From the IMG/VR virus record IMGVR_UViG_3300025636_000009, positions 1 to 47,234 of that record: 47,234 bases of DNA. One strand, 5' to 3'. Below, one piece after another: positions 1 to 47,234 of the stretch. A model generated the notes under the pieces. That model did not search any database and had not been told where the DNA came from. It was given only the letters and a program-made list of their open reading frames with translations. A program made the translations under genes and the position numbers. Each line of letters starts with the position of its first letter. Positions within the stretch are counted from its first letter, which is position 1. The DNA comes from a virus.

Positions 1-414
1 AACACGTTTAGCAATACTTGCACCACCTTCTACTCTAAGTGTACCTGTATCACCTGTTGCGTCAGTTGCTTCTGTTGTAGCAGTAAAGTCTACTGTAGAG
101 TTTGATGTTAGTGTTGTAAATGCACCCGAACTGCGTGTTGAGCTACCAATTGCAGTATTTTGAATACTGCCTGCGTGTAGTGCTCCTGCTATACCAACAC
201 CACCTGCTACAACTAGTGTACCAGTTGTAGTGTTAGTTGATGCTACATTTTTAGTAAACGCTACATCGCCATTTGAGCCTAAATTAGTAAATAATGCTGT
301 ACTACGAGAAGAACTACCAATTGGAGTACCTTGTAAACTTCCTGCATAAACTGCACCACTAATACCTGCGCCACCTGTAACAATAATTGATCCTGATGTA
401 GTACTAGTCGATGC
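1..414 (-). repeat. Tandem ~58-residue fibre repeats
   Basis: These are protein-level tandem repeats inside the partial fibre gene, with a period of 57-59 residues (about 174 bp). Each unit has a T-x-T-[TS]-G-[ST]-[IL] strand, a VxGGxGIxGxxxAGS turn, an IGSSxRS motif and an FTxLxSN strand. At least two full copies and one partial copy are visible, and the array probably continues past the window edge. Confidence 0.7.
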
Positions 415-1227
415 AGCGTTTGCAGTAAATGTAGCAGATCCGCCTGCTGTTATTGAAGTAAATGCGCCTGTACTTGGATTTGACGCACCGATACTCATAT
501 TAGTAATGCCACCAAGTGTGTCAGAACTAATATTTAAAGTTCCACCTGCACCAATAGTAACATTGCCACCTGGATCGATAGTTACTGAAGAACTAGAGCC
601 TGTTGGACTAATGTTAACTGTTTGATTATTTGCTGTGAAGCTAATGTTACCCGGAAAGCTTGTTGCCTTGCCGGCTTCACCTAAGCTTACTGAGCCCGAT
701 GCAGATGCTAGTGTTAAATCGCCTGTAGGACGGATAGTTGCCTGTGCCCCTGGTTGAATTGAGACGGAGGATTGAGGACTAATGTCAACTATGCCTGATC
801 CTGTTGGTTTAATTTCTACATTATTGTCTAACGGATTTAATTCAACTTTACCATTTGCATCTAATAAATCATTAAACGTAACAGGAAGTTCAAATACAGT
901 AGGACCAGATAATGCTGCTGTTAATACATAGTTAGTACCATCTGATGTAATAGTGTAAGTGGAGTTAGTTGGAATATCAATTTGATTCCCTAACGGTACT
1001 GGAACACCATTACCTGTAATTTGTCCTGCTGCTGTTGCAAGAGTAACAGAGCCGTCTGTTGCGTTGTAAAATGTTTGTCTGCTACCAGGGAAAAACACCG
1101 GACTTACCATCGTTACAGTATAACCACTAGTACCAGTTAAGGAAATAATTCCTCCAGTAAAAGCATAGGTAAATGTAGTTTCTTCTGTTATCACCAGTGT
1201 TTGCGGTGCTGTATTATAACGTGCCAT
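1..1227 (-). CDS. Tail-fibre-like virion protein, 3' end outside window
   Basis: The frame is open for 409 codons from an ATG at 1225-1227 to the window edge, so the C-terminus is missing. The start has a good ribosome binding site (AGGGGA, 8 nt upstream) and lies 19 bp after the stop of the 106-residue gene. Residues 1-130 look beta-rich. Residues 130-240 are short Gly/Ser/Thr/Ile repeats of the kind seen in phage fibres (for example PTGSGIVDIS). From about residue 272 a repeat of roughly 58 residues begins, with cores IIVTGGAG (281), LVVAGGVG (338) and LRVEGG (397), each followed where complete by an AGSxQxTxIGSS segment. This style is common in marine T4-like phage fibre proteins. I infer a structural tail or fibre component. 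No enzymatic motif is visible. Confidence 0.8.
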   Translation of the reverse strand, partial: MARYNTAPQTLVITEETTFTYAFTGGIISLTGTSGYTVTMVSPVFFPGSRQTFYNATDGSVTLATAAGQITGNGVPVPLGNQIDIPTNSTYTITSDGTNYVLTAALSGPTVFELPVTFNDLLDANGKVELNPLDNNVEIKPTGSGIVDISPQSSVSIQPGAQATIRPTGDLTLASASGSVSLGEAGKATSFPGNISFTANNQTVNISPTGSSSSVTIDPGGNVTIGAGGTLNISSDTLGGITNMSIGASNPSTGAFTSITAGGSATFTANAASTSTTSGSIIVTGGAGISGAVYAGSLQGTPIGSSSRSTALFTNLGSNGDVAFTKNVASTNTTTGTLVVAGGVGIAGALHAGSIQNTAIGSSTRSSGAFTTLTSNSTVDFTATTEATDATGDTGTLRVEGGASIAKRV

Positions 1228-1246
1228 TCTTTATTTCCCCTGTCAA

Positions 1247-1567
1247 TTACGTTGTTGATGTTTCAATGCCGTACACTGTAACACCTACACTACCTTGATT
1301 AGCTCTTGCTACTATATTTAGTCCGCCTTGCATAACTAACCCTGTACGTTCAAACACACCGTTTGGAATAATTACAGTTTCATATTCTATAAATTCCTCC
1401 GGGTTTGGTGTTGACGTTGTTGCCATTGCTAATCTAAGTGTAATAGCGGTAGCATTTCTGTTTGTAATAGACACATTTGCTACTGCATATGTGCCCACAG
1501 GAACGGTGTACACAGTTGTATCTGTGTTCGCCGTTAAGTCCTGTACTCCTAATCTTCCTGTTGCCAT
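1247..1567 (-). CDS. Small beta-rich virion protein (paralogue 3 of 3)
   Basis: A 106-residue protein with no signal peptide or membrane segment. Alternating hydrophobic positions suggest a beta-sandwich. The segment YAVANVSITN, followed by ETVIIPNGVFERTGL and a later ANQGSVGVTVYGIE, aligns by eye with equivalent segments of the proteins at 21917-22246 and 32752-33093. The three therefore look like divergent paralogues, each placed beside a giant fibre gene. The ATG is preceded by CGGAG about 11 nt upstream. It lies between the 4011-residue gene and the partial fibre gene with gaps of 19 bp, so it is probably in the same late operon. A structural role, such as a fibre collar or adaptor, is inference. 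Confidence 0.75.
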   Translation of the reverse strand: MATGRLGVQDLTANTDTTVYTVPVGTYAVANVSITNRNATAITLRLAMATTSTPNPEEFIEYETVIIPNGVFERTGLVMQGGLNIVARANQGSVGVTVYGIETSTT

Positions 1568-1586
1568 TTTGTTGTTTTCTCCGTCG

Positions 1587-4500
1587 TTATCTGCTTAAAA
1601 AGTATCCAAGTGCTACCGGCGCACCGTCGACACCGCCTGTAAAGTTCATCTTCGCTTTAATATTTAGCTGTCCGCCGCTTGTTGTTGTTATTTCATCGTT
1701 TGCAATGAATACCGTACCTGCGGTTAGTGTGTTAACGTTCAAACTACTCTGACCGCCACCAATCTGTGCTGTAATGTAACTCTTAATAGCACGTTGTGTT
1801 GGAACAATGCTATCACTGTTTTCAGTAAAGAATGGATCTGTACTAAACTGTGTAACAATTGCCGATCCAATGCCTAGTCCTAAACCGTTAATTTGTAGTG
1901 ACTGTAGTCCTGCTAAGTTAAATGCATCTGCATCTAGTGTCGCAGTACCTGTCGACTGTTGTACACCAAACAATCCACCAACATTAAAGTTACCGTCTTG
2001 GTCAGTACTTGTGTAGAACACTCGTCCGCCGCCACTACTTAATTGCTGTGATTCAATGTAAGATGTTGTAATATCCACAAATGGATAGTTTGTTTGAGCT
2101 TTGTTACCAGTACCAATGTACAAGAAGTCATGTCCTGTTAGACGTACTTGCGAGTACTTGTTAGTAGTAGTAATTAACGTACCATCTTTCGGTGCTTTTA
2201 GTACATCCAATCCTGGACTGATCTGTAATGTAGCAGTGTAGCTACCTTCTTGACCAATAACATTACTAATTGTAACCAATTTGTAGTACGAATCTGGAAT
2301 GTTTGCAAACTCAACGTTTGAACCAGGTTCTGGTAGTTCAAACAAGTTACGTACTGCAATAAACGTACTTGGCTGATACAAATCAGCATTACCGTCACCA
2401 CCTAGTTCTGCTGTAGCACTTGTGTATCCAGTACCTCTATTAGTAAACGTTGGCTGTCCTAGCACACCGTTTCTAATTCTTGGGTTAATGTTAGCATCAA
2501 CAGTTGCGCTCGGATCAGTAACAGTAACTAGTGGTCCTGCTGCAAATGTTGATCCAACCATGTCAGGACCTAGAATAGATTCAACACTGTAGCTTGCTCC
2601 GCCACTTAGTAAGCTTACTTCAATTGTGTCACCGGTTACGTCTGATACGTAGTAAAGTATTTCACTATTAAGTGCTGCTGTAACTAAGTCTGTACCTTCA
2701 AACGTAATTGGTTGACCAACATACATGTTGTCTGTTGAATCAAGTTCAATAGTGTTAGGCGCTGTAACAGAAACTATACTACCAACTGGGTAACCTGAAC
2801 CTGGTTCAAGTAGTGTAGTAGCAATTAGTGTTCCGTCTTCTGCATAACATCTACCAATTGCCTTAGCACCTGTCTTGATCTTATTAGCTGTTGTATTAGC
2901 ATCGCTTGTTAGTATTACCCAGGTTGGAACACTATTTGGGTTACCAAAGATTGGTGTTGACCAGCTTGCTGTTCCACTTAGTAATTCTTCTGTCCAAGTT
3001 ACACCATCTGCACTAATTGCACAACTTGCTACGCCGTCGCATACTGCTAAGAACATGCCTTGTCCGTATGCTACTCTAGTCCATCCAGTCGTACTAATGT
3101 TGTTAAGCGTATTGCCTACAGTAAACCAGTTAGCACCAAAGTCATAGCTAATTGCATATTCGCCTATTGTCGATATTGCAACAAAACGTCCGTTACCCCA
3201 AGCAAGGCTTGTCCAGGTGCCTGATGCACTTGGCATGTTACCACCTTCTGTCCAAATAATACCGTTAATACTAACAGCAGTGTAACCGTCAGTATTGATT
3301 GCAACAAAACGTCCTGCGCCGTATCTAACAGCGCTAAATGTGCCGCTAGCTGGAGTAGTAATTGTACGCGATGTCCAAGTATTACCGTTTGTAGAAGATT
3401 GCGCCCCTCCGGCTCCACCAGTGCCGCCTACAGCAACAAATGTGCCTTCACCGTATGTAATGCCCGCATAATGCGATGCAGTAAACGGATTGCCTGCTGT
3501 CCAGTTAGCGTTTGCTGCACTATTAGTTGCTAAGTATGCATTAGTAGTTGTACCATTTGCAACAGCTACCCATTTAGCATCTGCATCAACAATTTGAACG
3601 GTCGGTGTAGTTGTGTATCCTTCACCGAACAATGGGTTATCATCTTCGTCTGTGTCGATTAAGATGCTTGTAATGCCTTTGTTTTCAGTTGTTGCAATAA
3701 CAGTTGCTTGTGTGCTTGCGCCACCGCCGCTAATAGTAACAGTTGGTGGAGACTCGTATCCACTACCTCTTGTTTCAATAACTACTTCTGTTAGCTTATC
3801 TGTTGCAGCAGTAACAGTTGGTGCTTGTGCGTAACCTGCACCAGTACTTGTAATAATGATGTTTTGTATAGCACCATCTTTAACTGTTGCTACGGCTGTA
3901 GCACCACCGCCACCTAGTGTTGCTGTAAACACAATAGTCGGAGGTGTGGTATAACCTGTGCCGCCTTGTACTACATTTACTTTTGCAATCTGTGTAGGTC
4001 CTGGTAAACCGATGCTGTTTAGTTCGCCTAGTTCTGCTGTAAGTACTGCACCCGAGCCGCCTAGTCCACCAACAACTGCTCTTGCAGTTGCGCCTTGACC
4101 GCCGCCGAATGTTACATCACTCCAGTTAGCACTTGCTGGTAATGCACCGCCTGTAGCCCAAGTTGTACCATCTAACGAGTAGTTAGTAGATGCTCCAGCG
4201 CTGCCATCAATAGCAATAAATCTATTATCAGCATAGATACCTGGACCAAAATCAATTGCATCAGCAGTTGAAATACTTGCTGCTGTAAATCCAGGTTTCG
4301 CATAAGTAATTGCAGGCTCAACAGTATAACCAGTTGTTAAGTCTAGCGAATTTTCTGCAACTTTACCTGCAATAACATTGTCAAATCCTGCTGCATAAAG
4401 TGTTACATTTTGCCCACTAGTATTAGTTAGTGTAATATCAGTGCCACCTACTTCGTCACTTACTGTAAAGGTATTACCTGAAACAATTGCAGTTACATAG

Positions 4501-7500
4501 TAAACATCACTTGGACTATCACCTCTGTCTAATCCGCCAATTGCTTCATCAAAATAAACTGGCATATCAACATAAAGTGTTGTAGTATCTGCAACTGTAA
4601 TTACATTGCCAGTTGCACTAGTTGCTGTAGCAGTTAGGTTGTCAAAACTTGGTTTGTAAACAGTACAGTTCTTAGTACCGTTATTGAAGTTAATAACGTT
4701 ACCATATTGTCCAACGCCTGTACCTGCTGTAACTTGTACTCTCATACCGTTGTATGCATCACCTAGTGCAAAATCAGTTGCAGCTAGAGTAATATGCACT
4801 GGGCTACCGCCTTGTGCAACGTTCTGTGCAATAACATAATCTTCGCCACCTACCGTAGTACCGTTGTCAACGTCAATAATACGAGATTCAACAAGTGCCT
4901 GGTCGCGGAATTCATCGGCGACAGTTGCTGCGTTAAATCCTGTACCACTAATTGCGTACTGTGCATTAGTGTATCCGGTACCTGCGTTACTAAATTCCAT
5001 TGCTAGAACTTCTTGTTCGCCGTCTGTCTGAATACCGTATACTAGTGCGTTTTGTGACAAGTTGTCTACATCTGCAACAATTGGTTGTTCACCTAAGTCA
5101 GTACCTTCAGCAATAACACCAAATGTACCATAAGAACTGTTACCGTTTGTAGCACGAATACGTCCACCTAAGTCTGCGATATAACCTGCATAGTTGTAGT
5201 ATGCGAACACTGATACAAGCTCTGTTAGTGAGTTGTTACCACTACACCATACACCAATACCGTCACTTAGAATCTGTGTAAAGTCATTTGATACAACAGA
5301 TCTGTTTCCGCCTGCGTGTAGAGCACCGTCAATCTTGTTACCAACACATCCAACACCAAATGTTGACACATTTTGTACATAACATGATTTGTTAGTTACC
5401 CAAGCTTCTGTATCCCAAGGACCAAAACCTGGATCAAGTGATACATATGCTCCGCCTGTTGGACGTCTTGTACCAAACTCATTCTTTTCTGACAAGTTGC
5501 CAAGTAAGCCGTTAAATGTCATGTTACGTGCGCCTGTTGCGTTACGTACATAGAACATATCTGAATACTGAGATCCGTCAACTGCATTAACATATAGTCT
5601 TGCAGCTCTCAATGAGTGATAATTGCCTGGATACTGTAAGTCATATACAATAGCGTCAATATATGCTGCCATATCACGTTTACAAGCCGTTTCGTCAAAG
5701 TCGTAACTTGCAGTCATTGTCCCTGACCCACCTGCAAATGTGTTAATACTTTCTCCGCCAGGCGTGTCAGTAAGCTCAACATCTGTAGTAGAAGTAACTG
5801 ACGACACATAATACGTAGTACCTGCTACAATTCCTCCAAATACTGTTCCTGAGAACACAATTGGATCATCGAGTTGCAAGTTATGTGCACTAGTAAACGA
5901 TGCAGTAGCTGGTGATCCGTTTAAGCTTGTAACAGTTCCACCGAAGGTTGCCTTAATCCAAGCTGTTGCTTCGCTACCTAAGAAATCTTTGTTAGCTTTA
6001 AGTGCATCAACTGCATTAATTGTTTCTCTGTCGTTAAAGTATGTAACAGTACCATGGAACTCTGGTGTTACGTTAGCACCTTGTTCTGTAATGTTAATTA
6101 CAATGTCCATTAAGTTGTTAATGCGTACTTTTGCTTGACTATTATCGTTTCTGCCACCGTAGTTTGTAGATGCACCTTCACCTGTAACATATGTTGTTAT
6201 AAAGTTTTTAAGTTCTCTGTATGCTTGTACTGTTGCTAAACGCTGATCTTTGATAACTACATCAGCTTGTGCTCCGCGGTAGTATGCTAGAGCAGCGACA
6301 GTTGTTAAGTAGTTGGAGTTTAGCATCATATCTTTGCCTACTGCATCAATAATCAGCCCAACATCTCTTTCACATTTAGCTTGATTGTATACAAGTGTTG
6401 GGAATTTTGTAGCAATATAATCAGTAACAGCTTCTTGCATAGCAGCTTTAGAACCTTGAATGTTAGTAAATTGCTGTTTAAAGTTCGCTGTTACATTTGT
6501 TAAGTCAGGTGTTGCAATACTTTCCCAAATAAGTCCTGCTCCAGTTACATCCTCAAATGATGTAGTTGGGCCGCCGTAATATGTTGATAACGTAAATGAT
6601 GTAGTAGTTGGAGCTGTTTTAACAATATATAATACTTCGTCTGCTATAACTTCAGACCCTATTACTAAACCATGTGCAGTGCTTGTTGTAATTACATTTG
6701 ATGCAATATCGGTTACAGTTATTTGTGACCTACGTGTAACAGCTTCTGCGCTTAGTCTATTGTACAGATTTGTCATTAATTCTTCAACACGGCTCACAGT
6801 GCCAGCATCTCCGATTATCTGCATATCATCTCTAAGTTTTGGAGCTATTTTTGTTTGTAGTGATCCTGGGCTATCAATAGTGTTTGCTGCTAATGACATT
6901 GCAATAAATTTAACGTGGTCGTATGCTCCTAGAGTTGCTTGCAATTCATTATCACCAATTTGTAAAGTATTTCCATTGTAGTAGTATTCAACTGCCTTTG
7001 TTGTTGCATATTCTCCGCCAAAGGTTAAGTCATAACGCAATGCATCAATAATATAACCAGTGTCTCTTCTGCACTTATCTTTATTGTAAACAACTTCTGG
7101 ATAATTTAGTGTAATAAATTCTATTGCTTCTTCTGCAATATATTCTTTATTTTCCCAAATAGTTGATGCACCTACAATATCTGGATTACTTTCGAAGTTA
7201 TTATCAACCCATTTCGGTGTAGGTAGTGCGCCGCCGTCGATGTAACTAGTAATATCAGTTACAAGCTGTTTAAATGCTTCGTTAGGAGCAGTTAGTGCAA
7301 TACGTCTTACTTTCTCAGCCAAGAAGTTCATAGCGCCAATAGTTGCTGATTTTTCAAAACGTAGTGTCTTAAGTGCTGAAGGAATAGCTCTGTAATATGC
7401 CATGCCTGCTTTAGTTGTTGCAAAGTTTGATCCAGTGACAATATCACGTGCAAGTGCGTCAACAATTAATCCTACATCTCTGCGACAAGTTGCTTGGTTG

Positions 7501-10500
7501 TAGCTGAGATCTTGATGATACTTTTCTACCCAGAACACAACATCTTCTACAATTTCATCTTTACGATCAACAAATCTTTCGTATGCTGTTGTAAATTCTT
7601 TTAACTGCCATGCTGTTGCTACTTCAATTGTATCATTAGGAGCAGCAGTGTTGATGTAGTCTGTAATGTCGTCAATTCTGTCTTCAGCAAATTCAATCGA
7701 TGCTGCGTTACCTGCTGTACCTGACGTATCTTGTGTTTCAGTTACACCAGGGCTAGTTGTTACTGATGTTTCTGCAATAATTTCAGAAACGATTTCTTTC
7801 AGCCTTGCATATGCTGCAAGAGTTGCTTGTAGTTCATTGTTTTGAATAGTTAGTACAAAGTTTGAGTAGTATGCACTACCTGCAACTAGTGACTGTGTAT
7901 TACCGCCGTATGTTAAATCGTAACGTAGAGCGTCAACAATAAATTGTGCATCACGAATACAACGTTCTTGTGCACCTGCTGATAAGTTTGTCCAAATACT
8001 GCTGTAACCGTTAGTCGGGTCTACTAGCCATTGTTGCAATTCATCTGATATAAAGTCTCTGTTTGCTAATAGCTGAGCTGCTGCATCAGCATATGTGCTA
8101 GTGTCGCCAGTTGTGTTTGATGTAGTTGCATATGCAGTATCTACTAATGCATCTGTGTTGTGTCCAAGAGGTCCTGGGAATTTAATCGGAGGTACTGAAT
8201 TTAATCCGTTTTGGATAATAGTTGTCATATCCTTAACTAAATCAAATGCTTCGTTAGCAGCATTTGCTTGACCAATAGTTGTGTCAACATCAATAGTTAA
8301 TTCTTTTAACGATTCTTGTACAAAGTCTACAGTATCAAGTGTTGGTCCTAACTGATCGGCTAGTACAACATCAGTAGAAGCAATGCCTCTGCGGTACGAT
8401 TCGCCTGCTTTAATACTACGGAAGTTACTATTAAAAATAGTATCAAACGCAATAGCATCAATCATGTAGCCTACATCACGTGAACACTTGTCTTCATCGT
8501 AAGTTAGTGCAGGATGTAGTTTGTTGATGTAATCAATAGCGCTTGCTTGTATTAAGCTTCTTCTATCATCAATAACACCTTTAAGTTCTTGCAGTCCGCT
8601 ATCAACCCAAGCAATCGAAGGATCAATTAGTGCAGGAAGGATGCCAGTATCAACTGTGTTTTTAACTTCAGTAATACGGTCTACAGCAAATGCTGCTGCG
8701 CCTGTACTACCTGCTGTGCCACTAGTATCTTGTGCTGTAACGTTTCCTGCACTTGGAGTAATACTAACAGCAGTTGCAATATCGTTAATGATGTTAGCTA
8801 GTCTGCCTTTAAGTGCAACAGATGCAGTTTTTTGATTCGACGGACGAACAAATACATCATCTACATAGTAAGATCTTGCTCTTACAATTGTTTCTAAGTT
8901 GCCACGATAAGTTAAATCGTAGCGCACTGCTTCAACTAGTTCGTCGATGTCTGCTATCCAAGCATCTTGCTCGGCGCCGCTAAGACCAGCCCATAGTGCA
9001 TTATAGTTTGTATTTAAGTAAGCAGAAGCCTCGTCTTTAATAAACGCTTTGTTAGCAACTACTAATCTACGTGCATTAAAGAATCCAGTATCGTATCCTG
9101 TTGGATCAGTGATAACAGTTGCAGGGGCATTGTTGTTAACTACAATATCTTTAATAGCAGAAATATTTGTTCCAATAGCAGTAGTACGAGAAGTAATATC
9201 TCTAATTTCTCTTCTTAAGTGATCAACTGCGCCTAGTGTAGCTTCTAGTTGTTCTCCAATTACAATTTCTGCAGAACTTATTGCTCTGCGATAAGCCATT
9301 CCAGATTTAGTACCATTATACGTACTGTTAAACAATACATCATATTCTAGTCCATCAATAATGTATCCAGTATCTCTTGAACATTTAGCATGATTGTATA
9401 CAAATCCGCTGTACGTATCTGTAATGTGCTGAAGTACTGCCGGTACAACTGTTGTGTCGTCGATTACAGCGGTTGCATCAGCTTGTATTGGTGAAGTTGC
9501 CCAAGTAAAATCAGGGTAAGTAGTTGTCGGCAGTGCAACAACATCGCCTGCATTAACAACATCTGCAATAATTTGACATAATGTAGCTACTTCTGACTTT
9601 TCTGTTGCTCCTGTCATATACGTTGCTGCAATTGTTGCAACTTCTTCTAATATTGCTGCATATGTTTCGTAATAAGGAGTAGGCAGCTTAGATATATATT
9701 CGTTAAAGAACAGTTCGGTTGATTTAATTGTAGCACTATTACCGCCGTACTGTACATCGTATGATAATGCATCAACTATATAGCCAAGTTCTAATCCTAG
9801 TGCAGTTTCGTTGTATGGTAAAGATGCATAATTAGCATCAATCCAAGTAACCGTATCTGTAATAATACTTGCTCTATTTGTTTGTAATTCTGTGCGAGCA
9901 GTTGTTTTTAATGCAACGCCAGGGTCACCCCAAGTAAGGGCATTAGGAGTATTGTTTTCAATAATATCGAGCACTTCGTCCCAGTAAGCATCACTTCTAG
10001 CAATTGCTGTTGAATCGCTTACTAATGCTGCAACTAAAGTTTTTTGCTCTGCAATTGCACCTAGTGTTTCTGTTAATTGATCTTCTAAAACTTTTTCGCC
10101 AGCACCTCTGCGGTACGATATACCATTACGAACAGCGTTAAAGTTTGTTGCTAATGCAACATCGTAAGCTGCGCCTTCTTGTAAAATTCCGGAATCTCTA
10201 CGACACTTAGCACTGTCGTACACAAATTTACCATAGTTACTATTAATAAAGTCAATTACAGAATTTTGTAAAGTTGTCTTTGCACTTGTAACGTCCGATG
10301 CAACCGTTGTTAACACACTTGATACCCAAGTTGTATCTGGAGCTACCGGTGTTGGCAATGTACCGTCTGTGTCAATAGTATCAAAAATTTCTTGGATACG
10401 AGTATCTGCGAATGTTTCTGCTGCTGCACTGCCGGCTGTTCCTTCTACATCTTGTGTTTCTGCATTACCAGTTGTTGGAGTAATTGCTGTTTCGGTAATT

Positions 10501-13500
10501 ACATCACCGACAATTGATTTCAAGTGTGTGTAAGTTGCAAGAGTTTCTTCTTTCTTGCCTGTGCCATACACTGGATTACCGTTAACAAAGTAACTTCTTG
10601 CCGCAACAGTAGTTTGGAAGTTGCCGCCGTATGTTAAATCGTAACGTAGTGCGTTTAGAATGTAACGTGTATCTCTTTCGCAGTTTGCAGTATCAAACGT
10701 AAAGTCTGCCGCGAATGGTGCAATTACACCGTCTACTTGTGCTTGTATCCAAGCAGTTTGCTCTGCAATAATAAAGTCAATATTAGCTTCAATTTGTGCA
10801 ATTGCATTAGCAAAGCCGCTATCACTAGCATTGTTTGATCCGCTAGTTGGAGTGTCGCCTACAGTAGGTAATAATGCAACATTATCTAAACCATTTTCTA
10901 GAATGTCTAGCGTAGTTGTAACTGATGTATCTACACGTTGAGTAGACGTAGTAGCGCCGCCGTATCCGTTCAAATAACGCTGCGAAGCAGTGTTTCCTGA
11001 TGTTGGTGCAATTGTAATGTTTTGAATTAGCTTTTCAGAAACATCTTTAATTCTATTCAGTGCGCTAGTTGTTTTATTTTTGTCAGTTGCAAGGTTTGCA
11101 ATAGCAGGTTGTGGTTGAATAACTGATGTACGTAATTCGTCGCCAACAATAGCAGTGTATTCTGGAATAATAATTGGAAGTATTTCGTTATACGTACCAG
11201 TTTTAATGAATACTGTTGTGTTGGGTAATTGAGGTAATGGAATGGCAGTGTTTGATTCTGCTTCTAGTCCAACGTTTACAATATCAATTAAACCGGCTGC
11301 TTTTGATTTTGCAATGGCTTCAGCAGTTAGTGTTAAATCAATAATTTGTGCTGCACGAGATTCAATTGCAATACCTGTTAATGATTGATAGCTAACTGGC
11401 TTTTTGTTATTAAGTACGTCTGCTACAAGTTCTTTCAAGAACTCGTATGCTTCAATTGTTTGTTGACGCTGGTATCCTAAGTCATCGGAAATATACTCAT
11501 TACCTTTTTCGGTGTAGTAAGAGTTTGCAACTGCGGTTGTCCTTAGCGTGCCACCTCTGCCAATATCGTAAATCATTGCATCAACTAAGTAACCTGTGTC
11601 ACGTTCGCACTTTGCAGCGTCATAAGACAGCTTACCAGTCATAACACCGGTGTCGTCGGTTGGAATAAACGAGATGCCGCCTTGTGTTTCTGCAATTCTA
11701 AATGTAGTAGAACTTATAATTGCATCAACATAATAAGTCTGACCTTCGACTACGCCGCCGATAATGTCAACGCCGTCAAACTCAATCGGCATTCCGTCTT
11801 TTAAATTGCTTGTATCGTAAGTAGTAAACTGACGATTAGCCGAAACTGTTTCAGTAACAGTTACAGTGTAAGTATAGTTTAACCAAGCAGTGACCTCTTT
11901 CTTAAAGAACTGTTTGTTGTTTTGTAAAATTTCTTTTGATTGTGGATTTAGGTAACCGTCGCGTACTTGCTCTAATGCATAACGCACACTTGCCCATGGT
12001 TTATCGATAGATAGACCCGATGCTGGTGCAGCTTCGTTTGTACCTAGTGGTCCTACATAAACAACGTTATCAACCAGTCCATAGTTAGCCCAGTCCGGAA
12101 TGCCGTTTGTAGCACGAAGAATTTGTCCATCAACACCGATTGGAAGTCTTGTTGGACCTTGATTACCGTAGTAAACCATATCGCCTTCGGTAGTAAGTGA
12201 TAATGCTTCACTACCTAATGTTAGCAAGTTCCAATATTCTGCTTCTAAATCATTATCTGGACGATTAACAGTAGCAGCAGTATGTGTTGCAGTAGCAATA
12301 AAGCTACTTGCTCCGTAAATTACCACATCACCGACAACGTACTGAGTAGCAGTTTTCCAAGTTGAAGAATAACCAGTGTGTGACACTGTGTCAATTTCTC
12401 CTGCTGTAGCGCCAGTTACAGTAACTTCAATATCATTTGCTGGTGTAGTGCCGCCTACTAGATTACCTTTAACTAGAATAACATCATTTACGTTATAACC
12501 TGTACCTGCAAACCCAGTTGAAACACTTAATGTATATACTGTTTTAGATTTAATTACGTCAAAACGTGCGCCTGAACCCGACCCTACTGAATTAGTACCT
12601 TGTACCTGCGAGAATGTTTCAGTGCTGTTAGTCCAATTGATACCACTGTTTAGTTTACTCCAGTAAGTATCGTTAGGCGGAATTTGCTCTGCGCTGTCAG
12701 CAATTGCTACATAAGTAGTGCCGCCAACACGTACAACATCACCTACTTTGTAAGTGTCTAGTGTGCTCCAATCTCCTTGGAATGCAAAACCAGTTGTAAA
12801 TACTTCCCAATCTAGAGGACTTGCAGTTGGTTGAGCAGCAGAGTTATTTGTTTTGGCAACATATACATAACCACCGTATGTAACTGTGTCGCCAATTTGA
12901 TAAACATTAGAGTTATTCCAGCTATCTTCAAACTGGAAACCTTCGATAAATACGTCCCAATTTGTTTCGTCTGTTAGGAAGTCATTTGATGTATGCGGAG
13001 CAGTACAAATAAACACGTTGCCGCCATACTTAACAACATCATTAACTTTATAACGTGTAGCAGTCACCCATTCACCTAGGTATACTAATCCGTCACTAAA
13101 TAGTTCCCAGCTACCTTGGTCGTTTTCTAAACCTAACTCAGCAGTAACAGCAGATATGTGCGCAGTAGTACACAAATATACAAAGCCGCCGTAGCGTACT
13201 AGATCGTTAATTTTAAAGCGTGTATCTGTTGTCCAATCACCTTTCCAATCAAACGATGTAGCAAACGGAGTCCAGTTGTCTAAATCTTCTTCAAGGCCTA
13301 AAAAGTCTGGTGCTTCAAATGTAGCTGATACGTGACCAGTTTCTGCAATATATACTAGTGAACCGTATTTAACAACGTCACCTGGTGCATATTCTACTTC
13401 AGGTTCCCATAGGCCTCGCCATTTTGTGCCGTCTGATACAACTTCCCATTTTGGGATTTCGCTATCGAAATCAGTGTTAAAAGCATCTGATGATGTGTGG

Positions 13501-13622
13501 TTTCTGATACAAATGTATGATTTACCGCCAAAGCTGATAACGTCATCTGCAACGTAAGTTCTGCTTGCTGTCCAGTCACCTTGCCAAACAAATCTAATTC
13601 GTCCTAGTTTAAACTCTGCCAT
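1587..13622 (-). CDS. Giant modular adhesion/virion protein, 4011 residues
   Basis: One uninterrupted frame; the longest gene here. Domains in order: seven CBM5/12-like repeats (about residues 10-475), the seventh split by a GTGY-type insert (331-420); a fibre linker (480-512); the first part of a pectin-lyase-like beta-helix (YVGPLGTNE at 522, TYNEILPI at 810, GDELRTSVIQP at 827-837); twelve helical repeats with a C-x-RD-x-GYIIDALxYD motif (672-2690); the rest of the beta-helix (RNMTFNGLLGNL at 2699 to about 2840); YYV-type beta modules (629, 2331, 2603, 3040, 3656); sialidase-like Asp-box repeats (about 3120-3545); the shared STDQDGNFNVGGLF module (3872-3885); and a C-terminus with VPTQRAIKSYI. 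It is paralogous to the 2611-residue gene next to it. It has its own late promoter at 13651-13658. A role in receptor or surface-glycan binding is inferred from the domains. No catalytic residues were identified. Confidence 0.85.
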   Translation of the reverse strand: MAEFKLGRIRFVWQGDWTASRTYVADDVISFGGKSYICIRNHTSSDAFNTDFDSEIPKWEVVSDGTKWRGLWEPEVEYAPGDVVKYGSLVYIAETGHVSATFEAPDFLGLEEDLDNWTPFATSFDWKGDWTTDTRFKINDLVRYGGFVYLCTTAHISAVTAELGLENDQGSWELFSDGLVYLGEWVTATRYKVNDVVKYGGNVFICTAPHTSNDFLTDETNWDVFIEGFQFEDSWNNSNVYQIGDTVTYGGYVYVAKTNNSAAQPTASPLDWEVFTTGFAFQGDWSTLDTYKVGDVVRVGGTTYVAIADSAEQIPPNDTYWSKLNSGINWTNSTETFSQVQGTNSVGSGSGARFDVIKSKTVYTLSVSTGFAGTGYNVNDVILVKGNLVGGTTPANDIEVTVTGATAGEIDTVSHTGYSSTWKTATQYVVGDVVIYGASSFIATATHTAATVNRPDNDLEAEYWNLLTLGSEALSLTTEGDMVYYGNQGPTRLPIGVDGQILRATNGIPDWANYGLVDNVVYVGPLGTNEAAPASGLSIDKPWASVRYALEQVRDGYLNPQSKEILQNNKQFFKKEVTAWLNYTYTVTVTETVSANRQFTTYDTSNLKDGMPIEFDGVDIIGGVVEGQTYYVDAIISSTTFRIAETQGGISFIPTDDTGVMTGKLSYDAAKCERDTGYLVDAMIYDIGRGGTLRTTAVANSYYTEKGNEYISDDLGYQRQQTIEAYEFLKELVADVLNNKKPVSYQSLTGIAIESRAAQIIDLTLTAEAIAKSKAAGLIDIVNVGLEAESNTAIPLPQLPNTTVFIKTGTYNEILPIIIPEYTAIVGDELRTSVIQPQPAIANLATDKNKTTSALNRIKDVSEKLIQNITIAPTSGNTASQRYLNGYGGATTSTQRVDTSVTTTLDILENGLDNVALLPTVGDTPTSGSNNASDSGFANAIAQIEANIDFIIAEQTAWIQAQVDGVIAPFAADFTFDTANCERDTRYILNALRYDLTYGGNFQTTVAARSYFVNGNPVYGTGKKEETLATYTHLKSIVGDVITETAITPTTGNAETQDVEGTAGSAAAETFADTRIQEIFDTIDTDGTLPTPVAPDTTWVSSVLTTVASDVTSAKTTLQNSVIDFINSNYGKFVYDSAKCRRDSGILQEGAAYDVALATNFNAVRNGISYRRGAGEKVLEDQLTETLGAIAEQKTLVAALVSDSTAIARSDAYWDEVLDIIENNTPNALTWGDPGVALKTTARTELQTNRASIITDTVTWIDANYASLPYNETALGLELGYIVDALSYDVQYGGNSATIKSTELFFNEYISKLPTPYYETYAAILEEVATIAATYMTGATEKSEVATLCQIIADVVNAGDVVALPTTTYPDFTWATSPIQADATAVIDDTTVVPAVLQHITDTYSGFVYNHAKCSRDTGYIIDGLEYDVLFNSTYNGTKSGMAYRRAISSAEIVIGEQLEATLGAVDHLRREIRDITSRTTAIGTNISAIKDIVVNNNAPATVITDPTGYDTGFFNARRLVVANKAFIKDEASAYLNTNYNALWAGLSGAEQDAWIADIDELVEAVRYDLTYRGNLETIVRARSYYVDDVFVRPSNQKTASVALKGRLANIINDIATAVSITPSAGNVTAQDTSGTAGSTGAAAFAVDRITEVKNTVDTGILPALIDPSIAWVDSGLQELKGVIDDRRSLIQASAIDYINKLHPALTYDEDKCSRDVGYMIDAIAFDTIFNSNFRSIKAGESYRRGIASTDVVLADQLGPTLDTVDFVQESLKELTIDVDTTIGQANAANEAFDLVKDMTTIIQNGLNSVPPIKFPGPLGHNTDALVDTAYATTSNTTGDTSTYADAAAQLLANRDFISDELQQWLVDPTNGYSSIWTNLSAGAQERCIRDAQFIVDALRYDLTYGGNTQSLVAGSAYYSNFVLTIQNNELQATLAAYARLKEIVSEIIAETSVTTSPGVTETQDTSGTAGNAASIEFAEDRIDDITDYINTAAPNDTIEVATAWQLKEFTTAYERFVDRKDEIVEDVVFWVEKYHQDLSYNQATCRRDVGLIVDALARDIVTGSNFATTKAGMAYYRAIPSALKTLRFEKSATIGAMNFLAEKVRRIALTAPNEAFKQLVTDITSYIDGGALPTPKWVDNNFESNPDIVGASTIWENKEYIAEEAIEFITLNYPEVVYNKDKCRRDTGYIIDALRYDLTFGGEYATTKAVEYYYNGNTLQIGDNELQATLGAYDHVKFIAMSLAANTIDSPGSLQTKIAPKLRDDMQIIGDAGTVSRVEELMTNLYNRLSAEAVTRRSQITVTDIASNVITTSTAHGLVIGSEVIADEVLYIVKTAPTTTSFTLSTYYGGPTTSFEDVTGAGLIWESIATPDLTNVTANFKQQFTNIQGSKAAMQEAVTDYIATKFPTLVYNQAKCERDVGLIIDAVGKDMMLNSNYLTTVAALAYYRGAQADVVIKDQRLATVQAYRELKNFITTYVTGEGASTNYGGRNDNSQAKVRINNLMDIVINITEQGANVTPEFHGTVTYFNDRETINAVDALKANKDFLGSEATAWIKATFGGTVTSLNGSPATASFTSAHNLQLDDPIVFSGTVFGGIVAGTTYYVSSVTSTTDVELTDTPGGESINTFAGGSGTMTASYDFDETACKRDMAAYIDAIVYDLQYPGNYHSLRAARLYVNAVDGSQYSDMFYVRNATGARNMTFNGLLGNLSEKNEFGTRRPTGGAYVSLDPGFGPWDTEAWVTNKSCYVQNVSTFGVGCVGNKIDGALHAGGNRSVVSNDFTQILSDGIGVWCSGNNSLTELVSVFAYYNYAGYIADLGGRIRATNGNSSYGTFGVIAEGTDLGEQPIVADVDNLSQNALVYGIQTDGEQEVLAMEFSNAGTGYTNAQYAISGTGFNAATVADEFRDQALVESRIIDVDNGTTVGGEDYVIAQNVAQGGSPVHITLAATDFALGDAYNGMRVQVTAGTGVGQYGNVINFNNGTKNCTVYKPSFDNLTATATSATGNVITVADTTTLYVDMPVYFDEAIGGLDRGDSPSDVYYVTAIVSGNTFTVSDEVGGTDITLTNTSGQNVTLYAAGFDNVIAGKVAENSLDLTTGYTVEPAITYAKPGFTAASISTADAIDFGPGIYADNRFIAIDGSAGASTNYSLDGTTWATGGALPASANWSDVTFGGGQGATARAVVGGLGGSGAVLTAELGELNSIGLPGPTQIAKVNVVQGGTGYTTPPTIVFTATLGGGGATAVATVKDGAIQNIIITSTGAGYAQAPTVTAATDKLTEVVIETRGSGYESPPTVTISGGGASTQATVIATTENKGITSILIDTDEDDNPLFGEGYTTTPTVQIVDADAKWVAVANGTTTNAYLATNSAANANWTAGNPFTASHYAGITYGEGTFVAVGGTGGAGGAQSSTNGNTWTSRTITTPASGTFSAVRYGAGRFVAINTDGYTAVSINGIIWTEGGNMPSASGTWTSLAWGNGRFVAISTIGEYAISYDFGANWFTVGNTLNNISTTGWTRVAYGQGMFLAVCDGVASCAISADGVTWTEELLSGTASWSTPIFGNPNSVPTWVILTSDANTTANKIKTGAKAIGRCYAEDGTLIATTLLEPGSGYPVGSIVSVTAPNTIELDSTDNMYVGQPITFEGTDLVTAALNSEILYYVSDVTGDTIEVSLLSGGASYSVESILGPDMVGSTFAAGPLVTVTDPSATVDANINPRIRNGVLGQPTFTNRGTGYTSATAELGGDGNADLYQPSTFIAVRNLFELPEPGSNVEFANIPDSYYKLVTISNVIGQEGSYTATLQISPGLDVLKAPKDGTLITTTNKYSQVRLTGHDFLYIGTGNKAQTNYPFVDITTSYIESQQLSSGGGRVFYTSTDQDGNFNVGGLFGVQQSTGTATLDADAFNLAGLQSLQINGLGLGIGSAIVTQFSTDPFFTENSDSIVPTQRAIKSYITAQIGGGQSSLNVNTLTAGTVFIANDEITTTSGGQLNIKAKMNFTGGVDGAPVALGYFLSR
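2988..4265 (-). repeat. Sialidase-like Asp-box repeats (4011-residue protein)
   Basis: Around residues 3120-3545, units of 45-50 residues carry YGxGxFVAV or similar, then a turn such as SxDGxTW or STNGNTWTS. This is the Asp-box/BNR pattern of beta-propeller proteins. The first unit (near 3130-3175) is separated from the others by GTGY-type beta modules (about 3200-3350). No sialidase catalytic Arg triad is apparent, so binding rather than cleavage is the safer reading. Confidence 0.6.
5583..11645 (-). repeat. Twelve helical C-x-RD repeats in the 4011-residue protein
   Basis: Motif copies begin near residues 672, 981, 1140, 1276, 1414, 1558, 1713, 1888, 2046, 2184, 2417 and 2647. The consensus is C-x-RD-x-GYIIDALxYDLTYGGN-x-x-T. 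Two subtypes tend to alternate: one ends YDLTYGGN, the other reads YD-x-x-xNSNF followed by GxxYRRG. The copies at 1276 and 1558 have lost the Cys-Arg-Asp start. Spacing is mostly 136-175 residues. The neighbouring giant protein has a single degenerate copy (SRDAELIIDG near residue 625), so the array looks like a local expansion. I do not recognise the fold. Confidence 0.75.
12198..13595 (-). repeat. Seven CBM5/12-like repeats (4011-residue protein)
   Basis: Repeats of about 50-55 residues follow the pattern W-x-G-x-W, then Y-x-x-G/N-D-x-V-x-Y-G-G-x-x-Y-x-C/A, then H-T-S and a closing W-x-x-[FL]. They start near residues 13, 68, 126, 181, 231, 281 and 422. The pattern resembles the small aromatic carbohydrate-binding fold of CBM5/12 (ChiC-type) domains. 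The family assignment is by eye only. Confidence 0.65.
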
Positions 13623-13650
13623 TTTTTAATTAAACTCCGTAATGTTCATG

Positions 13651-13658
13651 TATTTATC
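13651..13658 (-). promoter_or_regulatory. T4-type late promoter for the 4011-residue gene
   Basis: The octamer GATAAATA on the minus strand sits 28 bp before the ATG at 13622, in the short gap after the 2611-residue gene. It differs from the T4 late consensus TATAAATA only at the first base. T4 late promoters need no -35 element. Confidence 0.65.
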
Positions 13659-16600
13659 TTATTGTTGTCCGCCGCGTGTAGGATCGACCAATGTCTTCAT
13701 AAAATAAGACATTGCTAGTCCGTCACCAGCCCATCCACTGTTTCCAAATGGTCCGTCAAACATAGCTTTAGTAGGTATCTTAACTTGCCATCCTTCACCG
13801 CCTTCTACTACTGAAGATGTAATAATATCTGGTCCACCTACTTTAACTGTACCTGCTTGTAGCAAGCCTGTAAATGTATCTGCACCACCTTGGCTCAATC
13901 TACTTGCCAAGTATGTTCTAATTGCTCTCTGTGTTGGAACTAAGTTGTTTGAATTAGCAACAAACGTTCCGTCTGTTGAGAACGCATTAATTGTTACTGG
14001 TGAACCACCTAGTGCAACACCGCCAATTGCTAGTTCTGTTAGACCGTCTAGTCCAAACTCGTCAGCACTTAGCGTAACAATACCTGTTGCTTGTTCAACA
14101 GCAAACAAGTCGCCAACTCTAAAGTTACCATCTTGGTCTGTACTTGAGTAGAACACACGTCCATTGTTTGTTTCTTGGATTTCGTCTTGTGGTTCAAGCC
14201 CAGTATCTTCAGGTAGGTCAGGATAGTTAGATTGTTGCTCGTTACCAAAACCAATGTTTAGGAAGTCATGGTTTGTTAAACGTACCTGACTAAATCTACT
14301 ACGTATAGTAAATGGTGTGTTGTGTATTGGCGAGTCTTCTTGATCAACTTGCGGACTTAGCTGTATAATTGCTTCTAAGTTTGGCGTTGTTGTGCCTCTT
14401 AGTGGTGTAGCTGTTGCAACACGATATACTTGATCGCTGCCGTTAAATTGTAAGTTATCACCTGGTCCGGGGAATCTTGTGATATCACTTGCTATTAAAC
14501 GCAGTCCTTCTTGGAACTGATCTGAGAAGCCACTACCTCGCAGCGAAATTCCTGTAGATGTTGTATTATAGCCATTACCAAAGTTTACAAATGTCGGAGC
14601 ACCGAGCGTTCCATTACCTATACGTAATTGTACAAGTGCTTCTTCTGAGTTGTTAGGGTCATTAATTGTAATGTTAGGTCCGAAGCTGTCTTCTTCATAT
14701 CCCGAACCTGGTTCAAACATGCTAATCTTAGTAATAGATTGTCCTGTAATTTCAACGTTTGCCTGTGCTCTAGCACCTCCCGAAATTTTGTTAGCAATAG
14801 TGCCAGTTTCGTCTAAAGTTAAGAACCAACCTTTCTTAGTAGCTGCATCGAATGTAAATCCAATTGTTGCATAATTAGATTCACTGATTATAGGTTGTAC
14901 GTCCCACTGTAAACCGTCATATGATGTACAGCAAATACCTTGAGTGTTATTAATAACAACAAACAACCCTTGTCCGTATTCTAATGCAGTGCCACTTACC
15001 GGAGTAGTTGAGCTGTACCAAGTAACGCCGTCAAAGCTGTATGCTGCTGGACGATCATCTTCAGAAACTGCAACAAAGCGTCCGTTACCATACTTAACTG
15101 TTCTCCAGTTGTTGGCTGTTGAATCTTCGCTAAGGTCTATCTGAGTTTCTATCCAAGTTTCGCCGTTGTCAGTTGACACCACTGCCCAATTACTAGAGCC
15201 GTCAATTGCAACAAATATTTCTTTTCCGTATGCAATATCTCTATAGTCATTAGCAGGTGCTGCTGTTACGTTTACTGTTGTCCAAGTTGAGCAATTATTA
15301 GTCGAATATGCAAATTTCTGTTCGCCGTTTGCAATAGCAACAAATGTACCGTTACCGTATGCAACTGATTGCCAAGTTCCGGTACTTAGTGTAGGTAAAT
15401 CAACACTTAACCATGTTAACCCATCTGACACTGAATATAAACAGTTTTTACCAGTTTCTGATAAAAGGAACCAAGTGCCGTTACCGTAACAGCCGTCAAC
15501 CCAACCGCCGTTTGCATCTGGATTTTCGACAGTAACTTCGGCACCCTCTATCGGTAAGTTAATTTCAGTATCCCATCCTAGATACTCAGTAGTAGTAAAT
15601 ACTCCGGCACCGTATCTCGGTATTGCAATAGGTAAAAATCCGTTTGAAATAATAGTTTGAGGTGTAAATTCTGGAATTCCAACTCCTGTCATTTCTAATT
15701 GATAAAAATCTGGCAGGCTAAATTCTATTCTTGGTAGTACTTCGTATACAGATGTTGAATCAAATGCACTAACTAGTGGGAAGCCAGGATTGATATGATC
15801 CCATCCTACTGCGTTGATCTGCATTGAGCCTGTCTCTTCTATAAGAGAAACATCTACTACTCCGCCTTCTTCGTCAGTAATAGTAATTTCAAAAATTGAT
15901 CCTGCCTCAAACTTATCTTTAACATAGTATGTTGTACTCGAAGTTATGCCGCCAAATATTTCTGTAAAAAATGAGCCTTCCATTAAGTCGCGTCCTGCTT
16001 CTAAAGGTTCTTTACCACCTGGAGAAGTGCCAACAATTGACCCAGTTGCATTTGTTAATATCGATTCACTAGTTGCCGATCGAACAATAACTTCGCCAGT
16101 GCTTGATGTTAATGCCACTGCTGCGCCACCGGGTGTTGCAGAAATCGTAAACGAAGTAGCATCGTTGACAACCTGTATATAGTATACTGTGTCGCTTACT
16201 ATTCCACCAAATGTAATACCTGTAAACATTATAGGGTTTCCAGCTATAAATCCAGCAGTACTAGTAACTGTAATCAAATTAGTAACTGCTTCAGTTGTTG
16301 TTGCTATTGTATTAACTAAAGCACTTGTGATTGTAAAGTTAGTTCCGTTAATAATTTCTTTTACATAATACCTTTGTTTGTCTTGTATTCCACCAATTAC
16401 ACCATCTTTAAATATAATAGCATCTAAGGGATTAAATATCGAAGTATCTGATATTGTAAGTGAATTATCTGCAGAAGAAGTAGCTGTTACTGTTACTTCG
16501 CGTATTGCTGTAGATATTGAAAATTTATTGTTTTCATATACATCGTGAATGTAGTATGTATCACCTAATTCGATGCCGCCGATTGCTCTACCTGTAAACT

Positions 16601-19600
16601 GAATTGGCAATGTTACTTCCATGTTATCAGTAGTGCTTGCTTCTAAGAAGCTAGTACCATCTGGGTAGTTTAGTGTAAATGTCGGAAATCCCTGGAACTC
16701 GTCTACTGCATCCTCTACATTAACATTAGTTAATGGCCATACTGCGCCGCCTAATGATGTAGATAACTGAATGTCAGTGTCGTCGACAACATCAATAATA
16801 TAGTAATCGAAGTTTGTAATTACGCCGCCGAATACCGGTCCACTAAAGTTAACTTTTTGTCCTACTCGCAAGCGTTCTGTAGTGGTAACAACCATTGTGT
16901 TGTTTAAGTCACCTCGTGTGCCAACCACAGTAACTTGGCTTTGTGAGCTAGATATTACATCAATATTATATGTTGTCGGAGTAAACGTAATTGCTTGATC
17001 TGTATACAATCTATGGAAGTCTGCTCCAGAACCTAATAATAGTCTGTTAGAAACAGCGTCTGCTGCTACTACTTCTTGCTGACCAAACGATTCTTTAGTT
17101 ATGCTAGCAAACTTAGTTATAGGATCGTAGTTTGAAATAATACCATATTGTCCTGCACCTTTACCTGATGATACACTTAGTCTCATGCCTTCATATTCGG
17201 CTGCTGTTGACACTTCTGACTGTGCAAGCACTAAGTATTCTCTATTGCCGCCTTGTGCGTTGTTTGATTGGAAATTGTATCCTAATCCGCCTTTTCTAAT
17301 AATAGTACTTTCTAATATTCTACTTTGATAAATTGATCCAGAACGTAATTCGTTTGCAATTACTCTTGCATCTTTACCTGCACCTTGTACAAGCACATTT
17401 GCATAAGAAGTTGGAGTATTTTCGTATGTCTCTAAGAAAAATGACATAGCGTCTCCAATTTCTATCTGAGCTCCGTAAATGTTAGTGTACCCTTGGATGC
17501 CGTCAATTCCACGAGGATAAATTTTAAATTGCAGTTGAGTATTTTGGGCTGTTTCGTCAACAATAGTATATTGTATTCTCCACCAGCCGTCATCTAAGAA
17601 ATTTGCTTGTAAATTAAATGGCTCGCCAATACCGTCTGCTAGTGTTTGCGTAGTTACTTCTTCAGTAGCAAAGTTAAATCTTGCATACAAAGTTCTTTGG
17701 GCAAATCCGCTAAAGATGTTATAGAAGTCAATATAATTAGCAGTGCCTTGCTTTACATGCACACTAACAGTATAAGGTAATGCGCTGCCTGTAGGAACTA
17801 TTCCATCTGCATCAATTCCTGAAATTGCAGTAATACTCAAGTCTTGAACAGTAATAGTAATGTCGTTTTCTGGTGATCGGCCGCCAAAGCTTCTTCCGTC
17901 TAGTGTAATTTCATTACCTACAACGTAGCCGCTGCCAGAGTTATTAATAGTAACATCATATCTTTCACTAAACACAGTAACATCAAACGTTGCATCAATA
18001 CCAGAACCGCTAACGTTTGTTCCTGCTATATTAGTATATGTTCTGCCTTGAGGCGACAATGTTACATTTTGCGAAATATAAGAACTATCTGTTAGTGATG
18101 TATTTGCTGTTACTTTCCAAGCAAATTCACCGTCGTACGGCGTTGTATTTGCACGTACAATGCTAACTTCGCCATCTGACTGCCAGCTTGCAGCTAACAA
18201 GTTGTTTGATTGCTTTAATAAGTTAGTAGTTTCTGTATAATATTCTTCGCCTGCATGTTCGTATTCGATTTTTAATACTTCTGATTGTGCTCCGAGTGCA
18301 GATACCGGTCTTGCAACAGCATCGTTATTTCTGTTATTTACAGTACCAGTTGCTGGTACTTCAGCAATGTCAAAACCTTCTGCAACACAACCAAATGTAC
18401 CGTAAGAACTGTTACCATTTGTTGCACGTATCCTTGCACCGTCTTCTGCAAAGTAACCTGCATAGTTGTAGTACGAGAATACAGATACACATTCTGTTAG
18501 TGCGTCACCGCCTCTGGCCCATATCCCAATTCCGTCTGAAATAATTTGTGTAAAGTCGTTTGATACCATCGAACGATTGCCGCCATTGTGTAATGTACTA
18601 TCAATCTTACAACCTGTACATCCTTTACCAAATGTAGTAACGTTTTGTATATATGGCGAACGTGCAGTGATCCAAACACTAGTGTCGTCTGGTCCTTCAC
18701 CTGGATCAAAGCCTACATATGCACCACCTGTCGGGCGTCTTGTTAGGTATTCGTTTTCAACTGATAGTGTCCCTAATAAACCTTTAACAGTCATGTTACG
18801 CACACCGCAGTCGTTGGTTACTTGAATCATATCTCCAAGTGCTTCGCCGCCGTATACATACATTGCGCCGATGTTAGTTGTTAGTTCAACAGCCGGTCCG
18901 TCTAGTACTTCTGACACACTAAATGTAGTATCAGTAATTGTACTGCCTATTACATAATAAGTCTTGCCAGGTATAACATCACCAATTACTGTACTAATAT
19001 CTTCAACTGGGTTTAATGATACAAACTGTACAGGTGTGTTGTTCTCCATGTTAACTGTTGAGCCAACAATAAACTGATTAATAAAGCCCAATGTTCTTGT
19101 ACATAATGTGTTAACAGGTGCTGCTGGCTGAATAGTTGTTCCGCGAAGTTCGTCACCGTTTAATGCTGTGTTAGGTGGCATTTTAATAGGAAGTCTTTCA
19201 TTGTATGTACCAGACTTAATATTAATTGTAGAATAAGTACCTTGGTTCTCTGGAGGCACACTTGAAGGCGATCCAGCAACAAATGCATCTAATAAAATTC
19301 TTTCTAATGCTTGTACAAATGTAACAGCATCATCTTCAATAGTAATGCCATTATTAAAATACTGTGCTACAGGATTTTCAACGCCTTCGAGCACTTGGTA
19401 GTTTTGTGCAGGCGCAGTATTTGTAATTGCTAGTTCTATGTTACTAAACAACTCAACAAAGAATGCTATAAAGAACTCAGCTTGTTCTGCTACGGTAGCA
19501 TTTGTAAATTTGTTTGTACTTTCTAAATCAAAATAAGAAAGCGTTGCTCTAACTGTTTGTGCGTTGCCTCCTCGTTTTACATCGCGAATCACACCGTCAA

Positions 19601-21494
19601 TGATTAGTTCTGCATCTCTAGATGTTTTTTCGTTATCAAAGTTATAAGACTGGTCAAATGGTACAATATTTTGATTTTGCTGATACAAAAACCAGTAAAA
19701 AGTTTGTTGAACAATCCAATCTTTGTTTTGCTCAAGCATTAGCTTTGCGTTTTGACGCAGTGTACCTAGTTTTACTCTTTCACAAGCATACTTAATTGTT
19801 TTCCAAGCTGTGTCTGGAGTAGTACCATTAGTAGGTAAGTCTTCTCCATTAGTTGCAACATAATACACGTTTGGAGTAAAGTCGATATCACTCCAAGTCG
19901 GTAATCCGTTTACAACTTTAAGAACGTTACCGTCGGCGCCTGTTGCTAACGGAGCATTGTTTTCTCCGTCAAAAATAATCATTTCGCCAAACTCGCTAAG
20001 AGTATTTCTCTGATCGTGTTGCAAGTATAATGACCAATATGCGTTTTGTAAATCATTATCCGGACGTGATACAAATGAAGACGTATGCTCTCTAACAGCT
20101 CGATAAGTAGCATTCTTCCAGTAGATAACGTCATCTAAATTGTATAATGTACCGTCGGACCATTTGCCTTCCCAGTTAAACCCTGGAATTAATAATTCCC
20201 AAATTCCTGTTCTTGCTCCTGAGAATGTTAGTACTGCTTCGTCTGAAATAGGACCGTCTGGTGCTTCGTTAAGAATAACAGTAGCATACATTGATGCGTT
20301 AGATGAGTCGTCGTCATAACTAACTGATTCAACAGTTTGACCTCTACTAAATCCTTCGCCGGTAACAGTCATACCAACTGTAATTAAATCAGATGCAACA
20401 GAATCTCCTAAGTTTACTTGAATGCGTGTTCCGCTCGAATTTTCTGCTTCATATGGTGCTTGAACTGTAAAGTTACCTGGATTTTCGTTAACACTATCTA
20501 CTAGTGCAACATATAAATCTCCGCCGTATCTTACTACGTTACCTACTTTAAATTCTGTAGCACTGTCCCATGTTCCTGCAATTTCATATGCTTCTGTAAT
20601 TAGTTCCCAAGCATCAGTAGAATCATCGCCGTAATTTGTTGACGGAGTATTTCCGATATTGTTAATAACTTTAGATTGGAATAAGTATCCACCATACTGT
20701 ACAACATCGCCTGGTTGGTAAATTGCATTAGCATCGAATACGCCGTCAAAGTCTAAACCAGGTAGCCATTCTTCCCAATATTCACTAATAAATGTTTCGT
20801 ATAACTCTGTACTGTCTGCAAAGTCTACAAATTCAGCACTTGGAGCATGACCCCAAATACAACGGTACAAACTTGGTCCGTATTTTACAATGTCATTTAG
20901 TTTATAACGAAGCTGACTGCTATCTTCTGAGTCAGTAGCATACACGCCTCTCCAAGATACACCGTATTGTAATAATTTCCAATATTTTTCTGTACTGTCT
21001 TCTACGTCAGTATAGTCGGCTTCTAAACCTTCTAAATCAGTAGCAGCAGAAACATGTGACACAATACATTCGTAAACCGAACCGCCGTAGTTTACAATGC
21101 TACCTACACCATATGTAGTACTTGATGTCCACTCACTTGCCCAAGTTTTAGACTCCGCATAAACGTCCCACTTGTCAATATCTAAATCAAGCACTGCACC
21201 ACTTAAATGCTGTTCGTTACACTTATAAACAATACCACCGAAAATAACAATGTTATCAAGTGCATATTGTGTTAATGGTTCCCACGGGCCTTTCCAAGTT
21301 TGGCCAGTCATCATCAATTCCCACTTAGGTTCAGCTGCGCCTAAATCGCTATAGAAATTATTTGAAGTATGTGGTATTAAACATACATATGCTTTACCGT
21401 TGAACTGTACAATTTCATCTTTGTTGAAGAAAGTCTGATCTCTCCAAGGTCCTGCCCAACTAAAGCGCAATCTACTAATTTTAAATTCTGACAT
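13659..21494 (-). CDS. Giant modular adhesion/virion protein, 2611 residues
   Basis: A paralogue of the 4011-residue protein. Domains in order: seven CBM5/12-like repeats (10-490), the sixth split by an insert at about 340-430; linker; beta-helix (YVATNGEDLP at 545, TYNERLPI at 763, GDELRGTTIQP at 780-790, then RNMTVKGLLGTL at 899); one degenerate helical repeat (625); a carbohydrate-binding-like domain (about 1086-1360) with a GTGY-type domain nested inside it (1150-1237); several YYV beta modules (846, 1563, 1646, 1708, 1770, 1855); five Asp-box-like repeats (1995-2200); the shared STDQDGNFRVGDLF module (2451-2464); and VPTQRAIRTYL near the end. ATG start with AGGA 10 nt upstream. A late promoter lies 29 bp upstream. 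A virion-surface adhesin role is inferred. It has no visible signal peptide or membrane segment. Confidence 0.85.
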   Translation of the reverse strand: MSEFKISRLRFSWAGPWRDQTFFNKDEIVQFNGKAYVCLIPHTSNNFYSDLGAAEPKWELMMTGQTWKGPWEPLTQYALDNIVIFGGIVYKCNEQHLSGAVLDLDIDKWDVYAESKTWASEWTSSTTYGVGSIVNYGGSVYECIVSHVSAATDLEGLEADYTDVEDSTEKYWKLLQYGVSWRGVYATDSEDSSQLRYKLNDIVKYGPSLYRCIWGHAPSAEFVDFADSTELYETFISEYWEEWLPGLDFDGVFDANAIYQPGDVVQYGGYLFQSKVINNIGNTPSTNYGDDSTDAWELITEAYEIAGTWDSATEFKVGNVVRYGGDLYVALVDSVNENPGNFTVQAPYEAENSSGTRIQVNLGDSVASDLITVGMTVTGEGFSRGQTVESVSYDDDSSNASMYATVILNEAPDGPISDEAVLTFSGARTGIWELLIPGFNWEGKWSDGTLYNLDDVIYWKNATYRAVREHTSSFVSRPDNDLQNAYWSLYLQHDQRNTLSEFGEMIIFDGENNAPLATGADGNVLKVVNGLPTWSDIDFTPNVYYVATNGEDLPTNGTTPDTAWKTIKYACERVKLGTLRQNAKLMLEQNKDWIVQQTFYWFLYQQNQNIVPFDQSYNFDNEKTSRDAELIIDGVIRDVKRGGNAQTVRATLSYFDLESTNKFTNATVAEQAEFFIAFFVELFSNIELAITNTAPAQNYQVLEGVENPVAQYFNNGITIEDDAVTFVQALERILLDAFVAGSPSSVPPENQGTYSTINIKSGTYNERLPIKMPPNTALNGDELRGTTIQPAAPVNTLCTRTLGFINQFIVGSTVNMENNTPVQFVSLNPVEDISTVIGDVIPGKTYYVIGSTITDTTFSVSEVLDGPAVELTTNIGAMYVYGGEALGDMIQVTNDCGVRNMTVKGLLGTLSVENEYLTRRPTGGAYVGFDPGEGPDDTSVWITARSPYIQNVTTFGKGCTGCKIDSTLHNGGNRSMVSNDFTQIISDGIGIWARGGDALTECVSVFSYYNYAGYFAEDGARIRATNGNSSYGTFGCVAEGFDIAEVPATGTVNNRNNDAVARPVSALGAQSEVLKIEYEHAGEEYYTETTNLLKQSNNLLAASWQSDGEVSIVRANTTPYDGEFAWKVTANTSLTDSSYISQNVTLSPQGRTYTNIAGTNVSGSGIDATFDVTVFSERYDVTINNSGSGYVVGNEITLDGRSFGGRSPENDITITVQDLSITAISGIDADGIVPTGSALPYTVSVHVKQGTANYIDFYNIFSGFAQRTLYARFNFATEEVTTQTLADGIGEPFNLQANFLDDGWWRIQYTIVDETAQNTQLQFKIYPRGIDGIQGYTNIYGAQIEIGDAMSFFLETYENTPTSYANVLVQGAGKDARVIANELRSGSIYQSRILESTIIRKGGLGYNFQSNNAQGGNREYLVLAQSEVSTAAEYEGMRLSVSSGKGAGQYGIISNYDPITKFASITKESFGQQEVVAADAVSNRLLLGSGADFHRLYTDQAITFTPTTYNIDVISSSQSQVTVVGTRGDLNNTMVVTTTERLRVGQKVNFSGPVFGGVITNFDYYIIDVVDDTDIQLSTSLGGAVWPLTNVNVEDAVDEFQGFPTFTLNYPDGTSFLEASTTDNMEVTLPIQFTGRAIGGIELGDTYYIHDVYENNKFSISTAIREVTVTATSSADNSLTISDTSIFNPLDAIIFKDGVIGGIQDKQRYYVKEIINGTNFTITSALVNTIATTTEAVTNLITVTSTAGFIAGNPIMFTGITFGGIVSDTVYYIQVVNDATSFTISATPGGAAVALTSSTGEVIVRSATSESILTNATGSIVGTSPGGKEPLEAGRDLMEGSFFTEIFGGITSSTTYYVKDKFEAGSIFEITITDEEGGVVDVSLIEETGSMQINAVGWDHINPGFPLVSAFDSTSVYEVLPRIEFSLPDFYQLEMTGVGIPEFTPQTIISNGFLPIAIPRYGAGVFTTTEYLGWDTEINLPIEGAEVTVENPDANGGWVDGCYGNGTWFLLSETGKNCLYSVSDGLTWLSVDLPTLSTGTWQSVAYGNGTFVAIANGEQKFAYSTNNCSTWTTVNVTAAPANDYRDIAYGKEIFVAIDGSSNWAVVSTDNGETWIETQIDLSEDSTANNWRTVKYGNGRFVAVSEDDRPAAYSFDGVTWYSSTTPVSGTALEYGQGLFVVINNTQGICCTSYDGLQWDVQPIISESNYATIGFTFDAATKKGWFLTLDETGTIANKISGGARAQANVEITGQSITKISMFEPGSGYEEDSFGPNITINDPNNSEEALVQLRIGNGTLGAPTFVNFGNGYNTTSTGISLRGSGFSDQFQEGLRLIASDITRFPGPGDNLQFNGSDQVYRVATATPLRGTTTPNLEAIIQLSPQVDQEDSPIHNTPFTIRSRFSQVRLTNHDFLNIGFGNEQQSNYPDLPEDTGLEPQDEIQETNNGRVFYSSTDQDGNFRVGDLFAVEQATGIVTLSADEFGLDGLTELAIGGVALGGSPVTINAFSTDGTFVANSNNLVPTQRAIRTYLASRLSQGGADTFTGLLQAGTVKVGGPDIITSSVVEGGEGWQVKIPTKAMFDGPFGNSGWAGDGLAMSYFMKTLVDPTRGGQQ
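14895..15512 (-). repeat. Sialidase-like Asp-box repeats (2611-residue protein)
   Basis: Residues 1995-2200 hold about five units with YGNGxFVA-type strands and turns such as SVSDGLTW, STDNGETW and SFDGVTW. The pattern matches Asp-box beta-propeller blades and is shared with the 4011-residue protein. Confidence 0.6.
17415..18239 (-). other. Carbohydrate-binding-like domain with nested insert
   Basis: Residues 1086-1360 of the 2611-residue protein begin with LLKQSNNLLAASW and end with IYGAQIEIG and an SYANVLVQ tail. This is the layout of a jelly-roll ligand-binding domain often found in phage fibres (N-terminal NLLxxSN, later W-x-R and GAQxE). A module of about 87 residues (1150-1237; GTNVSGSGIDATF to NDITITV) interrupts it between two beta-strands. 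The interrupting module resembles residues 331-420 of the 4011-residue protein. Confidence 0.5.
20025..21467 (-). repeat. Seven CBM5/12-like repeats (2611-residue protein)
   Basis: Repeats start near residues 13, 67, 118, 181, 249, 305 and 441, with the same W-x-x-x-W / D-x-V-x-Y-G-G-x-x-Y pattern as the 4011-residue protein. The sixth copy is interrupted by an unrelated beta-rich insert of about 90 residues. Confidence 0.65.
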
Positions 21495-21523
21495 CTATGC
21501 GGTTTCCTATTAATTCTTTTACA

Positions 21524-21531
21524 TATTTATA
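21524..21531 (-). promoter_or_regulatory. T4-type late promoter for the 2611-residue gene
   Basis: An exact TATAAATA on the minus strand, 29 bp before the ATG at 21494 and overlapping the last codons of the 125-residue gene upstream. Confidence 0.75.
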
Positions 21532-21904
21532 TGACTATCTGAGTCGGGTCGTAAGTGTATGATTGGTTAATTCTAACTACTAGTTCACCTTCGCTGTTTA
21601 CATAATAATACATATTTTTATTATCCCAACGATACTGATCCCATTGTAAGTTAGTATACGGTCTTGAGTGATCTACTTCAATACGTCCATCAAAAAAGTC
21701 AACTCCGTATTCAAACTCTGTAAAGTCATCTGATGATGCTCCAGGATTGTTAATTGTAATTGCATCAACGTCTTTTAGCTGATCAATTTTTGCAAAAAAC
21801 AAAGTACCTTCGTCAGTTCTGCGAAGTGCGTAAAAATATCTCGGTTGTCCTACACCTAGTAGTTCTGTAATACTTGGCTGTCCGCCTACGTAAAATGCTG
21901 ACAT
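21527..21904 (-). CDS. Hypothetical virion-associated protein, 125 residues
   Basis: I do not recognise the family. The protein is soluble-looking, rich in Asp, Tyr and Phe, with several predicted beta-strands (RYFYALRRT, TLFFAKI, MYYYVNSEGELVVRI). The ATG follows a strong AAGGAG 8 nt upstream. It lies 12 bp after the 109-residue gene and its last codons overlap the late promoter of the 2611-residue gene. Its place between giant fibre genes suggests a structural, fibre-attachment or assembly role, which is inference from context only. Confidence 0.7.
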   Translation of the reverse strand: MSAFYVGGQPSITELLGVGQPRYFYALRRTDEGTLFFAKIDQLKDVDAITINNPGASSDDFTEFEYGVDFFDGRIEVDHSRPYTNLQWDQYRWDNKNMYYYVNSEGELVVRINQSYTYDPTQIVI

Positions 21905-21916
21905 AAATTATTCTCC

Positions 21917-22246
21917 TTATACAATCTCAACTGTACTTAATATAGCGTCAACGCTGTCGTCTACATTTACAGTTACAAATAGATTGTTGTTTGGTGTTAA
22001 AATTAGTTTTTCTCCACCGTTTAAAACTCTTAAACTTGTGTTTGGCGGAATTACAATTTCTTTAGCATAATAGCCTCTAACGCTATCTTCATCTTGTAAT
22101 TCTACATCTACAAGTACTGTACCGTTTGTAGTATTTGCTAAACTAAATCCAACTACTGTAACTCTAGCATTTTCGTTTGTTGCTAGTACTTCTTCAGTTG
22201 CTGTTCCTAAATTAGGTACTACTTTATTTTTAAATGTTGTTGCCAT
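21917..22246 (-). CDS. Small beta-rich virion protein (paralogue 2 of 3)
   Basis: A 109-residue protein with the pattern ARVTVVGFSLAN, VDVELQDED, KEIVIPPNTSLRVLNGGEKLIL and FVTVNV, matching in order the strands of the proteins at 32752-33093 and 1247-1567. The best-conserved part is the central [KE]-x-[IVL]-[IVT]-[IL]-P-P-x-x-[ST]/[EF] strand and turn. ATG start with AGGA 7 nt upstream. It begins 4 bp after the stop of the 1494-residue gene, so translation may be coupled. The function is unknown; a structural partner of the adjacent fibre is plausible. Confidence 0.75.
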   Translation of the reverse strand: MATTFKNKVVPNLGTATEEVLATNENARVTVVGFSLANTTNGTVLVDVELQDEDSVRGYYAKEIVIPPNTSLRVLNGGEKLILTPNNNLFVTVNVDDSVDAILSTVEIV

Positions 22247-22250
22247 ATCT

Positions 22251-25200
22251 TTATCCTAATACCAATACCGTTGCCAGTGCAATTTCTTCAGCATCACCTC
22301 GTGTAATACCCGATCCTGATCCTGCTACAGATACCCAGTTTTGTCCATCCCATATTTCAACACGACTGTCTTGAGTATTAAATCTCATTTGTCCTGTTTC
22401 GGTATAGAGTAATGGAGGTCTTTGTCCACTAGTACCAATCGGTAATACAACACCGTATGAACCGCCAAACTTAACATAACCATTACCGGTACTTTCGAAA
22501 GAAGTTATACTATTAGTAACAGTATTTGTAATAGTGCTGTTTTTAAACGATAAATTATCAAATTTAACTGCCCCAGTGCCGTTTGCGCTTAATCTTAAAT
22601 CTGTATCTGCTGTTGTAGTTTCAATTACGTTTCCGTCAATGCGAATATTATCTACATCAATTCGAGGTGCTGTAAGTGTAGTTGTATCTATTGTAACTAC
22701 TGTTGAGCCTTGAACATCAAATCTTATTACACCGTCATTAGATCCTTCAGTTAACTCTGCTGTAACTTTTGTATTACCGTCTAAGTCTTCAACACCTTTT
22801 AAGTTAACCCAATTAGTTCCGTTGTACCCTTCAAAGCGTGTTAAATCAGTATTGTAGCGAACTTGTCCTGTTGCGGCTGTTGGACGTTCTAGTGTAGTAC
22901 CAGTTGGAAGCTTTAATGCTCCTGTAGCATTAATATTAACTAGATCGCTTCCTGGCTCAATATTAAAATCACCACTTGTAGTAATTGTTGACCCGTTAAT
23001 ATCAAATGTATCAATGATAATAGAGCCAGTACCATTTGCACGTAGTTCTAGATTGCTATTTGAAAGTGTAGTTGTAATAAAGTTGTCATCAATTAAAATA
23101 TCGCCAGTACTAAAACTGTTAGCAGTAATTCTTCCACTACTTGCAATATTTCCTACAGTAATTGTTCCGTTAACTGTTAAGTTCTGTTCTAATACAACAT
23201 CGTTGCTAGGTACATAAATTTGGCCTGATCCGTTTGCACGTAGTTCTAAATTCGAGTCTGTTTCAGTTGTAGTAATTCTATTACCGCTAATTTGGATGTC
23301 TTCAAATTGAACAACAGTTGCACTAATAATTACATCGCCATCAACATCTAAGTTACCAGTTAATGTAATATCACCTACTTGTGTTACGTTACCGGTATGC
23401 GTAATGTTTCCAACTACATTAGTATCTTTTAGTGTAGTTGATCCGTTAACAGTTAAATCTTGTTCAATTACAACATCGTTAGTTGGTACATAAACTTCGC
23501 CTACACCGTTTGCTCGTAGTTCTAAATTACTGTTTGATTGTGTAGTTGTAACGAAATTGTCATCTAATAGTAAATTGCCAGTTGTATAAGTGTTAGATGC
23601 AATGTTGTTAGATGCAATTAGACTATTAGTTGTAACAGTGCTTACAACATTTAAATTATTAGTTACTTCAACATCGTTACTTGGAATAGAAATAATACCA
23701 AACTCAGTAGCACGTAATTCTAAATCACTGTTAGATTCTGTAGTAGTAATGAAGTTATCTTCAATCTTAATATCTTCAAACTGTGCTGTGCTTGAAACTG
23801 TAATATTACCAGTAATTCTAAAATCACCAGTTAAGTTAATATTTCCAGTCTGTGTTGTATTACCAACCTGTGTAACGTTACCTTGAATGTCTACATCTTG
23901 TAAGTTAGTTGAGCCAATTACTGTCAAGTCTTCGTCAATTACAACATCGTTGCTAGGAACGTAAACAACACCAGTACCGTTAGCACGTAAGTCTAAGTCA
24001 CTGTTTGATTGAGTTGTTTGAATAAAGTTGTCATCAATAACAATGTCGCCAGTTGTAAAACTATCAGCAGTAATTAAACCAGTAGTTGTTAAATTGTTTG
24101 CATCAATATCATTGTCAACTGTTAGATCATTAACAATCTGTACATTATTGTTTGGAATTAAAATTTTACCTGTGCCTGTTGCACGTAATTCTAAATCTGC
24201 ATTTGATGTAGTTGTTGTAATGTAGTTGTCATCTACTAAAATTTCTTCAAACTGTGCTGCACCAGTAACATCCAAATCTTGTGTTACTGTTACATTGCCT
24301 GTTACTGTGGCATCGCCAGTCTGAACAACATCACCAACATGAGTTAACGATCCTGTAATATTTGTATTTGATAAATTTGTAATACCATCTACAGTTAAAT
24401 CATTATCAATTTGTACATTATTTTCTGGAACATAAATTTCGCCAGTTCCGTTAGCACGTAATTCTAAATCACTATTTGAATCAGTAGTTGTAATGTAATT
24501 GTCAGTAATAGTAATACTGTCTAAATTAACATTATTGACAAACAAATTCTTCCAAGTTTTAGTACTTGTACCTAGTGAATATGTACTTGCAGTTTTAGGG
24601 TTGATATCTGAATCAATACCTGCTATAATTTCAATAGTGTCAGTTTCTTCATCACCGATTGTAATGTTGCCGCCGATTGTAACGTTGCCGGTTACATCTA
24701 AACTACCAGTTACATTTACGTCTGAGTTTAGATTTACAATTCCGCTGCCACCTTCAAAGTTAGCATCTTGTGTAAGTGTTTCAATTGTGTTGCCACTAAT
24801 GCGCCAGTCGCCGGTTTCAATCTTAGTACCATCAATAAATGTAGTATCGCCATTGGTATTAAATGTAACACCGTTTTCTGTATTAATTTCAAAGTCACTT
24901 ACAGCAAATTGTACGTTACCTGTTTCTTGGTTAACGTAGAACAAATCGCCTATACGGAAGTCGCCTTTATGGTCTACTGAATTGTAGCGTATTTTTGCAC
25001 TTTCAGTTTCAACAATTTCGTTTGCTTGAATAACAGTATTTGGATCGTTAGTTACTTCTTTACCGTTACCAATGTATGCTAAATTGTGTCCAATAGCGTA
25101 CATAATAACGCCAGGACCTTGACCTACTAAACCAAAGTTACCGTATACACTTGCACTTGCAATCAAACGCACTTCTGCACCAAAGTCACGTAAGTCAAAA

Positions 25201-26735
25201 CTATCAATAGTTGTTGCTGTAGCAGTGCCGTCTGTAATGCTTTGTGGTGTTAAATCAAATCCATCTAAGTCTAAGTAATTACTTACATAAACATCACTGC
25301 CATCTACACTATCAATGGTGCCTGTAAGCACTGTAGAAGCATCAGCGCTAGTGATAGTTAATGTATTACCTTGTGTAAAGGTTCCTGTAATACCACTTAG
25401 TGTTAGCTTAGTTTTACCTGTTCCTCTGCGTCCTGTTGTTCCGTCATATGCATACATAGAACGGTTTGCAAAGTATGTAAAGCTGTTTAGCCATTCAACC
25501 CTTGCACCGTTAGTTAGCACTACTGCGTCAACACCCGGGGTAATAAATGTTACTGAGTGAAATAATAATGCAGTGTTTATTGAGCTGCTTGATGCTACTG
25601 AGCCATCTAAAAATACACCTTTACCTGCATCACCTTCGTTAAATCCTCTTGGATCTGTTGGACTTGTTACACTGCCTTCAGTAATTACTGTGATGTTTCT
25701 AATGTATGGCGAACGACTTGTTGCTGTATAACCTGTTGCGTACTTAAACGCATAACCCGGGCTGTAAAACCCTGTAACAGTCAATTCTTCAACAGTTGTT
25801 TCGCCGTTAAGTAAAAATGCATCATTTGTGTTTGTTGCAACTGTTGGTTCGATTGTTACAGCACGAATACCTTCGCCTCTAACTGTAACTCCTGCAGGAA
25901 CAGTTAGTGGAAATTCTTCAGTGTATACACCCGGACTAATAAGAATAGTGTCGCCGGCAACTGCTACACTTAGAGCATGTTTAACACTTGCAAACGGATC
26001 AAAAAAGTGATCGCCTACATGCGTGTCATCGCCGTTTTCAGCAACATAATATGTGTTACCATTTGTTAGTGTAAAGTCAATATTACCTACATCTAGATTA
26101 TCACTAACAATAAGACTTGATGCACGTAAATTATTAACCCATACATCGTTCCACTGTTTACCGCCTGCTTCCGGGTCACTACCAAGTGCGTATACATCGT
26201 CTACGTCTGGAATAATATTAGACGAAACATCAGCATTAAAAATAACGTTGTCGGTATCTGCATCACCAATTGTAATATTACCGTCTGCTGTAATGTTGCC
26301 GCTTGCGTAAATATTTCCGTCAACATTTAAATTACTGTGTACATTTACTGCACCAGTTCCATTTGGACGAAATTCTAGGTTTGCGTTTGAATTGTTTGTT
26401 GTAATAGCATTGCCTTCAATGTCAATGCTGTCAATTCTAATTTTGTTAAGTGCTACAACAGTGTCTAGTGTTGCTAAATTTAAGTAAGGACTAGTAGTAC
26501 TTATAGTGTTACCTTCAACAGTTACATCTGCCAAGTCTGCTTTATTAGTAACAATTAAATTTGTAGTTCTTGTAGTTCCGGAAACATCTAACTCGTATTG
26601 AGGTGCATTATTTTTAACGCCGATACGCTGGTTATTAACATCTAGATACAATAAGTCTGTCTCAAAGGCCAAGTCAATCCCATTACGGATTAAGTTAGAC
26701 TTTAAGAGCGGACCTGATATGCGACCAACAGCCAT
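22251..26735 (-). CDS. Tail-fibre-like repeat protein, 1494 residues
   Basis: N-terminus MAVGRISGPLLKSNLIRNG matches that of the 1771-residue neighbour. Then follow one fibre repeat (107), a beta-helix (YYVAENGDDT at 229, PGVYTEEFPLTVPAGV at 268-283, RSPYIRNITV at 341), the shared module (IGHNLAYIGNG at 548 and GDFRIGDLF at 591-599), and a repeat array with LELRANGTG cores at about 746-1240. The C-terminus contains two copies of an LP-x-GT-x-x-xRP / RxNT / W pattern (1276-1311, 1430-1467). The ATG has GAGGAG close upstream and a leader of about 100 nt. It is paralogous over its whole length to the 1771-residue protein. A fibrous, probably trimeric, virion protein is inferred. Confidence 0.85.
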   Translation of the reverse strand: MAVGRISGPLLKSNLIRNGIDLAFETDLLYLDVNNQRIGVKNNAPQYELDVSGTTRTTNLIVTNKADLADVTVEGNTISTTSPYLNLATLDTVVALNKIRIDSIDIEGNAITTNNSNANLEFRPNGTGAVNVHSNLNVDGNIYASGNITADGNITIGDADTDNVIFNADVSSNIIPDVDDVYALGSDPEAGGKQWNDVWVNNLRASSLIVSDNLDVGNIDFTLTNGNTYYVAENGDDTHVGDHFFDPFASVKHALSVAVAGDTILISPGVYTEEFPLTVPAGVTVRGEGIRAVTIEPTVATNTNDAFLLNGETTVEELTVTGFYSPGYAFKYATGYTATSRSPYIRNITVITEGSVTSPTDPRGFNEGDAGKGVFLDGSVASSSSINTALLFHSVTFITPGVDAVVLTNGARVEWLNSFTYFANRSMYAYDGTTGRRGTGKTKLTLSGITGTFTQGNTLTITSADASTVLTGTIDSVDGSDVYVSNYLDLDGFDLTPQSITDGTATATTIDSFDLRDFGAEVRLIASASVYGNFGLVGQGPGVIMYAIGHNLAYIGNGKEVTNDPNTVIQANEIVETESAKIRYNSVDHKGDFRIGDLFYVNQETGNVQFAVSDFEINTENGVTFNTNGDTTFIDGTKIETGDWRISGNTIETLTQDANFEGGSGIVNLNSDVNVTGSLDVTGNVTIGGNITIGDEETDTIEIIAGIDSDINPKTASTYSLGTSTKTWKNLFVNNVNLDSITITDNYITTTDSNSDLELRANGTGEIYVPENNVQIDNDLTVDGITNLSNTNITGSLTHVGDVVQTGDATVTGNVTVTQDLDVTGAAQFEEILVDDNYITTTTSNADLELRATGTGKILIPNNNVQIVNDLTVDNDIDANNLTTTGLITADSFTTGDIVIDDNFIQTTQSNSDLDLRANGTGVVYVPSNDVVIDEDLTVIGSTNLQDVDIQGNVTQVGNTTQTGNINLTGDFRITGNITVSSTAQFEDIKIEDNFITTTESNSDLELRATEFGIISIPSNDVEVTNNLNVVSTVTTNSLIASNNIASNTYTTGNLLLDDNFVTTTQSNSNLELRANGVGEVYVPTNDVVIEQDLTVNGSTTLKDTNVVGNITHTGNVTQVGDITLTGNLDVDGDVIISATVVQFEDIQISGNRITTTETDSNLELRANGSGQIYVPSNDVVLEQNLTVNGTITVGNIASSGRITANSFSTGDILIDDNFITTTLSNSNLELRANGTGSIIIDTFDINGSTITTSGDFNIEPGSDLVNINATGALKLPTGTTLERPTAATGQVRYNTDLTRFEGYNGTNWVNLKGVEDLDGNTKVTAELTEGSNDGVIRFDVQGSTVVTIDTTTLTAPRIDVDNIRIDGNVIETTTADTDLRLSANGTGAVKFDNLSFKNSTITNTVTNSITSFESTGNGYVKFGGSYGVVLPIGTSGQRPPLLYTETGQMRFNTQDSRVEIWDGQNWVSVAGSGSGITRGDAEEIALATVLVLG
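23016..24518 (-). repeat. Two-unit super-repeat in the 1494-residue fibre
   Basis: The core DNxITTTxSNxxLELRANGTG recurs at residues 746, 836, 903, 994, 1060, 1152 and 1218. The gaps are 90, 67, 91, 66, 92 and 66, giving a strict long/short alternation and a super-period of 157-158 residues (about 474 bp). Long units contain GNxTHxGxxxQTG strands; short units contain a SFTTGD-type segment. Confidence 0.8.
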
Positions 26736-26868
26736 CTCTTCTCCTCAATACGGGGATCCTGTCCCTCCAACCACCTTGCATTGCGGGTTGACCACAGTTT
26801 GGACTTGTAAAGCAAGAGTCGCTGCTTTACATTAATAGTATTTATCGATTATTGATAAAAGTAGTCGA
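26736..26868 (-). other. Long 5' leader between the 1771- and 1494-residue genes
   Basis: This 133-bp gap has no gene. It holds the late promoter for the 1494-residue gene (26839-26846) and a perfect 8-bp inverted repeat with an 8-nt loop (26807-26814 with 26823-26830). Given the promoter, transcription would start within a few bases of this hairpin, placing it at the 5' end of the mRNA. A weaker CAACC/GGTTG pair lies nearer the gene. A 6-bp inverted repeat (26841-26846 with 26854-26859) overlaps the promoter. No U-run follows the hairpin, so a terminator is unlikely. Confidence 0.5.
26839..26846 (-). promoter_or_regulatory. T4-type late promoter for the 1494-residue gene
   Basis: GATAAATA on the minus strand, 103 bp before the ATG at 26735. 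It leaves an unusually long leader that carries a hairpin. Confidence 0.6.
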
Positions 26869-29800
26869 TTACCCAAAGATTAGAGTATATTCTAAAACTA
26901 AGGAGTCCATTTCTTCTCGACTAAGTGTAGCACTGGTCCCAGCAGCAGTAATAAAAGTACTACCGTCCCAAACTTCAAGAAGTTCGTTTTCAGTATTCCA
27001 TCTAGTCATACCCGTTTCAACTGTTGAAGGACGCTCTGCATTAGTACCCGAAGGAATTCTAACTGCACCGTTACTAGCAAACTTTACCTTACCGTAAAGT
27101 GTGTTATTAAGTTCAAAGACAGAATCTACAGTATTTGTAATAGTATTATCGTTTATATTAATATTGTCTAGTAAAAGCTTACCAGACCCATTAGATCGTA
27201 GATCTAAATCACTGTTTGATACATTTGTTGAAATAATGTTTTGATTAATGAAAACATCGTCAACTTCTAACCCATGAATAGATAATCCATTAGAGTTAAT
27301 AGATCCGACTGCAACACTTTTTATATTGACATTAATAATATCATTTGTGGGATGAGATACAAGACTGGTATTTCTATTGCTAGAGTATACTCCATTAAAT
27401 GTAATTGCGTTGTTATCTCTAAATGCTTCAAAAACATTATTTGTAGAATTAAAACGTATTCCGCTATCAACAGTTTGACGTTCTAGTGTTGTACCTACTG
27501 GAATCTTAATTGCACCTGTTGCAGTAATGTTAATCAAATTAGTAGCATTTAAATCTATATTACTACTAGCAGTACTAAATGTATCTGCATTTACGTAAAT
27601 GTCTTGTAATAAAATATTACTATTATCAGTAGTGCGTAATTCTAAATTACTATTACTTTCAGTTGTTGTAATAACATTGTCAAAAAGTTGTACGTCTGAA
27701 CTTAACTCAAAATCCTCAAACGTAAATGAAGTATCAACAGAAATATTTGCTGCATTTAACGTATCAGTTGTTAAATTATTATCTATTTGTACGTTGTTTC
27801 CAGGCAGTTCGATTATACCAGTACCTTGCGCTAGTAATTCTAAATCAGCGTTACTGTCTTGTGATTCGATTACATTAGCATTAATTAACACATCGTCAAG
27901 TTGCAAATCATCTTGAATGTTAGAAGTGCTTACAGTAACAGTACCTATAACATTCATATTACCAAGTTGAGTTCTGTTACCAGTTTGTACAATATTACCT
28001 GTAATGCTAGTGTTGTCTATATCAGTTATGCCGCCAACTGTTAGATTATTATCAACAACAACATTGTTAGACGGAATGTACACTAATTTGTCTTCAAATG
28101 AACGTAATTCTAAATTAGCATTTGAAATTATTGTAGATATATAGTTGTCGTCAATTTTTGTAGTATCTGATATAGTAAATGTATTTGACGTAATATTAGT
28201 ATTAACTATAAAAGTTTTTGCACTTAATGTATCTAAAACTCCTAGATCGTTTACAATATTAACTGTTGGATTTGAGAAAACAACTTTACCTGATCCTGCT
28301 GCTCTAAATTCTAAATTAGGATTAAAATATTCGCCGTCAAATAATATACTATTAAAGTAACCAGGTGTACTAGTTTCTAATATAAGTATTTCGTCTAATA
28401 CATCTTTAATAAATGCATCTGATTGACTGTTGCCGGTAGATCCGTTTGAAATATATTGCAGGTACAAAATATAATCACTAGTAGTGTTTGTTCCACTGCC
28501 ATTTACATCAACATAATCATTATCTATAAAAAAGTTAACAAGATTTTTTTCAGGTTGCCCTACAAAGTCCTCTGCTGTGTTTCCTGCAATAATTGCTTGC
28601 ACAATACCAGGAATACTTTCTGTTTCATTACTTGCGTTTGACGGGCGCAAGCCTTCGCCTGTGTTGCGAATTACATTATTATTAATGTTAATATTAGTTT
28701 TAGTAAATTCGTTGCTTACAGATAAATCACCACTGACTGTAGTATCACCAGTTTGAGTAATGTTACTAATTTGTGTAATATTGCCTGTTTGTGTAATATT
28801 AGTAACATTAACTTCAACAGGAGTAAATGCTGTTACAAGTCCGATATCTTCAACTAACGACACATTATCCCATTCAACAATTGTGTCAACTGCACGGAAA
28901 ATAATATCAATTGAATTTGTTACAGGCTCAACACTAAAAGTTAACACTTGGTTGTCTGTCAATCCTGAGGTTTCATTCCATTCAATAAGAGTACCTATAC
29001 CTGATTCAAATATTCTCAAATAAAATGCATTTGAATTAGTTACACTTCTAAATTGTGCAGTAAATTCGTAAGTCTTACCTGCTTCAACAGTAATTGACTG
29101 CGATACGTTTCTTGCTGAGCCAATAGTGTTAATTTGCAAGTTTCCGTTAACGTCATTTGCGCTACCGCCGCCTGACTGTGCCCAACCGTTTATGTTTGCA
29201 TCAAAAGTACCGTTAGTAACTAATTCGGGACCATACTCGTATGTTGTATTACCATCTTGCAAGAATGTCTTTGTATTAACAGCTAATCCTTGATTTGCAA
29301 TAAAACTATTCGGAGTATTAATTATTCCGGTACTAGAAGCACGTAATTCTAGATTAGAATTACTTTTATTAGTTGAAATATAATTTCCACTAATTTTAAC
29401 ATCACTTATGTCTGCACTTCCAAACTCTGTTTGTAAAGTAATATTAACATTGTTGTTATTAAAGACATTGTCTGCACTTAGATTGTTATTAACTTGTACA
29501 TTCTCAGTCGGAACTACAATTTTACCAATACTATTAGCACGAAGCTCTAGATCTGAGTTAGATGTAGTTGTTGTAATTACGTTGCCATCAAACAGTATTT
29601 CTTCAAGTTGCACTTGACTACTAATGTCAATATTGCCATCAACGTTGAGATCAGTTAATGTATAATTACCTGTTTGGCTCCTATTACCGATCTGCGTTAA
29701 CGTGTTTACTATAACAGTGTTTTGTAAATCTGTAGTATTGTTTACATCTAAGTTATTGTTAACTTGTACACTGTTATTAGGAACATAAATTCTACCAGTG

Positions 29801-32184
29801 CCGTTTGCAAATAAGTCTAAATTTGCATTTGATGTACTAGATGTGATAAAGTTTTCGTCAATAATAACATCGTCAATTTCTGCACGATCTAAATTAGCTT
29901 CAATCCAAGGACGTATCTCTTCGCCTAAACTATGTGTTAGTGTAACGTGAGGTTTAAAATCTTGTGTAAAGTCTACATTAAATGTTAGTCTGTCAGCAGC
30001 CGTATCTCTGCCAGGCTGATTACCTGCAATATTAAGTGTGCCACCAAAACTAAAGTTATCACGGATATCTAAGCTACCAAAAATATTTGTATCACTGTTG
30101 ATATTAATAGTACCAGTAGCACCTTCTAAATTTAGATCTCCTGCAGGAGCACTAATATCGTTATCTGAAATTATGATATTTCCAGTTTGGATGTCAGAAC
30201 CTGATATTACAGTAGTTCCGCCCGGGCTATTAATGTTTAACCCGCTTAAACTATCAATTTCTCCAGTATCAATAGTGATGCTAGAATTTCCTGTTTCTAA
30301 ATCTACAAAGAAGTTATCGCCTACTCTAAAGTTACCTTTTTGGTCTGTACTTACATAATGTATTTGTCCACTGTTTAGCTCAACAATTTCATTTGCTTGT
30401 ATTACATCTGCTTCGTTGTTATCGTTTTTGTTTCCTGCACCAATGTACCCAAAGTTATGTTGTATTAGATACATAAGTGTATCAGAACCGTCTGCTACAG
30501 CGCCATACGTGCCGTATACGTTAGCTGAGCCAATTGAACGTAGCTCTGCACCGCCATTGCTTCCGGCAAATGCGTACAGCCCTCTATTAGCGTAGTATGT
30601 AAAGCTGTTAAGCCATTCTACTCTAACATCGTTTGTCATATTAATTACATCGGCACCCGGAGATATAAATGTACAACTATGGAACAACATTGTTTTATTA
30701 ACTGTTGCTGCGTTTAGTTCGTCGCCGTCAATCCATGCGCCGCGTCCAGCATCGCTTGAGCCAAGTGTAGTTTCTGATGTTAAAACAGTTACATTTTGAA
30801 TATATGGTGATCGTTCACTCATTACAGCATCAGGTGCAAAGCGGAAAGCGTAACCTGTATTGTTTACACTATCATAGTAGTAATTCTTAATTGTTAAGTT
30901 TGCAATAGTAGTTTTTTCGTTTAGGTGAAAAACGTCTGCACTTTGACTACTTGTATCTGGTGTAATTACTGTGTTACGAATGTCTTGTCCTATAACACTA
31001 ACATTAGCAGGAACAACTAATGGCAGTACTTCTTGATATTCGCCTGCGGAAACTAGAATAGTAAACGGCTGTTCTCCACTTGCATCTGCACGTGAAAGTG
31101 CTGCTGAAATAGTTGCTAACGGATCAAGAACATGATCGCCGCTATTTGTATCATCACCTTCTTGGGCAACGTAAATTATGCCGCCGTGGCGTGTAAGTAA
31201 ATCTACTCCGTTTAGTGTATATCCGTCTACTTCGGCTGCACGACCATTTAGAAGATTAGTATAAAGTGTTTCCCAGCGTTTACTTTTAGATCCTAAATTA
31301 TACGTATTATTTGAGTCAGGAATAATATCGGAACTAATATCGCTTTCAAATGTTACGTTATCAGTATCAGCATCACCTAATGTAATAGTACCGTCAAACG
31401 TAATATCACCTTGAGAGTGTATATTTCCAAATACATTTAAATCATTAACAACTTCAGTAGTCCCAGGAGTTATAGGCCTAATTGTAACAGTAATATCAAA
31501 CGATGAGAACCCATTTGCTAAAGTTGGAATATCAATTACTGCTTCTTCTCTGTCAATACTACTCCAAGACGTTAGAGTAAACGGATAATCAATACCAGAA
31601 TCTGTGATAATACCAGCATCTCCTGGATCAAGTGTTTGTATTGCTATCCATGTAGCAGAACTAGGTTCCGCTGTAAGTAAAAGTGCTTCACCAAAAATAT
31701 CTTTTTGTACAGCAGCTTCGCCACCGCCGAACGTACTTGTAACTACGCCATCGTTTGGCGGAAGCCCTACGCCATACGGAGTTATATCAATGTCGGCATT
31801 TGATTCTATTGTACTAATAATATTATCGCTAATGCGTATAGTACCGTTTTGCATATTAGCCATTACTACAGCATCAGCAGCATTTAAATAAATGTCGCCA
31901 AGTAGCACTCTAAATGTACTGTCTGTGATTTCAAAACCGGGAGTGTTAGCTTGTGTAGAAGCAATTAAATTTGTTGTTTGAGAAGTGCCTGCTACTTCTA
32001 ATTCTTTTGTAGGCGTTCCGGTATTAACACCTATTTTACTGTTATTAACATCTAAGAATAAAAGTTGAGTGTCATTTAGAGTATTGCGAAATGTTAAATT
32101 ATTTTCAGTAGAGCCAGGAGCTCTACCATCTCTTAACAGATTTTCTTGTAATAAAGGACCGGATATTCTACCTACTTGTGCCAC
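26869..32184 (-). CDS. Tail-fibre-like repeat protein, 1771 residues
   Basis: The start is GTG at 32182-32184, with AAGGAG 7 nt upstream. The overlapping ATG at 32186-32188 is out of frame and hits a stop at once, and the GTG gives an N-terminus matching the 1494-residue paralogue (VGRISGPLLQENLLRDG). Domains: fibre repeat (121), a unique insert (about 140-240), beta-helix (IIYVAQEGDDT at 336, AGEYQEVLPLVVPANV at 380-395, SPYIQNVTV at 459), shared module (HNFGYIGAGN at 576, STDQKGNFRVGDNF at 612-625), super-repeats (778-934 and 1347-1520) separated by a CBM-like domain (985-1113) and an unrecognised insert (about 1168-1285), and two LP-x-GT-x-x-xR/RxN motifs near the C-terminus. Probably a virion fibre. 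The domain calls are mine and need profile searches. Confidence 0.85.
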   Translation of the reverse strand: MAQVGRISGPLLQENLLRDGRAPGSTENNLTFRNTLNDTQLLFLDVNNSKIGVNTGTPTKELEVAGTSQTTNLIASTQANTPGFEITDSTFRVLLGDIYLNAADAVVMANMQNGTIRISDNIISTIESNADIDITPYGVGLPPNDGVVTSTFGGGEAAVQKDIFGEALLLTAEPSSATWIAIQTLDPGDAGIITDSGIDYPFTLTSWSSIDREEAVIDIPTLANGFSSFDITVTIRPITPGTTEVVNDLNVFGNIHSQGDITFDGTITLGDADTDNVTFESDISSDIIPDSNNTYNLGSKSKRWETLYTNLLNGRAAEVDGYTLNGVDLLTRHGGIIYVAQEGDDTNSGDHVLDPLATISAALSRADASGEQPFTILVSAGEYQEVLPLVVPANVSVIGQDIRNTVITPDTSSQSADVFHLNEKTTIANLTIKNYYYDSVNNTGYAFRFAPDAVMSERSPYIQNVTVLTSETTLGSSDAGRGAWIDGDELNAATVNKTMLFHSCTFISPGADVINMTNDVRVEWLNSFTYYANRGLYAFAGSNGGAELRSIGSANVYGTYGAVADGSDTLMYLIQHNFGYIGAGNKNDNNEADVIQANEIVELNSGQIHYVSTDQKGNFRVGDNFFVDLETGNSSITIDTGEIDSLSGLNINSPGGTTVISGSDIQTGNIIISDNDISAPAGDLNLEGATGTININSDTNIFGSLDIRDNFSFGGTLNIAGNQPGRDTAADRLTFNVDFTQDFKPHVTLTHSLGEEIRPWIEANLDRAEIDDVIIDENFITSSTSNANLDLFANGTGRIYVPNNSVQVNNNLDVNNTTDLQNTVIVNTLTQIGNRSQTGNYTLTDLNVDGNIDISSQVQLEEILFDGNVITTTTSNSDLELRANSIGKIVVPTENVQVNNNLSADNVFNNNNVNITLQTEFGSADISDVKISGNYISTNKSNSNLELRASSTGIINTPNSFIANQGLAVNTKTFLQDGNTTYEYGPELVTNGTFDANINGWAQSGGGSANDVNGNLQINTIGSARNVSQSITVEAGKTYEFTAQFRSVTNSNAFYLRIFESGIGTLIEWNETSGLTDNQVLTFSVEPVTNSIDIIFRAVDTIVEWDNVSLVEDIGLVTAFTPVEVNVTNITQTGNITQISNITQTGDTTVSGDLSVSNEFTKTNININNNVIRNTGEGLRPSNASNETESIPGIVQAIIAGNTAEDFVGQPEKNLVNFFIDNDYVDVNGSGTNTTSDYILYLQYISNGSTGNSQSDAFIKDVLDEILILETSTPGYFNSILFDGEYFNPNLEFRAAGSGKVVFSNPTVNIVNDLGVLDTLSAKTFIVNTNITSNTFTISDTTKIDDNYISTIISNANLELRSFEDKLVYIPSNNVVVDNNLTVGGITDIDNTSITGNIVQTGNRTQLGNMNVIGTVTVSTSNIQDDLQLDDVLINANVIESQDSNADLELLAQGTGIIELPGNNVQIDNNLTTDTLNAANISVDTSFTFEDFELSSDVQLFDNVITTTESNSNLELRTTDNSNILLQDIYVNADTFSTASSNIDLNATNLINITATGAIKIPVGTTLERQTVDSGIRFNSTNNVFEAFRDNNAITFNGVYSSNRNTSLVSHPTNDIINVNIKSVAVGSINSNGLSIHGLEVDDVFINQNIISTNVSNSDLDLRSNGSGKLLLDNININDNTITNTVDSVFELNNTLYGKVKFASNGAVRIPSGTNAERPSTVETGMTRWNTENELLEVWDGSTFITAAGTSATLSREEMDSLVLEYTLIFG
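27625..29877 (-). repeat. Interrupted super-repeat in the 1771-residue fibre
   Basis: NxI[TS][TS]x-x-SN-x-[DN]LEL cores occur at residues 778, 869, 934, 1347, 1437 and 1503. The gaps of 91 and 65 before the insert, and 90 and 66 after it, reproduce the alternation of the 1494-residue protein. A degenerate core (NPNLEFRAAGSG) sits at about 1288-1299. Confidence 0.75.
28846..29232 (-). other. CBM4/9-like domain inserted in the fibre repeats
   Basis: Residues 985-1113 of the 1771-residue protein read ELVTNGTFDANINGWAQSGG at the start and WDNVSLVED at the end, with an ITVEAGKTYEFTAQFR strand between. This is the classic start and end of a CBM4/9-type galactose-binding jelly roll (N-G-x-F...GW; W-D-x-V-x-L). 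It falls inside the repeat array. Glycan binding is inferred from the fold. Confidence 0.65.
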
Positions 32185-32204
32185 TCATATTCTCCTTGAC
32201 ACAG

Positions 32205-32212
32205 TATTTATT
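32205..32212 (-). promoter_or_regulatory. Late-promoter-like octamer for the 1771-residue gene
   Basis: AATAAATA on the minus strand, 20 bp before the GTG at 32184 and just past the stop of the 177-residue gene at 32217. It differs from TATAAATA at the first base only. Confidence 0.5.
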
Positions 32213-32216
32213 AGAA

Positions 32217-32750
32217 TTACTTGTCGAAGTTATGTAGGACTGTAATAGGTTTTGCTAAGTCTGGTGCGGAAGTAAATTTAATATACCACCCGTCTGCGTA
32301 AGGTGCGCCAGGACCTGTTAAACTTCCGCTTACACTTTGTTCAAGTGAGTAGTTAGTTCCTGAAATTTGAAAAACATTTTCTACAAATACTAAAATATTT
32401 TGTGCTGCTGCTGGTACAGGATAATCTGCATCTCCACTTGCTAGTGGGCCAAAGACTGTTTCGCTTGCATCACCGTTACCTAAATTTTGTTGCGTAATAC
32501 CCGGATCTTGATTAGGTTCTTTGAATCGTAATTCTCTCCAAGCACCGTTTTGGTATGCTTCTAATTGATCATCACTTGTATTATAACGTAAATGACCGTT
32601 ATTAGGTGTATCTGGACGATCAGCCTCTGTACCTTTTGGTAAAAGCATAACATTTGCAGTGTCAATAATTACTTGACCATTTATGTCATATTTAATACCT
32701 TTGCCGTAAATGTTACGTAAATTAGTATTTTGGGCTTTCATTAGTCTCAT
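32217..32750 (-). CDS. Tail-fibre-type virion protein, 177 residues
   Basis: The start MRLMKAQNTN has GGAAG upstream and lies 1 bp after the preceding stop; a second ATG at codon 4 is an alternative. Residues 35-72 carry the LPKGTEADRPDTPNNGHLRYNT pattern (shown in part: LPKGTEADRP, GHLRYNT, YQNGAWREL), the same GT-x-x-xRP/RxNT/W motif found near the C-termini of both repeat fibres. Residues 115-177 contain ILVFVENVFQISGTNYSL, a beta-module common in phage tail proteins. It probably connects to, or is part of, the fibre assembly. The precise role is unknown. Confidence 0.75.
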   Translation of the reverse strand: MRLMKAQNTNLRNIYGKGIKYDINGQVIIDTANVMLLPKGTEADRPDTPNNGHLRYNTSDDQLEAYQNGAWRELRFKEPNQDPGITQQNLGNGDASETVFGPLASGDADYPVPAAAQNILVFVENVFQISGTNYSLEQSVSGSLTGPGAPYADGWYIKFTSAPDLAKPITVLHNFDK

Positions 32751-32751
32751 T

Positions 32752-33093
32752 TTATACTTCCAAATAACTCACTGTTGCTACTAAATTTGTTAATGTTGCG
32801 CCAATATCCGGTTCAGCTACAAAACTTAATTTATCACCTGGGCTTAAAACTACTTTTTCTGAATCAAAAGTAAAAGTTTCTCCCGGCGGTAATGTTAATT
32901 CTTTAACTACAATAGTTTTAGTATTGCTTAGTGATTCTCCACTTTTAATTAAATGCATATCAAAGCTTGCTGTATCAGCTGATGACGAATTACAAACCAT
33001 CACGTTTGTAATAGCATATCCGTTTGGTACATCACCAGGAACTACTAATAAATCATTTTGTGTTGTTGTTAATTGTGCGTTTTCAATTGCCAT
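32752..33093 (-). CDS. Small beta-rich virion protein (paralogue 1 of 3)
   Basis: A 113-residue protein with strands YAITNVMVCNSS, SFDMHLIKSG, KELTLPPGETFTFDSEKVVL and LSFVAEPD, aligning in order with the proteins at 21917-22246 and 1247-1567. The ATG follows AAGG 7 nt upstream. It is packed 11 bp from the gene before it and 1 bp from the gene after. No membrane or export signals. Likely a structural adaptor of the fibre system, from context only. Confidence 0.75.
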   Translation of the reverse strand: MAIENAQLTTTQNDLLVVPGDVPNGYAITNVMVCNSSSADTASFDMHLIKSGESLSNTKTIVVKELTLPPGETFTFDSEKVVLSPGDKLSFVAEPDIGATLTNLVATVSYLEV

Positions 33094-33104
33094 TTTTTAA
33101 CCTT

Positions 33105-34394
33105 TTAAAATATAAGACTGAACAATAAGGCTCTATTTCTGCCAATAAATTCATCTCGTGTGTTATTACTATTTACATAATATAATCCAGTTTGGGCAGA
33201 GCCTTCTGGTTTACTATATATTTTAGTTCCGTTAACCGGAACAATAGGATCTATACTAACATCATCGTTGTGAGGAGTAATAGGCAGTTCTAATACATCA
33301 TTAATTTTAACTGTACCAGTTCCCGGTGCGCTAATAGATAAATCTTGGTTACTAGAAGTAGTTGTAATATCACTACCTTGTATTCTAATATCTTCTAATT
33401 CAACTCTATTAGAAAAAAACGTAGTATTATTAATACCTTCTACAGTAATATTAATTCTACCTTCATTTGCGCCTGTTTTACCAACTGTACCTGAATTATT
33501 TACATAATTTGCAATATTACCGCCCGAAGTGTTTACATTTACTTTAAACGAAGTAGTTGAAACAATTTCGGTAATTTGAATTCCAGTACCGTTTAAATTT
33601 TCAATAGGATCTCCGTTAGCTTGCACTCCGCTTATGTTTACAGTATCAGCTGTAGTAAATCCATGCTGCCCAAATGTAGATATAATTGTTTCGTTGCCGA
33701 CTACTGTTACTGAAACTACATTGTTTAATGTGTGTATTTCGTCAATAACTGCAACACTCGAATCACCTTGTGCAATTGTGTCATAAAATTGATTAGAAAA
33801 AACGTATTCGACAAAGTCTTTAACTGCTTTTGCATTTGGAACATGGTCGTCGTCTATAACAACGTTTCCGTTTGCATCAGGTGTAATAACGCTATTTTGA
33901 TATGTAAAAACTTTTTCTTCGTAATTATTTGTATTTGTAACGCTAATTACGCCATTACCAGTTTGAACATATAAATTTCCGTTAGAAACAATACCAGGAG
34001 TATTAATAGGTAATTTCTGTCCATCTGAAAAACTTGCTCCAAAAGTGCCAAATCCATCAGTTCCTCCTAACTGCCAAAATACTTGCTCGTCAAACAGCCA
34101 TCTAGCAGTTAATCGATCTCCTCGATCAATTTCAAAACCTGAAATATACCCTAAGGAAGCAGGAATACCGTCTCTACTATCGCCCGGGTCAACATCGTCA
34201 ATGTAATTAAGTGTTATGATGTTGTCCCTAATAGTTGTAACAGTTGATTCAACTTGCGTTGTTGTACCTTTTACTTCTAAATTACCAGAAATTACAGTAG
34301 TACCTGTAAGGTCTCCTGTATCTAAAGTAATTGTTCCGCCTGGCTGCACTGCTACCTTGTAATTACTATTATAAACTTTAACAACTCTTGACAT
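33105..34394 (-). CDS. Virion structural/fibre-type protein, 429 residues
   Basis: Residues 1-60 (SRVVKVYNSNYKV, ISGNLEVKGTTTQVESTV, IRDNIITLNY) match a signature I know from T4-like marine phage structural proteins. Around residues 215-295 there is a YYV-like beta module (ITEIVSTTSFKVNVNTSGG) like those in the giant proteins. Near residue 340 a single fibre-repeat core (DITTTSSNQDLSISAPGTG) occurs. The C-terminus contains a TGLYYVNSNNTRDE motif. The ATG overlaps the preceding stop (TAAATG), with AGGG 9 nt upstream, indicating coupled translation. It is probably a short fibre or fibre base protein. No enzymatic motif seen. Confidence 0.75.
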   Translation of the reverse strand: MSRVVKVYNSNYKVAVQPGGTITLDTGDLTGTTVISGNLEVKGTTTQVESTVTTIRDNIITLNYIDDVDPGDSRDGIPASLGYISGFEIDRGDRLTARWLFDEQVFWQLGGTDGFGTFGASFSDGQKLPINTPGIVSNGNLYVQTGNGVISVTNTNNYEEKVFTYQNSVITPDANGNVVIDDDHVPNAKAVKDFVEYVFSNQFYDTIAQGDSSVAVIDEIHTLNNVVSVTVVGNETIISTFGQHGFTTADTVNISGVQANGDPIENLNGTGIQITEIVSTTSFKVNVNTSGGNIANYVNNSGTVGKTGANEGRINITVEGINNTTFFSNRVELEDIRIQGSDITTTSSNQDLSISAPGTGTVKINDVLELPITPHNDDVSIDPIVPVNGTKIYSKPEGSAQTGLYYVNSNNTRDEFIGRNRALLFSLIF

Positions 34395-34760
34395 TTACTG
34401 TTTCCCTGTTAACATTAATACATTTGTTGTTGAGTCGTTGTGTATATCCCAACTGTATCGAATGTTATTAAAATCTATCATTAAGTCATTAACAATTGAA
34501 GCAATATAAACAAATGCTGAATTATGTAATACAATTCCTAGCAATGACATTTCATTGTCATCTAAGTCATTTGTACTTTTATTAACTAATTCACACACTC
34601 CTTCATTCCCTTCATTATCACTAACTTTAAATTTTGTATCGCTAAGTTGCTCTAAGACAGAACCAAACGGTGTTGCCTTAGAGCTACCAATTTTTATAGA
34701 AACAACTAAGTCCTTTAAATTCTTTAAGAAATTCCAAAAAACATTAATTGGTCGTTCCAT
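34395..34760 (-). CDS. Hypothetical protein, 121 residues
   Basis: I do not recognise it. The N-terminus (ERPINVFWNFLKNLKDLVVSIKIG) is hydrophobic-basic but not a clear membrane segment. The rest is mixed and mildly acidic. The ATG is preceded by AAGGA 8 nt upstream, inside the 11-bp gap after the 152-residue gene. Its stop overlaps the start of the 429-residue gene. The tight spacing suggests co-expression with the structural operon. Confidence 0.65.
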   Translation of the reverse strand: MERPINVFWNFLKNLKDLVVSIKIGSSKATPFGSVLEQLSDTKFKVSDNEGNEGVCELVNKSTNDLDDNEMSLLGIVLHNSAFVYIASIVNDLMIDFNNIRYSWDIHNDSTTNVLMLTGKQ

Positions 34761-34771
34761 TAAACTAGTCC

Positions 34772-35230
34772 TTATGCGTCTGCTGTGAAATCGTCATCAT
34801 CAGTGTTGTCGACATCATCTGCACCAGCTTCTTCAACTTGTGCTGCACCATCTGAAGTACTTGTACTAAAGTTCCATGGCACTGACTTTCCGTCATATGC
34901 GTTTGAACCTGTAGCACTTGGAGCAACTAGTGTTACTTTACGTCCTGCAATTTTACTTACGCCGTATGTTTCACCGTCATCCATTTTGAATGATATTGAC
35001 ATTTCGCCTGCTGTTAATGCTGCTGGTAGTACGCCAGTTTTTAGTACACAAGTATGCAATGTATCTAATGTACCTGTTTCTGAACATACGAATCTTTTAG
35101 ATCCTTTTTGCTTTACAATGAAGCCTTCTTTAACGCCTGCGCCATCGTGAAAGTTAACTTTGATTTCATCTCCTGCACCTGGACCCGTTGTCGCATCTGC
35201 AAAAAATTTCTTATTAAGTGGTCTTCCCAT
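34772..35230 (-). CDS. Conserved-type virion protein, 152 residues
   Basis: The start MGRPLNKKFFAD, with AAGGAG 7 nt upstream, is a beginning I associate with a small protein following gp23 in T4-like marine phages; its function is unknown. Residues 20-110 are beta-rich (EIKVNFHDG, EGFIVKQKGSKRFVC, MSISFKMDDGETYGVSKIAG, KVTLVAP). The last 25 residues are strongly acidic (DDVDNTDDDDF). It is first in the operon after the gp23 terminator and is served by the late promoter at 35326-35333. A capsid or neck accessory protein is possible. Confidence 0.7.
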   Translation of the reverse strand: MGRPLNKKFFADATTGPGAGDEIKVNFHDGAGVKEGFIVKQKGSKRFVCSETGTLDTLHTCVLKTGVLPAALTAGEMSISFKMDDGETYGVSKIAGRKVTLVAPSATGSNAYDGKSVPWNFSTSTSDGAAQVEEAGADDVDNTDDDDFTADA

Positions 35231-35325
35231 TTTTTTCTCCTTTGTTTAATCATTGCCGTTCTAGGGGCTACGCGGTGGATTTCCGCATAAGTCTTGTTTT
35301 ACCAAGCACCTATAATTGACATATG
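35231..35325 (-). other. Leader of the post-capsid operon
   Basis: About 95 bp between the late promoter and the 152-residue gene, with no gene. Two weak stem-loops are visible on the transcript (CTTG/CAAG and GCGG/CCGC). The ribosome binding site AAGGAG ends this leader. Confidence 0.4.
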
Positions 35326-35333
35326 TATTTATC
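35326..35333 (-). promoter_or_regulatory. T4-type late promoter restarting transcription after gp23
   Basis: GATAAATA on the minus strand, 95 bp before the ATG at 35230 and about 26 bp downstream of the gp23 terminator. Confidence 0.65.
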
Positions 35334-35358
35334 AAATAAAGAAAAAGCATTAGTCAAT

Positions 35359-35385
35359 AAAAAAGGGCACCGAAGTGCCCTTTTT
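35359..35385 (-). terminator. Rho-independent terminator after gp23
   Basis: On the minus strand a GGGCAC/GTGCCC stem is closed by a TTCG loop with the favourable C...G closing pair, then followed by a T-run. The other strand also gives a T-run, so it could work in both directions. It lies 24 bp after the gp23 stop. Confidence 0.9.
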
Positions 35386-35408
35386 GTTTTTACTATTTTA
35401 AGTAAAAC

Positions 35409-36584
35409 TTAGCTGAAGCTAACTGCACTATCAGTGATGTCAACTTTACCTAAGTAGTCAGCTGCGTTACCAAGCGACGAAGCAGTGTTTGTTAGTTCAA
35501 CATAACCATAACGTGTCATGAAGCTAACTACTGGTTCGAATGTCGCTGGATCTAGTACTGTACCTGAGCTCATTAGCGGGATGTATGGGCAATAGAATGC
35601 CGCTGCATCTGATTCGCTTGAACCTTTGTAACCAATTAGTACTGGAGCACTGTCTGATGCATATGTGTTAACATATACTTTCATTGCGTTGTTCAATGTA
35701 CCAACCATTTTAGTGTTAGTTGGTGCTTCGAATGTACCTTCTGTTGTACGTGCAAACGCTGAAGTTGTTGCAGACTGTAGGATTGTAAGCGCGAATGGCG
35801 ATACAACTGCCCAGTTACCTGCGCCACGACGTGTGCGCTGTGCGATCAAGTTACTTACGCGGTTGATTTGCACTGCAAGAGCTGCATGCTCGTCACCAAC
35901 GAAAGTAGCTGTACCTGATACTGCTGCTTGGTTATATGTTTCAGCAGCATTACCAGCAAGTGTAGCTAATGAAGATAATACTTCTTGGTCGATCTCAGCA
36001 GTAATCTCTTGTGCAAGAGCTGCCATGATTTCTGCTTCAACGTCAATACCGTGCTGCGACTGTGCGTCTTGTGCAGCTTCGAAGGTCCAACGTGCGCTTA
36101 GTTTGCGTGTTTTCGCTTCTACAGTCTGTTTCAAGATCTGAATTGACATTCTGTTACCAGCTACGCCTTCGTATGCTGCTGTTGCATCTGCTTTGCCACT
36201 TGTAGCATTACCTGAATATGCTTCAGCAATTTTGAATGGGCTTAGTGCTTCTTCGCCTGCTGATGCACCTGATGCACCTGAGCCTACTGTGTCGCTATAG
36301 CGAACACGTAGAGTGTGAATTTGACCGACTGGTCCGGTCATTGGCTGGACACCAACTAGCTCGTTTGCAATAACTGTTGGCATCACACGTCTGATTACTG
36401 GAAGAATCACACGATTTAGTGTTGCTACGTTACCGGCAGAAGTAGCACCGGCTGTTGCTGTCTCTGAAAGATACCTACGAGTATTTTCAAGAGTAGTTTC
36501 CATTACCGCTTTTTTGTTTCCGTTTAGGCCTTCAACAAGTGCTTGCTTAGTGTCCTGCCAGCGGCTTTCTAATAGTTCTGACAT
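35409..36584 (-). CDS. 23: Major capsid protein gp23
   Basis: T4-type HK97-fold major capsid protein that forms the hexamers of the head shell. The stretch around residues 55-95 (VILPVIRRVMPTVIANELVG, then VQPMTGPVGQIHTLRVRY) is the hallmark gp23 N-domain start. At 391 residues it is clearly shorter than T4 gp23 (521). A gp21-type cleavage motif L-x-E occurs at residues 39-41 (RRYLSE, before TATAG), which would remove a 41-residue propeptide; a second candidate (LLE) is at 4-6. The ATG follows AGGAG. It sits last in the head operon after gp22 and directly before a strong terminator, so it can accumulate as the dominant product. The closest alternative, a gp24 vertex homologue, is less likely because of synteny. 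Confidence 0.95.
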   Translation of the reverse strand: MSELLESRWQDTKQALVEGLNGNKKAVMETTLENTRRYLSETATAGATSAGNVATLNRVILPVIRRVMPTVIANELVGVQPMTGPVGQIHTLRVRYSDTVGSGASGASAGEEALSPFKIAEAYSGNATSGKADATAAYEGVAGNRMSIQILKQTVEAKTRKLSARWTFEAAQDAQSQHGIDVEAEIMAALAQEITAEIDQEVLSSLATLAGNAAETYNQAAVSGTATFVGDEHAALAVQINRVSNLIAQRTRRGAGNWAVVSPFALTILQSATTSAFARTTEGTFEAPTNTKMVGTLNNAMKVYVNTYASDSAPVLIGYKGSSESDAAAFYCPYIPLMSSGTVLDPATFEPVVSFMTRYGYVELTNTASSLGNAADYLGKVDITDSAVSFS

Positions 36585-36604
36585 TTTGGTTTTCTCCTAA
36601 TTAA

Positions 36605-37696
36605 TTATAAACCTGCTAAACGACGGAGATCAATTACGTTCTCGTCTTTAGCTTTATTTTGTGTGACACTCGCGTCACGGTTGCCTGTTACTTCAATGCC
36701 TTCTGATAATACTGCCTTCTGCTTGGCTGGACCTTTACTGTCAATTACTGACGGTAGATATTTGTCAAACTGTGAGCGTAGCTTTGTAGTTTGTACTGAT
36801 TCCAGTAAGTCTGTCATAATTTCTCTTTGAGCCTTGTTTAAAGGACTAATAAGATCATTAATTGTTTGTTTGCGTTGTGCTGATTCGATTAAATGTTTCT
36901 TTTCATTTTGGGTCGACTCAGCCAATTTAAGTGCTTTTTCAGCAGCAACTTTTGCTTCTGAAAGTTGTGTTTCTTTTAAGTTAACTACTTTCATTAGCTT
37001 TGCTACTTCTGATTTTTCATTTAAATAGCTACCTGCATATTCGTTAGCAAATGCTTCGAATAGTCTACGACCAAAGTCGTTACGACGAGCTGATTCAATA
37101 TCTTCTTTAAGTGCAGAGATCTCTTTGTTAAGACCTTTGCTAACTGTTTCCGATACTAGAGCAGCACTACGGTTAATGAAGCTCTTTTGAACTTCTGCAA
37201 ATTTTTCTTTCGCTTCTTTGACAAGTTTAACTTTAGTTTCAGCTAAGTCTTTCTTGTCTTCATAAAATTCTGCAATTTCTTTTGATAGTGATTCTACGAC
37301 AAATTCTTCAAGCTTTGCAAATTTACTTGCCATTAGCTTTTGGTCTTCGTGCAGTTCGCCAACTTCTTTGCCTAGTTGTTGCGTTACAAATTTTTGTAAT
37401 AGAGTTGCATTTTCACGCATTGCTACTGCATACTTTGCTTTTGCTTCAGCTAGTTGCTTGCGATCTTCTGCAAACTCTGAAATTTCTTCTGCAAGACGCT
37501 CGGATAACATTTTATCAATTGCTTCAACCATTGTTTGCTTGTCGTGTTCGTACTTTGTAGCGAACTCTTCACGCAACTCAGCAGTTACCTGCTGCTTGTT
37601 TTCTTTGATTTTGCTTTCCCAAGCCTCTTCGATAGAGACACGCACTTCATCTGAAACTACATCATTTTCGAATAGTGTTTTAAGTGCATCCAACAT
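36605..37696 (-). CDS. 22: Prohead core scaffold protein gp22
   Basis: A 363-residue, almost wholly alpha-helical, highly charged protein with long coiled-coil stretches (repeated EF-x-ED-x-K/Q segments around residues 70-190). This fits the scaffolding core of T4-like proheads, which is degraded by gp21 during maturation. Many L-x-E-like sites are present. The ATG follows AGGAG 8 nt upstream. It lies between gp21 and gp23, the canonical position, with gaps of 14 and 20 bp. Identity rests on synteny plus composition more than on sequence motifs. Confidence 0.88.
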   Translation of the reverse strand: MLDALKTLFENDVVSDEVRVSIEEAWESKIKENKQQVTAELREEFATKYEHDKQTMVEAIDKMLSERLAEEISEFAEDRKQLAEAKAKYAVAMRENATLLQKFVTQQLGKEVGELHEDQKLMASKFAKLEEFVVESLSKEIAEFYEDKKDLAETKVKLVKEAKEKFAEVQKSFINRSAALVSETVSKGLNKEISALKEDIESARRNDFGRRLFEAFANEYAGSYLNEKSEVAKLMKVVNLKETQLSEAKVAAEKALKLAESTQNEKKHLIESAQRKQTINDLISPLNKAQREIMTDLLESVQTTKLRSQFDKYLPSVIDSKGPAKQKAVLSEGIEVTGNRDASVTQNKAKDENVIDLRRLAGL

Positions 37697-37710
37697 AGTG
37701 TTTTCTCCTG

Positions 37711-38337
37711 TTATTGGAGTCTACTGATTATATTAATCAGAGATTCTTTTAAATATTTTTGTGCCTTGTCGTCATGTTTAGTTGCCTGTGCTAATTCATA
37801 TGCCTTCATTCCCCCACGTGCATTCATTAAGTGTTCATAAATTGGTGTAGGATATGCACCAGGGGCGCTAGGCTGAGCCACAACGTCCACAGTGATTATT
37901 TCGAAGTCAGAAACGGTATTACTGCCGTCATCTGCTACATTACCACTACCACGTGACGAGACACCTAGTTTAACGCCGCTTCCAAGCATTGTTTTAACTA
38001 GTTGTCCCATCGGAGTTGGTAGTATTTTCATTTTTCCGTAACCGTTTGGGCCATCCATCCAACATTCGGATATCATGTGACTTACACGGTCTAGGTTAAC
38101 ATTAAGTCCTTCTGGATGATCAACTTCGCCAAGAACACTGTAACCACCAGCAATTTGTTCGCTGAGAGTTTTGACAGCCCTGCCAATTTCATTCACAGGA
38201 TACACACGCTGATTAGCGTTGCGTACTCCGCCTTGTATCATAATACCTTTCATGTACAAGTCTTTTCCTTCGTTAGCAGACTCAACGATAATATTCGCTT
38301 GGTCGAAACTTAGGTGCTCTCTTAAAAAGTTATTCAT
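37711..38337 (-). CDS. 21: Prohead core protein protease gp21
   Basis: A 208-residue serine protease of the T4 gp21 type (peptidase family S77) that matures the prohead by cutting core and shell proteins after [LI]-x-E. Visible catalytic region: H74 in GEVDHPEG, the Ser in GVSSRG (S127 or S128) and D151 in TVDVVAQPSAPGAY, which also carries the conserved Pro-Ser-Ala-Pro turn. The length is close to T4 gp21 (212). The ATG follows AAGGA 6 nt upstream, 16 bp after the gp67-like gene. An IVE motif near residue 19 could be an autocleavage site. Confidence 0.93.
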   Translation of the reverse strand: MNNFLREHLSFDQANIIVESANEGKDLYMKGIMIQGGVRNANQRVYPVNEIGRAVKTLSEQIAGGYSVLGEVDHPEGLNVNLDRVSHMISECWMDGPNGYGKMKILPTPMGQLVKTMLGSGVKLGVSSRGSGNVADDGSNTVSDFEIITVDVVAQPSAPGAYPTPIYEHLMNARGGMKAYELAQATKHDDKAQKYLKESLINIISRLQ

Positions 38338-38353
38338 TCACCGTCCTTAAAAT

Positions 38354-39298
38354 TTACTGGCCTATAACACTTTTTGTGCCGTTAGTTCCAGTTTCGCCAC
38401 CGCTTTGTTTCTTTTCTGCGCCGTGACCTTTTGGCTGAGCTTTCATTGATTTGCTCGCCTTACCACCTGGAACATTTACGTTACCAGTTGACATATCTTT
38501 TGGGTTTTGGTCGCTTAGTGCCGAGCCTTTTAAGTTTCCTTTATTAGCTTCAACGCCAGCTTCTGTTCCAGCTTGATTTAAATTACCTGCTGTTCCGCCC
38601 ATATCGTTTTTGCCTGCAACAGCTGACTTAGTATTTTGACCGTTGTCACCCATTGTAGCATTTATTTTTTCTACGTATTCACGCATTGTTTCTGATTCTG
38701 ACTTTTTTGACTCGTCAACTTCTTTGTCGTCCTCGTCTTCATCATCTGATTCAAAAGCATATGATTCTTCTTCAGCATTGTCTTCAGTATCGCCCATGTC
38801 CATGTCCATGTCGTCATCACCTTCGTCATCGCCTTCGTCGCCTTCGTCATCGCCTGACATCATTTTTTCAAATTCAGCTTTTAATTCGTCTAGTGCGTCT
38901 TCTAGGTCTTCAACACGATCTTCAACATCGCCTTCGCCTTCTTCGCTATCAGCGTCCATATCAGGTGCCATATCGTCAACATCACCTTCTAGATCGTCTG
39001 CCATGTCCCCGCCAAACGCAACCATTGGATCTGCTTCAACTTCAAACTCTTCTAAGTCAAAGCCTTCGTCTAGATCTTCGTCGTCAGACTCTTCAACTTC
39101 GTCATCAGTTGACTCATCAACTTCTTCGTCGTTGTCATCTTCGTCGTCAGACTCTTCAACGTCTTCGTCTTCTAATAATGATTCATAAATATCGCGTGAT
39201 TTTTCAACAACGATTTCGTGGAAAAGCTCTTCTGCGCCAGCTTTATCTTCGTTGATAAGACGCTCGAGCATTTCTTCAAATTTATTTAGATCTGCCAT
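38354..39298 (-). CDS. Acidic prohead core protein, gp67-like, enlarged
   Basis: Residues 1-42 form a helix (FEEMLERLINED, LFHEIVVEKSRDIYESLL) similar in layout to T4 gp67, where a short helix precedes a run of Asp and Glu. Residues 42-215 are extremely acidic (EESDDEDDNDEEVDES and similar), with one coiled segment near 128-146. Residues 216-314 are Gly/Asn/Lys-rich and no longer acidic. T4 gp67 is only about 80 residues, so this is much longer. Gene order (portal, this gene, gp21, gp22, gp23) supports a core component. It has an exact TATAAATA late promoter 53 bp upstream and an AGGAG ribosome binding site. Expected partners are gp21, gp22 and gp20. Confidence 0.72.
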   Translation of the reverse strand: MADLNKFEEMLERLINEDKAGAEELFHEIVVEKSRDIYESLLEDEDVEESDDEDDNDEEVDESTDDEVEESDDEDLDEGFDLEEFEVEADPMVAFGGDMADDLEGDVDDMAPDMDADSEEGEGDVEDRVEDLEDALDELKAEFEKMMSGDDEGDEGDDEGDDDMDMDMGDTEDNAEEESYAFESDDEDEDDKEVDESKKSESETMREYVEKINATMGDNGQNTKSAVAGKNDMGGTAGNLNQAGTEAGVEANKGNLKGSALSDQNPKDMSTGNVNVPGGKASKSMKAQPKGHGAEKKQSGGETGTNGTKSVIGQ

Positions 39299-39351
39299 TT
39301 TTATTCTCCTATAAATGTTTTACCTATGGTAAGGCTGTCAAATGTATTTAC

Positions 39352-39359
39352 TATTTATA
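39352..39359 (-). promoter_or_regulatory. T4-type late promoter for the gp67-like/21/22/23 operon
   Basis: An exact TATAAATA on the minus strand in the 99-bp gap before the gp67-like gene, 53 bp from its ATG. It would drive the whole core-protease-capsid operon down to the terminator at 35359. Confidence 0.8.
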
Positions 39360-39397
39360 TAAAATATGGCATGATAATAGGCTCAAAACGAATCGTT

Positions 39398-40129
39398 TTA
39401 AGAAATGTTGAATATTTTTTTGAAATCTTCAATAGATAAGTGTTTTAAATTACTAAATTTATTTATCTGAGGAGGTATAAAGTTATCTTGTGCTATTACT
39501 CTGTAAAATTGTATTCTTGGATTGTCTTTAATAACAGTGCATGTTTGTTTTAACCAATTTCCGTAATACGTAGCACCATCGGACATTCTTTTATAGTTAG
39601 GTGTTCCTGCATAAACATTATTAACTATTGTATTGTTTTCCAAGCCAGCATAATCAAATCCTAAAATGAATATTTTTTTATAATTAGGCATATATTGAGT
39701 TGCTAAATGAAGTGCAGTAGGTCCTGAACTCCAACCTTTACTAGGCTTAAAATAGTTAAATCCTTGTAATTTTTTGTATGCCTTATTTTGATTAGTCCAT
39801 ACGTTTGGATTGTGCATTTGATACTTCTTTTTATCAATTTCAAGTATCATTTTTACGTCAACTGCAACTAAGTAGTCAGGGTCAAACTCTCTATATAAAG
39901 CATTACACCCGTATACTTTTCCATATTGTTGCAATTTTTTAGGGTCAATACTTTTACGACTTGTTCCGTTGCCTAAGACAAATCCGTATTCGTCTTTAAG
40001 ATGGTCTGTTAGAGTCTTTTTTTGAGGTTGACTTTCGTAAAGTTTTTCAACTTTTTTTTGTCGACGTCTTTCAGCTAATAGTGCTTGTACTTGTTTTTTA
40101 GTATATTGAGACTTATCTAACTTAGGCAT
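39398..40129 (-). CDS. Rossmann-like accessory protein, possible glycan-modifying type
   Basis: A 243-residue protein, not a T4 core gene. After a basic N-terminus with a Lys/Arg-rich helix, it has YGFVLGNGTSRKSIDPKKL, then GCNALYREFDPDYLVAVD (given in parts), then SGPTALHLATQYMPNYKKIFILGFDY. A G-N-G-x-S-R loop followed by a [VC]-x-x-D strand end and a later SGPxALHLA helix recalls the DUF115/sialyltransferase-like Rossmann proteins that phages often carry. That comparison is from memory and unverified. Base composition is visibly more AT-rich than the flanking head genes. The ATG overlaps the preceding stop (TAATG). It looks like a cargo gene inserted in the head cluster. Confidence 0.6.
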   Translation of the reverse strand: MPKLDKSQYTKKQVQALLAERRRQKKVEKLYESQPQKKTLTDHLKDEYGFVLGNGTSRKSIDPKKLQQYGKVYGCNALYREFDPDYLVAVDVKMILEIDKKKYQMHNPNVWTNQNKAYKKLQGFNYFKPSKGWSSGPTALHLATQYMPNYKKIFILGFDYAGLENNTIVNNVYAGTPNYKRMSDGATYYGNWLKQTCTVIKDNPRIQFYRVIAQDNFIPPQINKFSNLKHLSIEDFKKIFNIS

Positions 40130-40380
40130 TAAAGACCGCCCGCAGCAACTTCCTGAGCTGCTATTCCATACATTTGTCTAACAAAATTTAATTCTTCTGT
40201 TTTTTCTCTGTTATGTAATTCGGCTGCTTTTCGTGCGCGGTTGATCTGTCTTAATGTTAGTCTAGTTTTTCTTGTATCGTCAAGAGATACTACACTGTCA
40301 TCGTATGCTGGATCATAACGATCGTCTTCCTGTGGAAGAAGTGTTTCTTTGTCATAATAAAAAAGTTCACGTAGTATCAT
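40129..40380 (-). CDS. Small conserved-type protein next to the portal, 83 residues
   Basis: The sequence ILRELFYYDKETLLPQEDDRYDP, then RKTRLTLRQINRARKAAELHNREK, then FVRQMYG resembles a short protein I recall downstream of gp20 in marine T4-like phages; its role is unknown. It has an acidic N-terminal half and a basic helical second half. No Shine-Dalgarno is visible before the ATG at 40378-40380. The 13-bp gap to the gp20 stop contains GATAAATA instead. Translation could depend on coupling to gp20, or on a leaderless late transcript. A prohead or neck accessory role is a guess from position. Confidence 0.7.
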   Translation of the reverse strand: MILRELFYYDKETLLPQEDDRYDPAYDDSVVSLDDTRKTRLTLRQINRARKAAELHNREKTEELNFVRQMYGIAAQEVAAGGL

Positions 40381-40385
40381 ATTAT

Positions 40386-40393
40386 TATTTATC
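40386..40393 (-). promoter_or_regulatory. Possible late promoter in the gp20 / 83-residue gene gap
   Basis: GATAAATA on the minus strand fills most of the 13-bp gap, ending 5 bp before the ATG. The expected start site would fall at or inside the start codon, giving a leaderless or truncated message. It may be chance. Confidence 0.3.
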
Positions 40394-42157
40394 TTATATT
40401 GTTACATCATTAGGTTGACCAGCTGCTGGTGCACCAGCATTACCGAGACTATTGCCAGTCGATGTATCAGGAGGTGGTGCTTCGCCGCCATCAACACCGG
40501 GTTCGTCACCAGGTACTTCTGCATCAAGGCTGTCTAAATCTGACCCAATTGCAGATGAACTTATACCAACACCTCTCATTTCAGCAGCAGCATCAGCTGT
40601 GCTCCTATCTAATGTTTCGTCATTTTCTTCTCGCCACAAACGTTCATTTTCTGCAATTTCTTCTGCACTCATTCCTAAGAAGCGTGACATTGCAAATCTA
40701 TTTGAAATGTACGGTATTGCACTCATTTGTGTGTATGTTGGTACACGAGCATTATCAAGTTCTGCTTGTCGATAACTTGCAAAGTTTTGCGGAGCTTCAA
40801 AACCAATATCAAACATATTAGTGTCGATATTAATACCTTTTGTAAGAATATATCTTTTGAATTCTTGATTAAGATTTTCAATTAATAGTCCTTGCAAACG
40901 TTCGCAGTAAGTGTTAAATCTTAACTCTTGGATGTAAGCGGTTCCGACTCTGCCATCGTTATATGAACTAGCTCCGTCATCTGCACCTGTAGGAAGATAA
41001 GAGGAAGGAATTCGTAAACCGCGTACAAGCTTATTAGTAAAGTAACGTAAATCATCAATCTCTCCTAAGTTAGTACCGCCCGGAAGTGTTTCTACTTTAG
41101 ATCCACGTCCTTCTGCTGTTTGAGGGAAGAAGTAATCTTCGTTGATTGACAGAGGATTGTATGACGAGTCTATGACATTCGCTCCTCCTCCTGTTGACGA
41201 TGGGATACGTCTTTGATGTATTTCCGTTTTTACACGTTCAACAAATTGCATAGCAAGGTGTGATGGCATGTTACCCACATCAACGTAGAATACTCTGCGC
41301 TCAGGCGCACGTTGTACTCGATAGATGATAATAGCATCTTCGAGTAATTCTTTTTGTTTGTAAACTTTAAAAATAGTTTCTAATAATGAATTACCAAATG
41401 GAAAGTTATTGTCTAAGCCTTCAGATAAACTTAGATGCACAATGTGTTCTGCTGATACTGCTAGCTCACCGTCATCTAAACTAAATCTAGAACCTGGAGG
41501 ATTAGCTCCTCCGCCTGTCATTCCCCTTGATCCGCCTGTTGGTTGATATTGTCCTCCATGCGGATTAGTTATATTTCCGTTAGTTTGATGAGGAGTTGTT
41601 GCAACTAGATCTCTAAAATTAAAGTTTACATTTTTTATAATGTATTGTTCCGCAACTTTTCCTTCACTTTCATTAACAATAATGCGTGTTACATTTGCAG
41701 GATCAATATGAAACAGTTTTTTAGTTTCTGGATCTCTTAAGAAAAATTGATCACCATACTTAAAGGTATTTCTTAAAATTCGAAACATTCTAGTTTCAAA
41801 TTTTTGTATTTTACACCACTGTTTTAGGTATTGACCTAAAATATTAATTTCGTTATTAGTTGCATTTTTATTGAAGTTAAACTTAAAGTTAGTTTGATTT
41901 GAATCATTCTTCTGTGTGCAAAATTCAGCAAGGATATCTAATGCGGCATTAACTTCCGAATCCATATCCATTGTATTATATTGTCCGTAACGATCAACAC
42001 GATTCGGAGCACCAACGTAAACGTCTGGAAGATAAGAACTATAATTAGACCTAGCTGGACCAGCATTAAGTCCTCCTCGATTACTTCCGAGAGGACTATA
42101 AGACCCTGATATATTATTTTCTGTGTTTACCGGTGTAAAAAATTTCTTCCAGCTCAT
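40394..42157 (-). CDS. 20: Portal vertex protein gp20
   Basis: T4-type portal: a dodecameric ring at the unique head vertex through which DNA is packaged and the tail attached. The conserved motif VQRAPERRVFYVDVGN lies at residues 281-296, after the helix LLEDAIIIYR. A Gly/Pro-rich loop (about 200-222) and an acidic, Gly/Pro-rich C-terminal tail (about 535-587) flank the core. At 587 residues it is somewhat longer than T4 gp20 (524). Start ATG overlaps the tape-measure stop (TAATG), with AAGGA 8 nt upstream. Being coupled to a tape-measure gene rather than to gp19 is unusual. Confidence 0.94.
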   Translation of the reverse strand: MSWKKFFTPVNTENNISGSYSPLGSNRGGLNAGPARSNYSSYLPDVYVGAPNRVDRYGQYNTMDMDSEVNAALDILAEFCTQKNDSNQTNFKFNFNKNATNNEINILGQYLKQWCKIQKFETRMFRILRNTFKYGDQFFLRDPETKKLFHIDPANVTRIIVNESEGKVAEQYIIKNVNFNFRDLVATTPHQTNGNITNPHGGQYQPTGGSRGMTGGGANPPGSRFSLDDGELAVSAEHIVHLSLSEGLDNNFPFGNSLLETIFKVYKQKELLEDAIIIYRVQRAPERRVFYVDVGNMPSHLAMQFVERVKTEIHQRRIPSSTGGGANVIDSSYNPLSINEDYFFPQTAEGRGSKVETLPGGTNLGEIDDLRYFTNKLVRGLRIPSSYLPTGADDGASSYNDGRVGTAYIQELRFNTYCERLQGLLIENLNQEFKRYILTKGINIDTNMFDIGFEAPQNFASYRQAELDNARVPTYTQMSAIPYISNRFAMSRFLGMSAEEIAENERLWREENDETLDRSTADAAAEMRGVGISSSAIGSDLDSLDAEVPGDEPGVDGGEAPPPDTSTGNSLGNAGAPAAGQPNDVTI

Positions 42158-44700
42158 TATCCTAGTCCTTTAAATAGGTTTCCCGATAGTCCGCCTATCG
42201 ATCTTAATTGCTTGGTTGCAACTCTATTGCCTTGTGCTAATTGACCTGCCATACCGCCCATAGTACTATTTAACTGTTCTGCAATTTCTTTGAAGCCTTC
42301 TTGATTACCGCTCGATTGCATTTTTTCAATTGCTCCTCTAAAGTTAGATTGCATTTCTCCTAGGGCACTTATCATAGGAGAAAGATCAATATCTTGCGAG
42401 TTCCGACTTGAATTTGCAGTTACATTATTCATCGATGTTGTAAAAGATGTTGACAAATTTTCTAATTGGCTTGCTACTGTGTTGCCACGGCCTCCTTCGA
42501 GTGCAGTACTAAATGTAGTATCTAAACTTTGTAGCAACTGGGATAATGACGATGATGCTGATCTTGCAGACTCTGAAGACAATGCTGAGTTCATCCCTCT
42601 TGCCATATTTGTTAATTGTTCTTCTGTAATAACACCTTCTCGTCCGTGTAATTCTGTTAAAGTTCCTTGGCCAAAATCTTCAAGTAACGACCCAACTGCT
42701 CCCAAACTTCCCCCGCGTCTACCTTCAGTAACATTAACAGTCCTAGCAGTAACACTCATATTGCTTACAACATTTTGCAATTCTTCAGCTAATCTAGCAG
42801 GCGACATTGATTCACCGACGTCAATAGCTGCTTCTACTCTTCGATTTAATCGTTGTTCAGTTCTGCCAGTTGCTTCTGCAACCATATCAAGTAAATCGTC
42901 ATAACTCGAGTCTCGTATTATTCTGTCAACAAATTCAGCTAAACTTACTCCGGCTTCACTTGCTTGCTCTTCTAATCTTTCTCTCAGTGCTCCAGCTTCG
43001 ACATCATTTAACAAGGTGCTTACAAGTAACATAGATGATTTTGCTTGTTCTTCATTGTATGAAGCAGCATTAGCAAGCACAGTTTCTGCAACAGTTGTGT
43101 CTGCTGCTTGATCTTCAGAAGTGCCTTCTCTAGGTCCTTCTGGTCCTGATGGTGCTGGATCTAATCCAAGCTGTTGCCCAATTGAATTAATTAGCCCTGT
43201 AACGGATTCGTTTATTGCTTGCGGTGTAAGGCCAGTTTGCATAAAGTCTGCAAAATTTCTAAATTCAGTTTTTAGAGCTGTCATTTGTCCATTAGGTCCT
43301 ATTAGTCCTTCACTAATTGCAGCACCTAAATTTTTAATTTGTAATTCTGTTTGGACTATGCCTCTTCCAAGTTCTTGACCGGCTGTTCTATCTTCTCCAG
43401 GACCTCTTCGTGCATCGGCTTCAGCTGCAACTTGATCTCTTGCAGCTTTTACAGCATCAGCATAACTCATGCCTTCTTCCATAAATCTCGAAATTGCAGT
43501 TTCGTATTGACCTGCATTTTCTAACATAGTTGCAGCCGCTTGTCCGTATTCGTTGCCTGCACTAGCAAGCATAGCTGTGTCTAAAAAGTTTGGATCTTGT
43601 ATTCTTTGAACAATTGCAGCATTCATATTAGTAATCATTCCGTCAACAGGAGTCATTGGACTATTAGCAATTGTTCTAAACACAGCCTGTGCATCATTAG
43701 CTGCACCACCAAGTGCAACAATACCTGCTCTAGCTTGCTCAGATCTTACGCCGCCCAATACAAATGTTTCTTCAAGTGCAGCCACTGCATCTGGGCCTGC
43801 CATTTGTGCATTAGTCATTGCTTCAGCATACGATGCTCTAGCTGCGGCAGCAGCTTCCTTGCCTTGCTCCATTTCAATTTTACGAAACTTAGCTTCAACT
43901 TGACCTTTACGCATAGAAGCCATCATTTCTTCTTGAATAGCATCTTTTTGTTTGCCGGTTAGTTTAGCCATTGCATCCATTTCTTCTGCTAATGACATTG
44001 CAGAAGCTTGCGTACTTTGTCTTACTTTTTCGTCTTGCATGTTTTGACGTTGTTGAATTTCAGTCATCAACATTAAATTTTCATTTATTTCTTCAGTTGT
44101 CATGCCCATATTCGTCAGACGTTGAGCATAACCTTCCGATGCTTCAAAAAATTCTTGACTCATTGTTGTAAACAACCGTGACCCTTTGTTTACAGTTCCA
44201 CCTAGGGCAGCTAGAGATTCTGAATTAGAAGCAACCATCCCAGAAAACTCGTCTAATGTCATTCTTGTTTGTGCTGCTGAATTTTTTAATTCAAATAGGT
44301 CGGCAGCAAATCCGCCACCAGAACGACTTAAAGTCCTAAAAGAATCAGTAACATCCTCAACATGTGCAGTAATACCTTTAGCTGCACCTAGTAATGTACT
44401 AGAAAGACCAGAAGTATTAGTTGCAAAATAATCTAATGCTGTACTAACCCTAGCTGTACCATTATATGCTTGTGCTGCAAAGTCAACTAAGCCGCCAGCA
44501 CCTACTGTTGCAGCTGACACAACACCTTGCATTGCACGTGATGCTAAACTAGCATTTTCTCCAGCAGCACCGAGATTTCCAGCTAACGAACCTGCGCCTC
44601 CGGCTGCACCCCCGACTGCTCTAACTAAGCTGCCTAATGTGCTTTCTGTTGCGATGTTGTCGATGTCAACCTGATCGCCTGAGATTCTAATAGTGGCCAA
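42157..44700 (-). CDS. Tail tape measure protein
   Basis: An 847-residue, mostly helical, Ala/Gly-rich protein. It has an N-terminal Gly/Ala stretch (28-70), a long coiled-coil middle (200-300, with EEMDAMAKLTGKQKDAIQEE and similar), and the LHGREGVIT motif at 684-692 that is typical of phage tape measures. It should set tail length and be ejected into the cell; T4 gp29 is the functional equivalent (590 residues). No upstream in-frame ATG exists. The frame begins with TTG at 44698-44700 preceded by AAGGA 9 nt away, giving ATIRISGDQVDIDNI. It has a late promoter 44 bp upstream and stands head-to-head with the gp26-like gene. Confidence 0.85.
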   Translation of the reverse strand: MATIRISGDQVDIDNIATESTLGSLVRAVGGAAGGAGSLAGNLGAAGENASLASRAMQGVVSAATVGAGGLVDFAAQAYNGTARVSTALDYFATNTSGLSSTLLGAAKGITAHVEDVTDSFRTLSRSGGGFAADLFELKNSAAQTRMTLDEFSGMVASNSESLAALGGTVNKGSRLFTTMSQEFFEASEGYAQRLTNMGMTTEEINENLMLMTEIQQRQNMQDEKVRQSTQASAMSLAEEMDAMAKLTGKQKDAIQEEMMASMRKGQVEAKFRKIEMEQGKEAAAAARASYAEAMTNAQMAGPDAVAALEETFVLGGVRSEQARAGIVALGGAANDAQAVFRTIANSPMTPVDGMITNMNAAIVQRIQDPNFLDTAMLASAGNEYGQAAATMLENAGQYETAISRFMEEGMSYADAVKAARDQVAAEADARRGPGEDRTAGQELGRGIVQTELQIKNLGAAISEGLIGPNGQMTALKTEFRNFADFMQTGLTPQAINESVTGLINSIGQQLGLDPAPSGPEGPREGTSEDQAADTTVAETVLANAASYNEEQAKSSMLLVSTLLNDVEAGALRERLEEQASEAGVSLAEFVDRIIRDSSYDDLLDMVAEATGRTEQRLNRRVEAAIDVGESMSPARLAEELQNVVSNMSVTARTVNVTEGRRGGSLGAVGSLLEDFGQGTLTELHGREGVITEEQLTNMARGMNSALSSESARSASSSLSQLLQSLDTTFSTALEGGRGNTVASQLENLSTSFTTSMNNVTANSSRNSQDIDLSPMISALGEMQSNFRGAIEKMQSSGNQEGFKEIAEQLNSTMGGMAGQLAQGNRVATKQLRSIGGLSGNLFKGLG

Positions 44701-44725
44701 TTTTAAAAATCCTTAGATTTACGAA

Positions 44726-44733
44726 TATAAATA
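44726..44733 (+). promoter_or_regulatory. T4-type late promoter for the plus-strand gp26-like gene
   Basis: An exact TATAAATA on the plus strand, 31 bp before the ATG at 44765. Confidence 0.75.
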
Positions 44734-44744
44734 TATTACATAGT

Positions 44745-44752
44745 TATTTATC
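44745..44752 (-). promoter_or_regulatory. T4-type late promoter for the tape measure gene
   Basis: GATAAATA on the minus strand, 44 bp before the TTG at 44700. Together with the plus-strand octamer at 44726 it makes a divergent late promoter pair within 27 bp whose expected transcripts overlap. Confidence 0.6.
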
Positions 44753-44764
44753 GTAGGAAAAAAT

Positions 44765-45592
44765 ATGACTCCTAATCCTTTAGCAAAACATTTTAGGCAA
44801 CCTAAAATTTATCTGTCGTTGCCAAGTCTTGGAAAATTTTATCCCGAAGGTTCGTTAATTGGAGACCCTAGCAGCTTGCCGGTGTTTGGCATGACAGCAA
44901 TGGATGAGATAATGTTAAAAACACCTGATGGATTATTTTCAGGTGAATCAGTAGTACAAGTAATTAAAAGTTGCATTCCTGACATTGTCGATCCGTGGAG
45001 TATGCCAACAATTGATCTTGATTCTATTTTAATTGCAATTAGAATTGCAACCTATGGCGGTAAAATGCCAATGACCTATAAATGTAAAAAATGTAAAGAA
45101 GAAAATCATATTGACTTAGATTTATCATCTACTCTTGATTATTATACATCTCTTACTTACGAAGACTACGTTTATTTAGATCCTTTAAAGATTAATTTAA
45201 GACCGTTAACTTATAAAGAACAAACTGACGCTGCTAAACGACAGTACGAGTATGAACGTCTTCTTACAAGAAGTTATTCAGACATGCCTGAAGAAGAGAA
45301 AAATAAAACTGTTACTGAAATTTTAAAACAGCTATCTGAGTTAACAGCATCTACATATAAAAAATGTATCGATTCTGTCGAAGCTGACGATACTCTAGTT
45401 GATAATGAAGAACAAATTGCTGAATGGATTCAAAATAGCGATGCATTGTTTTTTGAAACAGTTAAAGGTCAGTTAGAAAAATTATCCAAAGAATGGCGCT
45501 TACAAGATCAAAAATCAGTTTGTGGCGCATGCGAAACAGAAAACACTGTTAACATTAATTTGGACTATTCAAGTTTTTTCGTTCGCAATTAG
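44765..45592 (+). CDS. 26: gp26-like baseplate hub / tail assembly protein
   Basis: A 275-residue protein resembling the T4 gp26 group (the T4_baseplate family as I recall it): N-terminal KIYLSLPSLGKFYP, then FGMTAMDEIMLKTPDGLFSG and PTIDLDSILIAIRIATYGG. A split zinc ribbon is visible: C107 and C110 (CKKC) with C253 and C256 (CGAC). The ATG has TAGGA 6 nt upstream. It is the only well-supported plus-strand gene in the window. The last codons run through TTTTTTC (45574-45580) and stop at 45590-45592, while an open -1 frame continues beyond. Position next to the tape measure is what is expected for a tail assembly chaperone of the lambda G type. That functional parallel is inference. Confidence 0.85.
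   Translation: MTPNPLAKHFRQPKIYLSLPSLGKFYPEGSLIGDPSSLPVFGMTAMDEIMLKTPDGLFSGESVVQVIKSCIPDIVDPWSMPTIDLDSILIAIRIATYGGKMPMTYKCKKCKEENHIDLDLSSTLDYYTSLTYEDYVYLDPLKINLRPLTYKEQTDAAKRQYEYERLLTRSYSDMPEEEKNKTVTEILKQLSELTASTYKKCIDSVEADDTLVDNEEQIAEWIQNSDALFFETVKGQLEKLSKEWRLQDQKSVCGACETENTVNINLDYSSFFVRN
45574..45580 (+). promoter_or_regulatory. Slippery heptamer T TTT TTC for -1 frameshift
   Basis: In the gp26-like frame the codons are AGT TTT TTC, so the heptamer T-TTT-TTC has the ideal X-XXY-YYZ form. After a -1 slip both tRNAs re-pair on TTT. Only three sense codons remain before the 0-frame stop. I see no strong stem-loop just downstream and no upstream Shine-Dalgarno, so a stimulator is not obvious. 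Confidence 0.75.
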
Positions 45593-45813
45593 TTTCAATC
45601 CCGGACTCTGAAATCTTAGAATTAGTTGACGATCTAGAAAACAAAACTAAACAAATTAAAGACGAAGTTTACAGAATTGCATGGTACATGCGAGGAGGAG
45701 TAACTTCTGAAGATTTATTTTGGAAGTACAGTGTTGAAGATAGAGAAATAATTAATAAAATTATCAAAGAAAATATCGAAGCTACTAATAAATCAGGAAT
45801 ACCACTAGTTTAA
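45580..45813 (+). CDS. -1 frame extension of the gp26-like protein (GT-type fusion)
   Basis: The -1 frame is open from 45559 to the TAA at 45811-45813 and encodes 77 residues past the slip site (RSQLVSIPDSEILELVDD, then YRIAWYMRGGVTSEDLFW, then REIINKIIKENIEATNKSG). No ATG, GTG or TTG occurs in frame between the slip site and the Met in WYM (45688), so it has no start that would keep its conserved-looking first half. It looks like real coding sequence: helical, charged, with a clean C-terminal motif. Frameshifting would give a fusion of 349 residues. In other tailed phages the long form of the tail assembly chaperone is made this way. It may correspond to the gp51-type partner of T4. Coordinates mark only the extension. 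Confidence 0.75.
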   Translation, partial: RSQLVSIPDSEILELVDDLENKTKQIKDEVYRIAWYMRGGVTSEDLFWKYSVEDREIINKIIKENIEATNKSGIPLV

Positions 45814-46835
45814 TTTGCGCCTAGTGCGTCAGCAACTTCCTGACCTCTTGCATCTAAACTAATACCATCTTGAAGATCTTGCTGCAATGCTCTAAGTCTG
45901 CCTTTACGGTCGATGGGTATATTAGCAGTGCCTCTAATGTCAGCAGCATTATTAATTAAATCACCTGCCCCAGAAACAGCTCCGCTAACTCCGTCTTTCA
46001 ACACTTCCCAACAGCTATCCCAAATCCAATTGGCCATTTCTTCGCCGTACTTACTTATAGTCCATGACAATAAGAATACAGCGCCCTGTGTTAAAGCAAA
46101 TAATAATGTTGATATAATCCAACCTATTGGTCCGCCGAATCTAGTAAACATTGTTAATGCTCGTACAACTGTCATAGCTTTACTAGTTCCTATAATGCCT
46201 GACAGATTAGCTAACACTGTTACTGCACTGTTAACCCATTTTGCCTTGTTAACACTTGCCATTTGAAGATCGTAATATTTCTGTCTAACATCAGCATCAC
46301 TAAACCGAAAAAATTCCATATCATATTCAATTTCAGCAAGTTTGTCAGCGGCATCATCCCATATAAAGAAAACTTGTAGTGCACTAGTAAGTCCAAACAT
46401 AGTGCTTCCTTTAGCAAATCTTAAAATTTTTCCTGAAGCGCTACGTATTCTACTAGCAGCATTGGGACCTCTGAGGTCTTTGGCAGTTTTATTACTAAAT
46501 TCAGTGCCGTCGGCATTACGACCAGACAGTTTTCCGTTAGCATCAATGTCTGTAATAACTGCACCTTTATTAGGACCGCTTCTTATAGTACGCTCAGGAC
46601 GACTGGGTGTGCGTTGATTGTTAGGTGTATCAGCTCTAGGAGTATTTGATGCAGCAGGACGTGGTGAAGTTCTAGCAGTTCTATCACGAAACTCCTCAGC
46701 ATCACCAGCACTTGTAAAAGTATTAGAATTAAACGGCTTACCAGTTTCTGTGTCTACTAATCCCCAAGATCCATTAGCAAGTTGTTTAATATCAACTGCT
46801 TCTGCTAAATTTTGTGTTATATGATATATTTTCAC
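45810..46835 (-). CDS. Putative internal (capsid-targeted) membrane-active protein
   Basis: A 341-residue protein. The start is GTG at 46833-46835, with AGGA 7 nt upstream. The first 13 residues, MKIYHITQNLAEA, resemble the capsid-targeting leaders of T4 internal proteins (MKTYQEFIAEA), including an L-x-E at residues 10-12 where gp21 could cut. Residues 30-125 are Pro/Arg/Asn-rich and probably disordered. Hydrophobic segments lie at about 144-158, 201-225 and 234-260, the last two likely membrane-spanning. The C-terminus is charged. This combination suggests a protein packaged in the head and ejected with the DNA; that is inference. It overlaps the end of the plus-strand frameshift frame by 4 bp and has its own late promoter. 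Confidence 0.75.
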   Translation of the reverse strand: MKIYHITQNLAEAVDIKQLANGSWGLVDTETGKPFNSNTFTSAGDAEEFRDRTARTSPRPAASNTPRADTPNNQRTPSRPERTIRSGPNKGAVITDIDANGKLSGRNADGTEFSNKTAKDLRGPNAASRIRSASGKILRFAKGSTMFGLTSALQVFFIWDDAADKLAEIEYDMEFFRFSDADVRQKYYDLQMASVNKAKWVNSAVTVLANLSGIIGTSKAMTVVRALTMFTRFGGPIGWIISTLLFALTQGAVFLLSWTISKYGEEMANWIWDSCWEVLKDGVSGAVSGAGDLINNAADIRGTANIPIDRKGRLRALQQDLQDGISLDARGQEVADALGAN

Positions 46836-46859
46836 TGAACTATCCTTACTTATTAAAAC

Positions 46860-46867
46860 TATTTATC
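46860..46867 (-). promoter_or_regulatory. T4-type late promoter for the 341-residue gene
   Basis: GATAAATA on the minus strand, 24 bp before the GTG at 46835. Confidence 0.65.
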
Positions 46868-46879
46868 TTATTCGTTTTG

Positions 46880-46900
46880 AATATCTACTTCGTAGATATT
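46880..46900. repeat. Perfect 9-bp inverted repeat, 3-nt loop
   Basis: The arms are 46880-46888 and 46892-46900 (AATATCTAC/GTAGATATT) with loop TTC. No T-run follows on either strand, so it is not a classical terminator. It sits 13 bp upstream of the late promoter of the 341-residue gene. Confidence 0.7.
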
Positions 46901-46975
46901 AGTTATCGCTATCGCTCAAACTACTTACTTCGTATTTAATTATGTTTGATAGAAGTGATTTATTATATAAAGATG

Positions 46976-46997
46976 CATTATTACGAATGTAATAATG
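46976..46997. repeat. Perfect 9-bp inverted repeat, 4-nt loop
   Basis: The arms are 46976-46984 and 46989-46997 (CATTATTAC/GTAATAATG) with loop GAAT. A short TTTAAGTTT follows on the plus strand. Its role is unknown. Confidence 0.7.
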
Positions 46998-47234
46998 TTT
47001 AAGTTTCATGTAGATCGTTTCAGTCAGACGGAACCTGTTACGGCCCCGTCGTCTCAAAAATTGTGCTTCATGTGAGTCATGCTTGCAGCCGAGAACTTAG
47101 AAATAGGTGTTTATTATACTGCTACACAATGGGCTCTGACCTTTCCCAACCTACGTCGACATCGTTGTTTCCAACTACCTCTCGCTTCGTTCCTATTGCT
47201 AAAGAGTTTTTATGTGTAATGTGCAGTTTTTCGA

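Follow-up and report, generated by a model that had tools for sequence, protein, structure and literature searches.

A probable programmed -1 frameshift at a conserved T6N heptamer in gp26-family genes of T4-like phages

Introduction

How is a reading frame expressed that opens inside the end of another gene, in the -1 phase, and has no early start codon? This question is raised by the 3' end of a gp26-family gene in the viral DNA analysed here (the window: the whole stretch of 47,234 nucleotides of IMG/VR record IMGVR_UViG_3300025636_000009). A sequence-only reading of this DNA had proposed that the second frame is joined to the gene by programmed -1 slippage, beside a tape-measure-like gene, as in the G/GT pair of phage lambda. 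In lambda, the short chaperone coats the tape measure and the rarer long form recruits tube subunits, and a 2016 review described G-T frameshifting as conserved in long-tailed phages 'except T4' (PMC5009743). For T4 itself, gp26 and gp51 have been classed in a review as hub assembly chaperones, gp51 being essential, of unknown function and not in the final particle (PMC3004832).

Materials and methods

Homologous loci came from isolate phages and from two IMG/VR searches, one with the window protein as query (80 loci, identity down to 31%) and one with a cyanophage gp26 (80 loci). The 180 loci in which the gene end was present gave 97 non-redundant loci, which were scored. The scored set comprises the window's marine relatives, Atu_ph07, Phosso, Cassandra/PA5oct, XaC1, BF, RaK2, CBB, 121Q, PHA46, Vibrio 2.275.O, SCTP-2, RAS14, XacN1, the cyanophages, DLP6, S13, Moby, AS-szw, D490 and Bakedbeans. 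The heptamer-less loci of T4, phiAS4, CBA120, D510 and GXN1 were handled apart, outside the 97. RNA folding was scanned in 60-base windows along the locus for three locus sets (cyanophage, window and jumbo), with z-scores taken against dinucleotide shuffles.

Results

The features of the locus and its surroundings in the window are as follows.

42157..44700, minus strand: gene of an 847-aa tape-measure-like protein, so called from position and synteny; divergent from the gp26-family gene and adjoining the portal gene
44726..44733, plus strand: TATAAATA, a T4-type late-promoter-like -10 element upstream of the gp26-family gene
44755..44758, plus strand: AGGA, the likely Shine-Dalgarno sequence of the gp26-family gene, read directly
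44765..45592, plus strand: gp26-family gene, whose 275-aa 0-frame product is the predicted short form (TAC-N, lambda G-like)
45574..45580, plus strand: slippery heptamer T_TTT_TTC in X_XXY_YYZ phase
45580..45813, plus strand: -1 frame encoding a 77-residue C-terminal extension (TAC-C, lambda T-like) with its TAA; predicted fusion of about 349 aa
45583..45632, plus strand: possible downstream stimulatory stem, with arms at 45583-45595 and 45619-45632

The gp26-family gene ends in TCA AGT TTT TTC GTT CGC AAT TAG, where the TTT and TTC of the heptamer are 0-frame codons and the stop comes three codons later; direct reading thereby confirmed the phase and place of the heptamer as they had been proposed. 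Read from the heptamer in the -1 phase, the sequence becomes TTT TTT CGT TCG CAA TTA and remains open up to the TAA at 45811-45813, with a product of FF followed by the 77 residues RSQLVSIPDSE...SGIPLV. The claim that this 77-codon frame lacks an early start was upheld as well: its first ATG, GTG or TTG is an ATG at 45688 (index 38 counted from the heptamer), which falls inside the conserved WYMRGG core of the extension and has no Shine-Dalgarno sequence ahead of it. TTTTTTC as such is not enriched in the window (13 found, 15 expected). Slippery heptamers of the pattern XXXAAAN/XXXTTTN occur in phase 40 times in the window's genes, just one of them being T6N, that at 45574-45580, and the open -1 frame at this heptamer spans 79 codons, the next longest among the 40 being 25. 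A one-base indel, which the sequence-only reading had raised against itself, is not the cause of the frame break, since a separately assembled contig with 99% protein identity (L011), which differs by one base beside the stop, independently shows the same arrangement.

A T-run in the correct phase was found throughout the family. TTTTTTN stands in X_XXY_YYZ phase at 97 of the 97 scored loci, as TTTTTTC in 92, TTTTTTT in two, TTTTTTA in two and TTTTTTG in one. The other Phe-Phe pairs of the same loci (n=260) have the form T-TTT-TTN in 20 cases (8%), and TTT-TTC is the rarest spelling among them (29/260). At L179-L182, the second Phe codon has become Leu and the T6 run is retained, which indicates that selection keeps the nucleotide run and not the amino acids. 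Across the scored loci, 0 to 14 codons separate the heptamer from the 0-frame stop, the -1 product measures 54 to 82 residues, and the -1 frame is open in all scored homologues but that of Synechococcus phage S-SCSM1. Judged from these alignments, the conserved T_TTT_TTN arrangement is not due to chance, and the expectation that heptamer and open -1 frame would be kept while their surroundings vary was strongly borne out.

The -1 frame is also under purifying selection. Beyond the overlap, its pN/pS in the near clade is 0.45, where the other two frames have 0.95 and 1.56; in the remaining groups the -1 frame has 0.46, 0.39 and 0.13 (the last in cyanophages), with values from 0.92 to 3.49 for the other two frames across all groups. 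In Pseudomonas phage Cassandra (L002, PA5oct group), the whole 75-codon -1 frame contains not one ATG, GTG or TTG.

Elements that might stimulate frameshifting were seen on both sides of the heptamer, and they differ between lineages. In all three locus sets, the folding scan revealed a dip restricted to the 60-base window that starts 11 nt away from the heptamer's first base. The mean z there is -2.10 in the window set, -1.69 in the jumbo set and -1.62 in the cyanophage set, with values around -0.3 along the rest of the locus. In the near clade, a 12-bp stem lies downstream, with 82.5% of cells paired and no slid register above 55%, and its covariation score is 0.376 against 0.192 for shuffles (0/500); the stem in the 78-residue subgroup (alignment A2) had no covariation support, and in the window itself the downstream stem is weak (z -0.17). 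The cyanophage loci (L103-L182) carry a Shine-Dalgarno-like GGAGG/GAGGG 13-15 nt before the heptamer, with a mean duplex energy of -6.96 vs -1.88 in the gene body and a strong match in 84% vs 12%, and no such element precedes the heptamer in the window and jumbo sets. An upstream Shine-Dalgarno-like element is a known type of -1 stimulator, and the cyanophage element looks like a lineage-specific one.

Several lineages depart from this arrangement. In phage CBA120 (L183, ~3290-3330) and 15 kuttervirus relatives from IMG/VR (L190-L204), ATT TTC ATT TAA stands in place of the heptamer; over these loci and Vibrio phage D510 (L189, ~3175-3215), the replacement takes the form (G/A)ATTTTCATT[TAA] or ACTTTTCAAG[TAA]. 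All of them retain an open -1 frame that encodes the conserved extension, and because it is open although the heptamer is replaced, another slip site or mechanism is suggested. S-SCSM1 (L094, 3678-3874) has kept the heptamer, and its -1 frame closes after six codons; its extension lies in the +1 frame with an ATG of its own at 3710, and compared with the relatives this looks like an 11-nt insertion. A -2 shift, separate translation or a sequencing error are possible explanations of that sequence. Streptococcus phage vB_SagM-GXN1 (L099, 3640-3950) has no heptamer, and its +1 frame is open across GAA TTC TTT CGT CCC CGA; in its divergent relative L205 (33% identity), T_TTT_TTC is present and the -1 frame is open. 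The sequence-only reading had counted a second frame with its own start, or loss of the heptamer in relatives, against slippage. The former was found in S-SCSM1 alone and the latter in the CBA120 group, D510 and GXN1, that is, only at the edges of the family.

The 275-aa protein matches PF12322 (T4_baseplate) at 4e-17, with 63.1 bits against a curated cut-off of 24.5, and phrog_150 at 8.8e-21. Matches to PF12322 and phrog_150 were likewise obtained with T4 gp26 (208 aa) and with T4 gp51 (249 aa), which are therefore paralogues. At the slip-site position, T4 gp26 has the C-terminus KEFFELL without a heptamer, and gene 25 begins immediately. The C-terminal segment of T4 gp51, which is in frame, aligns to the cyanophage -1 product (hhalign E 1e-3, residues 208-244), and such a segment is present in several other T4-type gp51 proteins too. 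As gp51 is thus a paralogue with an in-frame extension, T4 has one gene for the short form and another for the long form. T4 genes 26 and 51 belong to the same Pfam family as the window gene, but they are two separate, divergent genes with neither heptamer nor frameshift. The proposal that the gp26/gp51 pair is made by slippage consequently holds for the relatives and fails for T4, where two paralogous genes are present and the gp51 extension is in frame. Among the extensions compared, the cyanophage one alone matches T4 gp51; profile comparison linked the window's extension neither to the cyanophage extension nor to the gp51 C-terminus, and for this reason we do not claim homology of the extensions across all groups.

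The gene order places the gp26-family gene beside virion genes. On the other strand lies a T4-type portal gene (PF07230, 9.9e-108), whose best phage matches are in PA5oct-group and Phosso phages at ~50% identity. The 847-aa virion-type gene adjoins the gp26-family gene in conserved synteny, in divergent orientation and in a separate operon. Unlike its neighbours portal and gp26, the 847-aa protein had no match by tblastn in 50,697 phage records, which suggests that its gene is fast-evolving or has been replaced. Its syntenic counterpart in phage CBB is CBB_251, which is among the best-covered virion proteins with 29 peptides; no entry for CBB_250, the homologue of gp26, occurs in the displayed portion of the virion mass-spectrometry table (PMC5259590). 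The PA5oct record likewise carries ESI-MS/MS notes on the portal and the neighbour and none on the gp26 homologue. From position, synteny and the CBB virion data, the 847-aa protein is probably the tape measure. The element TATAAATA occurs at three sites in the window, 21524-21531 (-), 39352-39359 (-) and 44726-44733 (+), a count not above chance, and each of the three directly precedes a gene and lies on the coding strand of that gene, as T4 late promoters do. The structural region also holds two very large open reading frames, 1587-13622 (-) of 4011 aa and 13659-21494 (-) of 2611 aa.

AlphaFold2 modelled the short form with a pLDDT of 92 and the extension as helical with a pLDDT of 85. Foldseek searches with both models gave no convincing solved or viral relative, and PDB sequence searches gave nothing relevant. 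VIA-align of the short form with the HK97 chaperone 2OB9 (Z 4.8, rmsd 3.8, 88/107 residues, rank 50) was at background level, and with the extension model no chaperone was among the listed matches.

Discussion

The frame at the end of the gp26-family gene is best explained by programmed -1 slippage beside a tape-measure-like gene, as originally proposed, given a heptamer at 97 of 97 loci and an open -1 frame under selection. We put the probability at roughly 0.9 that the locus is a tail-assembly chaperone pair of the lambda G/GT kind, made from one gene by -1 slippage, where both the slippage and the chaperone role are deduced from sequence. The majority of ribosomes would translate gp26 to the TAG and yield the short form of 275 aa. 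With the Phe codon UUU in the P site and the Phe codon UUC in the A site, a minority would slip by -1 on U_UUU_UUC, re-pair with UUU UUU and continue with CGU UCG CAA into the helical extension of 77 residues, which would bring the long form to about 349 aa. If the pair works as G and GT do in lambda, many short forms might coat the tape measure, probably the divergent 847-aa protein, a few long forms might recruit tail-tube subunits, and both would depart before the virion is completed.

Could the -1 frame be a small gene in its own right, with a start codon that is reached by re-initiation or through a ribosome-binding site of its own, and no fusion be made? Many genome records do annotate it as a short open reading frame of its own; in L001, L003 and L048 the gp26 stop and an ATG share the sequence ATGA, which could permit re-initiation, and in S-SCSM1 the -1 frame is closed and the extension has its own ATG in another frame. 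However, the first start in the window comes only at index 38 and Cassandra lacks one altogether, the conserved part of the extension starts at the heptamer, and an in-phase T6N at every scored locus would be unneeded, so that we regard a separate gene as very improbable. A fusion could also arise if the RNA polymerase, and not the ribosome, slipped on the T6 run. Bacteria and phages are known to show such transcriptional slippage, and the locus does provide a homopolymer run, but six residues are short for slippage of a bacterial RNA polymerase. Moreover, transcriptional slippage needs neither the strict T_TTT_TTN phase nor the downstream RNA structure nor the Shine-Dalgarno-like element of the cyanophages; as these are hallmarks of ribosomal slippage, we prefer the latter and give the transcriptional route even less credit than a separate gene.

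The least probable explanation is a sequencing or assembly error or a decayed gene, by which one open reading frame would have been split by an indel or the second frame would be debris. The window is a single metagenomic contig, which leaves room for such an error, but L011 and many isolate genomes have the same frames, and the -1 frame is under purifying selection. As an account of the family as a whole, indel error or decay is ruled out by the conserved frame break.

Programmed ribosomal slippage thus being preferred, the locus can be set beside known systems. The lambda slip sequence is GGGAAAG, and the window differs from lambda in its T_TTT_TTC and in its divergent gene order. The likeness to gpG/gpGT consists in one gene with products of two lengths, a slip near the stop and a position adjoining a tape-measure-like gene (PMC5009743). 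The sequence-only reading knew of no such frameshift in T4-like phages, and this part does not stand. Vladimirov, Gautam and Davidson reportedly identified the tail assembly chaperones of T4-like phages in 2022. According to two papers that credit their work (Virology 566:9-15), poly-T sequences are known -1 signals in T4-like TAC-N genes (PMC12846349), and some T4-like phages have a short gene and a longer fused gene with no frameshift (PMC10274946). On the credit given there, the -1 slip in T4-like chaperones is already known. The T4-like TAC-N/TAC-NC system resembles the locus in the gp26/gp51 family (PF12322) and in the alternative of a short and a longer fused gene, as far as the citing papers describe it, whereas in the window the gene is divergent from the tape-measure-like gene. 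In the Vandenendeviridae/Andersonviridae (phage Adele), a different phage group, the 3' end of TAC-N likewise bears a T run with a conserved -1 slip, the motif there being GTTTTT (PMC12846349). No account of a -1 slip in RaK2-like phages or cyanophages was found in the limited library searched, which is weak evidence; the breadth across lineages, the lineage-specific stimulators and the exceptions are possibly new.

We tentatively suggest, with more doubt than confidence, that much of the T4-like myoviruses, including the RaK2-like jumbo phages and the marine lineage of the window, inherited one ancestral T6N slip site, whose stimulators may have been swapped between lineages (a Shine-Dalgarno-like element in cyanophages, a stem elsewhere). 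Exits from this state might then have been taken by duplication of the T4 type, by a loss that removed the heptamer and spared the -1 frame (CBA120 group, D510), by a separate start or -2 shift (S-SCSM1) and by an apparent +1 shift (GXN1).

If slippage operates as proposed, the annotation of a very widespread gene would have to be corrected, since the 'gp26 baseplate hub' protein and the next open reading frame, currently labelled 'hypothetical protein' or 'gp51 baseplate hub assembly catalyst', would be the two ends of one chaperone in most such phages. The lineages without the heptamer would then represent natural experiments on the gain and loss of slippage.
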